A stretch of DNA of 64,000 nucleotides from Acidobacteriota bacterium (GTDB lineage: Bacteria > Acidobacteriota > Terriglobia > Acidiferrales > UBA7541), in assembly GCA_013289585.1 (NCBI GenBank), contig JABCZR010000014.1, positions 62,001 through 126,000 of the forward strand. Reading direction: 5' to 3'. The notes beneath the pieces are model-generated. The model saw only the letters and a program-made list of their open reading frames with translations, did not search any database and was not told the DNA's origin. A program made the position numbers and the translations under genes. Below, piece after piece: positions 1-64,000 of this stretch. The number at the start of each line of letters is the position of its first letter. Within the stretch, counting starts at the first letter, position 1.

Positions 1-2
1 CG

Positions 3-464
3 TTCGAAATGCCGTCACCCAAGCCCCTCATTCCGCCGCCCTGGAAAGTGGAAATCGTCGCTTCGGACATCAGCTATGCTAGCCTCCGAGTCGGCCAGGA
101 AGGCGTCTACACCGACCAGCAGATGGAGCCTGTGGATTACACCTGCCGGCTGCGCTATTTCGAAAAGTCCGGTGACAAGTACGCGATCAAACCGCAGTTG
201 AAGCAGCTTGTCCAATTCGACTTCCACAATCTCAAAACCGAATTTTTGCCCCGCCGTAACGACATCATCCTCTGCCGCAACGTCATGATCTATTTTGACG
301 AAGCCGAGCAGAAGCGCCTCATCGAAAAGTTTTGGCACTGCTTGAACCCGGGCGGGTACCTCTTCGTCGGTCACGCGGAAAGTCTCTTCGGACTTACCCA
401 GAAATTCCGCATGGTCCACGAGAACAATGGCACCGCCTATCAGCGCAACGAGGCCACTACGTGA
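3..464 (+). CDS. cheR: CheR chemotaxis methyltransferase, 3' fragment
   Basis: C-terminal part of the SAM-dependent methyltransferase that methylates glutamates of chemoreceptors. The reading frame is already open at the first bases of the window, so the N-terminal alpha domain and the SAM-binding start lie outside. The conserved CheR segment LCRNVMIYF is followed by a methyltransferase-like C-terminus containing NPGGYLFVGHAESL. The stop at 462-464 overlaps the GTG start of cheA by 4 nt (GTGA), so the two are translationally coupled. Family assignment is secure; whether the missing part is intact cannot be seen. Confidence 0.93.
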   Translation, partial: FEMPSPKPLIPPPWKVEIVASDISYASLRVGQEGVYTDQQMEPVDYTCRLRYFEKSGDKYAIKPQLKQLVQFDFHNLKTEFLPRRNDIILCRNVMIYFDEAEQKRLIEKFWHCLNPGGYLFVGHAESLFGLTQKFRMVHENNGTAYQRNEATT

Positions 465-2563
465 GTCGGCAGCCCGAGGATCGCGGCAGCGAGTTGCGCG
501 CTCTCTTCTTTGAGAGCGCCGCCGAACTGCTTCAGTCGCTCAACGAGGCGGGTCTTGAACTCGAGGCTCATCCCGCGGATGAGGATGTGATTCGCCGTGT
601 GCGCCGCGCCGTCCACACCTTAAAAGGGGATTCCGCCGCTTGCGGCTTCCACAAGCTGAGCGAACTCGCGCACGAGCTCGAAGATGTTCTCACGCCTCAA
701 ATCGCTCACGCTCGCGGGGCGGAACTGGCCGAACTCGTTCTTGCTGCCGCTGATAGTTTCGGCGCTATGCTTACCGCCTATCAGCGAAGAGTGGATCCGC
801 CGTCCGTGGCCGCTCTCCACGCCTTGATTCAGCGCCTCTTGGAGGCTCCCCCCACCGCCGGAGTGTCTGCTGGTGAGCCGAGCCCGGGCCATCTGCCCGC
901 CCGATTCGAATGGACCGAATACGAGCAGCTCATGATCTCGGAAGCTGTTCACCGCGGCGAGTCCGTTTACAACATTGCCTTGCGCATCGATCCCAACAGC
1001 TTGATGCGCGCCGCAGCTTTCCAGCTCATTCGAAACGTTCTTCACGGAAGTGGCACCGTCATTGCCCTCCGGCCAGAAGACAACGCTGCGGCTGCTTCGG
1101 TGGAAATCGTCGAAGCTGCTCTGGCCAGCTCCCAGCCGGAGCAAAAACTGGCGCAGCGCTGCAAAATTCCTTCGATTGTTTCCGATGTGCGCATCGAACG
1201 CGCGGCTACCGCGGAAACTCCCGAGCATGAGTTGCTCGGCGATCTGCTCGAAGCCCAGGCAGCGCAAGTTGGGGCCGCTGCCTCAGAGCAGGGCGAAAAC
1301 CCGGGCCAGCCCGCAACGGCCGGAGCCACTTCGGCAGCAACTACCGTGGCTGAAAGCACTCTCCGCGTTGATGCCACGCGCATCGATGCCGTCATGAATC
1401 TTGTCGGTGAGCTGATTATCGGAAAGTCTATGTTGAATCGCACGCTCACGGAGTTTGACCAGAAGCACGCGCGCGATCCGCTCCGCGCAAAACTTGCCGA
1501 CGCTATGGCTTTTCAGGCGCGCATTCTTGATGAACTTCACAAATGCGTTCTGAAGATTCGAATGGTGCCCGTCGAACAGCTTTTCCGCCGCTTCCCGCGC
1601 GTCGTTCGCGACGTCGCCAAGCAATGCGGCAAGGATGTGGCGCTGGAAGTCTCCGGGCAGAACACCGATCTCGACAAAAGCATTCTCGATGCGCTTGCCG
1701 AACCCCTTATGCATCTCGTTCGAAACTCCGTGGACCACGGAATCGAACCGGCCGACGAGCGCCTGACCGTGGGCAAACCCGCTCGCGGAACGATTTATCT
1801 GAACGCTTATCACCAAGGCACGCAGGTGGTCATCGAAGTCCGTGACGATGGGCGCGGGATTGACCTTGTCGCGCTTCGCGCGCGCGCCGTCGAAAAAGGC
1901 ATTCTAAAACCAGAAGAAGCGCAGCGTCTTTCGGAATCCGAAACTCTCAATCTTATTTTCGAATCGGGGTTGAGCACCGCCGCGGAAGTTACCGAAGTGT
2001 CTGGCCGTGGAATTGGAATGGATGTCGTTCGAACCGTTCTCGATCGCCTCAAGGGCACTGTTCATGTATCGCAGCAGAAGGGCAAGGGCTCGTCTTTCCA
2101 GCTTCGTGCCCCACTTACTCTCGCCAGCATTCAAACTCTCCTTTTTCGTGTCGGAGGGCGTTTGTTCGCTGTTCCGCTGTCCTCCGTTGTGGAGATTACC
2201 CGCATTTCGGACCAGGAAATTCATCGCATCGACCAGCGTGAAGTGTTGCGCCTGCGTGAACAAATCCTGACCCTGGTTCGCTTGAATCATCTCAGCCGGC
2301 TCCATAGCATCGACACGCAGCCAGCGAAGAAAAAAACTTTTGTCATTGTCATTGGCGCTGCGGAAAAACGCTTCGGCCTTCTTGTCGACAGTCTTGTCGG
2401 AGAAGAAGAGCTGGTCATTAAAGCGCTTCCCGCCGAAATTATTTCCAGTGATCTGGTGAGCGGCGCTTCCATCCTCGGCGACGGTACGGTCGTCCTCATC
2501 CTGAATGTTCCCGCAGTTCTTTCCCGCCTCGCACGCTCGACGCCGCTCGGAGCGATCGCATGA
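461..2563 (+). CDS. cheA: CheA chemotaxis histidine kinase
   Basis: Cytoplasmic sensor kinase, 700 aa, that phosphorylates CheY and CheB. An N-terminal HPt domain carries the phospho-accepting His52 in VHTLKGD. A long, poorly conserved Ala/Pro-rich stretch (about 130-290) stands where P2 would be. The dimerisation domain begins near 298. The HATPase domain shows its N box (HLVRNSVDHG, about 418), DDGRGID (about 462) and GRGIGMDVV (about 515). A CheW-like domain fills about 554-700. I chose GTG 461, overlapping the cheR stop, because the HPt domain begins right after it; the frame is also open further upstream but only as a shadow of cheR. It overlaps cheB by 4 nt. Confidence 0.95.
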   Translation: MSRQPEDRGSELRALFFESAAELLQSLNEAGLELEAHPADEDVIRRVRRAVHTLKGDSAACGFHKLSELAHELEDVLTPQIAHARGAELAELVLAAADSFGAMLTAYQRRVDPPSVAALHALIQRLLEAPPTAGVSAGEPSPGHLPARFEWTEYEQLMISEAVHRGESVYNIALRIDPNSLMRAAAFQLIRNVLHGSGTVIALRPEDNAAAASVEIVEAALASSQPEQKLAQRCKIPSIVSDVRIERAATAETPEHELLGDLLEAQAAQVGAAASEQGENPGQPATAGATSAATTVAESTLRVDATRIDAVMNLVGELIIGKSMLNRTLTEFDQKHARDPLRAKLADAMAFQARILDELHKCVLKIRMVPVEQLFRRFPRVVRDVAKQCGKDVALEVSGQNTDLDKSILDALAEPLMHLVRNSVDHGIEPADERLTVGKPARGTIYLNAYHQGTQVVIEVRDDGRGIDLVALRARAVEKGILKPEEAQRLSESETLNLIFESGLSTAAEVTEVSGRGIGMDVVRTVLDRLKGTVHVSQQKGKGSSFQLRAPLTLASIQTLLFRVGGRLFAVPLSSVVEITRISDQEIHRIDQREVLRLREQILTLVRLNHLSRLHSIDTQPAKKKTFVIVIGAAEKRFGLLVDSLVGEEELVIKALPAEIISSDLVSGASILGDGTVVLILNVPAVLSRLARSTPLGAIA

Positions 2564-3768
2564 GCGAACGCATTCGAGTTCTCGTCGTCGATGATTCCGC
2601 ATTGATGCGGAAACTAATTCCCGCGATTCTTGCACGCGACTCTTCAATTGAAGTTGTCGGCACCGCCATGGACGGCGCATTTGCGCTGAAGAAAATTGAA
2701 GAGCTCCGCCCCGATGTCGTTACGCTGGATCTGGAAATGCCGCGCATGGATGGAATGGAGACGCTCCGCCTGATCATGCGCCGCGCTCCGCTTCCCGTCA
2801 TCCTGTTCAGCACGCATTCGAAAGAAGGCGGCTACTCCACCTTCAAGGCTCTCGCGCTGGGCGCTGTCGATTTTGTCGCCAAGCCGAAGGACGCAGCCGC
2901 TGGCCGTCTCGAAGAAATTGCCGATCAATTGATCGCCAAAATTAAAGTGGCCAAGCGCGCGGCCGGCCGCAAGCTTCCCCCCGCCGTTATCGTGGACGAT
3001 TCGCCGCTTCCGAAAAAGGGCATTCGAACGGCTCTGCCGCCGCGCCGCGTGATTGCCATCGGAATTTCCACCGGCGGCCCCAACGCCCTGCAGTACGTGC
3101 TTTCGCAAATTCCCGCGGATTTTCAATCCACGATTTTGATCGTGCAGCACATGCCCGAAGGTTTCACCGAAATGTTCGCGAAACGCCTCGACGAATGTTG
3201 CGCGCTCGAAGTCCACGAAGCACGCTCCGGCGATCTTTTGCTCGCGGGCCGCGTGCTGATCTGTCCGGGCAACCGCCACATCATGGTTCGCAGGATGCCG
3301 CGGGGGGATATGGCCGTCTTATCTGATGGGCCACCGGTGAATGGGCACCGCCCATCCGCGGATGTGCTTTTCCATTCCGTGGCGCAGGAGTTTGGTTTGA
3401 CCGCCGTCGGCGTTTTGATGACGGGGATGGGCGACGACGGATCGGAAGGGCTTGGCGCGATCAAGGCGGCTGGTGGTATGACCATGGCGCAAAGCGAAGA
3501 TACGTGCGTGGTGAGCGGGATGCCGCGGGCGGCGATCTTAAAAGGCTATGCCAACAAGATTATTCCCCTTGATGGAGTTGCGGCATTTTTGGTGCAGCAC
3601 TACGGCGCGGAACGCAGCGGCACGGAAAGAATCGCTGTGGGGCAAGGCGCCACGGAAAAAACAGAAAAGCACGACAAGCTCGAGAAGAACGACAAGCACG
3701 ACAAGAGCGAGAAAAATGATAAGAACGAAAAAATCGAACGAACCCCAGTTTCATCCCAGCGCTCGTGA
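2560..3768 (+). CDS. cheB: CheB protein-glutamate methylesterase/deamidase
   Basis: Response regulator fused to a chemoreceptor methylesterase, 402 aa, opposing CheR. The receiver domain has acidic D11/D12, phospho-acceptor Asp57 (TLDLEMP) and a KPKD lysine motif. The esterase domain has Ser170 (GISTGG), His197 (VQHMPEGF) and Asp293 (GMGDDG), matching the family catalytic triad. The ATGA overlap with cheA couples the two. An unusual tail (about 365-402) consists almost only of Lys, Asp, Glu, Asn and His in short repeats of the EKNDKHDK type; typical CheB proteins end soon after the esterase fold. The tail may be a charged tether, which is inference. Confidence 0.95.
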   Translation: MSERIRVLVVDDSALMRKLIPAILARDSSIEVVGTAMDGAFALKKIEELRPDVVTLDLEMPRMDGMETLRLIMRRAPLPVILFSTHSKEGGYSTFKALALGAVDFVAKPKDAAAGRLEEIADQLIAKIKVAKRAAGRKLPPAVIVDDSPLPKKGIRTALPPRRVIAIGISTGGPNALQYVLSQIPADFQSTILIVQHMPEGFTEMFAKRLDECCALEVHEARSGDLLLAGRVLICPGNRHIMVRRMPRGDMAVLSDGPPVNGHRPSADVLFHSVAQEFGLTAVGVLMTGMGDDGSEGLGAIKAAGGMTMAQSEDTCVVSGMPRAAILKGYANKIIPLDGVAAFLVQHYGAERSGTERIAVGQGATEKTEKHDKLEKNDKHDKSEKNDKNEKIERTPVSSQRS

Positions 3769-3796
3769 AGACGCGCGCCGGGATAAGGAGAAGGCC

Positions 3797-4249
3797 ATGA
3801 AACAATTTGCCGCGCTACTGCGAAAAGATAATCGGCCGGTACGGTATCTTGTGGTGGACGATTCCGTGTTCGCACGCAAGAACCTGATCAAAATGATCGA
3901 ACAATTCGGCGGCGAAGTGGCGGGTGAAGCCGGCGACGGCTTGACGGCCATCGCGGAATTTAACCGCGTGAAGCCGGACATCGTGCTCATGGACATCACC
4001 ATGCCGCAGATGGAAGGCATCGAGGCGGTGGAGCGCATCGTTCGGCAGCACAGCGACGCGCGGATCGTAATGGTGTCGTCGGTGGGATACCAGGAGAACA
4101 TCCTGGCGGCGCTGCAGAAAGGCGCGAAGCATTTCGTGCAGAAGCCGGTGAAGCCGGAAGTGCTGTACGAAATTCTTCGGTATGTTTTGAGTGACGATCC
4201 CAACGCTGCCGGCGCGCCGGTGGCGCTTGCAGGAGAACACCGCTCATGA
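3797..4249 (+). CDS. cheY: CheY-type response regulator
   Basis: Single-domain receiver, 150 aa, with a short N-terminal extension. Acidic pocket D21/D22 (VVDDS), phospho-acceptor Asp66 (VLMDITMP), a serine in MVSSVG and the conserved lysine in VQKPVKP are all present. ATG 3797 is chosen because a GGAGAAGG ribosome-binding site lies just upstream; the frame is open further 5' but there it only overlaps the CheB tail. It ends in an ATGA overlap with the following cheX. Position after cheB and before a CheX phosphatase makes it the likely output regulator of this chemotaxis operon. Confidence 0.93.
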   Translation: MKQFAALLRKDNRPVRYLVVDDSVFARKNLIKMIEQFGGEVAGEAGDGLTAIAEFNRVKPDIVLMDITMPQMEGIEAVERIVRQHSDARIVMVSSVGYQENILAALQKGAKHFVQKPVKPEVLYEILRYVLSDDPNAAGAPVALAGEHRS

Positions 4250-4749
4250 GAATGGAACTGATCCAGCCGTTCATCAACGCCGCGGATGCGGTTTTTGCGG
4301 AGTCGCTGCAGGCGCCGACGAAAATCGTGGACCTGGCGATGGAAGAAAATGCGTACCGGCGGAAGGGAATTGCGGCGCTGATCGCGATCAAGGGCGACAT
4401 TGAAGGGCGCGTGATTCTCGATTTGTCGCCGGAAGTGGCGATGAAGGTGGCGAGCCAGCTCGCAGGAGAAGAAATTGAGGCCAGCGAGCAGGTGGTGAAA
4501 GAGACGGTTTGCGAACTGGCGAACATGGTCATCGGAAATTCGGTGACTCTGCTGAACGACCAGGGATTTCATTTCAAAGTGTTTCCGCCGGAAATTCATA
4601 TGAATGAGGAAGGGCTTGGCGGAAGCGCGGACACGGAAGCGCTGGTGATTTGCATCGAGACGCCGTGCGGTGAGATTTACCTGAATATTGCGATGCACTA
4701 TTTGCATCGGCGGCGGAATGAGCGGAATGCGGTTCCGGCTTTGGATTGA
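4246..4749 (+). CDS. cheX: CheX-like CheY-P phosphatase
   Basis: 167-aa protein of the CheC/CheX/FliY phosphatase family, which removes phosphate from CheY. The helix ETVCELANMVIGN holds the family signature, Glu90 and Asn93, with a further Asn at 98. One ExxN element is visible, as in CheX, where CheC usually has two. No membrane segment or signal peptide is seen. The ATG overlaps the cheY stop by 4 nt, so regulator and phosphatase are made together. This is the last gene of the chemotaxis operon; repeat-rich non-coding DNA follows. Confidence 0.87.
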   Translation: MRMELIQPFINAADAVFAESLQAPTKIVDLAMEENAYRRKGIAALIAIKGDIEGRVILDLSPEVAMKVASQLAGEEIEASEQVVKETVCELANMVIGNSVTLLNDQGFHFKVFPPEIHMNEEGLGGSADTEALVICIETPCGEIYLNIAMHYLHRRRNERNAVPALD

Positions 4750-4974
4750 AGTAAGGAAGTAATGAAGTAATGAGAGAAAGTTGTAACGAGGTAAAGAAAC
4801 AAGGAACCAGAGAAGTGGTGAACAGTTCTTCGTGAATGGTCCTAAAGGCTGAGGGCCTGCGGGGTGGTTTTCAGCGTTGAGTTCCGCAAGTTGCAGATCC
4901 CACATAAGACACCTACGAAGTTGAAGTAATACTTCAAGAACTGTGCCGGCGGCCCCCCCTCCCCCCTGGTTTTT

Positions 4975-5206
4975 GTAAGGATGTGATTCGATTGAGGTTG
5001 CAAGGCGGGGGCTGCTAAGGATGTGACAGAAAAGGAGTTACACCCTTGAACGTTGGAACGTGGGAAGGCTGAAAGCTGAAGAGCGATCGTCACCCCCGAG
5101 TTTTCTGTAAGTGTTGCATCTAAAAGGTTTAGAGTTCCAGTAAGTCTTTTGTTTGCCACACTTGCAAGGTGGTCTATAAGTGTTGCGTTCAAAGGAGTTG
5201 CATTCC
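4975..5206. repeat. Four degenerate copies of a ~30-bp direct repeat
   Basis: Copies begin near 4975, 5014, 5105 and 5174. Their shared core reads roughly TAAG(T)GTTGCAT, about 7 bases, then AAAGGAGTT. The last two copies are closest: TAAGTGTTGC at 5107-5116 and 5177-5186, each followed by an A-rich AAAGG block. Spacing between copies is irregular (39, 91 and 69 bases), so this is not a CRISPR or a simple tandem array. Confidence 0.6.
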
Positions 5207-5398
5207 GTTTTCCAGGGCAAGCGGGGCGGGGATCTTCGTGGTAGTAGAGAAACAGAGAGGCTGGGCGGGGGTGATGGCTTAGGATCACGTCCGATGTTAC
5301 CAGAAAGGTATCGTACCTGTCAGGGTAAAATTCGTGCGGCGAAAGGGTTGAAGGGAAAGGAGATGGAAGAGTGGGCGAAGAGTGACCCACCGCTTGTG

Positions 5399-5480
5399 CC
5401 GCGCCTACGGCGCCCGGGTTCTTTTTCCATTTAGCCCAGCCCTTCCGGGCCGGGCTAACTTATATCGCACCTACGGCGCT
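5399..5480. repeat. REP-like palindromic element flanked by GCGCCTACGGCGC copies
   Basis: A hairpin with arms TAGCCC-A-GCCC (5432-5442) and GGGC-C-GGGCTA (5447-5457) closes on a TTCC loop with one A-C mismatch. It is bracketed by a perfect small palindrome, GCGCC-TAC-GGCGC (5401-5413), and a near copy, GCACC-TAC-GGCGC (5467-5479). This layout resembles repetitive extragenic palindromes. No Y1 transposase of the RAYT type is present in the window. Confidence 0.65.
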
Positions 5481-5570
5481 TTTCGGAATTAAGGCGCTGC
5501 CACCAGACCGCGTGAAGGCCTGTTTTCGTGGGGCATTCTACCGTATGATTTTCGGCGTGGAAGGGTTCCC

Positions 5571-5939
5571 GTGAATATGCCATATCTGGTCGTTACAGTT
5601 CTCTTCGCGGCGATCGTGGCGTTTTCCGGCGTCGGGAAGATACGCCGCGATCCGCGAATCGTGCACGTCATCTGCGAAGTCGTAGGCGTGCCGTTGAAGT
5701 ATCTTTCACTTCTGGCCGCCTGTGAACTTGCGGGCGCCTTGGGACTGGTTCTCGGCATCTGGTGGCCATTACTGGGTGTGGCAGCGGGCATCGGCCTCTT
5801 GCTCTATTTTGTTTGCGCGACTGCGTCTCATCTGCTCGTCGGCGATTTCAAAGGCATTGGAGCCGCCGCGTTTTTGCTGGCGGTTGCTGTGGGAGCACTC
5901 GCCCTGCGGATCTTGTCGCCTCTGAGCAGCATGCATTAG
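5571..5939 (+). CDS. DoxX-like small membrane protein
   Basis: 122-aa integral membrane protein with four predicted hydrophobic segments (about 5-20, 44-66, 68-85 and 95-115) and the GVGKI sequence after the first helix typical of DoxX-like (DoxX_2) proteins. Their biochemical role is poorly defined; some relatives act near thiol or quinone redox systems. GTG 5571 is preferred over ATG 5577 because GGAAGGG sits about 6 nt upstream of it. The gene stands alone; a small hairpin (GGATCA/TGATCC, 5943-5959) follows the stop but lacks a T tract. Confidence 0.72.
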   Translation: MNMPYLVVTVLFAAIVAFSGVGKIRRDPRIVHVICEVVGVPLKYLSLLAACELAGALGLVLGIWWPLLGVAAGIGLLLYFVCATASHLLVGDFKGIGAAAFLLAVAVGALALRILSPLSSMH

Positions 5940-6333
5940 TACGGATCAGTCGGTGATCCACCTCGATGTAGCTTCCAGCAATGGAAATTGGTAAAGAGCA
6001 GGAGAAAAACCCCAACCTTGCATGAAACAAACCCGCAAGGATGGCGCACCCGCCGTACTAGCCGCTACCTGTCCGGCACTCCGACCAATCAGGCGTCGGC
6101 AGGCGGGCGGCGCAGTCTACGGCTTTTCAGGCTTCGGGTTTTCCGAATTCAGGTTACAGGATCTGTCAGCCCCGCCAGGGGGTGCCGACCTAGCGCCCCC
6201 CTGATAACGAGTCGTACTGCCCAGCTCCCGGTAGCAGGTCAGTTTCCGACAATCCGACACTGCAGGAGTAATCGCTTCACCTTCTTGTCTCTAGAGTCCA
6301 GAACATCGTTTCTCACTGGCGGCGAGCGAGGTG
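5940..6333. other. Intergenic region, no gene recognised
   Basis: Lies between the stop of the DoxX-like gene and the stop of the convergent alcohol dehydrogenase gene. Apart from the hairpin at 5943-5959 I see no repeat, RNA gene or credible reading frame. Open frames are Arg/Ser-rich and resemble no family. Confidence 0.6.
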
Positions 6334-7320
6334 TTACATCGTCAGGACGGCGCGGAAGCGGGCCTTGCCGTCCACAACGCGCTGATACGCCTTGGGAGCT
6401 TCGGCCAGCGGATAGGTTTCGACAATGGTTTTCACTTTTCCCTGGGCCACGAAGTCGAGGGCTTCGTAAAGATATTCGGGGCCGTTCTGCTGGCTTCCGA
6501 TGATGCGAAGGCGCTTCATGAGCAGATCCATGAGCGAGACGGAGAGCGGTTCGGCGTCGGCGCCCATGGTGACGAGGCGGCCGTCGGGGCGCAGCCCTTG
6601 AATGCTGTCCACCATCGACTTGGTGGAATTGGAAGTGCTGAGGATGATGTCCGCGCCACCCGCGACGGCGAGGCTCTTGCCGTCGCGCACGATTTCATCC
6701 GCGCCCAGCTCGCGGATCATTTTGTCTTTATCAGGTGAGTGCGAAATCGCGATGGTCTCGAATCCGGCAGCTTTCGCATATTGCAAGGCGAGGTGCCCGA
6801 GGCCGCCAATGCCGAGGACCGCGACCCGCTCGTGCGGCTTGGGGTCGGCCCAGCGTAGGCCGCTCCATACCGTATAGCCCGCGCAGAAGATAGGAGCAGC
6901 TTGCTCGTAAGAAACATTGTCTGGAATCAGGAAGGTACTATCGGCATACATGGGCATGTATTCGGCGTGACCACCCTGTAGATTCACGCCCGTACTTTTC
7001 TGAGACAGGCAGAAATTTCTGCGGCCGCGCTGGCACCATTCGCAGCGCCCACAGGTGGCTTGAACCCAGGCGGTGCCTACGCGATCGCCTACTTTTCGGG
7101 TGGTAACGCCAGGGGCCACGGCCACGATCTCGCCCACCGGTTCGTGGCCCAGGATTCGGGGAAAGTCGCCGGGAATGTGTCCCAGAGTTTCGTGCACGTC
7201 GGTATAGCAGATACCGCTTGCGTGCATTTTCACGAGGACCTGGTTGGGACCGGGTTGGGGTTGAGGAACGTCTTTAATCTGCCAGGAACTACTCTTAGCG
7301 GGTACGACAGCAGCTTGCAT
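6334..7320 (-). CDS. Zinc-dependent alcohol dehydrogenase (MDR family)
   Basis: 328-aa NAD(P)-dependent medium-chain alcohol dehydrogenase. Catalytic zinc ligands Cys38 (GICYTD), His59-Glu60 (GHE) and Cys146 are visible. The structural zinc is held by Cys90, Cys93, Cys96 and Cys104. The nucleotide-binding turn is GIGGLG (170-175). Length and motifs match bacterial AdhA/AdhP-type enzymes acting on primary alcohols. The start at 7320 is chosen because GGAGGA lies 7 nt upstream; the longer frame to 7386 has no such site. A GTGACA/TGTCAC inverted repeat upstream may be an operator. The gene is monocistronic or follows the DUF4386 gene at some distance. Confidence 0.92.
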   Translation of the reverse strand: MQAAVVPAKSSSWQIKDVPQPQPGPNQVLVKMHASGICYTDVHETLGHIPGDFPRILGHEPVGEIVAVAPGVTTRKVGDRVGTAWVQATCGRCEWCQRGRRNFCLSQKSTGVNLQGGHAEYMPMYADSTFLIPDNVSYEQAAPIFCAGYTVWSGLRWADPKPHERVAVLGIGGLGHLALQYAKAAGFETIAISHSPDKDKMIRELGADEIVRDGKSLAVAGGADIILSTSNSTKSMVDSIQGLRPDGRLVTMGADAEPLSVSLMDLLMKRLRIIGSQQNGPEYLYEALDFVAQGKVKTIVETYPLAEAPKAYQRVVDGKARFRAVLTM

Positions 7321-7362
7321 ATTTGCATCCTCCATCGCATTTAGATGCGTCAATTTGAAAAG

Positions 7363-7386
7363 GTGACACATCACTTTTTCTGTCAC
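7363..7386. promoter_or_regulatory. Inverted repeat upstream of alcohol dehydrogenase
   Basis: GTGACA (7363-7368) and TGTCAC (7381-7386) form a 6-bp dyad separated by 12 bases, 43-66 bases upstream of the dehydrogenase start. Position and symmetry suit a transcription factor site, but no cognate regulator is adjacent. Confidence 0.35.
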
Positions 7387-7517
7387 TTTTTATTGTGCAA
7401 GGGATGGGCCATTCTTTGGTTTGCTTGGCGAGTCAAACTTCCCGTGGCCGGTAGTGGGGCTTGTCCGGGAACGCAGTTAATCCGGGGCGTCACCGTTCCG
7501 ACTATCGACGGCCGTTT

Positions 7518-8075
7518 TCATGCGGGAGCTTCTGGTGCGCTGGCCTGCTCCTTCCATCGTTGAACGTTCACTCCCATTACTAGGAGCCACAGTGTCAGCG
7601 TTCCTTCCCCGAGGATCCCGGGGGCGAGATTGTAGGGGGAAAGATAGTTTGCGAGTGGCGTTGACAAAAAGGTCAGCCAACCCAAACCGCCGATAGCCAT
7701 CAGCACTCCCAGAAAGCGAGGCAGGAAGGTCGACCTGAAAATGAGGTAGCCGATCAGGAGGCAATAGAATCCGAAAAAGACAAGGTTGTTGATGTGAGGA
7801 GGAGCGAGATGGAAGGGGCCAAGAGCGCCGATGGCGCATCCCACCAGGCTGAAGAATGCCGCGAGAATGGAGAGGCTCCTGTTCACGGGCTTAAACATGT
7901 CATAGAAAAGCAGCGTCACAGCGATATAGCACGCGGCAGCGGTGAGGTTGGCTGCGACACCTAACCTGCCCCTAACAAAGAGGGCGAGTGCGCCCGTCAG
8001 GATGTTGAGCAAATAAAAGACACCGGTAATCCTGGCCTTGAAACGCGGCGAGGCTTCCGCGATCTGTTTCATCAT
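7518..8075 (-). CDS. DUF4386 family membrane protein
   Basis: 185-aa integral membrane protein with about six hydrophobic segments. The opening RFKARITGVFYLLNILTGALA matches the start of DUF4386 proteins, which begin with a charged stretch then a first helix with conserved small residues. Function is unknown in the family. An AGAAGG site precedes the ATG pair at 8075/8072. The stop is about 200 bases upstream of the alcohol dehydrogenase start on the same strand. Divergent to it lies another small membrane protein. Confidence 0.78.
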   Translation of the reverse strand: MMKQIAEASPRFKARITGVFYLLNILTGALALFVRGRLGVAANLTAAACYIAVTLLFYDMFKPVNRSLSILAAFFSLVGCAIGALGPFHLAPPHINNLVFFGFYCLLIGYLIFRSTFLPRFLGVLMAIGGLGWLTFLSTPLANYLSPYNLAPGILGEGTLTLWLLVMGVNVQRWKEQASAPEAPA

Positions 8076-8249
8076 TTCACACCTTCTGCTACGTAAAGAT
8101 ATAAACGTGGATCGGAACCCGACGTTTCACTCTTCTTCGCAGGTGAAACGGCGGGAAAGGGAAGCGAACCCCGTGCTCGGAATCATTCGGATTGCCAGTT
8201 CTATGGCGAAGGGGATAGAGTGCCGCCGGGTGAACTCTGGAGGCAAGAC

Positions 8250-8672
8250 ATGAAAGCGTCTTTGCTTTATCGAATCGCTGCTGTGCTTCTGGCGCTTTTT
8301 GCCATCGGGCATACACTTGGGTTTCGCCAGACCAATCCCGCATGGGGAGTAGGCGCGCTGATTGAGTCCATGCGGTCGATTCATTTCGATGCAGAAGGGT
8401 TTAGCCGGACGTATTGGGACTTCTTTAGCGCGTTCGGGCTTTTTTTCACCGTGTTTCTTTTGTTCGCCGCAGTAATGGCGTGGCAACTGGGCGGCCTTCC
8501 GGCAGAGATTTTTGCGCGGATGCGCGGCACGGCGCGGGCGCTGGCCGTTAGCTTTGCCGCGGTCACCGCTTTGAGCGTGAAATACGCTTTCACTATCCCC
8601 ATCGTTTTCTCAGCCATGATCACGATGTGTTTAATTGCTGCGGCATGGCTTGCACCGAAGAAGCCAATCTGA
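8250..8672 (+). CDS. Four-helix membrane protein of unknown function
   Basis: 140 aa with four predicted transmembrane helices (about 7-22, 58-76, 94-111 and 115-133) and a conserved-looking IGHTLGF stretch at the end of helix 1. ATG 8250 is chosen because GGAGG lies 6-7 nt upstream; the longer frame from 8220 lacks a site. It loosely resembles small LIC_13387-like or DoxX-like membrane proteins, but I cannot assign a family with confidence. It converges with the gene at 8684-9433, 11 bases between stops. Confidence 0.65.
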   Translation: MKASLLYRIAAVLLALFAIGHTLGFRQTNPAWGVGALIESMRSIHFDAEGFSRTYWDFFSAFGLFFTVFLLFAAVMAWQLGGLPAEIFARMRGTARALAVSFAAVTALSVKYAFTIPIVFSAMITMCLIAAAWLAPKKPI

Positions 8673-8683
8673 AAGTGATTAGG

Positions 8684-9433
8684 TCATCGCGGGCGAAGGT
8701 CTTTCAGGCGATCCTCGCTGAGGAGATCAACGATAATCCATGCTGTTCCGGCAATCGCGAAGGTCTCGACGGTCTCGCTCCAATTCGAATGGTTGCGGGG
8801 ATCGGAAAGCAGCAACGGTACCCACACAAGCAGCCCAAAGAGCACGAGCATCATTGTCAGAAGGCGAGTGGCGAGAAGCGCCATGCGATTGGTAAGAAGA
8901 GCCACGGCCGCGAGCGCAAAGAAAACAGTGGTCGTTACGGCCCAGAACATCTGACTGGGCGGAAGCCATTTGGGAACAAGACTGGCGGTAGGGTGAAGAT
9001 AAAATGCCTGTTCGAGGGTAAAGGAAGCGGTACACAGGCCCAAAAGAATGCGGCCGATGTGATTTAGTGTTTTCCCTGACCATGCCGGTGACAAGCGCGC
9101 ATAAATGATTACCGCTCCGGCGACGAGAGAGAATTGCTCGAAGAAGTTGCCCCAGCTATTGTAAATCTGCGGAGCGGCGACGACGCGCGGCACGCACTGG
9201 AGAGCGAAGACAAGATAAACCACACCAAGGACGGCGGCGCCCATTTTCGCGATGCGAGGGAACTGAATCGCAGCGCCGCCGAAGATCAGGGCCGCGGCAG
9301 CGGCGTAGACAAGGTAACGCGGTTGATGCCAGCCGTTGTAGTCATGCCAGGCCATCGTGATGAGGCCAAAGGCAAAAGCCGCCAATCCAAACACATGACG
9401 GCCGAGGTTCGAACTGGGCGCTGATACGATCAT
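8684..9433 (-). CDS. Multi-pass membrane protein, DoxX-like superfamily
   Basis: 249 aa with seven to eight hydrophobic segments. Features include the WHDYNGWHQPRY stretch after helix 1 and repeated GA/LL helices resembling DoxX/SURF4-like proteins common in acidobacteria. No catalytic motif is recognised. The ATG at 9433 is preferred to the upstream GTG at 9466, which would add a charged, poorly conserved leader; only a weak AGGA precedes 9433. Neighbouring small membrane proteins on both strands suggest a cluster of envelope proteins, with no function implied. Confidence 0.62.
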   Translation of the reverse strand: MIVSAPSSNLGRHVFGLAAFAFGLITMAWHDYNGWHQPRYLVYAAAAALIFGGAAIQFPRIAKMGAAVLGVVYLVFALQCVPRVVAAPQIYNSWGNFFEQFSLVAGAVIIYARLSPAWSGKTLNHIGRILLGLCTASFTLEQAFYLHPTASLVPKWLPPSQMFWAVTTTVFFALAAVALLTNRMALLATRLLTMMLVLFGLLVWVPLLLSDPRNHSNWSETVETFAIAGTAWIIVDLLSEDRLKDLRPR

Positions 9434-9657
9434 TTGTTTTCGATCCTGCTCACGCGGGTGTATCACGATGCGGGAGAGCCGGTCGCCGGTAACGTTCCTT
9501 TAAGCAACCGGAGGAACGCAAAGGATACACCGAGCTTTATACATCGGGATGGGGCAGGGGCATAGTGCCACAACGCTGGAGTGTGAGGGGAACGGGAAAA
9601 GTCTTGGAAGCAGTTGGGCGGGGGAGTAATCTCGGGACGATGCGGAGGGAGGGCCAC

Positions 9658-10434
9658 ATGGCAGTAACACCGGCAAATGTATTGAATATTCCACGACCGC
9701 CGACGTTCGCGACAGCGGCGGAGAAGCGCGTGCATCGCAAGCGGATGCTGGCGGCGGCATTCCGGCTGTTTTCGCGATTCGGATTTGATGAAGGTGTGGC
9801 AGGACATATTACGGCGCGCGATCCGGAACGACTCGATCATTTCTGGGTGAACCCCTTCGGGATGCACTTCGGGCAGATTCGGGCGTCGGACTTGATATTG
9901 GTGAACCACCGCGGCGAAGTGGTGGAGGGAAAATATCCCGTGAACGGGGCGGCGTTCGCGATTCACTCGCAGGTGCATGCCGCGCGACCGGATGTGGTTG
10001 CGGCGGCGCACGCACATTCGATGTATGGAAAATCCTGGGCGACACTGGGGCGGCTGCTGGATCCCATTACGCAGGACGCTTGCGCGTTTTACGAGGACCA
10101 CGGATTGTTCGCGGACTTTACCAGCGTGGTGTACGAAACGTCGGAAGGCGCGCGAATCGCGGAGGCACTTGGGAAATACAAAGCGGCGATTCTGCGGAAT
10201 CATGGTCTGCTGACCGTTGGGAAATGCGTTGAAGAAGCGGCGTGGTGGTTCATCACCATGGACCGCAGTTGCCAGGCGCAGTTGCTGGCAGAAGCGGCGG
10301 GTGTGCCGGTGAAGATCGATCATGCCACGGCGGTGGCGACGCGGGAGCAGGTCGGAAGCCCGATGGCGGGATGGTTTCAGTTTCAGCCGATGCTGGCGAG
10401 TATTATGCGGGACGAGCCGGAGCTAGTGGAATAG
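9658..10434 (+). CDS. Class II aldolase/adducin family protein
   Basis: 258-aa cytoplasmic protein of the fold used by fuculose-phosphate aldolase and ribulose-5-phosphate 4-epimerase. Metal ligands His118 and His120 (AHAHSMYG) and His182 (RNHGLL) are present. The position that carries the catalytic Glu in FucA-type aldolases reads NGAAF here, so ordinary aldolase chemistry is doubtful; such adducin-like members are often of unknown function or decarboxylase-like. Start 9658 is set by a strong GGAGGGAGGG site 4-5 nt upstream, although ATG 9640 is also in frame. It stands alone on this strand. Confidence 0.82.
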   Translation: MAVTPANVLNIPRPPTFATAAEKRVHRKRMLAAAFRLFSRFGFDEGVAGHITARDPERLDHFWVNPFGMHFGQIRASDLILVNHRGEVVEGKYPVNGAAFAIHSQVHAARPDVVAAAHAHSMYGKSWATLGRLLDPITQDACAFYEDHGLFADFTSVVYETSEGARIAEALGKYKAAILRNHGLLTVGKCVEEAAWWFITMDRSCQAQLLAEAAGVPVKIDHATAVATREQVGSPMAGWFQFQPMLASIMRDEPELVE

Positions 10435-10466
10435 GTTGGCGGGGCAAACGAGGGAAGAATGAAGTG

Positions 10467-10515
10467 GAGAACAGAGAACGGAGAACAGAGAACAGAGAAC
10501 AGAAAACAGAAAACA
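10467..10515 (+). repeat. Seven-copy 7-bp tandem repeat (GAGAACA)
   Basis: Seven consecutive heptamers: five are GAGAACA or GAGAACG and the last two are GAAAACA. The array lies 33 bases after the aldolase-like gene and outside any coding frame. Such arrays are prone to slippage and may vary in copy number between strains. Confidence 0.9.
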
Positions 10516-10671
10516 GATAGGCCTACGGACGCTGCGAGCTAATGAGGCGCCTGCAATAGTCAACGCAGAGTGCGTTTTACCGTTACGAAGAACATTGGAG
10601 AGAATCTGGTGGCGCATTTGTGCGAGACGGTATACTGGTGTCGATTTTAAGATTTAAAAAGGAAGATGCGG

Positions 10672-10959
10672 ATGAGACGAGTTGCTGGGCTGTTCCTGCT
10701 GGTCGTGGTGAGTGGGTGGCTTACGCCGGCGAAGGCGCAAAGCGGCGCTGCAGATACGAATCAGTCGCAGAAGGCGGAACTGAAACAGCAAAAAGCACTC
10801 GCGAAATACCAGAAGTCACAACAGAAAGCTCAACTGAAGGCGCAACAAAAAGCGGACAAGAAGCAGCGGAAAGCCAACGAGAAGTACGCGAAGGAACAAG
10901 AGAAGGCGCAACGGAAGCTGGTGAAGGACGCGGGACGTACAGCCAAACACACATCGTAG
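10672..10959 (+). CDS. Small secreted Lys/Gln/Ala-rich coiled-coil protein
   Basis: 95 aa. Residues 1-22 form a signal peptide ending in AKAQ. The rest is almost entirely Lys, Gln, Ala and Glu in irregular KAQ/QKA units, predicting one long highly basic helix. ATG 10672 is preferred over ATG 10666 because AAGGAAG is 7 nt upstream of the former but touches the latter. No family is recognised. Export and strong positive charge would allow binding to nucleic acid, lipopolysaccharide or peptidoglycan, but nothing in the sequence shows this. Confidence 0.7.
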   Translation: MRRVAGLFLLVVVSGWLTPAKAQSGAADTNQSQKAELKQQKALAKYQKSQQKAQLKAQQKADKKQRKANEKYAKEQEKAQRKLVKDAGRTAKHTS

Positions 10960-11020
10960 CCGGTTGGCGGGTTGGATTGCGTCGGAGGCGTATACGCCGG
11001 GCGCCGTGTGCTCAGTCTGT

Positions 11021-13081
11021 TTATTGGGCGTCCGGAGGTTTTGCGGCGGAGTTGGCGTTGAGATAGCGGTCGAACCAGTAGAGCTGCCAGTTGAGGCTTT
11101 CGACGAGGTGCTTGGGTTCGCCGGTGCGAGTGAGGTTGTGGTTTTCGCGGGGGAAGAGGACGAGTTCCGAAGGAACGCCGTAATGCTGGAGGGCGCGGAA
11201 CCATTGTTCGCCCTGCTCGATGGGAACGCGGAAGTCAAAATCGGAGTGAAGGACGAGGGTCGGCGTTTTCACGTTGCGCGCGTACTTCAGCGGCGAGGCA
11301 GCCCAGTATTCGTCGAAGTCATCGAAGAGGATACCGTTGAAATACTCTTCGTGGCCGTAGGCGCCGTCGCGAGTGCCTTCATCGCTGATGAAATTGGAGA
11401 CGGAGCGCAGAGCGACGGCGGCTTTAAAACGGTTGGTGTGCGAAACGATCCAGTTGGTGAGATAACCGCCGTAGCTACCGCCGGTGACGCCCAGTTTGTC
11501 CGCATCAAGCCAGGGATATTGCTTTAACGCGGCGTCCACTCCTGCCATGACGTCCTGATAGTCCATGACGCCCCAATTGTTGATTTCGCCACGTTCGAAT
11601 TTTTCACCGTAGCCGGTGGAGCCGCGGGGATTGCAAAAGAAAACGGCGTAGCCCTTTGCGGCGTAGACCTGGAACTCGTGATACCAATCCACGCCGAACA
11701 TGCCTTCCGGGCCGCCGTGAATGACGAGGACCATGGGATATTTTTTGCCGGTCTGCCAGCCCACGGGCTTAACGAAGAAGCCTTCGACAGGCCAGCCGTC
11801 GGAGCTTCTGTATTCGAGGCGTTCGACAGGTTGAAGATCGAGTTGCGCCCAGAGGGCCGTGTTGAGGTGGGTTAGCTGGCGTTCGCCTTTGCCGTCGAGA
11901 TTGGCGACGTAAAGATCGTCGAGATGCTGGAAGTCGTTGGCGAGATAGACGATTTTACCGGCGGTGGCGTTGATGTCGAAAGCGTGGACGGCGCGCGGGC
12001 CGGAGATGATTGCGGAGAAAGTGCGTGCGGCCGTGTCGGTGCGAAAGAGCTGGATTTCACCCTTTACACCGGCTGCGAAAAACGCCGACGAGGGCATGGG
12101 CCAACGCAATTCGGTGGGGATGAGGTCGAGACCGTTTACGGCAAGTTGGGAAGGAGAGCCGCCCGCGGAATTCACGAGGTAGAGCTTGGGAAATTGATGA
12201 CGGGAATCCGGCTGACCGGCGAAAAGGATTTGTTTGCCGTCGGGAGACCAGCGAGGGCTGTCGTCGTCGAAGGCGTGATCGGAGATTTTGGAGAGCGCGC
12301 CGCCGGCTGCGGGAATCACCCAGACGTCGGTGTTCTGGCTATCGTCGAAGGCCTTTCCGGTGCGATCAGAGACGAAGGCGATGCGGGTGCCGTCGGGCGA
12401 CCATTGCGGATCACTGTCGTTCCAGTCCTGGCCATCGGTGATCTGTTTGGCATCGCCGCCTGGAAGGCTGACGATCCACAAATGGCGGCGCTTGTCGTCG
12501 TACCAACCGGTGTCATTGAACTTGTACTGGATATGAGAGTAATGGCGGACGTCGCTTTTGCGATCGGCCGGGGCGATGGCGTCGGAAGGACCTGAGGAGC
12601 TGAGGGCAACAATGCGGGTGCCGTCGGGCGACCATTGAAAAGTTTGGACGCCATTTTTCAGTTTGGTGAGGGCGATGGCTTCGCCGCCTGTCGTCATGGG
12701 GAGGAGATAGATTTGTGATTTAGCGGGATCGGCGGCGGGATCAGAATTGCGAGTGGAGATGATGGCTAGAGTCTTGCCGTCGGGGCTCCAACGTGGAGAG
12801 TTGGAATTGAAACCTTCGGCGCTGAGGCGACGCGGCGGGGCAGCGCCATCCGTGGCGACAAGCCAGACGGAGGATTCGCGACGATTTTTCTTCTGGTCGA
12901 TGGTGGTCAGGACGTAGGCGACGGCCTGGGCGTCGGGAGAGAGATGAGGGTCGCCGATAAATTGAAAGGAGAAATAATCTTCTGGTGTGACGCCACGGCG
13001 GGCTTGTGCGCGCACCGCGGTGGATGCGAGCATAACGATCAAGAGGGATGCGGCGAAAAATAATTTGGGATGTCTTCTCAT
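11021..13081 (-). CDS. S9 family prolyl oligopeptidase-type serine peptidase
   Basis: 686-aa exported peptidase. A signal peptide (residues 1-25, cleavage near VRAQA) precedes a TolB/WD-like beta-propeller with repeated SPDG motifs (for example PRWSPDGKT), then an alpha/beta-hydrolase catalytic domain. Nucleophile Ser536 lies in GGSYGG, with the acid in HSDFDFRVP and the histidine in ENHNL. This matches S9C acylaminoacyl-peptidase/dipeptidyl peptidases that trim peptides in the periplasm. The gene is monocistronic, convergent with the small lysine-rich gene. The ATG at 13081 gives a complete signal peptide. Confidence 0.93.
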   Translation of the reverse strand: MRRHPKLFFAASLLIVMLASTAVRAQARRGVTPEDYFSFQFIGDPHLSPDAQAVAYVLTTIDQKKNRRESSVWLVATDGAAPPRRLSAEGFNSNSPRWSPDGKTLAIISTRNSDPAADPAKSQIYLLPMTTGGEAIALTKLKNGVQTFQWSPDGTRIVALSSSGPSDAIAPADRKSDVRHYSHIQYKFNDTGWYDDKRRHLWIVSLPGGDAKQITDGQDWNDSDPQWSPDGTRIAFVSDRTGKAFDDSQNTDVWVIPAAGGALSKISDHAFDDDSPRWSPDGKQILFAGQPDSRHQFPKLYLVNSAGGSPSQLAVNGLDLIPTELRWPMPSSAFFAAGVKGEIQLFRTDTAARTFSAIISGPRAVHAFDINATAGKIVYLANDFQHLDDLYVANLDGKGERQLTHLNTALWAQLDLQPVERLEYRSSDGWPVEGFFVKPVGWQTGKKYPMVLVIHGGPEGMFGVDWYHEFQVYAAKGYAVFFCNPRGSTGYGEKFERGEINNWGVMDYQDVMAGVDAALKQYPWLDADKLGVTGGSYGGYLTNWIVSHTNRFKAAVALRSVSNFISDEGTRDGAYGHEEYFNGILFDDFDEYWAASPLKYARNVKTPTLVLHSDFDFRVPIEQGEQWFRALQHYGVPSELVLFPRENHNLTRTGEPKHLVESLNWQLYWFDRYLNANSAAKPPDAQ

Positions 13082-13199
13082 GGTGCCGAAGACTTTAACA
13101 TAGGAGGAAATAACGACAAACGAACGCGGTTTGTTCGATTAAAGGCCCGGATTGCGGCAGGATATTTAGACTTTTTATGTACGCCCAGCGATTTTGAGA

Positions 13200-13223
13200 G
13201 GGGGCACAAACGATGGTGCCCCC
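13200..13223 (-). terminator. GC-rich hairpin after the frameshifted gene
   Basis: Perfect 8-bp inverted repeat GGGGGCAC / GTGCCCCC with an 8-base loop, 20 bases past the stop of the minus-strand gene ending at 13243. The T tract that would define an intrinsic terminator is weak on this strand, so it may instead be an RNA-stabilising 3' hairpin. Confidence 0.5.
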
Positions 13224-13242
13224 TTCGTATGCAATGATGCAG

Positions 13243-14367
13243 TTATGGGTGGGCTTTGAAAGCGACGGCTTGCATGATCCACTTTGCGGACGAAGTCATC
13301 GGGGCGGTGACGTTATAGCTTCCGAGAACGGAAACAATGCTGTAGGTGCCGCCGGCACCGGTAGAAACACTACCGGTCATGTTGGCGGTAACCATGAGTG
13401 CTGGATCGCCAACGGCGCTAGCGGCGTGAAAAATCTTGATGCAGGGATCTGTCGTCAGAACGACACCCGTGTTGGTGTAGGTGTTGTTCTTGGAGTCCGA
13501 AAGGGATGTGGGATAGTAAACGCCGCTGGAAAAAGCCATCACGATGAGATTTCCCGTAAGGGTGGGGAACTGGAATTTCATAGTGCTAGAGGTTTCATTT
13601 CTGCCATTGAAGTGCACCAAGCGCAAGACGCGAATTCCAGCGGGAAGGGCAGTACCGGCCGCGGCTGATTTCAAGGCGATGGCCACCGAGCCCCACCCGG
13701 TGCTGGGGGAAATTGCCATCGAGGGATTGATCGATCCGGCCGAAGCCTGAACCTGATATTGGGCAGCCTGACTGCCGCTATAGTCTGCGCTCAGGAGATT
13801 CCACGGGGCTGAACCTTGCGACCAGGTAGTGCCGCTTCCAGAGTCGCCAGCCGCATATTGATAAATCAAGTCGCCAGCCGTTGAAGTATTTAGACTGCCG
13901 GAATTAATTGAAGTGCTGGTGGAAAAAGCCCCGCTGGAACCGTCGAAAGCGTTCGCGGTGGCCACGTTGTTAAATTCGGATACCACAGCGGAAACGAAAT
14001 CCGCGTTGTGGCCGGTGACATTCACACGAACGACGGTTGTGCCCGCAGCCACGTTAAGCGCGTAGTAGATAGCCGAGATTGTCCCATGAGTGGTATCCGT
14101 CACGGAGGCGCCCAGTTTCCAGGTGTTGCCCTTGTCGTCCGAAACGCTGAGTGAGGGGGGGACCAGTGCTGTCCAATTGAAAGCCACAAATAAGAGCGTT
14201 CCCCGGCAGGGTCGCGTTGGGCAGCGGGAGATTGTAGGAACCACCTGAACTGACGAAATCATGCAAGGTTCCTGAACCGCTGACATGCTGAATGAGAGTC
14301 GGCGTCTGTGCTGGGGCGATCGAAGCCGCACAGAGTGCAATTGCAATCAAGATAAAGATTTTCGCAT
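13243..14367 (-). pseudogene. Secreted beta-rich protein with two duplicated halves, frameshifted
   Basis: A secreted protein split over two frames. Bases about 14350-14205 encode a signal-peptide-like hydrophobic stretch ending in APAQ, then TLIQHVSGSGTLHDF. The remainder is read one base out of step, from LLFVAFNW to the stop at 13243. Removing one base from the run at 14201-14204 restores ATLPGTLLFVAFNW. The start is also off: an ATG at 14367 would give a good signal peptide if the adjacent A run had one more base. The two halves are homologous (LPGTLLFVAFNW...SLSVSDDKGNTW versus LTGNLIVMAFSS...SLSDSKNNTY). Either the gene is decaying or the assembly has homopolymer errors. Function unknown; an adhesin-like or carbohydrate-binding surface role is possible. 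Confidence 0.7.
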
Positions 14368-15069
14368 TATCGTCACAATCTGCGAGGAGGTGGCGCACGC
14401 ATGAGTACGCGCCAACGTCCCGGCATTTAATTTGTTTTAGACCCCGGTCTTGAGTGGCCAGCGACTGGGCAATTGCAGGCGTCACCGTTCAGACCGTAAC
14501 AAGAGTTCCAACTCAAAGCTGTCCGCTAAGGGACAGGTGGAGACTCTTTTTTAGTTTTTATCGGTTCTCCGGGCTGGAAACGAAGGAGAGCCGCTATTGC
14601 AACTGGGATATGCATTATCGCACGGGTCTAAAAATAAGTCTCTACAGTGGAATACTGAGTATGGAGCAAGTAAACAGAATGGGCCGGTTGTAGTCTTTTC
14701 CGGCTGGGCAGGGAGAAGAGAACCCGATCTTATTAGGAGTTTGTGAAAAGTCTTCAGAAAGAGGGCAGTGTGCCAATCTGGAACTGCGATTTACAGTAAT
14801 TCAGATCAAACGGAAATTGCGGACGTAAAGAGTACCAAAAGTGAAAAACCGAGACCGAACTTAACGGTTGGAGAAGAGGGTGTGCGCAAGATATCCAAGG
14901 GTTGCATGAGAACTGGGAAGAGCAGCTCGCGAGAACGCCGTTTTCGAAAAACTCAAGAGCGCGCAAGCGAATGGAAGGAATCACGGTTGGGCTAGGGCGA
15001 TGTATTTTGACATCCCCCGCACTTATCGAATAGCTCCGCTAAGAAAATACCAATCGAGCCAAAACCTGC
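14368..15069. other. Intergenic region with structured elements
   Basis: About 700 bases. It holds a T-tract-bearing double hairpin (14502-14552) and a second inverted repeat, GGTTCTCC (14563-14570) with GGAGAGCC (14585-14592). No open frame has a credible translation or ribosome-binding site. Confidence 0.55.
14502..14552 (+). terminator. Intrinsic-terminator-like double hairpin not following a gene
   Basis: Outer stem AGAGTTCCA (14502-14510) pairs with TGGA-G-ACTCT (14538-14547), one bulge. Inner stem CTGTCC (14519-14524) pairs with GGACAG (14531-14536). A run of six T and then AGTTTTT follow on the plus strand. The nearest upstream gene is on the opposite strand, so a short non-coding transcript could end here. 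Confidence 0.45.
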
Positions 15070-16128
15070 CTAGGGCTGAGTTTCGACGAGTTTCCAGGTT
15101 GGGTCGGGATTGTATTCGGTCATGGCAGCGGCGAGTTTGGTGGTGTTGGGGCCGAGGTTTTTTTCGTAGACGCGGCCCTGCTGGTTGATGATGAAAGTCA
15201 TCACGCCGGAATTGCCCCATTTGTCTGGATAGGCTACCAGCGCGTAACCGGCGATCATGTTGCCGTTAATGATATAGCTGTATTTACCGCCGGGGGCGTG
15301 CGGTCCCTGTCGAGTGAGGATCTTGAAATAGTAGCCGTGATATGGCGCGTGATCAATTTCGGGAGCTTCCTTGTCGGAGCCTCCCTTTCCCGCCGCGCCA
15401 GCGGGTGAACCGGCAGGACCGTAGCCTTCTGCCTGAGCAGCGGCGATGAGTTTTCCGAGGGGGCTCGGCTTGTCGTCTTCAGAAGTTTCCCAGTACAGAC
15501 CATTGTGAGAACCGGGAGTGCTCAGGAACCTTTGCGCGTATTCGGCGACGCCGTCGTGATCCCAATCGCCTTCGGTGTAGTACTCCCACTGGGCGACTGC
15601 ATAGGCGCGGCAGGTGGCGATGGCGGAGAGTTCATCTTCGCCGACGCGACGATTGAATACCTCGTCGAGACCGGCTTCCGTATCGAAAAACCATTTTCCA
15701 TTCTTCTGCACAAGGGGAATGGCGGTAGGCCAATTGACATTACCAATAACGACGGTGAATTTGGCATCGTCGATTTTCTGGAGTTGAGCGGATTCGCCGA
15801 GGGCCGCCGCAAAATCGTCGAGGTCCTTGGCGTCCTCGACATCGTCGCCAGAGAGGAGGCGGTCGTAGTCCGGGCCGTAAACTTTGGCGAGGGTGGCGCG
15901 GTCCTTGGCTTTGCCTGCGGAAACGAGAGCCTGCAAAGCGTCATCAGCAGAAGCGAAAGTGCTCTGCGATGAAGCCTGGGCTCTAGCTGACGATGCAGTG
16001 CCGAGGAGTCCGCCGAGAACGAATATCGAGGCAGTCAGCAGCACGGAGAATGCAGATCGAAGATGGGAATGAATCACTCGTTGATCTCCCTTGAGGATTT
16101 CGGCCGGGCTTCCAAGTATGGTCTTCAT
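15070..16128 (-). CDS. DUF2950 family exported protein
   Basis: 352 aa. A long basic leader and hydrophobic core end at SSARAQ, a likely signal-peptidase site (about 45-51). The mature protein has the DUF2950 pattern: an early FASADDALQALVSA helix, a middle TCRAYAVAQWEYY region, then PYHGYYFKILTRQG and a C-terminal INQQGRVYEKNLGP. The function is unknown. The gene overlaps the end of the DUF3300 gene by 4 nt (ATGA) with GGGGAAG as its ribosome-binding site. DUF3300 and DUF2950 are recurrent neighbours in Gram-negative genomes, which supports a joint envelope role. Confidence 0.9.
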   Translation of the reverse strand: MKTILGSPAEILKGDQRVIHSHLRSAFSVLLTASIFVLGGLLGTASSARAQASSQSTFASADDALQALVSAGKAKDRATLAKVYGPDYDRLLSGDDVEDAKDLDDFAAALGESAQLQKIDDAKFTVVIGNVNWPTAIPLVQKNGKWFFDTEAGLDEVFNRRVGEDELSAIATCRAYAVAQWEYYTEGDWDHDGVAEYAQRFLSTPGSHNGLYWETSEDDKPSPLGKLIAAAQAEGYGPAGSPAGAAGKGGSDKEAPEIDHAPYHGYYFKILTRQGPHAPGGKYSYIINGNMIAGYALVAYPDKWGNSGVMTFIINQQGRVYEKNLGPNTTKLAAAMTEYNPDPTWKLVETQP

Positions 16129-17813
16129 GGCTTCCCCTTTTGACCGCCACGCTGCTGTGCGGGAGCTTGCGGGGGCCTACTTTGTGGCTGGGGCTGAGGC
16201 CGCGGCTGAGGAGCCGACCGTTGAGGTTGAGCCGCTTGCTGGCGGCTGTTCTGGCCGCGTTGGCTGGAGGTACGCGGGTCAAAATTGGCTTCATTCGGGT
16301 TAAAGGTGTGCGGAGTGGGGCGAGTCATCTGGGATTGAGGAGCCGGGCGCGTCTGAGGCTGCTGACCCTGAGGGCGCGAAGGTTGCGACTGATTGTTCGG
16401 ACGGTTCTGCGCGGGTTGGGACGGCGTGGAAGCGGGCCGCTGCTGAGCAGTGGGTGGCCGGTCATTGCGAGTGGAGTTGTCACGGCCACGGTACTGATCG
16501 ATCTGGGGACTGCTGCGGTCAATGTTGCTGTCAATCATTTTGTTGGTGGGCGCTGGACGAGCATTGCCAGCGGGTTGGGTGTAGGGCCGGTCAGTGTTGC
16601 CGGGTCTGTTCCCGGGCTGAGCGTTGCCGTTCGGCCGTCCGTTTGATCCGTTATTTCCCGGAGTATTGTTTCCTTGGGCGCTGACCGGCCTATCATTGTT
16701 GCCGTTGTTTCCCGAGGCGTTACCTGGCCGACCGTTGTTGCCGTTGTTTCCCGACGCATTACCCGGCCTACCGTTGTTGCCATTGTTTCCCGACGCGTTA
16801 CCCGACCGACCATTGTATCCATTGTTTCCCTGGGTGTTGCCGGGGCGGCCGTTGTTCTGGTAGTTTCCGCGATCGACGCGATTATTGTTCGCCTGGACGT
16901 TATTGTAGTTGACGTTCTTGTGGACCGAATTGTAGTGATTGATGTTGTTCACATTTACGGTGCGATTGACGACGTTCCGGTTGACGTTGATGTTGGTATA
17001 GCGATTGTTGACGTAAATGTTGTTGTTGATATTCACGTTGACGCGGCTGCGGCCAATCCAACCGCAATTCCAGCAACCGGCGCCCCAACCTCCGGGATGC
17101 CAGCCGGTGTAATAGACGCCGCCCCAGCCGCCGCCGTAGCCCCAGCGGAAGCCCAGGTTCAGCCAAACGCCGATGGGATAGCCGACGCCAAAGGTGATGG
17201 CCGGACCGTAATAGGGCCGGCGATAGTAAATGATGGCGGGATCATAGACAGGGACGTAGATGTACTGCGGCTGATAGGGATTGATGGCGATGTAGTTGTC
17301 CTGCTCTAGAACCTCCTGCTGCTGCGAAGATTGCAAATTTCCTGCGGCGCGAGCCATGTGGCGGAGACGCTGAACCGAAGAAGCGACGTCGGTGGACTGG
17401 TTGACGTAGGCTTGCCCAATCGAAGTGGTCCAGTCAATCTTGTCGGCCATCATGCCAATGACGGTGGGGTAGTGCGCGACGGCGCGCACGCTGACATCCC
17501 AGTTCTGATCGTCAACGCCATTGTCGCCATTGGCGCGGACGTAGCGCGCGGCTTCCTCGACCTGGTCGGGAAACGTTGAAGCGACAAAAAACTGTGCGAG
17601 GAGCGGGTCAGGGTAAAGCGCAATGGGAGAGAGAAGATTGTCAAGTTGCTCAGGCGAAAAGTTTTCGTATCCAGGACCCTGATCCTGCTGTTGATATTGC
17701 GGCTGGTCCTGCTGCTGATCCTGGGGAAGCGCGCTCGGGGGTGCGGGAGCGGCAAGGAGAGAAGAGAGATTTAGGAAACTAAAGGTGAGTAGGACGGCCA
17801 GAGCTCTAAGCAT
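16125..17813 (-). CDS. DUF3300 family exported protein with Asn/Gly repeats
   Basis: 562 aa. A signal peptide (1-21) and Gln-rich linker precede the DUF3300 domain (about 50-260), with LLSPIALYPDPLLAQ and YIYVPVYDPAIIYY. A Trp/Gly/Tyr-rich hydrophobic patch, an Asn/Val-rich segment (VNVNINNN type) and four 13-residue repeats of GNASGNNGNNGRP type follow; a Pro/Gln-rich basic tail ends the protein. Such low-complexity tails suggest cell-surface exposure. ATG 17813 is preceded by AAAGGAG about 11 nt away, inside a leader able to fold over that site. It forms an operon with the DUF2950 gene. Confidence 0.88.
   Translation of the reverse strand: MLRALAVLLTFSFLNLSSLLAAPAPPSALPQDQQQDQPQYQQQDQGPGYENFSPEQLDNLLSPIALYPDPLLAQFFVASTFPDQVEEAARYVRANGDNGVDDQNWDVSVRAVAHYPTVIGMMADKIDWTTSIGQAYVNQSTDVASSVQRLRHMARAAGNLQSSQQQEVLEQDNYIAINPYQPQYIYVPVYDPAIIYYRRPYYGPAITFGVGYPIGVWLNLGFRWGYGGGWGGVYYTGWHPGGWGAGCWNCGWIGRSRVNVNINNNIYVNNRYTNINVNRNVVNRTVNVNNINHYNSVHKNVNYNNVQANNNRVDRGNYQNNGRPGNTQGNNGYNGRSGNASGNNGNNGRPGNASGNNGNNGRPGNASGNNGNNDRPVSAQGNNTPGNNGSNGRPNGNAQPGNRPGNTDRPYTQPAGNARPAPTNKMIDSNIDRSSPQIDQYRGRDNSTRNDRPPTAQQRPASTPSQPAQNRPNNQSQPSRPQGQQPQTRPAPQSQMTRPTPHTFNPNEANFDPRTSSQRGQNSRQQAAQPQRSAPQPRPQPQPQSRPPQAPAQQRGGQKGKP
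16689..16844 (-). repeat. Four 39-bp in-frame tandem repeats
   Basis: Units at 16689-16727, 16728-16766, 16767-16805 and 16806-16844 encode 13-residue Asn/Gly/Arg/Pro repeats inside the DUF3300 gene. The first three are the most alike. The 39-base period keeps the frame, so copy-number change would alter tail length without breaking the protein. Confidence 0.85.
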
Positions 17814-17820
17814 GAGTCAG

Positions 17821-17881
17821 GTGTCTCCTTTGACACAATCATACCCAAATTGGACGAGGCCGGATGTCCGAAAAGAGACAC
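17821..17881 (-). promoter_or_regulatory. Structured leader overlapping the DUF3300 ribosome-binding site
   Basis: On the minus-strand RNA, GTGTCTC (17881-17875) is complementary to GAGACAC (17827-17821), which includes the GGAG ribosome-binding bases. A local alternative pairs GTGTC with GACAC, leaving AAAGGA in the loop. The two pairings are mutually exclusive. A CGGA/TCCG hairpin lies between them. This may be a translational switch or coincidence. Confidence 0.35.
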
Positions 17882-18113
17882 CGCGTGCCATCAGGGACCT
17901 AGGTGCAGTACTGGGGAGCTGCGCCCATCGTTGCAAGTGAATTGGGCTTGCTGCTCCCTTAAACCCGACAGGGTGAATTTTGTTGCGGATTGGTGGAAGG
18001 TGGGCCTGCACGCGAGAGGAAGAATACATCTGCCCCCCGGCAGCGAATGTGGTGGTAGAATGCCGCCATCCTGAGGTCCCCGAATGAAAATCCCGGCAAA
18101 GGAGTCGAAACCC

Positions 18114-19133
18114 ATGGTTCGACGATTAATCGCAATTTGTGCTTGCCTCCTGCTGAATTCCGCATGCCTGGCACAGCAGCAGGCAGCGCCGGCACCGGCC
18201 GCAACACCTGCCGCGGCGCCGCAGCCACAAGGGCCACGGAAGCGCGTGGCGGTGATGAATTTCGAATACGGCACAGTGCTGACATCAGTGCAACAGATCT
18301 TCGGATCGAACCAGGACGTGGGCAAGGGGATTTCCGATTTGCTGGTGATGAAGCTGGTTACGGATGGAAAATATTCGGTGATCGAGCGGGCGGCGCTGGA
18401 TAAGGTGCTGGGAGAACAGAATTTTTCGAACAGCAACCGCGCGGATTCCTCGACGGCGGCGAAGATTGGCAAAGTGCTGGGTGTGGACATGATCATCATC
18501 GGGAGCATCACGCAGTTCGGGCGGGATGATAAAAAGACGACGGTAGGAGGCGGAGGTTACGGACTGGGAAAGTTTGGAATTGGCGGAGTGCAGAGCAAGA
18601 ACTCCAAGGCAGTGGTGGCAGTAACAGCGCGGATGATTGACACGACGACGGCGGAGATCCTGGGCGTGGCGGAAGGAATGGGGGAGTCCTCGCGCGGAGG
18701 AACAAGCCTGGTGGGTGGCGGTGGGGGCTGGTCAGGCGGCGGTGGTGGCGGGCTGGACATGAGCAGCTCGAACTTTGGCGCGACGATCCTCGGAGAAGCG
18801 GTGCACAAGGCCGTGGATTCTCTTGGACAACAATTGGATGACAAGGCCAGCGCGATGCCTACCCACAAGGTCGAGATTGCGGGGTTGGTTGCCGATGTCA
18901 GTGGCAATTCTCTGGTCATCAATGTCGGCAGTAAGGCAGGCGTAAAGATGGGCGACATCCTGCAAATCAGCCGAGTGGTACGAACGGTGAAAGACCCGGC
19001 GACGGGCAAAGTGATCAAGTCGATCACCAACAAAATCGGAGATGCAAAGGTTACGGAGGTGGATGAAAACTCCGCGACGGTCATTTTAGGTGAAGGCGGC
19101 CCGGCGAAGGTGGGAGACGCCGTTTCGAATTAG
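18114..19133 (+). CDS. CsgG/HfaB-like exported protein
   Basis: 339 aa. A signal peptide (1-20) ends around SACLAQQ; the cysteine there is not in a canonical lipobox, so lipidation is uncertain. The core resembles the CsgG family: KRVAVMNFEYG, then GKGISDLLVMKLV, YSVIERAALDKVLGEQ and DMIIIGSITQFG. A Gly-rich stretch (about 200-215) and a C-terminal domain (LVINVGSKAGVKMGD) follow. True CsgG forms the curli secretion pore, but no curli genes are nearby, so a general envelope role is safer. ATG 18114 has AGGAG 9 nt upstream; ATG 18084 does not. The kinase gene follows 106 nt later. Confidence 0.85.
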   Translation: MVRRLIAICACLLLNSACLAQQQAAPAPAATPAAAPQPQGPRKRVAVMNFEYGTVLTSVQQIFGSNQDVGKGISDLLVMKLVTDGKYSVIERAALDKVLGEQNFSNSNRADSSTAAKIGKVLGVDMIIIGSITQFGRDDKKTTVGGGGYGLGKFGIGGVQSKNSKAVVAVTARMIDTTTAEILGVAEGMGESSRGGTSLVGGGGGWSGGGGGGLDMSSSNFGATILGEAVHKAVDSLGQQLDDKASAMPTHKVEIAGLVADVSGNSLVINVGSKAGVKMGDILQISRVVRTVKDPATGKVIKSITNKIGDAKVTEVDENSATVILGEGGPAKVGDAVSN

Positions 19134-19239
19134 CAGATCGATTGCGCCGCAGCGCGTAACTTGTGGAGACAATGACGAGCGAATCCGGTGGCGGGGCTTA
19201 CCCTGGCGAGAAATGGAAGTGCGGCAGGAGGAGTTCGAA

Positions 19240-20805
19240 ATGAGCGACGAAACGGAAATTACGCGAACAGGCGATTACGAAATCCTCGGCGTCCTCGGGG
19301 CCGGAGGGATGGGCAAGGTCTATAAGGTTCGAAACGTGATTTCGGATCGTGTAGAAGCTATGAAAGTGCTGCTGCCGAATCTTGCCGGGCAGAAAGAGCT
19401 GGCGGATCGCTTCCTGCGCGAAATCAAAGTACTGGCAAGCCTGAATCATCCGAATATTGCCGCGCTTCGAACGGCGCTGACCGTAGACAACCAGCTGGTG
19501 ATGATCATGGAGTACGTGGAGGGGACCACACTGGCCGCGCACCTCGAAGGGAAAGCCATCTCATGGGGAGATTCGCTGAATTATATGGACCAAGTGTTGG
19601 CGGCGTTGAGCTACGCGCACAAACAGAATGTAATTCATCGGGACATCAAACCTGCAAACATGATGCTGACGCCGAGCGGCGTGATCAAACTGATGGATTT
19701 CGGGATTGCGCGGTCGGGGAGCGAACTTGGGCTGACGGTGACAGGCACAACGCTGGGTTCATTAGCCTATATGTCGCCGGAGCAGGTGAAATGCGAGCCC
19801 ATTGACGCGCGTTCGGATTTGTATTCGGTGGGGATTTCGCTCTACGAAATGGTGACGGGGCAGAAGCCGTTCAAGGGCGACAGCAATTTCGCCATCATGC
19901 AAGCGCAACTGCAACAGATACCGAGGCCGCCGGTAGAACTCAGCGCGGATTTGCCACCAGCGCTGAACCAGATCATTCTGATGGCCATGTCGAAAGACCC
20001 AGGACAGCGATTCCAATCGGCGGATGCGTTTCGAAATGCTCTCAAGAGCGTTGCCGCGACGCTGGGAACACAAGGAGCTACCGTGCCACTGGCGGCGAAG
20101 GCGACGCCGCGTTCCGGCACGGTGGCTGCCGCTGCGCCCACGATGCAGATGCCTCCACCACAGACAAATGCAGGAGGACACCGGGGCCTGTACATCACGC
20201 TCGGGGCGGTCATCGTACTTGTGGTTCTGGTGGCGGCAGGATTTTCGGCGCCGCGGTGGTTCAAAACGCGCGCGAATGGTGGGACGACTTCGCAAATGCA
20301 GCAATCGACACCAGCGCAGCCGGTTGCGACCGCACCGGAGAGTGGGGCAGGGTCCAATGATGCGGGGGCAACTAGTCCGCAAGTGACACCTCCGCCAGAG
20401 CAGCCAGCCGCACCGAATGCTGCAACGGCGGCGACAACTGCAGCGAGTGGTGGGGAGAAGAAGAACAAGAATTCACAAGCCGCCGGCGGCCAGCAAGGGG
20501 AAAGCCAGACGGCTGCGCAGCCGCCGCGACCTGACCCGGCTCAACTCGCGGAGTTGGACCATGAGATGGATCAGATTAGTTCGCGCGAAGCGGCGGCCAA
20601 TGCGAGTCTCGACAGTTTCCAGCGTTCCCAAAGTTCCCAGGGCCTAGGACTTCGCGGAGACATTGTTTCGGCACAGCAGCGCATGCAGATGTATTCGGCC
20701 AAGGCGCAAGCGGCGCTGCAGGCGCAGGACATCGAGAATACGAAGAAATACCTCGCACTCATGGAAACGGAACTCGGTAAGATCGAGAAATTTCTGGGGA
20801 ACTGA
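19240..20805 (+). CDS. Transmembrane Ser/Thr protein kinase (PknB type)
   Basis: 521 aa. The kinase domain (about 12-275) shows the Gly loop GAGGMGKVY, catalytic Lys42 (AMK), the catalytic loop HRDIKPAN with Asp135, DFG at 153-155 and the MSPE element. A Pro/Ala-rich linker leads to one transmembrane helix (about 317-337). The outer part has a Thr/Ala/Pro-rich stretch and a predicted helical C-terminus (about 430-521) with no PASTA repeats. ATG 19240 is chosen because GGAGGAG lies just upstream; ATG 19213 is an in-frame alternative. It follows a CsgG-like gene and precedes PilZ genes, suggesting envelope signalling. Confidence 0.93.
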   Translation: MSDETEITRTGDYEILGVLGAGGMGKVYKVRNVISDRVEAMKVLLPNLAGQKELADRFLREIKVLASLNHPNIAALRTALTVDNQLVMIMEYVEGTTLAAHLEGKAISWGDSLNYMDQVLAALSYAHKQNVIHRDIKPANMMLTPSGVIKLMDFGIARSGSELGLTVTGTTLGSLAYMSPEQVKCEPIDARSDLYSVGISLYEMVTGQKPFKGDSNFAIMQAQLQQIPRPPVELSADLPPALNQIILMAMSKDPGQRFQSADAFRNALKSVAATLGTQGATVPLAAKATPRSGTVAAAAPTMQMPPPQTNAGGHRGLYITLGAVIVLVVLVAAGFSAPRWFKTRANGGTTSQMQQSTPAQPVATAPESGAGSNDAGATSPQVTPPPEQPAAPNAATAATTAASGGEKKNKNSQAAGGQQGESQTAAQPPRPDPAQLAELDHEMDQISSREAAANASLDSFQRSQSSQGLGLRGDIVSAQQRMQMYSAKAQAALQAQDIENTKKYLALMETELGKIEKFLGN

Positions 20806-20815
20806 GCGGGCTGGC

Positions 20816-21661
20816 TCAGGAGTCGAGGGGCGGCTTAATGTAAGCGGCGCCGTGGCGATAAAGGCCGGCGGTGGGAATCGCCTGAGAGAACACGATTCGA
20901 ATAGGGACGAAGATGGCGCCGCTGCCGGGAGTGAAGGGGACGGCGACTTCCACGCGCGAGCCTTCCGCGTATTGATTGCGACTGCGGAAACTGACTCCGC
21001 CTTTGGACAAATCCTCGCAGACGACGATTTCCTCTTGAAAACCGCGGCGGCGGATGCAAGCCAGCACGCGCGCTTTGACGCGAGTGCGGTTGCGTCGCGG
21101 AATGACGCGATCCTCGACGGAGGGCTGGCCAGAGCCGTTCTGCATGGGGCGAAGTTCGGATTGAGATTCGATCCAGATGGACGGTGAATCGCAATGCCTG
21201 CAAACGCGAGCGATGCACTTGCGGATCTCGAACGATTTGAGTTCCAGTTCGTTCAGATAAGCGACTTCGCGGCGCTGGCAGAAGCTACATTCCATGAGCA
21301 GGCGCGCCAACGCCTCTTCGGCCTTGTGGGGAGCAGGGAAGTCGATGTCCCAGAAATCCGAGCGAATATCGAGGATGTGGATGGCGTAGAGGAAGCCGTT
21401 GGGTTCCTGGTCAATTTCCGCAACGACGCGCGCGCGTGTGGACTTCCAATCGTCGCCTTCCAGCTGACGCCGCAGGTGCAACTCTTGGCCGGTGGCGAGT
21501 TTGTCGGTGATGCGGAGTACGCCGCCATTGCGGCTCACAAGAAGAGTTTCTGCGGTCTGTTTGACGGCAGTGCCCATGTCGGTGACCCACGATGCCTCGA
21601 CGGGCATGCAGAAGCTCACACGGTCACTTTGGCGAAGGCCATCCGATAGAATTATGGTCAT
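20816..21661 (-). CDS. Double PilZ-like protein with a four-cysteine insert
   Basis: 281 aa. The C-terminal PilZ domain (about 185-275) has RxxxR (Arg190, Arg194) and DxSxxG (Asp217, Ser219, Gly222), the residues that bind cyclic di-GMP. The N-terminal half looks like a degenerate second PilZ domain: RQSDR (10-14) fits RxxxR and VSRNGG recalls the second motif. Between them lie Cys125-x2-Cys128 and Cys154-x2-Cys157, a likely zinc site. ATG 21661 is preferred to the longer frame because the shared fold starts there, though only a weak GAGAG precedes it. It converges with the kinase gene, 10 bases between stops. Confidence 0.8.
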   Translation of the reverse strand: MTIILSDGLRQSDRVSFCMPVEASWVTDMGTAVKQTAETLLVSRNGGVLRITDKLATGQELHLRRQLEGDDWKSTRARVVAEIDQEPNGFLYAIHILDIRSDFWDIDFPAPHKAEEALARLLMECSFCQRREVAYLNELELKSFEIRKCIARVCRHCDSPSIWIESQSELRPMQNGSGQPSVEDRVIPRRNRTRVKARVLACIRRRGFQEEIVVCEDLSKGGVSFRSRNQYAEGSRVEVAVPFTPGSGAIFVPIRIVFSQAIPTAGLYRHGAAYIKPPLDS

Positions 21662-21919
21662 AACTCTCTTTGCTAAAGCTTGAATTTGAGAGTAGCACGC
21701 AAATTCGGCGTAGAATGAGCCGCAATCAGGGGGTTTGTCGTTCCAAGTAATAGCGCACACGGACCAAAGCTGGGGCCTCTAACCATGGCTTAGCTGTTGC
21801 CTCTTTCGCAGTTGGTGTTCCTTGAAAGCGCCCCAGGAGGGGAGTTTTCGGGCAAACTATCTGGAGTGGGGCTATCCTTCCGAGGGTCATTCGCCGAATG
21901 ACGCGCGGCCCAAACGACT

Positions 21920-22297
21920 GTGAGCAACGTAATTTCCATGGACGATCGAACGTCAAAAGGCGGGTCACGCGAGCTTTCCGTCCGTGACCGGCGCTACTCG
22001 ATTCGCTACCCGTTTGCCGCGGACGTAGAACTGCTGGACCTGGAGTCCGGGACGAAAACGACGGGCGTAACCTCCGATATTTCCATGGGCGGGGTATTCG
22101 TCTGCACCAGCCGGCCGATGGCGCTGAACAGCCGGGCACGGGTCACGCTTACGCGGAAAGATCAGAAGGTGGAAGCGTTTGCCATCGTCCGAATTGTGAA
22201 GCCCCGAATCGGCATGGGCGTGGAATTCATTGATGTCGAGCCGCCTTATGATGGTGTGCTGGCGCGCTGGGTGGAAGTCCTCCGCAAATCCCGCTGA
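21920..22297 (+). CDS. Single-domain PilZ protein
   Basis: 125 aa with a complete PilZ domain. RxxxR is Arg25 to Arg29 (RRYSIR) and DxSxxG is Asp53, Ser55 and Gly58 (SDISMGG), so cyclic di-GMP binding is expected. No other domain is present, making it a stand-alone effector. The start is uncertain: GTG 21920 and ATG 21938 are both possible and neither has a clear ribosome-binding site. It is divergent from the double PilZ gene across about 260 bases that hold no further gene. Confidence 0.85.
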   Translation: MSNVISMDDRTSKGGSRELSVRDRRYSIRYPFAADVELLDLESGTKTTGVTSDISMGGVFVCTSRPMALNSRARVTLTRKDQKVEAFAIVRIVKPRIGMGVEFIDVEPPYDGVLARWVEVLRKSR

Positions 22298-22330
22298 ACA
22301 AACCTAGATTAAGAAGCTCCAAGAAAATCG

Positions 22331-23206
22331 TCAGGGCCGCGTGTCGAGCGGATGCCTGCTCTTCTCGTAAAATTCGTTCTGGATTTTAAGGCTGGCATCG
22401 TCGGCTTTAGCGGCGCGAATGGCTTCGACGGTGAGTTCAATCCAATTCTTCATGTTCCACTCGCCGAGTTCCCTCCGAGCGACAGACCCGTCGCCCGAAT
22501 AGTGATTGGGGAAGCGGGCGTACCACCAGATTCCGGTGTAAACCGTTTCGGGCAAATTCACGCGCTTTTCGTCGGCGCCGGATTCGCTGGAGGCGCGGTC
22601 GAGGTGTACGAGGTCGGGACGAGAGACCATGGTATTGGCGGTTTCGTTTTCGCCGGCATGGTAATCGATGCCGGTGGACTTTTTCGCGGGGCCGCCGGGT
22701 CGGCTCCTTTCGCCGTCAAGGACATAGACCACGTAATCGTGGGGATTATCCATTTGCGACTGGGCGAAGAGGGGAAGCAGGTGTTCGTTGCCGCCGTGGC
22801 CATTGACGATGACGATTTTCTTGCAGCCGTTGCGCGCCATTTCGTCGGTGGTTTCCTGAAGAAGCTTCAACTGAATATCGAGGCTGTAGGCGACGGTGCC
22901 TGGTTCATGCTTGGCTTCGAAAATCTGGCCGAAATAATATTCGGGAAAGACGACGGCGTATTCCTGCTGCACGGCTTGCAGCGAGGCGTAGCGGACGTTT
23001 AGGAGATCGGTTCCGAGCGGCAAATGGGGTCCGTGCTTTTCAAGGATGCCAAAGGGGAGAAGGCAGGTTCCTTTGGATTGTTGAATCGCCTGGCGGAAGT
23101 CGGCGGCGGTCAGCTCTTCCCACCTGGCGGAGAGTTTGGATTGCGCACGAGCTGAAGCAGCGAAGAGGGAAATCATCAACAGAGCGGATAAGGCGACGCA
23201 TTTCAT
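22331..23206 (-). CDS. Exported creatininase-family amidohydrolase
   Basis: 291 aa with a signal peptide (1-22, SARAQS). The fold's metal ligands are present: Glu56, His58 and Asp67 (ILEKHGPHLPLGTD), His137 (NGHGGN) and Glu186 (HAGENET). Family members hydrolyse cyclic or linear amides (creatinine, formamides) and similar bonds; most are cytoplasmic, so the signal peptide is notable. A strong AGGAGG precedes the ATG. The gene lies 77 bases after the VWFA gene on the same strand and may be the last of that operon. Its substrate cannot be read from the sequence. Confidence 0.87.
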   Translation of the reverse strand: MKCVALSALLMISLFAASARAQSKLSARWEELTAADFRQAIQQSKGTCLLPFGILEKHGPHLPLGTDLLNVRYASLQAVQQEYAVVFPEYYFGQIFEAKHEPGTVAYSLDIQLKLLQETTDEMARNGCKKIVIVNGHGGNEHLLPLFAQSQMDNPHDYVVYVLDGERSRPGGPAKKSTGIDYHAGENETANTMVSRPDLVHLDRASSESGADEKRVNLPETVYTGIWWYARFPNHYSGDGSVARRELGEWNMKNWIELTVEAIRAAKADDASLKIQNEFYEKSRHPLDTRP

Positions 23207-23283
23207 GGAGACTCCTCCTGGATGCCCCGCATTTTAATCGTAACGGTGCCTTTTGGCGCTATTAAATCGATTTGAAGAAGGAA

Positions 23284-25518
23284 CTAGAGAGGGAAGGAGC
23301 CGAACGCTTGCGTGCCGATCGCTGCTGGGTTTTCCTCTCGATTCAGCAGAGCCGTAGGGGTTGGAGTAGGTTCGCGGATGAAAATATGAAAACGCGGGAA
23401 GGAAAAACTTCCCGCTACGTCGTCGATGACGTTGACCTGGCAGATGTAGAGTCCGGGCTTCAGCGATTGGAGCGGCAATTCGATCTGGAAAACGATGGCT
23501 TTACGGTCCGGGGCAGTGACTTCGGTGGCCACCACAGGCTTGGATTCGTAGATTTTCACGCCGTTCTGCAGGAATTCGATGCTGGTGAGAACGCGGACAC
23601 TGTCGCGTGGCGCTTTGATTGCTGGCGCATCTTTTGGTGCGCCTTGCGGAGCGGAGGCGGCTGCGGGCGCGGGGGCGGGATTCTTTCCCTTCGTCGCGTC
23701 GTAGACTTCGTATTGTAAATAGAGATGCTGGTCGGGTGTGAAGACGTGCGTAATGTTAGGAACGAGCTCCATCTGGTCGCGGACGAGAGGGTTCGCGCTG
23801 CCCTTTTTGTTCGTCGCAGGTGAACGAAGGCTACTCAACACCACGGAGCTCATTTTTAGCGGCGTTTTGCGCAAGTCGGGAATCTGGACATCCGTTTCAA
23901 AAGAGCCGATGCGGCCGGTCTGGTTTTCGCGCACGACAAATTTCAGATGGTAGCTGCCAGGAGCGAGGACGAAGCCAGTATTGTACTGGACGTTTTTGCG
24001 GCGGACCTGCTTAGTGCTATCGACCGCAAGCTTCACGGTGTCACGCAACTGCCCGACGCGCACTTTCCCGCCTTCGCGAACTTCGCCGATGATGTCGATG
24101 GTCGCGTTATCTTTGTCTTTTTCGGTTACAAAAGGAATTTGTGAGCCGGGGATGACCAACGAGACTGCGAGATAGTAATGAGAGTCATCCTGACGGAAAA
24201 ACGCGGAGCCCGCGTAGAGAGGAACGTCAACGCGGGGCAATTGAGTCGCGAGTTCGTCTTCCAACTGTTGCTCGCGATCGGCGCGATTCAGATGTTCGAA
24301 ATCCCGGCCAGCGTAATAGCCGGCTCGGAAATCGAGTTTAAGGTCGGGGCGGTTGACCACCACTTTCAAGCGGCGAAATTTCCCATCCTTCAGAGGGTTG
24401 TTGCTGGTGAAGCCTAGAACGTAATAAACGGAGCTATCCTTCTGAACTTGAGAAAAGACCCCGCTGAAATCGTTCGAATCGAAGAAGGCCTTGCCGCCGG
24501 TGTCCGAAGAAAGCGTAGAGAGGGTATCCTGCGAAGCGGCATTGGCGTTCAAATCGTTGAGCACGGATGCGCCGGAATAGGCTGACTGGCCGTGCAAGCT
24601 GGCCGATTGCGCTTCTCCGCCGGGAGGGAACGCCTGTAGGCCGCGAATATCGAGAGAATAGATGGAGACATTGGCTTTGACGGCGGCAGCCGTTGTGGCG
24701 CGTAGGGCGGATTGATTGTCCACTCCCGATTGGGTAATCCCGTTGCTGAAGTAGACGAGACTCTTCTTTTGTGGAAGCTTGCCGAGAGCTTGCATAAGCG
24801 ATTGCAGCGCGAGGAGCTTGCGATCGGCGCTGAAGGTGTTGAAGTCGGTATCGTCAGGAGTGAACGAGCCGCCCGTTTCCGCCGCTCCTTCGGAACTCCC
24901 CGTGGCGCCATTCTCGAAGCCCTGGCCCGCGCCAGAAGTGTAGGCGGACAAAGCGGCGAGGAGCTTGGCTTTGTCATCGGTGAAATCCAGATCCACGCGC
25001 ATATTGGTGGCCAGCGACACCAGGGCGATCAAATCCGCAGGCTGGATTTTGGTCTGGATGAATTTCTTCGCGGCGTCCACGGAGCGGTCAATCTGTTCGG
25101 GATCCATGGCCGAAAAATCAAAAAAGAGCAGGATGAGGCGGCGGTCGCGGGCATCGAGCGAAGGTGGAGCTTTCTTGGCGGAGCGAAGGAGAGATCCGTC
25201 CGCGGCAACGCCGGAGACGGTGCCTTCGGCACCGCCTGCGGCGGCCATCTCGTCTACATTTTCAAAATCAAAAGTGGAAATATTTTGCTTTTTTCCATCT
25301 TCGAGAAGGGTAAAGTCCTCTTTTTTCAGATCGCGGACGAGGTTGCCCTTTTTATCTCGCGCTACAACATTCACCAACACGAGTTCAGTAGTGACTTCAA
25401 TCCGGGCCGGGCTCACGGTGGGCTGGCCGGACTGCTGAGCGAGGGCGAGCGCCGCTAGCTGCAAGACAAGCGCAGTAGCGGTGAAGAGCGAAACGATTTG
25501 TTCCTTAAGCCGCATCAT
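23284..25518 (-). CDS. VWFA-related domain exported protein
   Basis: 744 aa of the acidobacterial VWFA-related type. A signal peptide (about 1-27) is followed by VTTELVLVNVVARDKKG and the von Willebrand A fold, with LILLFFDFSAM as the metal-site strand and a later KSLVYFSNGITQSG strand. The C-terminal half is beta-rich, with a GFTSNNPLKDGKFRRLKVVV segment typical of this group. Its role is unknown; proteins of this type are exported and abundant in Acidobacteriota. It starts 9 nt after the TonB-receptor stop, giving a receptor/VWFA operon. Two adjacent ATGs (25518, 25515) are possible starts. Confidence 0.9.
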   Translation of the reverse strand: MMRLKEQIVSLFTATALVLQLAALALAQQSGQPTVSPARIEVTTELVLVNVVARDKKGNLVRDLKKEDFTLLEDGKKQNISTFDFENVDEMAAAGGAEGTVSGVAADGSLLRSAKKAPPSLDARDRRLILLFFDFSAMDPEQIDRSVDAAKKFIQTKIQPADLIALVSLATNMRVDLDFTDDKAKLLAALSAYTSGAGQGFENGATGSSEGAAETGGSFTPDDTDFNTFSADRKLLALQSLMQALGKLPQKKSLVYFSNGITQSGVDNQSALRATTAAAVKANVSIYSLDIRGLQAFPPGGEAQSASLHGQSAYSGASVLNDLNANAASQDTLSTLSSDTGGKAFFDSNDFSGVFSQVQKDSSVYYVLGFTSNNPLKDGKFRRLKVVVNRPDLKLDFRAGYYAGRDFEHLNRADREQQLEDELATQLPRVDVPLYAGSAFFRQDDSHYYLAVSLVIPGSQIPFVTEKDKDNATIDIIGEVREGGKVRVGQLRDTVKLAVDSTKQVRRKNVQYNTGFVLAPGSYHLKFVVRENQTGRIGSFETDVQIPDLRKTPLKMSSVVLSSLRSPATNKKGSANPLVRDQMELVPNITHVFTPDQHLYLQYEVYDATKGKNPAPAPAAASAPQGAPKDAPAIKAPRDSVRVLTSIEFLQNGVKIYESKPVVATEVTAPDRKAIVFQIELPLQSLKPGLYICQVNVIDDVAGSFSFPRFHIFIREPTPTPTALLNREENPAAIGTQAFGSFPL

Positions 25519-25527
25519 CTTCTTTCT

Positions 25528-28500
25528 CTAGAATCGGAAGCGCGCTTGCATCGTGACGCGCCGCATGCTGCCCGCCGCAGTAATTTCGCCAAATGTCGAA
25601 GAGTTCACCACCGTGTTGATGGAGGTGAAGTGCACGTTGTTAAAAACATTGTTGGCGGTGAGGCGCAGATCGAGCGTGCGAGATTCCTTGATGGCGATCG
25701 TCCTGTTGATGGTCATGTCGAAGGTGACCTGGCCCGGCCCCTCGATAATATTTCGTCCTGCGTCGCCGTATTGTGTGGGACTTCCGGGGGGGCAGTTCAC
25801 GTTGGGATTGCAAAATGCGGCGGTATTGAACCATTCGCGGGTGCTCGGGTCGCTCACGGCGATTGGCTGGCCGCCGATGAGGTTTGCGCGTAGAGAGCCG
25901 CTGACGCCGCGGCTGATGTCCACGCCGCCGCCGAGGACGCGCGGCGTAAAGTAGATTCCCGAAGCGATGGTAAAGTCGCCGCTCCACTGCCAGCCGCCCA
26001 GGATGTGACTCGCTGCGCCTTTTTGCGCGAAGCGGCGGTTTTCTCCGAACGGCAAATCATAAATCCAGTTACCGGTAAATCTTTGCGTCTGATCGAAGCT
26101 GGAGAGGCCGCGGTCATTGGAAATGTCAAAAGGGTTCTGCGCGACGACGACGGCGCCTCCGCCGATGGAGGCGGCATCGTCGAGCGATTTGGAAAACACA
26201 TATTGCGCGCCGAGGCCGAGGCCTTTGGCCATACGCTTACGCACGCGAACCGAAGCGGCATTCAGACTGGAATTTCCCTCGGATGATTCGTAAATGAAGG
26301 GTTGATTGCCGGTGGGAACCAGCGCGCGCTCGGTATCGAGGCGGGTTCCTTTTGCTCCGTTATAGCCGACGTTCAACATGATGCCATGGGGAAACTCGCG
26401 CTGGATATCGAGATTCCAGACTTGAACGTAGCCGAGACGATAGTTGGGATCGATGGCAAAGTTGTTGGTCACCGTGCTCGCAGCGGCGGCAGGGAAGCCG
26501 TTCGCGAGGGTAAGCGGGCTGCCGCCGACAAGTCCGCTTACGTTTGTGGCATTCGTGGTTGCTTCCGCGAAGGGCGGCTGAAAGGCAAAGTTTTGGATGA
26601 CGATTCCGTACTGCGCGAGGTTGTAGTTGATTCCATATCCAGCCCTGACAACTGTTAGCTTCTGCGGCTTCCAGGCGATGCCGACGCGTGGCGCAAAATT
26701 GTTGCGGTCGGGCTTTACGAGAGACTGGATGGAAGAAAATAAAAACGGACCAGAGGCGGGAGGCACGGGGGCTCCTACGGGCACAACAGGCTGCGCGCTG
26801 GTGAAGCCGGGCGAGACATCAAGATTGCTGATGCGATCGCCAGCTTCGGTGTACGGGCCGTTGTACTCGTAGCGCAGGCCAAGATTGAAGGAGAGATTGG
26901 GGCGGAATCTCCAATCGTCCTGGACGAAGAAGTCGTAGGCGTTAGAGCGAAAGTTATAAGAGCTAGCCCCGAATTGCAGGGAAGTCTGCTGCGGGAAGCC
27001 GAGCAGGAAATCGGCAAAGTCGAGCCCCGTGTCCTTCAGCGGATTTCCGTTGGCGTCGTAGGCTGAAGTTGCGAACCCGGTGAAAACAAAACTACCCTCG
27101 GCATTTCGCGAAGCGTGAAAACTTTGAAGGATGCGCCGATAGTCGCCACCGAATCGTAAGTTGTGCTTTCCACGATTCCAGGAAACGGTGTCGGAGAGGG
27201 TGTAGGTCTGGTCGAGTTCACGGCGCGTCATGGGGTCGTTCAGACCACCAAAAGAGGTGAAGCTGATTCCCGGCAATCCCCAGTCAAAGGGGTCGTTCGA
27301 AATGCCGCCAATGCCTGCACCGCCCGGACCAGCTACATCTTGCACGTTCGAATAGAGGTTGGTCGTGGAGACGTGATTGTGGTTGTAGTTAAAACGCAGA
27401 ATATTTGTGGCGCGGCCTTTGCCATAAGTCCAGCCAGCGGAGGCGTTCAGCCCTTGCGTGGACGTGCCCCCGTTCAGTGAAGGAAACGGATTGACGATGG
27501 AGCTCGAACTTCGCGACCAGTTCAGGCCAAAGTTAATGTTGTTCTGCGAACGACGCCGTCCACCCCCACCTCCACCGCCTCCACCACCGCCGAACGGGCC
27601 CGCGCCGGGAGGGCTAGCGGGGCCGAAATTGTGAATCAGGCGCACAATGGCGGTGTCGGAATTACTATCCCCCGTGGTGATGTAGTGGAAGTTTTGCCCC
27701 AAGGTATTGGGAGGAATGTTCGGCAGCGGGATGAACTTCAGAAGGTAAGCGGAAGAAGAGCTTATCAAAGTTGGATCGAGGACATTCGAAACGCCATTGA
27801 ATTGATATGGCTGACCAGTTTGTGGATTGAAGAGTGCCACAGGCGTACCGTCATTGTAGGTCGCGCCACGAAAATCTCCGCCGCGCTCCGGTATGGTTGG
27901 CACGGTGGAGAATGCATCATAGGGAGTGCTACCGCGCGATCCGTTCCAGCCCAGGAAAAAGAACCACTTGTTGCCGCCATTGAAAATCTTCGGGATGTTC
28001 AGCGGCCCGCCAACGTTGGCGCCAAAGCGCAACTGGTTGTAACTCTCTTTCGCAGAGGGGAGTCCCGAAAGGGAGAATGGCCGGGCATCCAAGCCGGAAT
28101 TGTCGTCAGAGAAATAGAGCACGCCGTGTGGTTGATTGATATTGAATCCGCGACCCATTCTGCCGATGGCGATGGTGCCGCCTCCCGGGCCGCCAAAACC
28201 CTGGCCGCCACCGAAACCTCCGCCGCCTTCTCTTTGCGCGCGTTCTCGAAATTCCTGGATGCGGTCTTGCAATTCCTCGGGGCTCCCACCACCGAAATCC
28301 TGGGTTCGCCCCTGCGTTCCGCTGATGCTCACGGATTCGGTAGGTCCCTCAGCTCCCGCGCCGTTCAGAGGGAGGCTGGAGAGATCGCTGCCTTGTCCGC
28401 CGCTCGCGGCACCCGCGCCTCCGAAGCCCGAGCTTCCGCCCGCCAGAGACGAAAGTGCGCTGTCGACCGCCAGGCTTTGAAAGCCTCGACCTGCGGCGGC

Positions 28501-28929
28501 GATGGCAGCGTTGTTATTGTTGGATTGCTCTTGCTGGCGAGAGGCGAGAATCAATTCCGAATCCACGTTCGCGGAGGGAGTCTCCGGATTCAAAACGACT
28601 TCCTTGGTGAACAGGGCAAAGCCCATGAACTCGACGCGCACGACGTACCTGCCGCGAGGAATGCCGGACAGACTGAACTTACCGTCGAGAGTGGTAGCTG
28701 TAGTGAATTTTTTTCCTGTCAACGAGTTTGCCGCGGTGACGGTGGCGCCGGGCAGAGGAGTCTTACCGCTGCGGGCCAGTCCAGTGATTTCGTAGGTCGG
28801 GTTAGCGGCGGAAGCTGGTGCAGATTGCTGCGGCGGAACAGGGGGCGCGACATCCTGTGCGCGAGGGCTCGGGGCCGTGAGAATCGCGATAGAAGCGAGG
28901 ATGAGGATGCCGCGAGCAAACGACTTCAA
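25528..28929 (-). CDS. Oar-like TonB-dependent receptor
   Basis: 1133-aa outer-membrane protein. A signal peptide (1-24) is followed by a carboxypeptidase-regulatory-like domain (about 47-125) and a Gly/Ser-rich region with glycine runs. Plug and beta-barrel segments follow (LRFNYNHNH, LRFGGDYR, FNLGLRYEYNGPY), ending with the aromatic MQARFRF. An 11-glycine run occurs near residue 450. The start is TTG 28929 with GGAG 8 nt upstream; the nearby ATG is out of frame. It lies between the DUF5666 gene (21 nt upstream) and the VWFA gene (9 nt downstream). The imported substrate is unknown. Confidence 0.9.
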   Translation of the reverse strand: MKSFARGILILASIAILTAPSPRAQDVAPPVPPQQSAPASAANPTYEITGLARSGKTPLPGATVTAANSLTGKKFTTATTLDGKFSLSGIPRGRYVVRVEFMGFALFTKEVVLNPETPSANVDSELILASRQQEQSNNNNAAIAAAGRGFQSLAVDSALSSLAGGSSGFGGAGAASGGQGSDLSSLPLNGAGAEGPTESVSISGTQGRTQDFGGGSPEELQDRIQEFRERAQREGGGGFGGGQGFGGPGGGTIAIGRMGRGFNINQPHGVLYFSDDNSGLDARPFSLSGLPSAKESYNQLRFGANVGGPLNIPKIFNGGNKWFFFLGWNGSRGSTPYDAFSTVPTIPERGGDFRGATYNDGTPVALFNPQTGQPYQFNGVSNVLDPTLISSSSAYLLKFIPLPNIPPNTLGQNFHYITTGDSNSDTAIVRLIHNFGPASPPGAGPFGGGGGGGGGGGRRRSQNNINFGLNWSRSSSSIVNPFPSLNGGTSTQGLNASAGWTYGKGRATNILRFNYNHNHVSTTNLYSNVQDVAGPGGAGIGGISNDPFDWGLPGISFTSFGGLNDPMTRRELDQTYTLSDTVSWNRGKHNLRFGGDYRRILQSFHASRNAEGSFVFTGFATSAYDANGNPLKDTGLDFADFLLGFPQQTSLQFGASSYNFRSNAYDFFVQDDWRFRPNLSFNLGLRYEYNGPYTEAGDRISNLDVSPGFTSAQPVVPVGAPVPPASGPFLFSSIQSLVKPDRNNFAPRVGIAWKPQKLTVVRAGYGINYNLAQYGIVIQNFAFQPPFAEATTNATNVSGLVGGSPLTLANGFPAAAASTVTNNFAIDPNYRLGYVQVWNLDIQREFPHGIMLNVGYNGAKGTRLDTERALVPTGNQPFIYESSEGNSSLNAASVRVRKRMAKGLGLGAQYVFSKSLDDAASIGGGAVVVAQNPFDISNDRGLSSFDQTQRFTGNWIYDLPFGENRRFAQKGAASHILGGWQWSGDFTIASGIYFTPRVLGGGVDISRGVSGSLRANLIGGQPIAVSDPSTREWFNTAAFCNPNVNCPPGSPTQYGDAGRNIIEGPGQVTFDMTINRTIAIKESRTLDLRLTANNVFNNVHFTSINTVVNSSTFGEITAAGSMRRVTMQARFRF

Positions 28930-28950
28930 GACTGGGGCTCCATAATCTAA

Positions 28951-29724
28951 CTACGGCTGCGGAGGATTCTGTTTGGGTGTGGAGGCAGGCGCGCCGCCAG
29001 CGGGTGGGGTCCTTGAGGCAGCCATGTCCAGCATCCGTTTCCACTGTTCGGGCGAGACGACGATCACATTTTTCGGCACAAACATGTTGTTCTGCAAAGC
29101 GCCGCGCACCACGACATGGTCGCCTAGTTGTATATCAGCCATCGTAATGCTTTCGCGGCCTTTGTGGAGCGAAGTATCTTCGTTGAGTTCCAGCGTCTGG
29201 GTCACGTTGTCCGGCCGCAAGACAGTGAGCTTTGGCGCATCAATTGATTTTACCTCGCCGGCAACAAAATCCTTTCCCATCTCTCCGAAGCCAGCACCGC
29301 CCCCGCCCCCGGGCCCTCTGCCTCCGCCCTCTGGTCCGCCTGCGGCGCGCGCGCCGATCATTTGAGCCGTGACACTGTGATCGGCAGCTTCGTCTCCGCG
29401 CACAAAGACGATGTCGCCAACCTTGAAGTCAGCGAGCGTCGCGGTTTGCCGGTCCTTGCGGAACTCCGTTTTGTCAGTGATTCGAACAGTGACGGTGGTT
29501 CCGTCAGGGATAGCTAGTTGCATGGCACCGTTGCTGAGCGCGGTGATTTTCCCAAATAGGGGCCGGCCCTGTCCGTCATTTGGCCGCGACCTCTGACCAG
29601 AGCTGGGTGGAGATCCCTGGTCTTGGGCGGGAGAGGAGTTCACTGAGGCTTGCGACCTGAAGGCGGTCGTGCTCAGGAGACACACAAAGGTTAGGAGAAT
29701 CATTGGTTTTCTTTGGATGATCAT
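28951..29724 (-). CDS. Exported protein with two DUF5666-like domains
   Basis: 257 aa. A signal peptide (about 1-26) precedes two similar OB-like modules: LFGKITALSNGAMQLAIPDG...LADFKVGDIVFVRGD and VAGEVKSIDAPKLTVLRPDN...MADIQLGDHVVVRG. These match the DUF5666 pattern of a short beta-barrel ending in a GD-V-RG strand. A Gly-rich linker separates them and the C-terminus is Pro-rich. Family function is unknown. The GGGGGA before ATG 29724 supports that start, although ATG 29703 is also in frame. It opens the operon with the receptor and VWFA genes. Confidence 0.82.
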   Translation of the reverse strand: MIIQRKPMILLTFVCLLSTTAFRSQASVNSSPAQDQGSPPSSGQRSRPNDGQGRPLFGKITALSNGAMQLAIPDGTTVTVRITDKTEFRKDRQTATLADFKVGDIVFVRGDEAADHSVTAQMIGARAAGGPEGGGRGPGGGGGAGFGEMGKDFVAGEVKSIDAPKLTVLRPDNVTQTLELNEDTSLHKGRESITMADIQLGDHVVVRGALQNNMFVPKNVIVVSPEQWKRMLDMAASRTPPAGGAPASTPKQNPPQP

Positions 29725-29922
29725 GGCGTTCCCCCCGCTAAAACCCTTCTGTTAGATAAAGATGCGGCCGGATGGGGAAAGAGACGGCGTCCGGGCCTAC
29801 AGAATCTGCCCCCATCCCTAATTCCCCGCTTCGTGGCTGCAAAGTTCCCGTAGAGGGAGCCGTTTCGCCGCAGGATCGAAAGCGCAAATGCAGAACCATG
29901 ATTCGACGGCGTGGCGCATCTA

Positions 29923-29950
29923 TTGACTTGCGTTGCATTCCTTGTATACG
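29923..29950 (+). promoter_or_regulatory. Sigma-70-like promoter for the crotonase-fold/MFS pair
   Basis: TTGACT (29923-29928) and TATACG (29945-29950) with a 16-bp spacer. The expected start point is near 29957, about 2 nt before the ATG at 29959, predicting an almost leaderless message. This fits the poor ribosome-binding site seen there. Confidence 0.5.
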
Positions 29951-29958
29951 GTGGCGGC

Positions 29959-30717
29959 ATGTCACCCAAGAAAACAGTCGACACATCCGGAGACGTTGCA
30001 TTGGTTGGGATGGCGATTGAGCGCGCCGGGGATGTCCTGAACTTCACGCTGGACAACACTGAGTACGGGAATGAAGTCACCGGGGAAATGTTCGACGCCA
30101 TGCTGGAAGTGCTTCGGGCGGAAGCCGCTCGACCAAGTGCCAGGGTGCTGCGAATTCGGGCGCGCGGCAAAGTTTTCTGTACCGGACGTGAGCGGGCAGG
30201 GCGAGACGTGGAAGCGATTCGCCGCGAAGCGGCGCGCGTCATGGAGCTAAAGCGAGTGCTGCGAGGGTCCCCGCTAGTCAGTGTTGCGGAGGTCCAAGGC
30301 GATGCGTTTGGATTCGGGTTCGGCCTTGCGATTGTGTGCGATTTCGTTCTTGTGGCGGAGAACGCGGCTTTGGGATTTCCGGAGATGCGCTCCGGGTTGC
30401 CACCCGCGGTGATCATGGCCTACCTGGGAGAGTACACTTTGCCGCGGTTCGCGTTTCCGATGGTGCTCCTCGGAGATCCCATCGCGCCGGAGCGAGCTTT
30501 GCAAATTGGACTTGTATCGCAGGTTGTGACCGCCAAGCGCCTCGCGGGAGAAGGGGACGCGCTCGTAAAACGCATACTGGACCTGGATCCGGAGGCAGCG
30601 CGGCGGTGCAAGGAGTTTTTCCAGACTGCTCAGCAAAACTCTTTCGATCAGAACTGCCGGCTGGCCGTGGAAGCGTTGACGGTCGGCAGCCTTACCGCTC
30701 TTTCCCGGAAAAAGTGA
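29959..30717 (+). CDS. Enoyl-CoA hydratase/isomerase (crotonase) family protein
   Basis: 252-aa crotonase-fold protein. First oxyanion segment is GKVFCTGRE (70-78); the second is GDAFGFGFGLAIVCD, where the usual GGGxEL carries Glu, here replaced by Gly. The second catalytic glutamate position is kept (PEMRSG, Glu142). Loss of one of the two glutamates argues against plain hydratase activity and fits an isomerase, a lyase or a divergent role. ATG 29959 is chosen because the family fold begins shortly after. The MFS gene starts 1 nt past the stop, so the two are coupled, suggesting uptake and CoA-linked degradation of one acid. Confidence 0.83.
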   Translation: MSPKKTVDTSGDVALVGMAIERAGDVLNFTLDNTEYGNEVTGEMFDAMLEVLRAEAARPSARVLRIRARGKVFCTGRERAGRDVEAIRREAARVMELKRVLRGSPLVSVAEVQGDAFGFGFGLAIVCDFVLVAENAALGFPEMRSGLPPAVIMAYLGEYTLPRFAFPMVLLGDPIAPERALQIGLVSQVVTAKRLAGEGDALVKRILDLDPEAARRCKEFFQTAQQNSFDQNCRLAVEALTVGSLTALSRKK

Positions 30718-30718
30718 A

Positions 30719-32089
30719 TTGCCAGTGATTATCAACGCGGGCGCGCGGCTTGATCGGCTGCCGATTTCCTCGTTCCATCGCCGGATTATGTGGCTTATCG
30801 GAATCGGGATGTTCTTCGATGGCTTCGATATTTACGTGGCTGCAACGGTTCTCGGCGCGATGCTCAAGAGCGGGTTCTCCACGATGGGGCAGAACGCGCA
30901 GTTTGTGTCTGTGACGTTCATCGGAATGATGCTGGGGTCATTTCTGACGGGTTTTCTCGGCGATCGGTACGGGCGCCGATTCAGCTATCAAGCGAATCTT
31001 GCGATATTTGGACTGGCATCGCTGGCGGCGGCTTTTGCACCGTCGATCGGCGTGCTGATTTTGTTGCGATTCATCATGGGGGTGGGACTCGGGGCGGAAA
31101 ACGTGGTTGGTTATTCGACGATGACGGAGTTCATTCCGCCGCGGCTGCGCGGGAAATGGCTCGGCGGGATGTCAGTTTTTGTTGTGAGCGGCTTGCCGAT
31201 CACTGCACTGGTGGGCACGCTGGTGATCCCTAGGTTTGGCTGGCGCACGATGTTTGCGCTTGGTGGGCTGGGGGCGATGGTCGTTTGGTATTTGCGCAAG
31301 GCGCTGCCGGAATCGCCGCGGTGGCTGGAATCGATGGGGAGGACGGCTGAAGCAGAGGGCATTCTGGCAGGCATTGAGAACGAAGTCGCACTAGAGCATG
31401 GCCCACTTCCCGCGCCAATCGCTGCGCCGATCACCAACCCCTCACGGAGGCTCGGATCGCTGCTTAGTCCTCTGCTGCTGCCGCGAATGATCGTTGGGGC
31501 GGTGAGTCTGATCGTCGTCAACACACTCATTTTCGGATTCGTGACTTGGTTGCCGGCGTTCTTCGTTCAAGAGGGACGCAGCATCGCCACGTCGTTCGGA
31601 TACTCGCTGGTGATGTCCATCGGGGCGCCGATCGGCTCGGCTATCGGGGCGTTTACATCCGACCTGTGGGGTCGCAAGCCAACTATCATTGGCGCTTCCG
31701 TGGTAACAATCCTGATCGGCAGTTTTTATCCGTTCATCAAGAATCCTGTCGAGCTGTTGATTGCGGGATTCCTGCTGATGATCCCAATCTACGTTTTGGT
31801 CACCATCCTTTTCGCGATCTACATTCCGGAACTGTTTCCGACCGAGGTTCGGCTGCGAGCTTCGGGGATCTGCAACACCTTTGGGCGTGGCGCGACGATT
31901 CTCACGCCCTTTTTGGTCGTGGGTTTGTTTCGAAAGTATGGGATCGGGGGCGTCCTCAGCCTGATGATTGGGCTGCTCATAATCGAGGTAGTGGTGGTGT
32001 TGTGCTGGGGTGTTGAGCCCAAAAACCGGCGCCTTGAAGAGATGGAATCCAGGGTATCTGTTTCGCCAACCGCTCATCCTTTTGCCTAA
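30719..32089 (+). CDS. MFS transporter, aromatic acid/metabolite:H+ symporter type
   Basis: 456-aa carrier with 12 predicted helices. The first helix has FFDGFDIYV, the DGxD motif characteristic of the AAHS group that imports aromatic and other carboxylic acids. The cytoplasmic loop signature GDRYGRR follows helix 2 and DLWGRKP occurs in the second half. The start is TTG 30719 or GTG 30725, both just after the crotonase-gene stop; no strong ribosome-binding site is seen, so translation is probably coupled. The substrate is likely an organic acid handled by the crotonase-fold partner, which is inference. Confidence 0.88.
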   Translation: MPVIINAGARLDRLPISSFHRRIMWLIGIGMFFDGFDIYVAATVLGAMLKSGFSTMGQNAQFVSVTFIGMMLGSFLTGFLGDRYGRRFSYQANLAIFGLASLAAAFAPSIGVLILLRFIMGVGLGAENVVGYSTMTEFIPPRLRGKWLGGMSVFVVSGLPITALVGTLVIPRFGWRTMFALGGLGAMVVWYLRKALPESPRWLESMGRTAEAEGILAGIENEVALEHGPLPAPIAAPITNPSRRLGSLLSPLLLPRMIVGAVSLIVVNTLIFGFVTWLPAFFVQEGRSIATSFGYSLVMSIGAPIGSAIGAFTSDLWGRKPTIIGASVVTILIGSFYPFIKNPVELLIAGFLLMIPIYVLVTILFAIYIPELFPTEVRLRASGICNTFGRGATILTPFLVVGLFRKYGIGGVLSLMIGLLIIEVVVVLCWGVEPKNRRLEEMESRVSVSPTAHPFA

Positions 32090-32195
32090 GAAGAACGTAA
32101 CGATGGCGGTACTGCTTCTGGCAAAATAACCAGCTTGAGTCCGAGTTCCATGTGCCGGAGAAGTGAGGAAGAGTAGGATTTCAAAAGAGAGCTAG

Positions 32196-32206
32196 AGGTC
32201 GGACCA
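32196..32206. promoter_or_regulatory. FadR/PdhR-type operator candidate upstream of the TonB receptor
   Basis: AGGTCGGACCA, which on the minus strand reads TGGTCCGACCT, the core of FadR-type operators as known from E. coli. It lies 134 nt before the receptor ATG, nearly the same distance as the copy before the aldehyde dehydrogenase gene. Confidence 0.5.
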
Positions 32207-32278
32207 TTAGACCGCGAGGGGCGGTGGACGGTCGTAAGCCTTTATTTGTAATTTTGATGCGTGGCAGCAACGAAACAC

Positions 32279-32308
32279 TTGACAGCCAGCTTCATATGGT
32301 GGTACAGC
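32279..32308 (+). promoter_or_regulatory. Possible promoter of the TonB receptor gene
   Basis: A consensus TTGACA (32279-32284) is followed after 18 bp by TACAGC (32303-32308), a poor -10 hexamer. It lies about 32 nt before the receptor ATG. The operator candidate further upstream suggests that another promoter may also exist. Confidence 0.35.
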
Positions 32309-32339
32309 GGCTATACCTATTTTGTGGGGGGAGGTCCTC

Positions 32340-35300
32340 ATGCAGTCGAAAACGCAGGGGAAGAGCACGCTTGGGCTCGAGAATTTCGTGATAGTCGCCC
32401 GAGTTCTGGGGGCGATTTGCGCCGTAGTGCTCAGTGTCTTCGCGGCCTATGGGCAGGGCAATCTGGGAAGAATATTGGGTTTCGTCACGGACCAGACTGG
32501 CGGGAACGTGGCCAACGCGGCAGTGACCATCACGGACGTGCAAAGAGGTGTCTCCCGGAATTTGACGACGGATTCTGATGGAGCGTACATCGCTCCGGGC
32601 CTCCAGCCCGGCACATATACTGTGCGCATCGAGCTCAAAGGCTTCAAGACTTTTGAGCGGCAGAATATTCTGGTGGAAGTCGGAAAGGATGTACGAATCG
32701 ACGCCGTGCTGAATCCCGGCGCTACCACCGAAACGATAACTATCACCGAAGAGGTTCCCCTGATCGACACGACCTCCACAACTCTCGGTGGGACCATCAG
32801 CAATGAAATCATCAATGACCTGCCGCTGAACGGCCGCAATTATCAGAACCTGCTCACGCTGCGACCGGGAACGATGGTTTACCCAGGTGGCGGACCCTGG
32901 ACGCAAAGTACCAACGGAATTCGACCTGAAGACACGAGCTACATCGTCGATGGTTTGGGCAACGATGAGGCTTTCATGGGGTTGAGCGTCACGAACGCGG
33001 CGGCGGTCCTTGGGGATGCGGCGACGCTGCTGCCGATCGACGCCATTCAAGAGTTCAACACGCAGGTGAATCCGAAGGCGGAGTACGGTTGGAAGCCGGG
33101 AGCGATCACCAGTGTGGGTTTGAAATCGGGAACAAACGATATTCACGGGTCCGCGTATGCGTTTGGGCGCTCCGACTCGTTTGATGCGCGCAACTACTTC
33201 GACCCGGTAGGCACGCCAAAGACGCCGGTGGAACTGGAGCAATACGGCGGCTCCATGGGCGGGCATATTATCCGCGACAAACTTTTCTACTTCGGCGCGT
33301 ATGAGGCGCAAACGTACACGGTGGGGAATTCGTTTACGCAAAACCTTCCGACGACTGTAACGGTGACGGCCGGTCCAAACCCTCCTGGATTCGGCTGCGC
33401 TACGCTCACCACCGGCGACTGCACTATTAGCACCGTCGATGCCGCAAAAGACCTGGCTAATAAGGGGATTGCAGTAAGCCCTCTCAGCCAATACCTAACC
33501 CAATTTTATGGAGTCACGCCCAACACTTCGCAATCAAAGACCGTGGGGAGTGGTTTTCCAAATGTAAACACTTCTAGAAACGCGCTGGGAAAAGTCGACT
33601 ACCACCTCAATGACCGGCACTCGATCAGCGGTTCGTATTTCTTTGGCAACGACGGACTTCTCGGAATGGATGCGCCCAATGAGATGCGGCCGGAATTCCG
33701 GACAAGCGTTCATTCGCGCGCGCAGGCAGCGGCCGGCCACTGGGCCTGGACGCCGACTCCGCAATGGGTGAACGAACTCAGGTTTGGTTACACGCGCTAT
33801 ACGCTGTCAATCATCCCGGATAACGCAAGCACGGTATACAACATCAACACGGGAGTTACGAATCCACTCCTTGGAGGATTGCCGAACATCATCGTCAAGG
33901 GATTTTCCGAGATGGGAGGCTTTCACAACTTCCCGAAGATCGTGGGACCCGACAACGTATATGACGTCATCGATCAGGTTTCGCGGTTAATCGGCAAGCA
34001 TGCTTTCAAATTTGGCGGAGAGATTCGCGACGACAAAGTCCACCAGGGAACGTTCCGCGACGGCCGGGGGAGAATCAGATTCAATGGCGGATTGGCATTC
34101 AGTATTCCCAACCCTGCTGACCCCACTCACCCTATTAACTCGACGTCATTGGAAGACTTTCTCGCCGGCTTCCCAAGCACTGCCTCTTTGCTTGCGGGAT
34201 CTCCGGTGCGGAATTTGAACCAGTGGTTATACGCGGGATTCGTTCAGGACGATTGGCGCGTCACGAAGAGAATCACTTTGAATCTAGGATTGCGCTACGA
34301 GTACCAAGGAGTGCCGTCAGAGTCCAATAACCAGCTTGGCAACTGGGAACCCAGCGTCGGACTCGAGCAGGTTGGCAAAAACATCGGCTCGATCTACAAG
34401 GGCGATCATACTAACTTCTCTCCGCGGTTTGGCGTGGCCTGGGATGTCACCGGCAAGGGGACCACTGTCGTCAGGGCAGGGGCGAGCCTGATTTACGATC
34501 TGCTTTCCATGAGCTCGTTCCTTTCCCAACAAAATACGACCAACACAGTCACCCTCGGACTGGGCGTCATTCCCAGCGGTGCAACAATTTTTGATGCCAG
34601 CTGTCCGACCGGTTGCCCGGGTATCGGTAATATCGTTGCCAGCGGTCTTAGCCTGGGTCCCGCGCAACTCAACTGGAATGGGTCATCTGTTGGCGGAGCG
34701 CCTATCTACCCTTCCAATGCGACCGGTTTGGTACAGTGCGGCGACGGCCTCGGGAACGACCCCGGGCCTTGCAGCATCTTTGCTATGAACCGCAATTACA
34801 GAACTCCTTATGTAACCAATTGGACCCTCGGCATCCAGCACGCCTTCTCGAATAAGCTGGCGCTGGACGTGGCCTATGTCGGCAATCATGGGACGAAGCT
34901 AGCAGGTATTCAAGACTTGAACCAATCCGCAATCGGGGCGGGCTGGACGCCGGCAGCGATCGCCGCCGGCGCGGCAGATACCACTGCCGAACAGGCAGCG
35001 CGTCCGTTTACCGTCAACGGCAAGTTCCCGTACCTGCAATTCATCAACTACTACTCGAATCTGTACGACTCCAACTATAACGGCCTTCAGGCAACGTTGA
35101 CAGCACGCAACTTCCATGGCCTGGAATTCGTCCTGGGATACACCTTCTCGCATGCTTTGGACGATATGTCGTATAACTGGAATCAGTACCTTCCCAAGAA
35201 CAGCACAAACCCCGGGGCGGAATACGGAAGCAGCGATTTCGACATTCGGAATCGTTTCACGTTGTCGTTAACGTATTCGATTCCTGGAAAGAAATCGTGG

Positions 35301-35978
35301 GGCCAGCTTCTGGAAGGCTGGCAGGTCAATTCCATCGTGACCCTACAAAGCTCACAGCCTTGGCAAGTAATCGAGCAGTCCAACGATTACAGCGGGACCG
35401 GCGAGTTTGCTGACCGCTGGGATTTCTTCGGGAACCCTTCCGATTTTCATTCCGATGGACCGAGAGGAATTCCATTCTGCACAGGGCCCACCAGTTGCAG
35501 CCAGACCGACGCGGTGAACCCCAATTGGGCGCCGTTTACCCCCGCGCAGATGGCTTCGATGTGGGCTCAATGCACCGCCAAGGCTCCTGATCCGCGCACG
35601 CTGGGGATCAGCGGATGCTTCGTACAGGGAAACTCCGTGCTGGTTCCTCCAGCCTTTGGAACAATCGGGAATCTGGGCCGCAACGTTTTCCGTGACACCG
35701 GCTTCCACAACGTGGACTTCTCGGTTTCCAAGAACTGGAAGTTCAAGGAGCGGTTCAATGCGCAGTTCCGCGTGGAAATGTTCAACGTATTCAACCATCC
35801 GAACTTTGCTAATCCGTGGGGTGGAACGAGTGGCTATGGCTCTGGTGCGACCAGCGATCCGTCGCAAGGTGGCATCTTCGGCTGCGGCTGCGCCACACCG
35901 GACGGAGCCTCGGTCAACCCCGTGCTTGGGTCGGGCAGTGCACGCGCGATCCAGTTGGGCTTGAAGTTCACTTTCTAA
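32340..35978 (+). CDS. Oar-like TonB-dependent receptor, large
   Basis: 1212-aa outer-membrane receptor. A signal segment (about 20-42, VFAAYGQG) precedes a carboxypeptidase-regulatory-like domain (about 45-130; ILGFVTDQTGGNVANAAVTI). The plug contains INDLPLNGRNYQNLL, a hallmark of acidobacterial Oar-like receptors. A long beta-barrel follows (ITLNLGLRYEYQG, FRVEMFNVFNHPNF) and ends in GLKFTF. ATG 32340 is set by the strong GGGGGGAGG 7 nt upstream. A perfect intrinsic terminator follows. The upstream FadR-like site ties its expression to the catabolic genes at 46856 and 48379. The substrate is unknown. Confidence 0.92.
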   Translation: MQSKTQGKSTLGLENFVIVARVLGAICAVVLSVFAAYGQGNLGRILGFVTDQTGGNVANAAVTITDVQRGVSRNLTTDSDGAYIAPGLQPGTYTVRIELKGFKTFERQNILVEVGKDVRIDAVLNPGATTETITITEEVPLIDTTSTTLGGTISNEIINDLPLNGRNYQNLLTLRPGTMVYPGGGPWTQSTNGIRPEDTSYIVDGLGNDEAFMGLSVTNAAAVLGDAATLLPIDAIQEFNTQVNPKAEYGWKPGAITSVGLKSGTNDIHGSAYAFGRSDSFDARNYFDPVGTPKTPVELEQYGGSMGGHIIRDKLFYFGAYEAQTYTVGNSFTQNLPTTVTVTAGPNPPGFGCATLTTGDCTISTVDAAKDLANKGIAVSPLSQYLTQFYGVTPNTSQSKTVGSGFPNVNTSRNALGKVDYHLNDRHSISGSYFFGNDGLLGMDAPNEMRPEFRTSVHSRAQAAAGHWAWTPTPQWVNELRFGYTRYTLSIIPDNASTVYNINTGVTNPLLGGLPNIIVKGFSEMGGFHNFPKIVGPDNVYDVIDQVSRLIGKHAFKFGGEIRDDKVHQGTFRDGRGRIRFNGGLAFSIPNPADPTHPINSTSLEDFLAGFPSTASLLAGSPVRNLNQWLYAGFVQDDWRVTKRITLNLGLRYEYQGVPSESNNQLGNWEPSVGLEQVGKNIGSIYKGDHTNFSPRFGVAWDVTGKGTTVVRAGASLIYDLLSMSSFLSQQNTTNTVTLGLGVIPSGATIFDASCPTGCPGIGNIVASGLSLGPAQLNWNGSSVGGAPIYPSNATGLVQCGDGLGNDPGPCSIFAMNRNYRTPYVTNWTLGIQHAFSNKLALDVAYVGNHGTKLAGIQDLNQSAIGAGWTPAAIAAGAADTTAEQAARPFTVNGKFPYLQFINYYSNLYDSNYNGLQATLTARNFHGLEFVLGYTFSHALDDMSYNWNQYLPKNSTNPGAEYGSSDFDIRNRFTLSLTYSIPGKKSWGQLLEGWQVNSIVTLQSSQPWQVIEQSNDYSGTGEFADRWDFFGNPSDFHSDGPRGIPFCTGPTSCSQTDAVNPNWAPFTPAQMASMWAQCTAKAPDPRTLGISGCFVQGNSVLVPPAFGTIGNLGRNVFRDTGFHNVDFSVSKNWKFKERFNAQFRVEMFNVFNHPNFANPWGGTSGYGSGATSDPSQGGIFGCGCATPDGASVNPVLGSGSARAIQLGLKFTF

Positions 35979-36002
35979 CTACGGGCTCAGATTTCGATGA
36001 GG

Positions 36003-36031
36003 GGGGCCGGACAGTTGCCCGGCCCCTTTTT
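36003..36031 (+). terminator. Intrinsic terminator after the TonB receptor
   Basis: Perfect 8-bp stem GGGGCCGG / CCGGCCCC with an 8-base loop, then five T (36027-36031), 25 bases past the stop. Confidence 0.92.
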
Positions 36032-36075
36032 CATGTCGAACCAGCTCCACGAACTTCAGGGAGGGCAGGAAAACG

Positions 36076-36957
36076 ATGAAAAACTTCACCACAAAGATGA
36101 TAGCAGCCGGAGTTTTGCTGCGTGCGGTCTTGAGTGGCTTGTTGCTGATGCGCGTTGCCGTGGCGGTCGAGGACAAGTCGTACCTTCAGGCTGACCATGA
36201 ATTCGTGCAGGCGGCTGCGAGTGGAAACAAAGCAACGGTAAGCAGACTCGTTGATGCAGATTTTACGTGGACGGACGCAGATGGCAAGACGCAGACGAGA
36301 GCAGAGGTGTTGAAGTCTATTCCGGCACTGTCTCTGGGCAACGAGAGCGGGGCGGAGGTAAAGCAGCGCACTTACGGTGAGGTTGGGGCGGTGATGTCGA
36401 ACCGTGAGAAGGTCTATGTCTTGCGCTTATGGGTGAAGCGCCCCGTGGGATGGCGATTGCTTGTCTATCAAGAGGTCGCTCTGAATCCGCAGGCCGCCAG
36501 CGGAGGAGGCTCCGGCGTGAAGGATTGCGAAAACCCGTGCAAGACAGTTCCTTACAAACCGAAAAATGAGGCCGAACAGAACATCATCGCTTCGTGGCAG
36601 GCGCTGGAGACAGGAGTTACGAATCATGATGCGGCGGCCTGGTCGCCGCACATCGCGGATGAATTCGTGATGCTCAGTTCCAACAATGACCATCCGTTCA
36701 GCAAAGCGGACCGAATCGCCGTGCTCAATTTGCAGAAAGAGACGGGCCGCGGTTCCGCGCCGTCCCCGCTGGTATCAGCGCAGATGTTCGATTTTGGGGA
36801 TGCCGTGGTGATGACCTGCCTGCATCAGCCGTTTACTGGCAAGCCAGTTCATGTGAGTCGCCTGTGGGTAAAAAAGAATGGCCAGTGGGTGATGTCGATC
36901 AGCTATCAAACGACGATTCAAGCTGCTCCGGCAAAAAGCGCTTCGAACGGTTCGTAG
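36076..36957 (+). CDS. Exported protein with two NTF2-like (DUF4440-type) domains
   Basis: 293 aa. A hydrophobic N-terminus (about 8-30) probably directs export. Two NTF2-like folds follow: LQADHEFVQAAASGNKATVSRLV...FTWTDADG and ASWQALETGVTNHDAAAWSPHIADEFV. A linker with the motif DCENPC and KTVPYKP joins them; the same motif occurs in the next gene. Each fold keeps the terminal WRLLVYQEVAL or WVMSISYQT strand. No catalytic residues are recognised. It is the first of two tandem paralogues behind the receptor terminator, which suggests its own promoter. Function unknown; a ligand-binding or SnoaL-like role is possible. Confidence 0.78.
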   Translation: MKNFTTKMIAAGVLLRAVLSGLLLMRVAVAVEDKSYLQADHEFVQAAASGNKATVSRLVDADFTWTDADGKTQTRAEVLKSIPALSLGNESGAEVKQRTYGEVGAVMSNREKVYVLRLWVKRPVGWRLLVYQEVALNPQAASGGGSGVKDCENPCKTVPYKPKNEAEQNIIASWQALETGVTNHDAAAWSPHIADEFVMLSSNNDHPFSKADRIAVLNLQKETGRGSAPSPLVSAQMFDFGDAVVMTCLHQPFTGKPVHVSRLWVKKNGQWVMSISYQTTIQAAPAKSASNGS

Positions 36958-36994
36958 GTCGGTGGTCTCAATACAATAATTTTGAGTGCGGCTC

Positions 36995-37840
36995 ATGATT
37001 CGATCGTTTTTCCTGCTCCTAAGCTGTGCACTTAGTTTTTCGAGCGGAACAATTGCGCCAGCTCGGGAAACGATCGCAACCGCCGATGATAGCCGAGCGG
37101 TGCTGCAGGCCGACCACGCCCTAATTCAGGCTTTCGCTAGCGCGGACAAAACAGCGGTGGATCGGTTGCTCGATGCGGAGTTTACATGGATCGATTCGAA
37201 TGGCGAGAGATTGTCCAGGGCGCAGGTCCTTGAGAATTTGCCCGCCCCCGCAAACGCTGACGTGGATGTGCAAGAGCGTGCTTACGGGGAAGCCGCGGTG
37301 GTGAAGGCGAATCGAGGGAGAGTGCAAGTGGTACGCGTGTGGGCAAAGCGCGAATCAGGCTGGAAAGTGCTGCTCTATCAAGAGGTCACGCTAGCCTTGA
37401 AGTCCGAGCCTCCCGTCGGCAGCGCCGCGGAAGCAAGCGATTGCGAAAATCCTTGCAGGAGCATTCCGTTCCAGCCAGAGACGCCTTCGGAGAAAGCAGC
37501 AATCGCTTCGTGGCAGGGAGTAATGAGCGCCATGGCAGCCAACGATCCCACGGCTTACGCGCCGCTGATCGCAGAAGAGTTCACAGCGACCGACACTCAC
37601 CATGACAGGGCGTACTCCAAAGCAGACCGCCTCGCGCAAATTCAAAAACAGAAACAGACCGGCGCGCATACGGCGCCCCCGGCGTTGATTTCCGCAAGCA
37701 TGTTTGATTTCGGCGAGACGGTACTGATGACCGCGCGCGAGCAGCGAAGAAACGCGAAGGCTTATTTCAACTCGCGCATGTGGGTGAAGCGAGATGGCCG
37801 CTGGCAGATGTTGTTCAGCATGAACACCAGAATCGAGTAA
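36995..37840 (+). CDS. Paralogue of the preceding double NTF2-like protein
   Basis: 281 aa, with the same architecture as its neighbour: signal peptide (about 1-20), NTF2-like domain (LQADHALIQAFASADKTAVDRLLDAEFTW), the DCENPC linker and a second domain (ASWQGVMSAMAANDPTAYAPLIAEEF). Shared segments such as YSKADR versus FSKADR and MFDFGE versus MFDFGD show clear common ancestry and a tandem duplication. ATG 36995 is preferred over GTG 36986; only a weak GAG site is present. The gap to the first copy is 37 nt, so they are probably co-transcribed. Confidence 0.77.
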   Translation: MIRSFFLLLSCALSFSSGTIAPARETIATADDSRAVLQADHALIQAFASADKTAVDRLLDAEFTWIDSNGERLSRAQVLENLPAPANADVDVQERAYGEAAVVKANRGRVQVVRVWAKRESGWKVLLYQEVTLALKSEPPVGSAAEASDCENPCRSIPFQPETPSEKAAIASWQGVMSAMAANDPTAYAPLIAEEFTATDTHHDRAYSKADRLAQIQKQKQTGAHTAPPALISASMFDFGETVLMTAREQRRNAKAYFNSRMWVKRDGRWQMLFSMNTRIE

Positions 37841-37889
37841 GCTGGTTCACGTTTCCGAGCGTCGAACATCGGGAACATCGAGAGAAGGT

Positions 37890-38981
37890 ATGAACGCAAA
37901 TTCAGTTAAGGTAGGCATTGTGGGGCTGGGCCGCTGGGCCAAGGTGTTGACGCGCGCCGCCGCACACTCGGAAAAAATCAAGATCGTTGCGGGGTTCAGC
38001 CGCTCGGAGGAAAAACGCCAGGCGTTCGAACAGGAACTTGGCGTGCCGGCCGCACCGGATCTAAAAGCGCTGCTTTCCGACCCGAGTATCGAAGGGGTGA
38101 TTCTGACCGTTCCCAACGAGCAGCACTTGCCAGTGGCAATCGAGGTTGCTCAGGCGAAAAAGCATGTGTACACGGAGAAGCCGATTGCCAGCACGCTGGA
38201 AGAAGGTCTGGAAATTGCGGCGCTGGAAAAGAAATACGGAATCACAGTCACAGTGGGACATAGTGCCCGGTTGATGGCCGGGCTCAGGGCAATTCGAACG
38301 GTGATTGAGAGTGGGGAACTAGGCCGGGTGGCGTTCATCGAGGCCAACTTTTCCAACAATCGCGGACTCGAGCTGACTCCCAAGGTCTGGCGCTGGTACA
38401 AAGATAAAGCTCCGGGCGGGCCGTTGTCGCAGCTCGCTATCCACCAGTTTGATGTGCTGCATTATCTTGGCGGCGAGATCGTGGAAGCCAGTGCCATAGC
38501 GTCCAAGCTCTCGCCGGTGGGGGCGGAAGTGGACGATCAGTCCATGACGCTGCTCAAATTCGCGGATGGCAAAGTGGGATACGTGGGATCGTGCTGGACT
38601 TCGCCGGGGATCTTCGCGGTGCGCGTGTTTGGTTCGAAAGGATTGATGCACTACGAAATCGATTTCGATACTTGGGACACTCCTGACCAACTGCACAAGA
38701 AGTCGACGCTGTATATTCAGCGGGGCAAGGATGGATACGCCAAACGCGAAGTGCTGAAAGTTCCGGAAAGCGATATGTTTCGAACGGAACTCGAGATGTT
38801 CGCCGAGAGCTGCAGGACGGGCAAGCCAGGTGAATTGAGCGCGGCGAACGGCAATTTTGCCGTGGCCATCGTTTACGCGGCTTTGCGGTCCATCGAGAAA
38901 AATGGGCAGTACGTCCGTATCGCGGATGTTATGAAAAGTGCTCAGGATCGCGTCGCCGAGAGGATTCACGATGTTGCCTAG
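37890..38981 (+). CDS. Gfo/Idh/MocA family oxidoreductase
   Basis: 363-aa NAD(P)-dependent sugar- or inositol-type dehydrogenase. The Rossmann start VGIVGLGRW holds Gly9, Gly12 and Gly14; EKP (96-98) is the family lysine motif. The usual catalytic aspartate-to-histidine element is altered: His185 and Asp188 (IHQFD) are present but the preceding Asp is Gln181. AGAAGG precedes the ATG. It overlaps the creatininase-fold gene by 11 nt and begins an operon of five genes ending with a DctA-like carrier. The substrate could be a polyol, amino sugar or cyclitol; the sequence does not decide. Confidence 0.88.
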   Translation: MNANSVKVGIVGLGRWAKVLTRAAAHSEKIKIVAGFSRSEEKRQAFEQELGVPAAPDLKALLSDPSIEGVILTVPNEQHLPVAIEVAQAKKHVYTEKPIASTLEEGLEIAALEKKYGITVTVGHSARLMAGLRAIRTVIESGELGRVAFIEANFSNNRGLELTPKVWRWYKDKAPGGPLSQLAIHQFDVLHYLGGEIVEASAIASKLSPVGAEVDDQSMTLLKFADGKVGYVGSCWTSPGIFAVRVFGSKGLMHYEIDFDTWDTPDQLHKKSTLYIQRGKDGYAKREVLKVPESDMFRTELEMFAESCRTGKPGELSAANGNFAVAIVYAALRSIEKNGQYVRIADVMKSAQDRVAERIHDVA

Positions 38982-39774
38982 CCGCTACTTCATTGATTTG
39001 ACGCAGCCGGAGATCGCGGCGCAATTAAAAAAGAACCCACTAGTGATTCTGCCGCAGGGCAGTGTGGAGCAGCATGGCCCTCATCTGCCGACTGGCACCG
39101 ATATTTTTGCGGCAAATGTGATCGCGCATGCGGTGGCGGAACGCATGGACGGGCTGGTGTTGCCCGGGGGGCCTCTGGGCGTCACGCCGTTGCATATGCC
39201 GTTTGAGGGAACCATTACTCTCACTCCGGATACTTACATGCGCGTGGTCACGGAAACGTGCGCGTCCACCGCGCGACACGGCGCGAAATATCTTCTCATC
39301 CTCAATTGGCATGAACTTAATATTCCTCCCCTCGGCGTTGCGGCGGATTTACTACATCGCGAGCATGGAATGACGGTGCTTACGGTGCAGGCGTGTTTTG
39401 TAGCAGAGGATATATTTGGAAAAGAGTGCGGCGGGCTTACGCATGGCGGCGAGATCGAGGCCTTGGCCGTTCTGGCTTATCGGCCGGAACTCGTGCATCT
39501 GGATCGCATTGACTATTCCTCGGACCATGCCCACGGACAGAAGATCGATGCTCTTCGTCGCACGCGAAGTTACCAGCCGGTATTGTCCGACGTGCGCTCC
39601 ATCGCACCGACGGGGTGGTACGGCAGTCCGCAGCACGCGACGGTGGAGAAGGCTCACCGGATGGTGAATCAGGTTTCGGAGGCGATCGCCAAACAGTCGG
39701 CTGAGATTTTCGAGCAACTCGATAAGATTCAGGGCGGAGTCGCGGAAATAAAACAACTGAGTAAGGCGCGCTGA
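38971..39774 (+). CDS. Creatininase-family hydrolase, cytoplasmic
   Basis: 267 aa, no signal peptide. Metal ligands Glu33, His35 and Asp44 (VEQHGPHLPTGTD) and the GEIE motif (THGGEIE, His158, Glu161) are conserved. The middle motif reads NWHELN (His114, Glu115) instead of NGHGGN or the NGHYEN of creatininase, so the metal site differs slightly. ATG 38971 has GAGAGGA upstream and overlaps the preceding gene. Related enzymes cleave creatinine, formamide bonds or, in IolN-like members beside Gfo/Idh enzymes, a C-C bond of oxidised inositols; the last precedent fits this context but remains inference. Confidence 0.85.
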   Translation: MLPSRYFIDLTQPEIAAQLKKNPLVILPQGSVEQHGPHLPTGTDIFAANVIAHAVAERMDGLVLPGGPLGVTPLHMPFEGTITLTPDTYMRVVTETCASTARHGAKYLLILNWHELNIPPLGVAADLLHREHGMTVLTVQACFVAEDIFGKECGGLTHGGEIEALAVLAYRPELVHLDRIDYSSDHAHGQKIDALRRTRSYQPVLSDVRSIAPTGWYGSPQHATVEKAHRMVNQVSEAIAKQSAEIFEQLDKIQGGVAEIKQLSKAR

Positions 39775-40172
39775 TGGCACGGGTGTTCACACTCTCGGAA
39801 GCGAAGCAGTTGGGACTTCCCGGCCGTAAATCGCTGGAAATCGTCTCAGGAGAAAAGGGCGCGCGCGGAATTACGTTGCGGCTTGTGGAAATTGCGACCC
39901 CCCTGCCCGGTGAACCTCTGCGCAGCCCGCATCAGCATTCGAATTTCGAGGAATGTATTTATGTGCTTTCGGGGCAGGGCACGACGGTTGCAGACAGTGG
40001 AGAATATTTGCTCAAGGCGGGGGACACACTACTGATCCCTCCCGGCGAAAAGCATGTGACGCGCAACACGGGCAGTGAGCCGCTCCTGCCTTTGTGTTTT
40101 TTTCCTGTTGGTGACATTGCAGAGGGCGCCGCGGAACCGGGTGTCGCTTCTGGAAATTCAAGCAAATCATGA
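39774..40172 (+). CDS. Small cupin-domain protein
   Basis: 132-aa single cupin. First motif: His53 and His55 (PHQHSNFEECIYVLSG) with Glu59 or Glu60. Second motif: His94 (PPGEKHVTRN). These are the usual metal ligands of cupin dioxygenases, isomerases and sugar-binding proteins. The start overlaps the preceding stop by 1 nt (TGATG) and the end overlaps the next gene by 4 nt, so it belongs to the Gfo/Idh-creatininase-dehydrogenase operon. It could isomerise or epimerise a pathway intermediate. Confidence 0.85.
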   Translation: MARVFTLSEAKQLGLPGRKSLEIVSGEKGARGITLRLVEIATPLPGEPLRSPHQHSNFEECIYVLSGQGTTVADSGEYLLKAGDTLLIPPGEKHVTRNTGSEPLLPLCFFPVGDIAEGAAEPGVASGNSSKS

Positions 40173-41149
40173 CCGTCGACGTAGTGTGCTTGCGCCCGGA
40201 GGCTGATTTTGAGCGGGCCGGCGCGTTGCCGCCCCCCGGGCTGAAAGTGGTGTATCGCTCGCTAGAGGACGCCGACGTGCCGGCGCTCATGAAGATTGCA
40301 CGCGCATTGATCATCCCAGCAGTTGGTCCAAAGCTTCCCGATCCTCTTTTCGAGGGGGCGTCTGTGAAGTTCGTTCAGGTCACCGGGGCAGGTCTGGATC
40401 GTCTCGACTTGTCGGCGATGAAACGGCTTGGTATCTCCGTGGCGAATGTATCCGGTGGAAGCAACGGCGCGGTGGCGGAGTACGTAGTCACGGCCGCCTC
40501 CGTTCTTCTGCGGCGGTTTAGCTGGGCCGATTCTGAGATTCGCGCCGGCAACTACAGTGCATTTCGGGCGCGAACGATTGCCGACAATCTGGCAGGACTC
40601 GATAGCTTGGTAGTCGGAATCGTAGGATTCGGCGTCATCGGCGTGGCTGTCGCGGCGGCGTTTCACACTAGGGGCTGCCAGGTCTGCTATTACGATCCAG
40701 CGCCAGGCCATCCCGATGCTGCCAGAGCGCTCAGTGCGAAATCTTTGCGGCTAGCTGAATTGATAAGAATCGCCGATGTGGTTACATTGCACGTCCCGCT
40801 GCTACCGTCCACCGAAGGTCTCATTGGCGCGAGTGAGCTTGCGGCGATGAAAGCGGGGGCCGTGCTGATTCAGGCGTCCCGCGGCGGAATCGTGGATGAA
40901 TCCGCGCTCGCGGAGGCTCTCGAGTCCGGACACCTGGCCGGCGCGGCAGTAGATGTGTATTCGATGGAGCCTCCTGCTTCGAGCAGCCCACTCCTGTCGC
41001 TCCGGGGAGATGCCGCGCGCCGGATCTTGTTCACACCGCATATCGCCGGTGTCACCCGTCAATCCACTAGATTTCTTTTGGACTCCGCGTGGCGCAATGT
41101 GGAGAGGGTGCTGATTCAGAACGAATCACCGCTGGATCTTGTTTGTTGA
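40169..41149 (+). CDS. D-isomer-specific 2-hydroxyacid dehydrogenase
   Basis: 326-aa NAD(P)-dependent dehydrogenase for a 2-hydroxy or 2-keto acid. The nucleotide-binding turn is GFGVIG (153-158). Catalytic residues are Arg238 (ASRGGIVDE), Glu267 (SMEPP) and His291 (TPHIAG). Length and order fit glycerate or hydroxypyruvate/glyoxylate reductase-like enzymes. The ATGA overlap with the cupin gene gives tight coupling. The DctA-like carrier gene follows after 64 nt. Together these genes look like a route that takes up an organic acid and reduces or oxidises a 2-oxo acid intermediate. Confidence 0.9.
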   Translation: MTVDVVCLRPEADFERAGALPPPGLKVVYRSLEDADVPALMKIARALIIPAVGPKLPDPLFEGASVKFVQVTGAGLDRLDLSAMKRLGISVANVSGGSNGAVAEYVVTAASVLLRRFSWADSEIRAGNYSAFRARTIADNLAGLDSLVVGIVGFGVIGVAVAAAFHTRGCQVCYYDPAPGHPDAARALSAKSLRLAELIRIADVVTLHVPLLPSTEGLIGASELAAMKAGAVLIQASRGGIVDESALAEALESGHLAGAAVDVYSMEPPASSSPLLSLRGDAARRILFTPHIAGVTRQSTRFLLDSAWRNVERVLIQNESPLDLVC

Positions 41150-41213
41150 GCAGGGAACTGCAGTGGACATTGGCGCTTAATCGGCGCGACGGATCGAACT
41201 GGGAGAATAGGGC

Positions 41214-42503
41214 GTGACCACTGCGAAATCCGGAGGGCAACGCAGGCCATGGTATGCCGTGCTCTACGTGCAGGTGCTCGTGGCCATTGCGATCGGTGTC
41301 CTCATCGGCCGTTTTTTTCCGAAGGCTGGTATTGCGCTCAAGCCGCTCGGCGATGGGTTCGTCGCGCTCATCCGAATGATGATCGCGCCGGTCATTTTCT
41401 GCGTGGTCGTGCAGGGGATAGCGTCGATGAGCGATCTGAAGAAGGTCGGTAAAGTCGGCATAAAGGCATTGATCTATTTCGAAGTTGTCTCCACGCTCGC
41501 ACTGATAGTCGGAATTGTGGTCGCGGTAATTCTGCATCCGGGCGCTGGACTAAATATTGACCCGGCAACGCTCGACCCCAAAGCTGCCGCCGTTTACGTA
41601 GGACGCGCGAAAGAGAGTGGCATTATCCCTTTCTTGCTGGGATTTATCCCGCGTACCTTTGTTGATGCGTTGGCAGGCGGCGAAGTTCCTCAAGTATTGC
41701 TGATTTCTATCCTGACGGGATTTGCGATCGCTCGCATGGGCGAGTTTGGTGCCCGCGCTCTGCACGCCATTGAAGTCGCGAACAAAGTCGTGTTTGGAAT
41801 TATTCGCATCATCGTCCGGGCGGCCCCTTTGGGTGCTTTTGGCGGAATGGCCTTCACTGTTGCCAGTTACGGGATGGCCTCGCTTTCGAATCTCCTGAAG
41901 CTGATTGGAACGTTTTATCTCACGAGCCTGATTTTCGTTGTTGTAATTCTCGGAGCGATCGCCTACGGAGCGGGATTTTCCATTTTTCGATTCATTGCCT
42001 ACATCAAAGACGAGCTTTTGATTGTTCTGGGAACCAGTTCATCCGAAACTGTCCTACCCGATATGATGCGGAAACTGGAAGGCCTTGGAGCCTCGCCCGC
42101 CGTTGTGGGTTTGGTATTTCCGACCGGCTACGTTTTCAACACGGACGGCACTAACATCTATCTCACGCTATCGGCGCTCTTCTTAGCTCAAGCGACCAAC
42201 ACGCACCTCACGCTGAGCCAGATTGTGGGCATTCTACTTTTTGCTTTGATTGCATCCAAGGGTGGATCGGGTGTGACTGGTACTGGATTTGTGACGCTTG
42301 CGGCGATTCTGGCAGCCGTTCCCGCCATTCCAGTGCAAGCTCTTGCGCTTCTAGTGGGGATTGAAAAGTTCATGAGCGAATGCCGCGCATTGACGAATGT
42401 CGTTGGCAACGGAGTGGCTACAATCGTGGTCAGCCGCTGGCAAGGAGAACTTGACGCCACGAAGATGCGCGAGGTACTGACGCATCCCGTCGAAATGGCG
42501 TAG
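41214..42503 (+). CDS. DctA-like dicarboxylate/amino acid:cation symporter
   Basis: 429-aa carrier of the DAACS (SLC1) family. Typical elements include the serine-rich re-entrant loop ([13 protein letters not shown]), the NTDGT motif in [14 protein letters not shown] and the C-terminal [14 protein letters not shown]. Such carriers import C4-dicarboxylates, aspartate or glutamate with H+ or Na+. The GTG start at 41214 is preceded by GGGAGAA. It ends the Gfo/Idh operon. A clearly related second carrier lies at 54643. The neighbouring downstream genes are on the opposite strand. Confidence 0.9.
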
Positions 42504-42526
42504 CCGGGGGTGAATAGCGTATCGCT

Positions 42527-43759
42527 TTATTTGGCCGGAACTTCCAGATTGCGCACGAGCCAGGGAATGATAACCAAGCGGAAGATGACCGGATCCGGCC
42601 AGATTTTCACTTGCCGACCCAAGTGACCGCCTTGCGGATTAATCCACGCTTCCTTGGGGACGTCTCCGCTATTGAGAATCAGGTAGGTGTCGGAAATCGG
42701 CACCTGCGTATCCAGGACTCCCGCAATGAGCAGCATCGGCGCGGTCGGCTTGCCGAGTAAGCCCTGCGAAACAAGCGACATCTTCGGGAAGATCACCGCC
42801 AGATCGTCAACCGAGTTGGCGCCTTCAAAGATCGACATTAGTGCGGGACCGAGGCCGAACAGATATTCGCGGTTTCCCAGTGTTTTATTGAGTACAAAGT
42901 CTTTCTGAAAAGTCGCATCCGCCGGCGGTGATTGCGCGACGACACCTTTCAGGCGAGCGTACTCCAGGATCGCCAGTTTGGTGGCCCAATATGCACCGAA
43001 GCTCTGGCCATCCATGCCGATTCTTGTCTTATCCACTTCCGGCCGCGTTTGAAGGTAATCGATTACGCGGGAAAACATGCGTTCCGCATTCTCGCTGGCT
43101 TTGATCGGTGCCTGGCCGGTACCCGGCGAATCCAGACCGATGAAGCCGATGCCGTAAGGAAGGATCGCGCCGAAGTTTTCAGACAGATCTTCTTTCCTGC
43201 TGTCGAGACCGCTGATGGCAATCACGATTGGAACGGGAGCTTTCGCATTCTTAGGCAGCCGCAAATAACCGACGATCTCGGATCCTTCGAAAGGAATTCG
43301 GACGACTTCCAGGGGAGGGTCCTGCAGGCGGGCGTGGGCAAGAAACGCCTCCAGCGCTTTGGCGTAAGCACGTTTCTTGCCCGGCGATGCAGGCGTGGGC
43401 CAGCGGCCAAAGGAATAAAGCCGCCACGCCTTCACGTAGAGTGCGCTTGCCTTTGCGGGATCCGTGCTCTCGGCCGCTTTTGCCTGCGCCATGTAGCGAT
43501 CGGCGACGGCACTAAATGCCGCAGCCCACTCGTCGTAATCGCTTGTCTTTATCGCAGCAAAAGCTTCCTTCACGTCGGCGGGATCGAGTCCGATCAGCGG
43601 ATACATGCCATTCTCCGCGCGCTTGATCGCCTCTGCTTTGATCTCATCGAGAGAGCGTTCCTTCTGCGCTTGCGCAAGTGCGGAGCTGGTGGCGGCAAGG
43701 GCTGAGATGGCCGCGAGCAACAGAAGAAGGATGCGATGACCCATTTTCATTTTCCTCAT
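42527..43759 (-). CDS. Exported alpha/beta hydrolase, FrsA/DUF1100-like
   Basis: 410 aa. A signal peptide (about 7-30) precedes a helical domain (35-145) and an alpha/beta-hydrolase core. The catalytic triad is visible: nucleophile Ser253 (MDGQSFGAYWA), acid Asp350 (VLDTQVP) and His379 (GGHLG). Domain order resembles FrsA/DUF1100 esterases and the C-C hydrolases related to 2,6-dihydroxypseudooxynicotine hydrolase. The ATGA overlap with the upstream binding-protein gene couples the two. Export suggests that the substrate is met outside the cytoplasm. Esterase versus C-C hydrolase cannot be decided. Confidence 0.84.
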   Translation of the reverse strand: MRKMKMGHRILLLLLAAISALAATSSALAQAQKERSLDEIKAEAIKRAENGMYPLIGLDPADVKEAFAAIKTSDYDEWAAAFSAVADRYMAQAKAAESTDPAKASALYVKAWRLYSFGRWPTPASPGKKRAYAKALEAFLAHARLQDPPLEVVRIPFEGSEIVGYLRLPKNAKAPVPIVIAISGLDSRKEDLSENFGAILPYGIGFIGLDSPGTGQAPIKASENAERMFSRVIDYLQTRPEVDKTRIGMDGQSFGAYWATKLAILEYARLKGVVAQSPPADATFQKDFVLNKTLGNREYLFGLGPALMSIFEGANSVDDLAVIFPKMSLVSQGLLGKPTAPMLLIAGVLDTQVPISDTYLILNSGDVPKEAWINPQGGHLGRQVKIWPDPVIFRLVIIPWLVRNLEVPAK

Positions 43760-44760
43760 TGGGCGCTCTTTGACTTCGCAAGCGCCCCGGCGTAATACGA
43801 AGAATCGTAATATTTGTCAGGAGCAGGGGGATGGCCGCCCCATTGTCCTTCGATTTCGGCACGCAGTTTCAGGACGTTTTTAAAGCCGTCCAATTCTAGC
43901 GCCGCGTCTTTCTCGTATCCGCCAGGACGGGTCATTGTGAGTTCGTAATTCTCGGCTGCCACGTCGGGAGCAAGATGCGATTCCTTTATCATGAGCTCGA
44001 TGACCTGCTGCTTGTTGCCGGGTGCCATCAGCCAGCGCTGCGCTTCAACGATCGCTGCGAGGTACTTCTCCAATGTATCTTTGTGGTCCCTTGCCCAAAC
44101 GCGTTCTGTGAAGTAGCCAGCCGCTTGATAAGGGCCGATGAGTTCTTGGACTGAGCCGAGGCTGACGAAGCCTTCATGTTTAGCCACGATCGAACTCGGC
44201 GGACCGAGCATTGAGCCTGCATTTTCTTTATTCTCCCTCATGCCGATCAGCCGCAATGGCGTGGCGCCAAATGGCTTGATTTCATAGTCGCGCCCAGCCT
44301 CCAATCCCCTTAATTGCAATATCTTTTTCATCTGCAGTGCGTAAGCCGTGTTGGGCGCATCAACGATCAGTGTTTTGCCGCGCAGGTCTTTGATGGATTT
44401 GATTTCGGCCTGGGCGATGAGTTCGTTTTGTGAGCCTTCGCCGCCCATCACAATGATTACGTCCTGATGCGTGAGTTCGACCATGGCGACGGCGTTGTCC
44501 ACGGCAAGGTAGGCAAGGTCCCCCTTCCCAGAGGCCAGATTCGTGCGCAAGATATCCGAATTCGGCAGGTTTTCGGTTTCCACTTCGATGCCATATTTTG
44601 CGAATAGGCCGTGCGACTCGGCCACGACAACCTGCAAGGGACGGCCCAGCAGCGTAAGGACTTTGATTTTTTGCGGGCTTGGCGTTTGCGCAGATGAAAG
44701 CCCGGAAGAATAGAGAACGCCAACAGTGACAAGGCAACAAACTAGAGATCTTATTCGCAC
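43756..44760 (-). CDS. NMT1/THI5-type substrate-binding protein
   Basis: 334-aa periplasmic binding protein of the type serving sulfonate, nitrate, thiamine-precursor or taurine ABC importers. A signal peptide (1-24) precedes the fold; KVLTLLGRPLQVVVAESHGLFAKYGIEVE is the typical first lobe start, with ASGKGDLAYLAVDNAVAM in the ligand region. No permease or ATPase gene is in the window, so it is an orphan that may share a transporter or act with the coupled hydrolase. It is divergent in product from its neighbours but transcribed after the LVIVD gene on the same strand, with about 95 nt between. Confidence 0.86.
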   Translation of the reverse strand: MRIRSLVCCLVTVGVLYSSGLSSAQTPSPQKIKVLTLLGRPLQVVVAESHGLFAKYGIEVETENLPNSDILRTNLASGKGDLAYLAVDNAVAMVELTHQDVIIVMGGEGSQNELIAQAEIKSIKDLRGKTLIVDAPNTAYALQMKKILQLRGLEAGRDYEIKPFGATPLRLIGMRENKENAGSMLGPPSSIVAKHEGFVSLGSVQELIGPYQAAGYFTERVWARDHKDTLEKYLAAIVEAQRWLMAPGNKQQVIELMIKESHLAPDVAAENYELTMTRPGGYEKDAALELDGFKNVLKLRAEIEGQWGGHPPAPDKYYDSSYYAGALAKSKSAQ

Positions 44761-44855
44761 GTAAATTCTCCTGAGAAAGTGGCGTTAGATTGCCGTGGTT
44801 TGCGGCGACACAGCGATTCGCGCGTGAGCCGTGCCTCTACTCGAACGGAATTCCA

Positions 44856-46460
44856 TCACGGTGCGCCGACATTCAGACCCTCAAGCGACCATTCGGTGAC
44901 TGGCATCGGATCGAGAATGGGCTTTCCGAGATTGGGGCAGCTTAGGGCATACAGTCCCGTGTCGGTTGCGGTCCAAATGATATTGCGATCCCATTCGATG
45001 AAGACATTGTCCACCGTGCGGTCGTAGCTTCCAAACTTCTTCAAGTCGCCGCCCTGCGGAGGAATAAAGTAGGCGACCTCTTCAGGTTTGTAGAGATCGC
45101 CGATGTCATAACAGCGAAGTCCCGCGATGAAATAAGAATACGCGATAAATTCCTGGCGTGGTTTGCCAGGGGCTTTCAGATGCGGCGGGTTGTGCGCGCC
45201 GAAGCGGCCCCGCTTGAAACAAAAATCGCGGTACGGCGCTTCGGGCGGAGGCACTGGGCGGGGAAGCTGCGCCACAGCGATTGGATGTTCCTCGTCGCGG
45301 ATATCAATTACCCAGTTGGGCAGATAGATCTGGTTACAGTCAGAGTTTGTGGTTTCACCGTTGGTTAGGACAAATCCGCGCTCGAGTATCCCGCAATAGA
45401 TCGTGTGGAACGCAATGCCCATTCCCGAATATTGCGGCGGAGGTTCGAATCGTCCAATCTCCTTCTGATGCTTTGGATCCGAGAGATCGAGAATGATGAA
45501 CCCGTTGCAGCCGAACGCGCCGTAGCCCCGGTTGCCTCCATCTTCCAGTTTCTTGGGGACATATACCGGGCCGTGCAGTCCAGCGAAAGGCGTTTGGTCG
45601 GCGACAACTTTGGGTGGAACAAGTTTGGACCAGATCCACTTATTGTATTCGGCTTCTTCGCCCTTTCGTGAGCCTGGGACCCACCACATGGATACCTCCT
45701 TGACGTTGCTCGGGTCGGAGGTATCGACGATCATGTTTCCATTGACCAACTGCCGGAAATAAGACGGCTGATGGATGAACGATTCGTCGGGGGCAGTGTC
45801 CAGATAAGCGTACTTGCCCCCGTCATAGTAATTCCGGTGAGTGCCTTGCCCGGTGGCGCCCGTGCTGAACTCCGACAGTTTTGTGATTTTCGATGGATCC
45901 GTTACATCGTAAAACCGAACGCCTCGCAAACCTTTGAAGTTCTTGCGCTTGTCGTCCAGATGGGGGTCGTCGTACTTGCCCATTGGCGCCTCAAGCGTGG
46001 AATCCGTGATAGGTGTCTGCGCCCCGGTCATGAGAATCCACTTCTTCAAGTCTTTGTTGTAAGCCACCTGTACCTGACCACCCTGAAATCCGCCTTTGTT
46101 GTGTAGTTGCGGCTTGCGTACGTCGCTGACGTCGATCACATCTCCTTGCTGAAACATATATCTCCTGTTCCCAATGGACATCAGCTGCATCTTGCCGTTG
46201 CGCACCTGACCCGGGAGGAAATGGGCCAAGAGTTCCATGTTCCGAATGTACATGCGGCGGTCGAGGTAGGAAATGCTGTTTGGGCTGGGATGGCCATGAT
46301 GGTCTGCCCATGCCGCAACGGAAGAACCCGCGATCGCAAAACCGGCCCCGGCGGCGGCGCGCAAAAAGTCTCGTCGCGTTGTGTTAAGCGCCTTGTTTAG
46401 TGTGGATTGCGGTCGATTCATTAAGGGTTTGGGCTTCTTCTCACCACTCCGCTCTTTCAT
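44856..46460 (-). CDS. Tat-exported LVIVD-repeat protein
   Basis: 534 aa. A twin-arginine signal (NTTRRDFLRAAAGAGFAIAG, about 27-46) exports the folded protein. The body shows repeated DV-D-S-P units such as VIDVSDVRKPQ, FYDVTDPSKI, IVDTSDPSNV, ILDLSDPKHQ and VIDIRDEEHP, the LVIVD-repeat pattern of a surface beta-propeller. No catalytic motif is recognised. The start at 46460 has AAGGAG 9 nt upstream, better than ATG 46421. It heads the minus-strand group with the binding protein and hydrolase. A periplasmic substrate-binding or scaffolding role is likely, without direct support. Confidence 0.82.
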   Translation of the reverse strand: MKERSGEKKPKPLMNRPQSTLNKALNTTRRDFLRAAAGAGFAIAGSSVAAWADHHGHPSPNSISYLDRRMYIRNMELLAHFLPGQVRNGKMQLMSIGNRRYMFQQGDVIDVSDVRKPQLHNKGGFQGGQVQVAYNKDLKKWILMTGAQTPITDSTLEAPMGKYDDPHLDDKRKNFKGLRGVRFYDVTDPSKITKLSEFSTGATGQGTHRNYYDGGKYAYLDTAPDESFIHQPSYFRQLVNGNMIVDTSDPSNVKEVSMWWVPGSRKGEEAEYNKWIWSKLVPPKVVADQTPFAGLHGPVYVPKKLEDGGNRGYGAFGCNGFIILDLSDPKHQKEIGRFEPPPQYSGMGIAFHTIYCGILERGFVLTNGETTNSDCNQIYLPNWVIDIRDEEHPIAVAQLPRPVPPPEAPYRDFCFKRGRFGAHNPPHLKAPGKPRQEFIAYSYFIAGLRCYDIGDLYKPEEVAYFIPPQGGDLKKFGSYDRTVDNVFIEWDRNIIWTATDTGLYALSCPNLGKPILDPMPVTEWSLEGLNVGAP

Positions 46461-46855
46461 CCGCGAAAACTCCTTAAGCCGCGTACACTTGGGGCTCGAT
46501 GCGGTTCTGTTGCAGCAGGGCTACAGTGCGTACGGCTGCTAAATGTCCAGCCGTGGAGATAGCGCCCTGCCCTCCATTCCTGGAAAAACGGTCTTGCATC
46601 AGGAAGAAGGTAGGACCGCTGTACCACCGATGAGGAAAAGCTGTCAAGAATATTCTTCCATCAGGCAGAGACAGTTGCGGTTAGTATTTCTTCGCGGTGA
46701 GTTCTAGGGTATAGTGGTCCGACCAAAATCGGAACCACATGTCGTCCCCGCTTGGATCACAGCCGAATTTGCAGGATCCGAATTTATCAACTGCTGCATG
46801 AAGCGAGTGAGGAACGGAATTCGGCGTCTGGCGCTTGATACATAGGAGAGAAGAA
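46461..46855. other. Divergent intergenic region with promoter and operator
   Basis: Lies between the divergent LVIVD and aldehyde dehydrogenase genes. It contains a good -10 hexamer, TATAGT (46710-46715), directly joined to a TGGTCCGACCA palindrome. I see no RNA gene or credible small reading frame. Confidence 0.6.
46715..46725. promoter_or_regulatory. FadR/PdhR-type operator at the aldehyde dehydrogenase promoter
   Basis: TGGTCCGACCA, with arms TGGTC and GACCA around a central C. Its first T is the last base of the -10-like TATAGT, so a bound repressor would cover the start point. It lies 131 nt before the ATG at 46856. The same shape occurs before the regulator gene and the large receptor. 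Confidence 0.6.
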
Positions 46856-48220
46856 ATGGCGATTGCAACAATCAACCCGGCGACAGGCCTCTTAGTGAAG
46901 ACCTTTGAGCCTCTGTCCGACTCGCAGCTTGACGAAAAATTGCAAAGGGCAGCCGATAGATTTTCCAGCTACAGAAAAGTTTCTTTTGCGGAGCGTGCGC
47001 GACTGATGTTGAAGGCCGCGGCCATCCTGGAAAATGAAAAGGAATCTTTTGCCCGGATGATGACGATCGAAATGGGCAAGACGTTTCGTTCCGCCGTCGA
47101 TGAGGCACTTAAATGCGCATGGGTCTGCCGTTATTATGCCGAAAACGCGGAGCGCTATCTTGCTGATGAAATTGTGGAGACTACCGCGAGCCGGAGTTAC
47201 ATTAGCTATCAGCCACTAGGCCCGGTCCTTGCCGTAATGCCCTGGAATTTCCCATTCTGGCAGGTCCTGCGATTCGCTGCGCCCGCATTGATGGCAGGGA
47301 ATGTCGGTCTTCTCAAGCACGCGTCTATCGTCCCGCAGTGCGCTTTGATGATCGAGAACCTATTTCACCGTGCCGGATTTCCCGAGGGAGCGTTTCAGAC
47401 GCTGCTTGTTGGTTCACAAAAGGTGGACAGGATTCTTGGCGATCCGCGGGTAATGGCGGCAACCCTAACAGGGAGCGAAGGAGCGGGGGTTGAGGTAGGA
47501 GTGGGAGCCGCAAAGAGAATTAAGAAAGTCGTTCTGGAGCTTGGTGGAAGTGATCCGTTCATTGTAATGCCGAGCGCGAATTTCGAGTCGGCGGTATCCA
47601 CGGCGGTGAAAGCGCGTATATTCAACAACGGACAATCGTGCATTGCCGCGAAGCGCTTTATTGTTGCCGAACCCATTGCTGACAAATTCGAGCGCGAATT
47701 CGCGAGCCGTATGGAAGCGCTCAAGGTTGGCGATCCATTCGATGAAAAAACCGAACTCGGGCCGCTCTCGACCGCGGACGGTGTGTCCGACCTCGATCGA
47801 GATGTTCAAGCGACGATCCGAGCGGGTGCACGTGTATTGACCGGAGGGAAGCCTTTGGATTGCCCTGGAAATTTTTATGCGCCAACTGTATTGACGAATA
47901 TCCCGAACGGCTCCCCGGCCCACAAAGAAGAGTTGTTCGGCCCGGTGGCGAGCGTATTTCGCGCGAAGGACCTAGATGACGCGATTGGAATCGCGAATGA
48001 TTGCCGGTTCGGCTTGGGAGCAAGCGCGTGGACGAATGATCCGAAGGAACGGGAACGTTTCATTCGAGATCTGGAATCCGGAATGGTTTTCATCAACCGG
48101 ATGGTAGCGTCCGATCCACGGATCCCCTTTGGCGGAGTTAAATGGTCCGGGCATGGGAGGGAGTTGGGAGTCCACGGGATCCGTGAATTCACCAATATCA
48201 AGACTGTGTGGATCGAGTAG
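46856..48220 (+). CDS. NAD(P)-dependent aldehyde dehydrogenase, semialdehyde type
   Basis: 454 aa, matching short succinate-semialdehyde dehydrogenases in length and sequence. General base Glu228 (LELGGSD) and nucleophile Cys262 (NNGQSCIAAKR) are present, along with the MPWNFPFWQ cofactor segment and C-terminal PFGGVKWSGHGRELG. It would oxidise a semialdehyde to an acid. ATG 46856 has AGGAGAGAA directly upstream, better than ATG 46835. An operator-like palindrome overlaps its predicted promoter. The GntR-type gene starts 158 nt downstream and probably controls it. Confidence 0.92.
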   Translation: MAIATINPATGLLVKTFEPLSDSQLDEKLQRAADRFSSYRKVSFAERARLMLKAAAILENEKESFARMMTIEMGKTFRSAVDEALKCAWVCRYYAENAERYLADEIVETTASRSYISYQPLGPVLAVMPWNFPFWQVLRFAAPALMAGNVGLLKHASIVPQCALMIENLFHRAGFPEGAFQTLLVGSQKVDRILGDPRVMAATLTGSEGAGVEVGVGAAKRIKKVVLELGGSDPFIVMPSANFESAVSTAVKARIFNNGQSCIAAKRFIVAEPIADKFEREFASRMEALKVGDPFDEKTELGPLSTADGVSDLDRDVQATIRAGARVLTGGKPLDCPGNFYAPTVLTNIPNGSPAHKEELFGPVASVFRAKDLDDAIGIANDCRFGLGASAWTNDPKERERFIRDLESGMVFINRMVASDPRIPFGGVKWSGHGRELGVHGIREFTNIKTVWIE

Positions 48221-48262
48221 GCCTAGAATCCATATTGCGGGGGTTCGGCAGTTGTGGTAGCG

Positions 48263-48273
48263 TGGTCCAACAA
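48263..48273. promoter_or_regulatory. Operator-like site upstream of the GntR/FadR regulator
   Basis: TGGTCCAACAA, 9 of 11 bases identical to the palindrome at 46715. It again joins directly to a -10-like hexamer, TAGCGT (48258-48263), with TTGCGG (48235-48240) 17 bp upstream. It lies 106 nt before the regulator ATG, suggesting autoregulation. Confidence 0.45.
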
Positions 48274-48378
48274 CTAAGCCGGGAATCGGCCTCCCCCGCA
48301 TGCCTTGTATTTCGGTCGGATTTATTGAAGGCACAGGACTTAGGCCGTTCCAGGACTCGTTCAAGTGGGGTGCATGCC

Positions 48379-49083
48379 ATGTATAAGGCTGTTCGTTCTT
48401 CGCGGTTGTATGAGCAAATCGTAGAGCAGGTTGAGGAATCGATCCACAAGGGAGCGATGAAACCGGGGGATCAGCTTCCCCCTGAGCGAGAGCTTGCACT
48501 GCAATTTGGCGTTAGCCGCACTGCTGTCCGCGAAGCGGTTAAAGCGCTTCGGGAAAAAGGTCACGTGGAGGCTTTTCCAGGACGCGGAACCTTTATAACG
48601 GACGGCACTTCTCACGCCATCCGCCAGTCTCTGGATCGCATGATTCGCATTGGACAGCCGGAAGGATCGAGTTACCTGGCGGAGGTACGCGAGATTCTGG
48701 AGCCCGAGATCGCCGCTCTGGCGGCGGCCCGCGTGGACGAGCAAGACCTTTCCTCCATGCGCGAGCAAATCGTCGCGATGGATGAATCGCGCAACGACTC
48801 AGAATCCTTCATCGAAGCGGATCTGGACTTTCATCTCGCATTGGCCGAAGCGGCCGCAAACCCACTGATACTTTCGCTCATTGATTCCATTGTTGGACTG
48901 CTTCGCGAGCAACGCATGCGAATCTTCTTGACCGATGGCGGTCCGGAACGCGGCCAATATCACCACCGGCGGATCCTGGAGGCCATCGAGAACCGTGATC
49001 CAATCGGAGCTCGTGAGGCGATGAAGGCGCACTTGCGTCAAGTGCGGGAGGACTCCAAGAGTTCCCCCAGCCGCACCGACTAG
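48379..49083 (+). CDS. FadR-family GntR transcriptional regulator
   Basis: 234 aa. An N-terminal winged helix contains QLPPERELALQFGVSRTAVREAVKAL (about 33-58). A C-terminal all-helical FCD domain has DLDFHLALAEAA and YHHRRILEAIENRD, whose aspartate and histidines bind metal and small carboxylates. FadR-subfamily members such as PdhR, LldR and GlcC sense pyruvate, lactate or glycolate, which fits the E1/E2 genes downstream. ATG 48379 begins the conserved domain; the ribosome-binding site is weak (GTGGGG). Operator-like sites occur before this gene, the aldehyde dehydrogenase gene and the large receptor gene. Confidence 0.9.
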   Translation: MYKAVRSSRLYEQIVEQVEESIHKGAMKPGDQLPPERELALQFGVSRTAVREAVKALREKGHVEAFPGRGTFITDGTSHAIRQSLDRMIRIGQPEGSSYLAEVREILEPEIAALAAARVDEQDLSSMREQIVAMDESRNDSESFIEADLDFHLALAEAAANPLILSLIDSIVGLLREQRMRIFLTDGGPERGQYHHRRILEAIENRDPIGAREAMKAHLRQVREDSKSSPSRTD

Positions 49084-49124
49084 GATCTCTCGAGAAGTTT
49101 CTCGCAAACAGGAGAGCAAGTTTC

Positions 49125-50006
49125 ATGGCCAATCTTGGGTTTGTCGGTCTCGGCGTGATGGGCAGCGAGATGGTGAATCGTTTGCTCGGCAAGGGGCACA
49201 CCGTCATCGGATACAACCGCACACGCGCTAAAGCGGAGTGGCTTGTCAAGAAAGGCATGAAATGGGCGGATTCGCCACGCGCCGTTGCCGCAGCTGCTGA
49301 CGTCACATTTTCTATGGTCACGAATTCAGCTGCCCTCGGTGCGATTATGCATGGCCCTGAAGGTATGTTGGCGGGAATCAAAGCGGGCACTGTTTTTGTG
49401 GACATGAGCACGGTAAGCCCTTCGTTCAGCCGCGAGATCGCGGCAAATGTTCGTGAGAAGGGCAGCGACATGGTGGACTCGCCGGTTTCCGGCAGCGTCA
49501 TCACGCTGCAGGAGGGAAAGCTTTCGGTGATGGTGGGCGGCCGCAAAGAAACATTCGAACGCGTGAAGCCGTTGTTGTACGACATTGGTCCTAAGGTCAC
49601 GCACGTTGGCGACAATGGTTTAGCGCTGGTCATGAAAATCGCTACAAATTTGAGCCTGGCGGTTCAGATGATGGCCTTCAGCGAGGGAGTTTTGCTTGCG
49701 GAAAAGAGCGGAATCTCGCGTGAGATTGCCGTGGACGTGCTGACTCACAGTGTTATTGCTTCTCCAATGGTTCAATATCGCGGCCCCTTCGTTCTCAAAA
49801 TGCCGGACGAAGCCTGGTTCAACGTGAACATGATGCAGAAGGACATGTTGCTGGCGCTGGAACTTGGCCGCCAACTCGACGTTCCCTTGCCGACGACCGC
49901 CGTCAGCAACGAGTTCTTAACGGCTGCGCGGGGAATGGGGCTTGTAGAAAAGGATTTCGCGGTTGTGTTCGATGTCCTGGCACATATGTCCGGGGTCAAA
50001 CAATGA
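49125..50006 (+). CDS. Beta-hydroxyacid dehydrogenase (tartronate-semialdehyde reductase-like)
   Basis: 293-aa NAD(P)-dependent enzyme of the 3-hydroxyisobutyrate/6-phosphogluconate dehydrogenase family. The nucleotide-binding motif is GFVGLGVMG (about 5-13); the substrate motif DSPVSGSV and catalytic-lysine helix (LVMKIATNL) are present. Family members interconvert 3-hydroxy acids and semialdehydes, so it may supply or consume the substrate of the aldehyde dehydrogenase at 46856. It starts 41 nt after the regulator stop and overlaps the E1 alpha gene by 4 nt (ATGA), placing it first in the E1/E2 operon. Confidence 0.9.
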   Translation: MANLGFVGLGVMGSEMVNRLLGKGHTVIGYNRTRAKAEWLVKKGMKWADSPRAVAAAADVTFSMVTNSAALGAIMHGPEGMLAGIKAGTVFVDMSTVSPSFSREIAANVREKGSDMVDSPVSGSVITLQEGKLSVMVGGRKETFERVKPLLYDIGPKVTHVGDNGLALVMKIATNLSLAVQMMAFSEGVLLAEKSGISREIAVDVLTHSVIASPMVQYRGPFVLKMPDEAWFNVNMMQKDMLLALELGRQLDVPLPTTAVSNEFLTAARGMGLVEKDFAVVFDVLAHMSGVKQ

Positions 50007-51001
50007 CGACCGTCACCGACAAATCCAATACAAAATCGAATACGCAGGTCGAGAAGTGGATCCGCACGTACCGCCGAATGGTGATGATCCGGCTCTTCGA
50101 AGAACAGGTGAATGAGCTCTACACGCGGGCGCTGATGCCGGGACTCGCACACTTATACGTAGGCGAAGAGGCGGTGGCGGTTGGAATTTGTGAAGCGCTA
50201 AACCCCACGGACTATATTACGAGCACGCATCGCGGACATGGACACTGTCTGGCCAAAGGCGCGTCACCCGACCGCATGTTTGCAGAACTGCTCGGAAAGG
50301 AAGCGGGTTATTGCCGCGGAAAAGGCGGATCGATGCACATCGCCGATCCAGCCACCGGCAATCTTGGAGCGAACGCCATCGTAGGAGGAAGCACGGGGAT
50401 TGCCACGGGGGCGGCACTTTCTTCGAAACGTCTGCGCACAGGACAGGTTGCGGTCTGTTTTTTTGGTGAGGGCGCACTAGGGCAGGGCGTCCTTTACGAA
50501 GTAATGAATCTGGCAGCACTCTGGAAGCTGCCAGTGATTTATGTCTGCGAAAATAATCTTTACACCGAATATACGCATTATTCGGAAACGACTGCAGGGG
50601 ATATTCTCGCGCGCGGAACGGCTTTCGGCGTGCAGGCGGAAGCGGTCGATGGACAGGATGTGCGCGCGGTAAATGCGATCGCGCAGAAATTAGTTGACCG
50701 CGCGCGCAAAGGAGAAGGCCCCGCGTTCCTTCTATGCAACACCTACCGCTACACTGGCCATCACGTGGGGGATATCAATCGCGAGTATTACCGCTCCAAG
50801 CAGGAAGAGCAGGAGTGGAAGACCAAGCGCGATCCGATTAAGAATCTGGCTGAATGGCTGATCTCCGAGAAACTCGCGGATGCAGCTGGCCTCACGGCCA
50901 TCGAAACCGAAGTTCGCGCCGAAATGAAATCCGCGGTCGAATTTGCCATTGCTGCTCCGTACCCGGGTGTCGAGGAGGTTGAGCAAGACGTTTATGCCTG
51001 A
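50003..51001 (+). CDS. 2-oxo acid/acetoin dehydrogenase E1 alpha subunit
   Basis: 332-aa alpha subunit of a thiamine-diphosphate dehydrogenase. The cofactor motif runs from GEGALGQG to YVCENN (family GDG-Nx-NN), and GKGGSMH and the phosphorylation-loop-like RYTGHHVGD are present. Length and sequence resemble pyruvate or acetoin dehydrogenase E1 alpha. It decarboxylates its substrate and passes the acyl or acetyl group to the lipoyl arm of E2. The ATGA overlap upstream and 8-nt overlap with E1 beta show a tight operon. Confidence 0.93.
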   Translation: MTTVTDKSNTKSNTQVEKWIRTYRRMVMIRLFEEQVNELYTRALMPGLAHLYVGEEAVAVGICEALNPTDYITSTHRGHGHCLAKGASPDRMFAELLGKEAGYCRGKGGSMHIADPATGNLGANAIVGGSTGIATGAALSSKRLRTGQVAVCFFGEGALGQGVLYEVMNLAALWKLPVIYVCENNLYTEYTHYSETTAGDILARGTAFGVQAEAVDGQDVRAVNAIAQKLVDRARKGEGPAFLLCNTYRYTGHHVGDINREYYRSKQEEQEWKTKRDPIKNLAEWLISEKLADAAGLTAIETEVRAEMKSAVEFAIAAPYPGVEEVEQDVYA

Positions 51002-51989
51002 AGCCGCCCAGCGCGAACTGACGTTTGCTCAAGCCGTGCGCGAAGCGCTCGCGGAAGAAATGCGCCGGGATTCGCGCGTTTGTATATTCGGCGAAGATGT
51101 CGCCGAGGCAGGCACGCCGTTTAAGGTTCTCGCCGGGCTCGTGGAAGAGTTCGGCGCAGAGCGGGTGCTCGATACGCCAATTTCCGAAGCTGGATTTACG
51201 GGGATGGGGGTTGGAGCTGCGATGACCGGCTTGCGCCCGGTCGTGGACATCATGTTTGGCGATTTTTTGACGCTGACCATGGACCAGATGGTGAACCAGG
51301 CCGCCAAGGTGCATTACATGTCTGGCGGCACCTGGAAGGTTCCAATGGTTTTGCGCACGACGCTCGGCGCCACGCGCCGCTCTGCCGCGCAGCATTCGCA
51401 GTCCCTCCATGCGTGGTTGAGTCACGTTCCGGGGCTAAAGGTGGTTATGCCCTCGACTCCCTACGATGCCAAAGGACTCCTGAAGACCGCAATTCGCGAC
51501 GAGAATCCCGTTGTTTTTTTCGAAGACAAAATGATGTTCAAGTTGAAGGGCCCGGTGCCTGTCGAGGAGTACACGATCCCCTTCGGTGTCGCCGATATCA
51601 AGCGGCAAGGGGAGGACATCACCATTGTTGCTACCAGTAGCATGGTGCAAGTTGCCCTCGGCGCGGCCGAGCTCCTGGAAAAAATTGGAATCAGCGCAGA
51701 AGTGATCGATCCCCGCACGACGTGGCCCCTGGATGAAAAGACGCTGATCGAATCTGCAAAAAAGACCTCGCGAGCTATGGTTGTCGATGAAGGCTACGGC
51801 CGCTACGGTGTCACGGGGGAGATCGCTTCTGTCATCGCGGAAGGCGCATTCTATAACCTGGAAGCTCCCGTGAAGCGCATGGGCGCGATGCACGTACCGA
51901 TCCCTTTTTCCCCACCTTTAGAAGATGTGACGGTACCGACGGATCAAACCATATTTGAAGCAGCTCGGGCGCTTTGTGGCAAGGAGTAA
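50994..51989 (+). CDS. 2-oxo acid/acetoin dehydrogenase E1 beta subunit
   Basis: 331-aa beta subunit. Characteristic segments are the GEDVAEAGTPFKV start, ERVLDTPISEAGFTGMGVGAA and RTTLGATRRSAAQHSQSLHAWLSHVPGLKVVMPS, which contribute to the thiamine-diphosphate site and the alpha/beta interface. The C-terminal transketolase-like domain (EVIDPRTTWPLD) is complete. ATG 50994 overlaps the alpha-gene stop by 8 nt, with GAGGAGG 14 nt upstream. It is followed by an M24-family gene rather than by E2, an unusual order. Confidence 0.93.
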   Translation: MPEAAQRELTFAQAVREALAEEMRRDSRVCIFGEDVAEAGTPFKVLAGLVEEFGAERVLDTPISEAGFTGMGVGAAMTGLRPVVDIMFGDFLTLTMDQMVNQAAKVHYMSGGTWKVPMVLRTTLGATRRSAAQHSQSLHAWLSHVPGLKVVMPSTPYDAKGLLKTAIRDENPVVFFEDKMMFKLKGPVPVEEYTIPFGVADIKRQGEDITIVATSSMVQVALGAAELLEKIGISAEVIDPRTTWPLDEKTLIESAKKTSRAMVVDEGYGRYGVTGEIASVIAEGAFYNLEAPVKRMGAMHVPIPFSPPLEDVTVPTDQTIFEAARALCGKE

Positions 51990-52013
51990 AGGCCGCGGAA
52001 CAGGAGGCGTGCC

Positions 52014-53360
52014 ATGGGATTGAAGACGTACGGAACGATGGCGGTGGATTGGGAAAACCGCATCGATTTTGACCGCTTGCGCCGCGAGCGGTTGGCGCGG
52101 GCGAAGGCGCTACTCGCCAAATCGGAAATGGGCGCGCTGCTCTGCTTCGATATGAATAACGTGCGCTACCTGACTTCCACGCACATTGGTGCCTGGGCGC
52201 AGGACAAGATCAGCCGCTTCACGCTTTTGCCGCAGAATGATGAACCGATTCTCTGGGACTTCGGCTCCGCTGCAAGGCACCACCAACAGAATTGCCCGTG
52301 GCTGGGAGAGCGTTCGCGTTCGGGAATTCCGCTCTTGCGTGGTGCCATGTCGCCGGAGATGGGGCGCGCGGAAAACGTTGCACGCAAAATAAAAATTGAG
52401 CTCGAGATGCGTGGGCTGCACAAACAGCCCCTTGGCATTGACGTCGTTGAGCCGCCCATCCTTTTCGCATTGCAAAAAGAGGGTATTACCATCGTCGATG
52501 GCCAGCAGCTCATGTCCGACGCCCGCGTCATCAAGACGCAGGATGAGATCTCGCTGCTCAATCACTCCGCGATGATGGTGGATGCCGCCTACGACGAACT
52601 GTACCGCGCGATGAAACCGGGCATGAGTGAAAACCAGGCCGTCGGGCTCGCCAGCAAGGTGCTCTACGATCTCGGCTCTGAATATGTCGAAGCCGTCAAC
52701 GCAATATCCGGCGAGCGCTGCAATCCGCACCCCCACGTTTTCTCCGACCGCGTTCTTCGCCCCGGCGATCCCGTTTACTACGACATTCTCCATTCCTACA
52801 TGGGCTACCGCACCTGTTACTACCGTTGTTTCACGATTGGCTACGCCTCGCAGGCAATGATCGATGCTTACAAGAGGTGCCGTGAGTATCTGGATGCGGC
52901 CATTTCTCTGGTGCAGCCGGGCCGCACCACTGCAGAAATCGCCTCGGTTTGGCCAAAGGCGCAGGAATTCGGCTTCCCGGACGAGGAAGCGGCGTTCGCG
53001 TTGCAATTCGGGCACGGTATTGGGCTAGCGATTTGGGAGAAACCAGTGATCAGCCGCATGGTTTCGCTGGAGCACTCGCACGAAATCAAACCAGGCATGG
53101 TCTTTGCGCTGGAAACTTTCTGGCCCTCGACGGATGGGTGGAGCGCCGCGCGCATCGAAGAAGAGATTGTCGTGACCGAAACCGGGCACGAAGTGATCAC
53201 GCGGTTTCCCGCGGAGCAGCTCATGGTGGCGGGCGCCCACTATTTCACTGTCAACGGGCCCCTCTCCACGACACGCGAAAACGAAGCGGCGCCAACCAAA
53301 AAGGTAAAGGAGATGGTGGCAGCCAGCGCCAAAGCCGAAGGAGTGGCAGCTACGGACTGA
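52014..53360 (+). CDS. M24-family (Xaa-Pro peptidase-like) protein with altered metal site
   Basis: 448-aa pita-bread-fold protein. An N-terminal creatinase-like domain (about 1-170) is followed by the M24 domain. Of the five usual metal ligands, Asp257, His334 (FGHGIGL), Glu367 (ALETFW) and Glu382 are kept. The second Asp, normally 11 residues after the first, is Cys268 (GYRTCYYR). The fold serves Xaa-Pro peptidases, creatinase and the DMSP lyase DddP, so peptidase action is not assured. It lies between E1 beta (24 nt) and E2 (31 nt), suggesting that it feeds the complex by releasing a 2-oxo acid precursor. Confidence 0.85.
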   Translation: MGLKTYGTMAVDWENRIDFDRLRRERLARAKALLAKSEMGALLCFDMNNVRYLTSTHIGAWAQDKISRFTLLPQNDEPILWDFGSAARHHQQNCPWLGERSRSGIPLLRGAMSPEMGRAENVARKIKIELEMRGLHKQPLGIDVVEPPILFALQKEGITIVDGQQLMSDARVIKTQDEISLLNHSAMMVDAAYDELYRAMKPGMSENQAVGLASKVLYDLGSEYVEAVNAISGERCNPHPHVFSDRVLRPGDPVYYDILHSYMGYRTCYYRCFTIGYASQAMIDAYKRCREYLDAAISLVQPGRTTAEIASVWPKAQEFGFPDEEAAFALQFGHGIGLAIWEKPVISRMVSLEHSHEIKPGMVFALETFWPSTDGWSAARIEEEIVVTETGHEVITRFPAEQLMVAGAHYFTVNGPLSTTRENEAAPTKKVKEMVAASAKAEGVAATD

Positions 53361-53391
53361 AGTGTTCGTCCTCGGCTCCTGACAAACGACT

Positions 53392-54570
53392 ATGGCAATC
53401 AGCGTTGTAATGCCCGCGCTAGAAATGGCGCAAGAAACTGGGAGACTCCTCGCCTGGCGGAAAAAGGAAGGCGAGCGCGTCGCCAAAGGCGAGCCCCTTC
53501 TTGAAATCGAGACGGACAAAGCGGTGGTTGAAGTCGAAGCTCCCGGCGACGGAATCCTCGCGGGAATAACGGCTGGTGTAGGTGCTGTGATACCGGTGGG
53601 AGAAACCATCGCCTGGCTCGTCGCTCCCGGTGAGCAACCTCCTGCAAAGTCCCTCGCGGCCGCACCCACCGCTCGTGCTTCCAGTGCTTCTGCCCAGCAT
53701 TCTGCCGCGGCAGTCCGTGTAAGTGAAAAACAAGCGGGCGCCGCTCCTCAGATATCTCCGAAGGCGAGACGCCTTGCCAAGGAACTCGGCGTGGACATTA
53801 GCCAAGTGCGCGGTTCGGGACCCGACGGAGCGATAACCACAGAGGACGTCCAGGCCTTTGCCGCTGCAAAGGGCAGCTCTACTCAGCCGACAGTCGAACT
53901 ACTCAGCCAAGTAGCGCGGCTCATGGCCGAGCGCACGACACAGAGTTGGACCAGCGTGCCGCATTTTTTCCTCGTACGAGACGTCGATGCCAGCGAGCTG
54001 CTCGCTGCCCAAAAGCGGCTTGGCTTGGAGGCGGAACCCAAGCAGGAAACTCCGCTAACTCTCACGGACTTGTTGATTGCCCTGGTCGCGCGAGTCCTGG
54101 TCAAGCATCCCCGCATGAATTCAAGCTGGACAGGAGAGTCAATCAAGGCGAATCCGGAGATCAACATCAGTGTGGCGATGGCCGTGAAAGATGGAGTTGT
54201 GGCTGCCGTGATTCATAAGGCCAATGCTGCGAACCTCGATGAAATCTCTGCCAAACGGCGCGAACTGACGGAGCGAGCCCGGGCGGGCCGTTTGCGTCCG
54301 GCGGATATTGCTGGTGGAACTTTTACGATCAGCAATCTGGGCATGTACAAAGTCGACGCTTTCAGTGCGATCGTCACGCCGCCGCAGGCGGCGGTTCTGG
54401 CAGTTGGCAGTATTTCGGATCGTGTTGTCCCGGTCGATGGGAAGCCAGGAGTGCGCCCGGTGATGACGATGACGCTTTCCAGCGACCATCGCGTCGTGGA
54501 TGGCGCGAAGGCCGCGGAATTCTTGAGCGATTTGGCGAACGCCATTCGCGAGCCCGAGAAGGTGTTGTAA
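53392..54570 (+). CDS. Dihydrolipoyl acyltransferase (E2)
   Basis: 392 aa. The lipoyl domain (1-78) carries Lys43 in ETDKAVVEVEA. An Ala/Ser-rich hinge leads to a peripheral-subunit-binding domain (about 118-155; SPKARRLAKELGVD and RGSGPDGAITTEDV). The catalytic domain ends with His366 and Asp370 (SSDHRVVDG). The enzyme moves the acyl group from E1 to CoA. It completes E1 alpha/beta into a 2-oxo acid or acetoin dehydrogenase core; no E3 dihydrolipoamide dehydrogenase is in the window, so a shared one elsewhere must be used. The M24 gene precedes it and a DctA-like carrier follows. Confidence 0.92.
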   Translation: MAISVVMPALEMAQETGRLLAWRKKEGERVAKGEPLLEIETDKAVVEVEAPGDGILAGITAGVGAVIPVGETIAWLVAPGEQPPAKSLAAAPTARASSASAQHSAAAVRVSEKQAGAAPQISPKARRLAKELGVDISQVRGSGPDGAITTEDVQAFAAAKGSSTQPTVELLSQVARLMAERTTQSWTSVPHFFLVRDVDASELLAAQKRLGLEAEPKQETPLTLTDLLIALVARVLVKHPRMNSSWTGESIKANPEINISVAMAVKDGVVAAVIHKANAANLDEISAKRRELTERARAGRLRPADIAGGTFTISNLGMYKVDAFSAIVTPPQAAVLAVGSISDRVVPVDGKPGVRPVMTMTLSSDHRVVDGAKAAEFLSDLANAIREPEKVL

Positions 54571-54642
54571 AAGTTCGGATATCGAAAACTCTTGGAAGGG
54601 GAAAGAACACCTCTCGCGCCGCGTAGCTCCCGGCCTCCTACT

Positions 54643-55908
54643 ATGACGCCGTCCAATCCGCGCAAGAAGGCTTTTTACGCAGATCCGTCCTTGCAAGTCC
54701 TGTTCGCCATTGGCGCGGCGATCGCGCTTGGCTATTTGAGCCCATCAACAGCGATCGCCATGAAGCCGTTGGGCGATGCGTTCATCCGGTTGATCACCAT
54801 GATCATCACTCTGATCATCTTTTGCACCGTGGTGACCGGGATCGCCGGCATGGATGACATGAAAAAGGTCGGCCGAGTCGGCGGAAAGGCATTGATTTAT
54901 TTCGAGGCGGTGTCGACGCTGGCGCTCCTCATCGGCCTCGTGGTTGGCAACCTCCTGCACCCGGGCAGCGGATTCAACGTAAACGTGGCCACGCTGGACG
55001 CGAAGGCTGTGGCGGATTACGCCGGGCAGGCGAAAGCGCAAAGCGTTTCGGATTTCTTAATGCACATCATCCCGAATACCGTGGTGGACGCTTTCGCCAA
55101 GGGCGATATTCTGCAGGTTCTCCTTGTCTCGATTCTGTTTGGGTTTGCACTGTCGATGGCCGGACCGAAGTGCAAACCAATGCTGGATTTTCTGAGCTTG
55201 TTGATGGCGGCGGTCTTTGGCATCGTAAAGATCATGATGCGCTTTGCACCGATCGGTGCTTTTGGCGCTCTGGCATTCACCGTCGGGAAATATGGAGTGG
55301 CTTCGCTGGGGCCCTTGGTCAAGTTGATCGCCACGTTTTACATCACTTCGATTTTATTCGTGTTCCTCGTGCTCGGCGTGATCGCGCGCCTTGCGGGTTT
55401 TGGGATCATGCGATTCCTTGCTTACATCAAGGAGGAGATTCTCCTCGTGCTGGCCATCAGCTCGTCGGAGCCGGCCATGCCGACGCTGATGGACAAGCTG
55501 GAAAAGCTCGGATGTTCCAAGGCGCTTGTAGGATTGGTCGTGCCTACCGGCTATACGTTCAATACCGACGGGACGAGTATCTACATGACCCTGGCGGCGC
55601 TTTTCGTGGCACAGGCCACCAATACGCCACTTACGCTGTCGCAACAACTGACGATCTTTGCAGTGGCCGTGCTTACCTCGAAGGGGGCCAGCGGCGTCCA
55701 AGGGTCCTCCTTTATCGCTCTGGTGGCTACAATGACGGTCATTCCGACGATCCCCGTGGCGGGGATGGCCCTGATTCTTGGAATCGACAGGTTCATGAGC
55801 ATGTGCCGCGCGACGGTCAACATGATCGGGAACGGTGTTGCTACCGTGGTTGTCGCGCGTTGGGAAAAGGAACTCCCGGCCGAGACGCTCCGGCAGAACC
55901 TCGCTTGA
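54643..55908 (+). CDS. Second DctA-like dicarboxylate/amino acid:cation symporter
   Basis: 421-aa carrier, clearly related to the one at 41214: shared [11 protein letters not shown]-type start, serine loop ([19 protein letters not shown]), [16 protein letters not shown] and the C-terminal [13 protein letters not shown]. The proline and alanine in its SSSEPAM loop differ from SSSETVL in the other copy, so substrate preference may differ. ATG 54643 gives the usual family length; TTG 54592 is an alternative in-frame start with no better site. It lies 72 nt after E2 and probably belongs to that operon as the importer of its substrate. Confidence 0.88.
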
Positions 55909-56010
55909 CAAAAATGCGCACGTGAATGCGCACGGGCATTCAGTTGCCGATCGAGCCGTCATCGCAGGGCTCATGATGAGGTGAGAAGTGGAACGGCACT
56001 TAGAATAGAA

Positions 56011-57588
56011 ATGTCTGAGCGATTTGACATCGTTGTCGCGGGGGCCGGACACAACAGCCTGATCGCTGCAGCCTACCTGGCGAAAGCCGGCTATCGCTGC
56101 CTCGTGCTCGAGGGCCGCCCTATCGTGGGCGGCGGAGTCAAATCCGCGGAATTAACTCTTCGTGGATTTACCCACGACGTTTGCTCCTCGGCTCACAACG
56201 GAATCCATGGCAATCCTTTGTTGCGTGAGGATGAACTCAAGCTCGGCGATTGCGGACTCGAATATATCTATCCCGATCCCGTCTTTCACATGCCGTTTCC
56301 CGACGGCAGTTACTTGACCCAGTGGCGCGATCTGGACCGCACCTGCGCGGAATTTGCCAAGTTCTCCAAGAAAGACGGGCAGGCGTACCGTCAAATGATC
56401 ACCGAATACGAGACTGTGAAGCCCATCCTGAATGCTGTTACGTTCACGCCCATCGGATTCGGCAAACCGATCAACGATCGCCTCGCGGAATTGCCAAACG
56501 GCAAACTTTGGCAGCGCCGTCTGGCCATGTCGGCGTGGGAAATTCTGCGCGAAACATTCGAAGATGACCATTGCCGCGCCTTCATGATGGGATGCCCTTA
56601 TTCGCTCCAGCCGGTACAGGATCCCATGACCGGCCGCGTCGCTTACATCCCGCTCCATCAGCAGCGCGAAAGCCGGCCGCTTCCGAAGGGCGGATCGGGT
56701 GCGTTGAGCGAGGCACTATCGCGCTTTATCCAGGCGCACGGCGGCGTCATCCTTCCGAACAAATGGGTCACGGCACTGATCGTCGAGAACAACAGATGCA
56801 CCGGAGTGGAATGCGCCGATGGCAGTTCCTACCGAGCTGAGAAAGCGGTGCTCTCGACGATTCACATCAAGCAGCTTGTGGACATGGCCCCGCGGAATTT
56901 ATGGGGACAGGATTTTATCGACGGTGTCGATACGTGGAGCGCTGGGCTCACGTTGTTTGCAACAAATTATGCGACCTCCGAGCCTCCCAAGTATGCGATT
57001 GAAGGCGGTACGCTTTCGCCTGTCCATTCGGGAATGATGGCCAGTTCCGATCGCGCTCTGCGCATGAGTTTTGACTACGACCGTGGCGTGGTGAACCTCG
57101 AAGATCCGCCGTTGCACGTGATCTGCTGCAGTCTTGCGGATCCCACGCGTGCGCCCGCGGGCATGCACACAATTAAAGTGGTGGCTTATCAGCCGTACTC
57201 GTTGAAGGAAGGCCCGCTGCACTGGGACTTAATCAAGCAGAGAGTCTCTGACGCAAATCTAGACTATCTCCGCCGTTTTTCTCCCAACTTGACGGACGGC
57301 AAGACTCTGGCGCGCACCATTGAAAGCCCGCTCGATCTCGAACGCATGAATCCGCATAACTGGCACGGAAGTTGCCACGCCGGCGCGTCGGGGCCCGCGC
57401 AATCCGGCGGCATGCGTCCGATGCCAGGCTGGGCGCAACACCGCATGCCCATTCCGGGCTTGTATCAGACGGGAGCAACCACCCATCCCGGCGGATCGGT
57501 AACCGGCGGGCCCGGACGAAATGCGGCCACCGTCATGCTCAAAGATTTCGGGACCAGCATCGATGAAGTGGTGAAGAAGAAAGCATAG
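56011..57588 (+). CDS. FAD-dependent CrtI/PYROXD2-like oxidoreductase, cytoplasmic copy
   Basis: 525 aa. The FAD-binding dinucleotide motif VVAGAGHNSL (8-17) opens the protein directly, with no signal. The C-terminal GATTHPGGSVTGGPGRNAA is the FAD signature of the phytoene desaturase/PYROXD2 group. Such enzymes oxidise C-C or C-N bonds; no carotenoid gene is near, so a catabolic amine or acid substrate is more likely. ATG 56011 is chosen because FAD binding starts there; GTG 55981 would add 10 unrelated residues. A paralogue with a Tat signal follows 69 nt after its stop. Confidence 0.88.
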   Translation: MSERFDIVVAGAGHNSLIAAAYLAKAGYRCLVLEGRPIVGGGVKSAELTLRGFTHDVCSSAHNGIHGNPLLREDELKLGDCGLEYIYPDPVFHMPFPDGSYLTQWRDLDRTCAEFAKFSKKDGQAYRQMITEYETVKPILNAVTFTPIGFGKPINDRLAELPNGKLWQRRLAMSAWEILRETFEDDHCRAFMMGCPYSLQPVQDPMTGRVAYIPLHQQRESRPLPKGGSGALSEALSRFIQAHGGVILPNKWVTALIVENNRCTGVECADGSSYRAEKAVLSTIHIKQLVDMAPRNLWGQDFIDGVDTWSAGLTLFATNYATSEPPKYAIEGGTLSPVHSGMMASSDRALRMSFDYDRGVVNLEDPPLHVICCSLADPTRAPAGMHTIKVVAYQPYSLKEGPLHWDLIKQRVSDANLDYLRRFSPNLTDGKTLARTIESPLDLERMNPHNWHGSCHAGASGPAQSGGMRPMPGWAQHRMPIPGLYQTGATTHPGGSVTGGPGRNAATVMLKDFGTSIDEVVKKKA

Positions 57589-57657
57589 CTTATTGCCAGG
57601 TTGCGTTCGAACGACGGAAACACCAGAAGATTCGAATGTAAGAGCAGGAGAAATCGA

Positions 57658-59328
57658 ATGAGCAGAATCACCAGACGCGGATTTGTGAAAGCGGCAGCCA
57701 TCGCACCGCTTGCCGTTAAACATTTTTCATTGGGTCCGCAGGCTACTCCGTCGGATCGTTTTGACATTGTCGTTGCCGGCGCGGGACACAACAGTCTAGT
57801 CACCGCAGCCTATCTTTCCAAAGCCGGCTATCGTTGTTTGGTCCTCGAAGGGCGCCCCATGCTCGGCGGCGGCGTGAAGACCGCGCAATTAACGCTAAAG
57901 GGTTTCAAGGACGACGTCTGTTCCACCGCGCATACATTTCTGCAAGACAATCCCATGATCAAGAACGACGAGCTGAAGCTCGGGGACTATGGTCTCGAAT
58001 ACGTCGACCCCGATCCAGTCTTCCATATTCCTTTTCCTGACGGCTCTTACCTGACGCAATGGCGCGATTTGGATCGCACATGCGAGGAATTCGCGAAATT
58101 CTCGAAGAAAGATGCCGCGGCGTACCGCAAAATGCTGGCAGAATTCGATGCCATCAAGCCCATCCTGTTGGGAACAAGCTTCGCTCCGATTGGTTTCGCC
58201 AAGCCGCTGAACGATCAATTGGCTCAACAACCGAGAGGTAAGTTATGGCAACGCCGCATTGCCATGTCCGCTTGGGAAATCATCCAGGACACTTTTGAGG
58301 AAGACCACTGCCGCACTTTCATGCTGTACATGTCCCACCTTTCAGCAGAACCGCCGGATGCTCCCGTCACGGGACGGTTGGCCTACGCCACCGCGCGCCA
58401 GCAGCACTCCGGCCGCCCCATCCCCAAGGGAGGATCGGGAGCTTTAACCCAAGCCTTAGCACGATCCATTGAATCTCACGGCGGCGTGCTCCTCACCAAT
58501 AAATGGGTGCAACGCTTGATCGTCGAAAATGGAAAATGTACCGGTGTTGAATGCACTGACGGAAGTTCTTACCGCGCGGAAAAGGCCGTGCTGTCTACCA
58601 TCCACATTAAACATTTGGTAGACATGGCGCCGCGCGAAATCTGGGGCCAGGACTTCATCGACGGTGTGGACACCTGGCAGGCGGAGAACGCCATGTTCGT
58701 GACGCACTATGCCACAACGGAACCACCAAAATATGCAGTGGCTGGAGGAACGCTGTCACCGGTGGAGTCCGGCGTTCTCGCATCACCCGACCGGGCGTTG
58801 CGTTTTGCCTACGACGATGCTCGCGGTGTGGTCAATCTGGAGAACCCGCCGCTGCAAATCATTTGCTGCAGTATTGCCGACCCGACTCGCGCTCCCAAGG
58901 GCATGCACACTTTAAAAGTTCTGGGCTGGCAGCCGTACGAACTGAAAGAGGGCCCCGCGCATTGGGACAAGATCAAAAACGAAGTGTCCGATGCCAATCT
59001 CAACTACTTGCGGCGGTTCGCACCAAACTTGACGGACGACAAGATCCTCGCGCGATTCGTCGAGAGTCCCCTCGATCTCGAGCGCATGAATCCGCACTTC
59101 TGGCACGGCAGCGCGCACGCCGGAGCGCAGAACGCCGCGCAAAGCGGTCCGATGCGTCCCATGCCAGGGTGGGCGCAGCACCGCATGCCTATCGCTGGTC
59201 TGTATCAGACCGGTGCAACGACGCATCCCGGAGGTTCCGTCACCGGAGGGCCCGGAAGGAATGCGGCGACAGTCATGCTGAAGGACTTCGGTACGAGCAT
59301 CGAGGAAGTAGTAAGCAAGAAATCCTGA
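57658..59328 (+). CDS. FAD-dependent CrtI/PYROXD2-like oxidoreductase, Tat-exported copy
   Basis: 556 aa, paralogous to the preceding gene over its whole length. It adds an N-terminal twin-arginine signal (SRITRRGFVKAAAIAPLAV; Arg6-Arg7) before the FAD motif VVAGAGHNSL. The C-terminal GATTHPGGSVTGGPGRNAA is identical to the first copy. Tat export fits a cofactor-loaded flavoprotein acting in the periplasm. ATG 57658 has AGGAG upstream. The five-heme cytochrome gene follows 48 nt later, making it a plausible electron acceptor, so this copy may link substrate oxidation to respiration outside the cytoplasm. Confidence 0.88.
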   Translation: MSRITRRGFVKAAAIAPLAVKHFSLGPQATPSDRFDIVVAGAGHNSLVTAAYLSKAGYRCLVLEGRPMLGGGVKTAQLTLKGFKDDVCSTAHTFLQDNPMIKNDELKLGDYGLEYVDPDPVFHIPFPDGSYLTQWRDLDRTCEEFAKFSKKDAAAYRKMLAEFDAIKPILLGTSFAPIGFAKPLNDQLAQQPRGKLWQRRIAMSAWEIIQDTFEEDHCRTFMLYMSHLSAEPPDAPVTGRLAYATARQQHSGRPIPKGGSGALTQALARSIESHGGVLLTNKWVQRLIVENGKCTGVECTDGSSYRAEKAVLSTIHIKHLVDMAPREIWGQDFIDGVDTWQAENAMFVTHYATTEPPKYAVAGGTLSPVESGVLASPDRALRFAYDDARGVVNLENPPLQIICCSIADPTRAPKGMHTLKVLGWQPYELKEGPAHWDKIKNEVSDANLNYLRRFAPNLTDDKILARFVESPLDLERMNPHFWHGSAHAGAQNAAQSGPMRPMPGWAQHRMPIAGLYQTGATTHPGGSVTGGPGRNAATVMLKDFGTSIEEVVSKKS

Positions 59329-59376
59329 TCGGAGCGGGGAAGCGCAGCAAAAATTGATTCGCGAGGTGGCCTTGGG

Positions 59377-59940
59377 ATGAGAAGAAACAAAGACCGCGTT
59401 CTTGTCGTGGCCGTGATTTGTCTGGTATCACTGCTTTCTCTTAGGGCCGGCCTTTCGGCTCAGAATGCGCCGCCGTCGCAAACGACGAAACACATGGTGC
59501 CGGACAATCCCTCTGAGCACACGCCGCCGACTCAGCCGATCCCCTATAGTCACAAGAAGCATCTGTCATTCGGCCTGGAATGCAAAAATTGCCACACAAA
59601 TCCGGAACCGGGCAAACTGATGACATTCCCAGCCACGAGCAAATGTATGGAGTGCCACGTCACGATTGCAAAGGACACGCCCTCCATCCAAAAGCTCGCT
59701 GAATATGCAAAGTCCAAGCAGCCGATTCCTTGGGTTCGGGTTTACACCGTCCTTCCCGGAGTTGCCTGGAATCACCGCGCCCATCTGCAAGCAGGAGTGA
59801 AGTGTGAGACGTGCCATGGCCAGGTTTCGCAAATGGACAGCATGTCTGAGGTCACCAGCGTCACGACGATGTACAGCTGCCTGAATTGCCATGAATTGAA
59901 TCACGCAAAAACCGCCTGCGATACCTGCCATAAACATTGA
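59377..59940 (+). CDS. Exported five-heme c-type cytochrome (class III-like)
   Basis: 187 aa. A signal peptide (1-28) precedes five CxxCH heme sites: 69-73, 90-94, 143-147, 168-172 and 181-185. Additional histidines in HKKH, NHRAH and ELNH are suitable as second axial ligands, giving bis-His low-potential hemes as in cytochrome c3/c7. Length is about 160 residues after export. It immediately follows the Tat-exported flavoprotein and ends this gene series, so it may take electrons from that enzyme. No cytochrome maturation genes are in the window. Confidence 0.9.
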   Translation: MRRNKDRVLVVAVICLVSLLSLRAGLSAQNAPPSQTTKHMVPDNPSEHTPPTQPIPYSHKKHLSFGLECKNCHTNPEPGKLMTFPATSKCMECHVTIAKDTPSIQKLAEYAKSKQPIPWVRVYTVLPGVAWNHRAHLQAGVKCETCHGQVSQMDSMSEVTSVTTMYSCLNCHELNHAKTACDTCHKH

Positions 59941-60410
59941 TCCCGCACGCAGGCTTGATCCGGGCTTAGCCTGCTCTAATAAACGTCGCCCTGCCGCGAG
60001 TGCGCGGCTGGCAGCGCGGAAAAGGCCATGGTCGTCCCCCGTGCACGATGCTTCCGCGCGCAAGAACCGCTGTGGCGCTACCGCGAAGACTGCACTATTG
60101 GCAAGCAGATCCATATGTCGCACCATTTGTTTCCTCATGAATCCGATTGCCCTTTGTCATGAGATTGGTAGTTTTGACAATGCCGGAATTCGGTCGCCTT
60201 TGGTAGTTACGTTGCTTGAGTTCGGGCGCAGCATCAGAGTGTCGCTGATGTCATGTTTTGTTGATTCCTCATCCAAGCAATCGGTAGAGAACTCAGCAGC
60301 AAAGGTCCAGTGGTGGTTGGGACGGCGGTGCGGTCGCTCGGGGGGTGGAGGCGGGTTCAGGCGATGAGCACTTAAGCTAAGAGTTTTCAAAGCAGCCAAG
60401 GAGAGGTCTA
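59941..60410. other. Intergenic region, no gene recognised
   Basis: About 470 bases after the cytochrome gene. I see no clear terminator, RNA gene or repeat. Possible frames lack ribosome-binding sites and family resemblance. The last bases carry AAGGAGAGG for the next gene. Confidence 0.55.
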
Positions 60411-61163
60411 ATGAATCGTAGTCTCGCAAACAGTGGTGGGAAGATTTCCATGATAAGTAGATTTGCTCCGCTGGGCAAGCGCCTGGTGGTACTCGGGGCC
60501 GTGGCACTTTCGATGAGCGCTACGGTGCCGGCCCAAAATCCTGAAATGCTGCAAAAACTTGCAGCCGTGAAACAAGCCGCGGCGGAAAATAAGCAAAGGC
60601 TCCATCAGTACCAATGGATTGAAACAACGCAGCTTACGCTCAAGGGAGATCCGAAGCCCCCTTCTGAGAAATTGTGCCAGTACGGCCCTGACGGCCAAGT
60701 TCAGAAGAATCCCATCGGTCCTCCCCCACAACAGCCCAGTGGCGGGAGATTGAAGCAAAGAGTCATCGAGAAGAAGAAAGAAGAGATGCAGGATTATATG
60801 CAGGGGGTGAGGTCTGTCCTCAGCATGTACGTGCCGCCAAATCCGCAAAACATGGAGCAGGCCTATCAGGCCGGAAAAGTTTCCATAAACCCCGCGGGAG
60901 GCCTCTTGAACCTGGTCTTCAGGGATTATGCTCAGCCCGGCGATGAAATGACTCTCACCTTCGACCCCGGCGCGAAAAGGATCATCTCCTTGAACATCAA
61001 CACTTATATGGATAATCCGAAGGACGTAGTGACTTTGCAGGTTCAAATGGCCATGCTTCCCGATGGCACCAGCTACGATCAGCAGTCGATCCTCAATGCC
61101 ACCGCCAAGCAGCTGGTGGTAACCACCACCAATTCCCATTACCAGAAACTCGGCGGTTACTAA
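60411..61163 (+). CDS. Exported protein of unknown function
   Basis: 250 aa. A signal-peptide-like segment (about 23-42, cleavage near VPAQN) is followed by a helical stretch (LAAVKQAAAENKQRLHQYQWIETTQ) and a beta-rich C-terminal half (LVFRDYAQPGDEMTLTFDPGAKRI). A basic KQRVIEKKKEEMQDYMQ helix lies in the middle. The family is not recognised with confidence, though Gln/Tyr-rich exported proteins of this shape occur in Acidobacteriota. The ATG at 60411 has AAGGAGAGG upstream. It converges with the formylglycine-enzyme homologue. Confidence 0.72.
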   Translation: MNRSLANSGGKISMISRFAPLGKRLVVLGAVALSMSATVPAQNPEMLQKLAAVKQAAAENKQRLHQYQWIETTQLTLKGDPKPPSEKLCQYGPDGQVQKNPIGPPPQQPSGGRLKQRVIEKKKEEMQDYMQGVRSVLSMYVPPNPQNMEQAYQAGKVSINPAGGLLNLVFRDYAQPGDEMTLTFDPGAKRIISLNINTYMDNPKDVVTLQVQMAMLPDGTSYDQQSILNATAKQLVVTTTNSHYQKLGGY

Positions 61164-61230
61164 CCCCGGATGAGGGGCGTCGCAAGGGGCATCGCGCGTA
61201 CGATCGACGCCCTCGTCTTGACCCTGGGGA

Positions 61231-62397
61231 TTATTTTGTAGATGCAGAAGACGGTGCGACTGTCCGCGCGGGCGTAGTCGTGACACAACGAAAACCCAGG
61301 TGATTCGTTCCCGTGCTGACTTCGCCTTTGCCACGCGTTCCTACCATATAGCGAGAGCAATATTGATCGGTGCAGAGGAAAGAGCCTCCGCGGTGGACTT
61401 TCTTCTTTTCGGAGGGCTCGGAAGGGTCGAAGGGAACGTCAGGGCCTTTCGGATTGCGCGCCACTCCTCCGGCATTCACGAGCTGGGTGTAGTAGTCAGG
61501 CCGATACCAGTCCGCTACCCACTGCCAGACATTTCCCGCCATATCGTAGAGTCCGTATCCGTTGGGGGCGAATTGGGCAACGGGAGCTAAGCCAACGAAC
61601 CCGTCGCTGCCTGCGTCATGATCCGGAAAATGCCCCTGATGAGTGTTGGCCATCCATTTTCCATTCGGTTTGAACTTCTCTCCCCATACAAACGGCTTTC
61701 CGGCAAGTCCGCCACGCGCCGCGAACTCCCATTCCGCTTCCGTGGGCAGGCGTTTGCCGGCCCAGTTCGCATAAGCTTCGGCGTCTTCATAGGCAACTTG
61801 GACCACCGGATAATTTTCGTTTCCCTTGATGGAGCTTTTCGGGCCGGTAGGATGGCGCCAGTTCGCTCCTTTTACGTAACTCCACCATTGAAAATGATCA
61901 TCCAGCGGGACGGCATGATCGGGAGGAGAAAACACCACCGCGCCTGCGACTAGATTTTCCGGCGGCGCACCGGGATAGTCTTCGGCACGAGGAGTTTTCT
62001 CGGCAACGGTTATGTAGCCTGTTCCCTTCACAAACGCTGCGAATTGCGCATTGGTAACATCGGTTTTGTCCATGAAAAAACCATCCACGTAGACCCTGTG
62101 GATCGGCCGAGAGTCTCTTGTAGCCTGCATCCCGACAGTGCCCATGTCCGGCGGATCCTGCGCGCCCATCGAAAACTCGCCGCCGGGAATCCAAATCATG
62201 CCCTTGGGCGATGCGCCGGGAGCAGGCTGCTTGTTGGGGACTGTCGGGCCGAACGCAACACCCGCACCTGCAGGTGCATTCGAAGCCGCGATTACAGTCT
62301 GAGAAAGAGGATTCAGAGAGTTCAGGTAAGGCAGGCTGGCAAGCAGCAATAGCGCGGGAAAAACAAGCTTCTTGCACTTTGCAGGTTTGCAAAACAT
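61231..62397 (-). CDS. Formylglycine-generating enzyme homologue, exported
   Basis: 388 aa. A hydrophobic N-terminus (about 10-25) suggests export or membrane anchoring. The FGE-sulfatase domain runs from GMIWIPGGEFSMG to the end, with LPTEAEWEFAARGG and GYGLYDMAGNVWQWVADWY. Both catalytic cysteines of true formylglycine-generating enzymes are present as Cys342 and Cys347 (FLCTDQYCSRY, spacing C-x4-C); many related proteins lack them. It may convert cysteine to formylglycine in sulfatases, but none is in the window. ATG 62397 has GAGG about 6 nt upstream; GTG 62433 is a weaker alternative. Confidence 0.88.
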   Translation of the reverse strand: MFCKPAKCKKLVFPALLLLASLPYLNSLNPLSQTVIAASNAPAGAGVAFGPTVPNKQPAPGASPKGMIWIPGGEFSMGAQDPPDMGTVGMQATRDSRPIHRVYVDGFFMDKTDVTNAQFAAFVKGTGYITVAEKTPRAEDYPGAPPENLVAGAVVFSPPDHAVPLDDHFQWWSYVKGANWRHPTGPKSSIKGNENYPVVQVAYEDAEAYANWAGKRLPTEAEWEFAARGGLAGKPFVWGEKFKPNGKWMANTHQGHFPDHDAGSDGFVGLAPVAQFAPNGYGLYDMAGNVWQWVADWYRPDYYTQLVNAGGVARNPKGPDVPFDPSEPSEKKKVHRGGSFLCTDQYCSRYMVGTRGKGEVSTGTNHLGFRCVTTTPARTVAPSSASTK

Positions 62398-62749
62398 AAG
62401 GGCCCTCGCGCAGTACTTTCCGTTGTTAGTCACCTTTGTGAATCTGACGCCGTTGCCTCATTCGCGACTATGGGTTTCCATCGGATGCGAGTGAGGATGG
62501 GCGGAACTGTTGAGACGAAGGCGCGCCCACATCCAGATAGAAGACTACTTTCCATCGGGCTCCATTTCAATCGCTGTCCGTGCACTACGGTCTGGGCGTC
62601 TGAGCATACGAGCCCACTGGAAGCATGCCTCTCGTTCGGTGGCGCAAAAACTGTCAAAACTAACAGCTCAGGTAACTTGCGCCACCCGATTTCGAAACTG
62701 GTAGAGCGAAGGGAGCGCGATCCTCATTCGGTTCGCTGGATTTGCCTCG
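62398..62749. other. Intergenic region, no gene recognised
   Basis: About 350 bases between the FGE-like gene and the stop of the membrane protein gene on the same strand. No repeat, terminator or RNA gene was seen. Plus-strand frames are short and without family resemblance. Confidence 0.55.
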
Positions 62750-63505
62750 TCACTGCCCGAGATGTGCCAGCGCGGCACGAATCGGAGCGTCGGAGATTCG
62801 AATGATTCCTTGGTAGGGCGTATACATCTCCAGGATTAAAAGGATGGCGCCGGAAACAGAGAGCGAGGAAACGAATAAAGCGGCGACAACCGTCGTGTTC
62901 CGCGGAGCATAGAGCCCGAAGCTGACGAATAGTGCGGTGAGCCAGAAAATCAGCAGGGCTAGCAACGGCATGGAAATCGTATTCATTCTCTGCTCGTACA
63001 TTAACCACCGCGTTTGGCCGATGGCGATTGCGATGTTCATGGCTTGAGACTGGGTTGAACGTTGGGAGTCATCCATTGGTTTCAGCGCTTCCAGCCTATC
63101 GTAGAGAGCCTCGCCGCCAGTCGTGGACGGTTCCAATTGTGAATGGCCAGTACTGTCCTTCGACCACATTTGCTCGATAACGCGTACCACAAGGCTTCGC
63201 AGTTGTTCCCGGGCGGCTTTCGCCTCCGGCCCATAGTGGGCCAGGACGCGGTCGAGCAGGACGATTTTGCTGGACATTTCTGTCAGCTCGCTGTTTTGCG
63301 TGTCGTACGAAGACTTAGCGGAGGCAATCAGGAGGCCCAGCACAAGCGCTACCATCGTTGCGACCAGCCCCATCCCGATCTTCACCGCGTCCTTCGATTC
63401 GGTAGCCAGATGTTGCTCTGGCAGATTGGCGCGCAACAGGATACCCAGCATTGCGCCACCAAACACGAAAGCGAAGGTAATCAAACTGATTTCGATGGAA
63501 CTCAT
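62750..63505 (-). CDS. Bestrophin-like/DUF4239 membrane protein
   Basis: 251 aa with four predicted transmembrane helices: two near the N-terminus (about 6-22 and 47-65) and two near the C-terminus (about 178-197 and 205-227). A long soluble helical region (70-165) lies between. The LVATMVALVLGLLIASAKSSYD stretch and the PYQGIIRIS C-terminus are typical of DUF4239 proteins, annotated as bestrophin-like, possibly anion channels. ATG 63505 is preferred to 63544 since the first helix follows it and GGGACGG lies just upstream. No operon partner is evident. Confidence 0.82.
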   Translation of the reverse strand: MSSIEISLITFAFVFGGAMLGILLRANLPEQHLATESKDAVKIGMGLVATMVALVLGLLIASAKSSYDTQNSELTEMSSKIVLLDRVLAHYGPEAKAAREQLRSLVVRVIEQMWSKDSTGHSQLEPSTTGGEALYDRLEALKPMDDSQRSTQSQAMNIAIAIGQTRWLMYEQRMNTISMPLLALLIFWLTALFVSFGLYAPRNTTVVAALFVSSLSVSGAILLILEMYTPYQGIIRISDAPIRAALAHLGQ

Positions 63506-64000
63506 ATCCGTCCCGCCTACTCGCCAATCAAGCGGATCGTTCACCCCTCGGGTGATGAGGCTATACCCCCCTGGAGGAGACGAGTCACCGATTGAGACTG
63601 GAAGGATGCGGGTTAATCCTGAGGGCGTCCACTGTAAGTTCTACCAATCGGTGCCGGATGATCCGGGCAGTTGCGAGAAAGTCCAGCATGTCGGTCACCG
63701 TGTCGCGCGAAGTGCTGGAATCTGATCTTAAAGTGCCCTCTTATGCGAAGAAAACCCCTGATACGCCGACTAGTACTTTTGCCAGTTTTTCGTTGAGTCT
63801 TGCTCACTATACACTCCTAACACACGCACCGTAGAGTCGCGCCCGGTGAGGCCTAGTTGTTTCCCTGATGACAACTGTTACCGGTATAACTTTAGAGCGC
63901 ATCTCTGAAATCGTTTCGGAAGCAAATACCTGGTGCGGATGGGAGAAGATAGGGTAGAAATTACCTTCCCACGAATGTCGTTCGAAGCTCCTCCATGCTG
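63506..64000. other. Terminal intergenic region, no gene recognised
   Basis: Nearly 500 bases upstream of the DUF4239 gene to the window edge. No convincing reading frame, repeat or RNA gene was found. It may hold the DUF4239 promoter and the flank of a gene beyond the window. Confidence 0.5.

Follow-up and report, generated by a model that had tools for sequence, protein, structure and literature searches.

A Tat-signal flavoprotein of the CrtI/CrtO-like branch and a neighbouring pentaheme cytochrome: a candidate respiratory pair in soil acidobacteria

At positions 56011-59940 of the window, meaning the whole stretch of 64,000 nucleotides that was analysed, we find two CrtI/CrtO-like flavoproteins (FAD1 and FAD2) followed by a cytochrome with five CxxCH motifs (cyt5). 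The core of this locus is probably the predicted exported flavoprotein together with its cytochrome, a conserved pair in soil acidobacteria. The overall best explanation, to which we assign a probability of about two in three, is that FAD2 is an exported dehydrogenase that delivers electrons through cyt5 to the respiratory chain, and that FAD1 is an older, signal-less paralogue, most simply placed in the cytoplasm. Gene content, signal conservation, synteny, phylogeny and homology were observed directly. From these we infer that FAD2 would be synthesised in the cytoplasm, take up its FAD there, leave in the folded state via Tat and then dehydrogenate a small molecule in the periplasm. The electrons would pass to the neighbouring cyt5, predicted to be Sec-exported, which may feed the respiratory chain either by bypassing the quinone pool or at the same entry point as ActA.

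Layout of the locus and the Tat signal

FAD1 (56011..57588, + strand) is a signal-less protein of 525 aa with an ATG start. It is followed after 69 nt by FAD2 (57658..59328, + strand), which has 556 aa, a CrtI/NicA2-type fold and the N-terminus MSRITRRGFVKAAAIAPLAV. The Tat-type signal region of FAD2 (ITRRGFVKAAAIAPLAV...) spans 57658..57750 (+ strand; end approximate). Another 48 nt downstream lies cyt5 (59377..59940, + strand), an ActA-like class III pentaheme cytochrome c of 187 aa with a Sec-type leader, as judged by eye. The two flavoproteins are 74% identical and share the C-terminal stretch GLYQTGATTHPGGSVTGGPGRNAATVMLKDFGTSI without any change. The frames therefore bear out what the sequence-only reading had described, namely tandem full-length paralogues with an identical C-terminal FAD stretch, a twin-arginine motif in the second protein that is lacking in the first, and a pentaheme cytochrome gene directly behind them. 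Purifying selection likely acts on both enzymes, with pN/pS values of 0.117-0.202 for FAD1 and 0.105-0.168 for FAD2 when the window is compared with orthologues, synonymous sites being saturated in several pairs. With the same saturation in mind, the low pN/pS rules out FAD1 as a decaying gene.

The alignment of FAD2-type sequences, made up of the window's own and 14 others, with two from locus L018 and the FAD2 of L019 left out, shows the motif RRxF[VML]K in all 15. The distance from this motif to the FAD motif is similar throughout, and only L012 has a longer spacer. This conservation of the predicted signal exceeds chance. The same motif is absent from all nine FAD1 orthologues. In a census of 43 loci, 48 of the 61 flavoprotein copies with a readable N-terminus carry the Tat motif. 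To see if a misplaced start or a frameshift hides a signal, we checked the 13 signal-less copies and found no RRxF[VLIM] in any frame within 360 bases upstream, so this possibility was discarded. The genome encodes TatC. Judged by eye, the h-region of the window's FAD2 signal is short. Neither cysteine content nor pI pointed clearly to a compartment, the median cysteine counts being 10 for FAD1, 9 for the Tat-bearing sisters of FAD1 and 8 for FAD2.

FAD2 and cyt5 are neighbours in all 13 testable relatives, and the pairing persists where the flanking genes change. Across the 43-locus census, cyt5 is the next gene, at most 454 bases away, for 35 of 46 testable Tat-bearing copies; 4 further copies sit in a run of FAD and cyt5 genes, and 7 have no cyt5 nearby, including two of the 12 Tat-bearing sisters of FAD1. 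FAD1 itself is optional, being present in 8 of 14 loci and missing from the other 6. The full trio is only partly conserved: seven of 13 testable loci hold all three genes, two of them with extra genes between FAD1 and FAD2, and the rest lack the full set. We also asked if the cytochrome belongs to a different unit. This is ruled out by the FAD2-cyt5 pairing, which holds through differing neighbourhoods, and in relatives cyt5 goes with a molybdenum (Mo) hydroxylase as well. The earlier suggestion that the second enzyme is exported and linked to a cytochrome now appears very likely, and nothing else in the locus is as constant as this pair. The gene is patchy among genomes (24 of 89 in the family, 16 of 36 in the genus, 2 of 297 in a sample of the phylum), and the function of FAD2 would therefore be accessory. 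Along with the copies that lack cyt5 and the short h-region, this patchiness weighs against the explanation preferred here.

The cytochrome and its gene neighbourhood

cyt5 matches ActA-type chains (8k9e, 6f0k, 6btm, 6lod) with E values of 1.5e-25 to 1.2e-17, and all five of its CxxCH motifs align with the ActA of its own genome (L097, contig C5), which adjoins a large Fe-S protein, an NrfD protein and ActD. The model for the QrcA menaquinone reductase cytochrome was not reached (74 bits, cut-off 180). Of the 37 cytochromes counted at the loci, 32 were retrieved by a pattern search, and each of these 32 has exactly five CxxCH motifs. By homology, cyt5 is related to ActA, which is the pentaheme subunit in alternative complex III, but it stands alone. 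Compared with ActA (the chains above and PMC5928083), with which it shares the class III pentaheme architecture and the aligned heme motifs, cyt5 is the shorter protein, has no insertion ahead of heme V and has no ActB, ActC or ActD gene beside it in the window. The R. marinus ActA has a membrane helix, whereas the cyt5 leader looks cleavable. In many relatives this leader ends in AxA-Q or similar, which would fit cleavage.

Upstream of FAD1 lies an operon on the + strand. It begins with an aldehyde dehydrogenase resembling succinic semialdehyde dehydrogenase (46856..48220; 688 bits, cut-off 730), a GntR/FCD regulator of uncertain start (48370..49083) and a beta-hydroxyacid dehydrogenase of the 3-hydroxyisobutyrate / tartronate semialdehyde reductase type (49125..50006; below cut-offs), all three also placed by synteny. 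Family matches and synteny identify the 2-oxoacid dehydrogenase subunits E1 alpha (50003..51001), E1 beta (50994..51989) and E2 (53392..54570), and between the latter two an M24/DddP-like hydrolase or lyase (52014..53360) that is strongly conserved (90-96%). The last gene encodes a DctA-type C4-dicarboxylate symporter (54643..55908; NCBIfam PRK01663, above cut-off); in 8 of 14 loci this gene is the neighbour on the upstream side. The 2-oxoacid dehydrogenase, the semialdehyde dehydrogenase, the DddP-like M24 protein and the dicarboxylate carrier gave no firm substrate assignment. We do not propose DMSP, as the DddP match stays far under the model's cut-off (118 of 600 bits).

In 11 of 11 testable relatives with the same upstream operon, a Mo hydroxylase lies 3' of cyt5; unlike these, the window has none after cyt5. 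Translations of L007 show a Tat-like motif in the Mo hydroxylase of this operon, on the large subunit only. In this set of relatives cyt5 would be positioned to serve the two-subunit Mo hydroxylase too. One may go further and regard cyt5 as the partner of the Mo hydroxylase only, with FAD2 a periplasmic oxidase that uses O2 and stands next to the cytochrome by accident. A same-strand Mo large subunit indeed follows cyt5 in 13 of 36 testable cases, some Tat-bearing copies occur without cyt5, and according to PMC12224317 most of the tested Tat-only amine oxidases without CytC use O2. The FAD-cyt5 pairing, however, also holds in the other 23 of the 36 cases, the window among them, which have no same-strand Mo large subunit within 3.5 kb, and we regard an incidental adjacency as quite improbable.

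Family and ancestry of the two flavoproteins

Both flavoproteins belong to the amine-oxidase superfamily (Pfam Amino_oxidase, 51.2 and 53.5 bits, cut-off 19.8), and their nearest curated families and structure chains are CrtO/CrtI. Membership among the carotenoid enzymes was nevertheless rejected, as the scores fall far under the curated cut-offs: the CrtO NCBIfam equivalog gives 277 bits for FAD2 and 261 for FAD1 (cut-off 1000), and the CrtI phytoene desaturase model TIGR02734 gives 114 and 83 bits, respectively (cut-off 238). Apart from these weak matches, no carotenoid gene was found among the 19 window proteins scanned. Foldseek ranked CrtI first for the FAD2 model, followed by a carotenoid desaturase, an archaeal oxidoreductase and, at rank 4, NicA2; the TM-scores are modest (query TM 0.55 to CrtI, 0.44 to NicA2) and the model has a middling confidence (pLDDT 71.8). 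FAD2 is CrtO/CrtI-like in its best family and fold matches, but differs from these enzymes in its predicted export, its distance from the curated cut-offs and its surroundings.

A joint clade of FAD1 and FAD2 is rejected (AU p 0.00012), which rules out a recent tandem duplication. According to this phylogeny, the two are separate old subfamilies and FAD1 is no local duplicate. FAD1 nests among 12 Tat-bearing relatives, and it has therefore lost its signal; cyt5 directly follows 8 of these relatives, and another 2 share a run with it. Tat signals disappeared at least two times, each next to a signal-bearing sibling except in L066. At ten positions FAD1 has a fixed residue that its Tat-bearing sisters lack, and six of these positions fall at 228-247 and 344-346 (FAD2 numbering), where the structure model is weak. 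In the sequence-only reading, both copies carry out a single type of oxidation in two separate compartments, in line with the 74% identity and the identical C-terminal FAD stretch. Against this stand the separate old subfamilies, the absence of FAD1 from 6 of 14 loci and the FAD1-specific positions, so that we now consider a single duplicated activity improbable.

The same reading had placed the signal-less copy in the cytoplasm, and this no longer follows of necessity. Co-export is possible because 12 of 13 signal-less copies, the window's FAD1 and 11 of the 12 others, have a Tat-bearing copy downstream of them within their locus. A hetero-oligomer of FAD1 and FAD2 could cross the Tat pore on the signal of FAD2, and both enzymes would then be periplasmic and share cyt5. 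Hydrogenase 2 and PaoABC are established cases of such hitchhiking, as stated in PMC4273604, NicA2-type enzymes were modelled as dimers (PMC12224317), and the Tat-like motif on one subunit of the L007 Mo hydroxylase fits the idea, as do the repeated losses beside a signal-bearing sibling. For 11 of the 12 upstream copies cyt5 can likewise be seen, the sequence of L082 stopping short of it, and the signal-less copy of L070 at 12647 directly precedes a cyt5 of its own; Tat-bearing copies, by contrast, often stand alone. Adjacency is, however, expected of tandem paralogues anyway, and the supposed hetero-oligomer is a thing that single-chain structure prediction cannot reveal. In L011 and L015, moreover, each signal-bearing copy is matched by two signal-less ones and a gene on the opposite strand intervenes, and the signal-less copy of L066 stands alone. 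We thus see passage on the signal of the paralogue as a rather unlikely alternative. Its fuller form, a mixed oligomer assembled in the cytoplasm around one Tat signal, in which both flavoproteins reduce an ActA-derived cyt5 that in relatives also serves the Mo hydroxylase, is likewise doubtful.

Our preferred reading has a cytoplasmic FAD1 beside a predicted exported FAD2. FAD1 would be the older paralogue, from a subfamily that elsewhere is Tat-bearing and mostly cytochrome-linked. It would have lost its own signal and its own cytochrome and been retained in part of the clade only. Most simply, it would act in the cytoplasm, where it would use a different acceptor (either oxygen or a soluble carrier) and perhaps a different substrate.

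Known systems and biological meaning

The idea that no described pathway has this layout had to be given up. The literature already describes a class of Tat-exported dehydrogenases of the amine-oxidase superfamily whose genes adjoin that of a Sec-exported cytochrome c and which have relatives lacking the signal (NicA2/Pnao/CycN; PMC12224317). This report gives the rule that a Tat signal plus an adjacent CytC predicts a cytochrome-using dehydrogenase, and it includes one cytochrome gene flanked by two enzyme genes. The precedent began from NicA2 relatives with one heme modelled per cytochrome, whereas cyt5 is an ActA-like pentaheme protein. FAD2 is furthermore nearer to CrtI/CrtO in sequence and fold, and here the signal-less paralogue belongs to the same row of genes. 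More distant is the FAD glucose dehydrogenase of Burkholderia (PMC6719666), which also combines a periplasmic flavin dehydrogenase, exported via a Tat hitchhiker partner, with a multiheme cytochrome, but is described with a GMC-like catalytic subunit, a dedicated small carrier subunit and a triheme membrane cytochrome. PaoABC and hydrogenase 2, as presented in PMC4273604, likewise pair a signal-less subunit with a signal-bearing one; their partners are different kinds of subunit, while here they would be paralogues. What is new here is the CrtI/CrtO-like branch with its ActA-like pentaheme partner. Among the matches listed in the literature on phytoene desaturase, CrtO, Tat, multiheme cytochromes and alternative complex III, we found no description of such a combination.

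Should our reading be right, the CrtI/CrtO branch would also come under the rule by which an exported flavoenzyme of the amine-oxidase type, encoded next to a cytochrome, is a respiratory dehydrogenase. A relative of a respiratory-complex subunit, ActA, would then be reused as a free catabolic electron carrier in uncultured soil acidobacteria. The repeated occurrence of signal-less siblings would offer a testable case, either of Tat export via a paralogue or of re-targeting of an enzyme to the cytoplasm. If export as a mixed oligomer proves true, its evolutionary trace would be that the signal was lost repeatedly where a sibling still carried one.

The tandem flavoproteins and their cytochrome

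The genome comprises 32 contigs totalling 4.73 Mb. The three genes lie on the forward strand of the window (56011–59940) and encode FAD1, a CrtI/CrtO-like flavoprotein without signal (525 aa, 56011–57588), its Tat-signal-bearing counterpart FAD2 (556 aa, 57658–59328) and the pentaheme cytochrome cyt5 (187 residues, 59377–59940), separated by gaps of 69 and 48 nt. An alignment of 26 sequences showed that the FAD-binding N-terminus is common to all and that the C-terminal stretch is identical in FAD1 and FAD2 of the window. The frames and the alignment thus bear out the layout described in the sequence-only reading, namely two paralogues with an identical C-terminal stretch and a cytochrome gene 48 nt on. 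Both flavoproteins match Pfam Amino_oxidase; CrtO and CrtI are matched too, but under the curated cut-offs. The AlphaFold model of FAD2 (pLDDT 71.8, pTM 0.79) is closest, in this order, to CrtI (4dgk, query TM-score 0.55), the carotenoid desaturase 4rep (0.65), 3ka7 (0.53) and NicA2 (0.44), and pN/pS is low in both FAD1 and FAD2. A further tandem CrtI-like pair, about 30% identical to FAD2 and with N-termini read from the matched region on, is present at G000:C10:90867–94090 in the same genome.

The best solved sequence relatives of cyt5 are chains of the type of ActA, the pentaheme subunit of alternative complex III (8k9e 1.5e-25, 6f0k 2.9e-22, 6btm 2.8e-20, 6lod 1.2e-17); 8k9e, 6f0k and 6lod carry generic names in the database and we take them to be ActA. 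With the QrcA and triheme c7 models, cyt5 scores under their cut-offs. The genome holds one further homologue (E ≤ 0.001), which we take as its true ActA because genes for a 1061-residue Fe-S protein, an NrfD protein and ActD directly follow. It is 31% identical to cyt5 and all five CxxCH motifs align, whereas ActA has an insertion ahead of the fifth heme that cyt5 lacks. The pattern search, which recovered 32 of the 37 cyt5 genes, found exactly five CxxCH in all 32. The cyt5 leader ends in AxA-Q or similar in many relatives; for R. marinus ActA, PMC5928083 describes an N-terminal helix as the membrane anchor.

Conservation and genomic surroundings

Scanning genome contigs gave named relatives that are metagenome assemblies of acidobacteria, many of them with the label gp2. 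FAD1 occurs in 8 of the 14 loci; 13 are testable for the rest, as the L019 contig ends within FAD2. The expectation that the trio is kept in related genomes stood for the FAD2–cyt5 pair, adjoining in 13/13, and in part for all three genes, found together in 7/13; the cytochrome belongs with FAD2 and, in relatives, with a molybdenum hydroxylase as well. In L011 and L015, FAD1 and FAD2 are separated by a gene on the opposite strand and a third copy without signal, and L018 has the order FAD2–cyt5–FAD. Secreted-looking proteins, similar by eye, are encoded on the opposite strand beside or between the FAD copies (L011:7229–8104, L015:7264–8178, L018:14692–15591, all minus); two proteins at 36076–37840 of the window resemble them.

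Relatives at E ≤ 1e-100 occur in 24 of 89 genomes of the family, at up to seven places per genome. The class sample gave 20/299, all from this one family, and the phylum sample 2/297. Hence the genes are nearly lineage-bound and patchy. The second phylum hit, G229, is from another family; its copy has the Tat motif, and its contig ends where the cytochrome is expected.

The upstream 2-oxoacid dehydrogenase E1/E2 and M24 genes can be seen in whole or in part in 12/14 loci and DctA in 8/14. For L010, each of the matches to the aldehyde dehydrogenase, M24 and E2 is divided between frames, reflecting either an assembly error or real frameshifts. The DddP-like M24 protein (52014–53360) is among the most conserved of the operon (90–96% identity), and its gene has the lowest pN/pS of four compared. 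It reads YYDILHSYMGYRTCYYRC in the usual metal-ligand region, as in 10/10 relatives read, with Cys presumably at the position where M24 enzymes usually carry the second Asp.

All 11 testable relatives with the E1/E2/M24 operon have genes for a [2Fe-2S] protein and a molybdenum hydroxylase large subunit directly after cyt5. The window shares the operon and has no such genes there; an orthologous large subunit, 83% identical, lies displaced from the cytochrome at G000:C17:42118–44247. A different hydroxylase takes the same place in L075 and L076; overall, 13 of the 36 cyt5 genes that could be tested have a hydroxylase downstream on their own strand, at most 3.5 kb away. Among solved structures, the large subunit is best matched by 8gy3, an aldehyde dehydrogenase. 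In L007 the translated large subunit has ARRDFFK near its start, while the small subunit has no visible leader. Because these genes follow cyt5, the cytochrome of the relatives may be shared by two periplasmic dehydrogenases.

Several other genes of the window recur near FAD2–cyt5 elsewhere. Relatives of a secreted-looking alpha/beta hydrolase (42527–43759, minus), akin to Ayg1 and 2,6-dihydroxypseudooxynicotine hydrolase, which we take to cleave C–C bonds, adjoin the pair repeatedly. The block at 38962–42503 (creatininase-like, cupin, 2-hydroxyacid dehydrogenase, second SDF transporter) is near the pair in L018 as well, and L070 has the first three genes of the block there. The protein at 44856–46460 (minus) has a Tat-like start, TRRDFLRAA, and a weak LVIVD-repeat match; its relatives, together with an NMT1-like binding protein, adjoin the pair in L072, L074 and L077.

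Export signal and its repeated loss

The N-terminus of FAD2 reads MSRITRRGFVKAAAIAPLAV. RRxF[VML]K is present in 15/15 aligned FAD2-type sequences, the spacer to the FAD motif being longer in L012. In the nine FAD1 orthologues the start codon (GTG in L012) lies about ten residues ahead of the FAD motif, and a search of all frames upstream of the 13 copies without signal gave no RRxF[VLIM]. Judged by these motifs, the twin-arginine signal probably belongs to the second copy only, as had been claimed; the window's genome has a TatC gene.

Our census took one locus per place in family genomes with a match, plus L018 and G229, giving 43 loci and 62 copies: 48 with the Tat motif, 13 without and one with its start cut off. 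Among the 46 Tat-bearing copies with sufficient 3′ sequence, cyt5 is next within 454 bases for 35, four stand in a run with it (L018 at 11969, two in L050, L070 at 7927) and seven have none close by (two each in L051 and L055, L058, L065 at 6889, L068). Of the 13 copies lacking the signal, 12 precede a Tat-bearing copy at the same locus, with cyt5 in view for 11 (L082 ends first); the most divergent, L066, stands alone. The copy of L070 at 12647 is signal-less, yet its own cyt5 follows.

We built a tree from 60 copies with three paralogues as outgroup; L066, L078 and L052 have long branches, and the root is drawn from distant outgroups. Copies on the family's deep branches bear the Tat motif. 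All nine FAD1 sequences fall in one clade (100/100), nested in a group with 12 further sequences that each have the Tat motif; of these sisters, eight have cyt5 directly next, two stand in a run with it and two have none. FAD2 sequences fall in a separate group, and a single clade of FAD1 and FAD2 was ruled out (p-AU 0.00012). The signal-less state requires three changes, either three losses or two losses plus one regain, which implies at least two losses of the signal. At ten positions FAD1 has a fixed residue that its Tat-bearing sisters lack; six of these positions lie at 228–247 and 344–346 (FAD2 numbering), where the FAD2 model is weak.

A putative periplasmic electron path

According to PMC12224317, a Tat signal together with an adjacent CytC gene marks cytochrome-using dehydrogenases such as NicA2, Pnao and others, while tested relatives without a cytochrome are mostly fast with O2, with one exception. 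By this rule, FAD2 would fold with FAD, be exported by Tat and oxidise its substrate, reducing cyt5, which would pass the electrons to the respiratory chain at the level of ActA. FAD1 could stay in the cytoplasm and use another acceptor, or it could be carried out as a passenger of FAD2, as described for the subunits of hydrogenase 2 and PaoABC that lack a signal (PMC4273604).

The earlier view that no described pathway has this layout does not hold, as the dehydrogenases of PMC12224317 share the architecture. That study took NicA2 hits as its starting point and gave each modelled cytochrome a single heme; its main text does not contain the words phytoene, carotenoid, multiheme or Acidobact. 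In summary, the system is real and conserved, and can mostly be understood as a variant of an architecture already described. What is unusual is the free ActA-like pentaheme cytochrome, the CrtI/CrtO branch and the recurrent signal loss in copies that have a signal-bearing sibling next to them.
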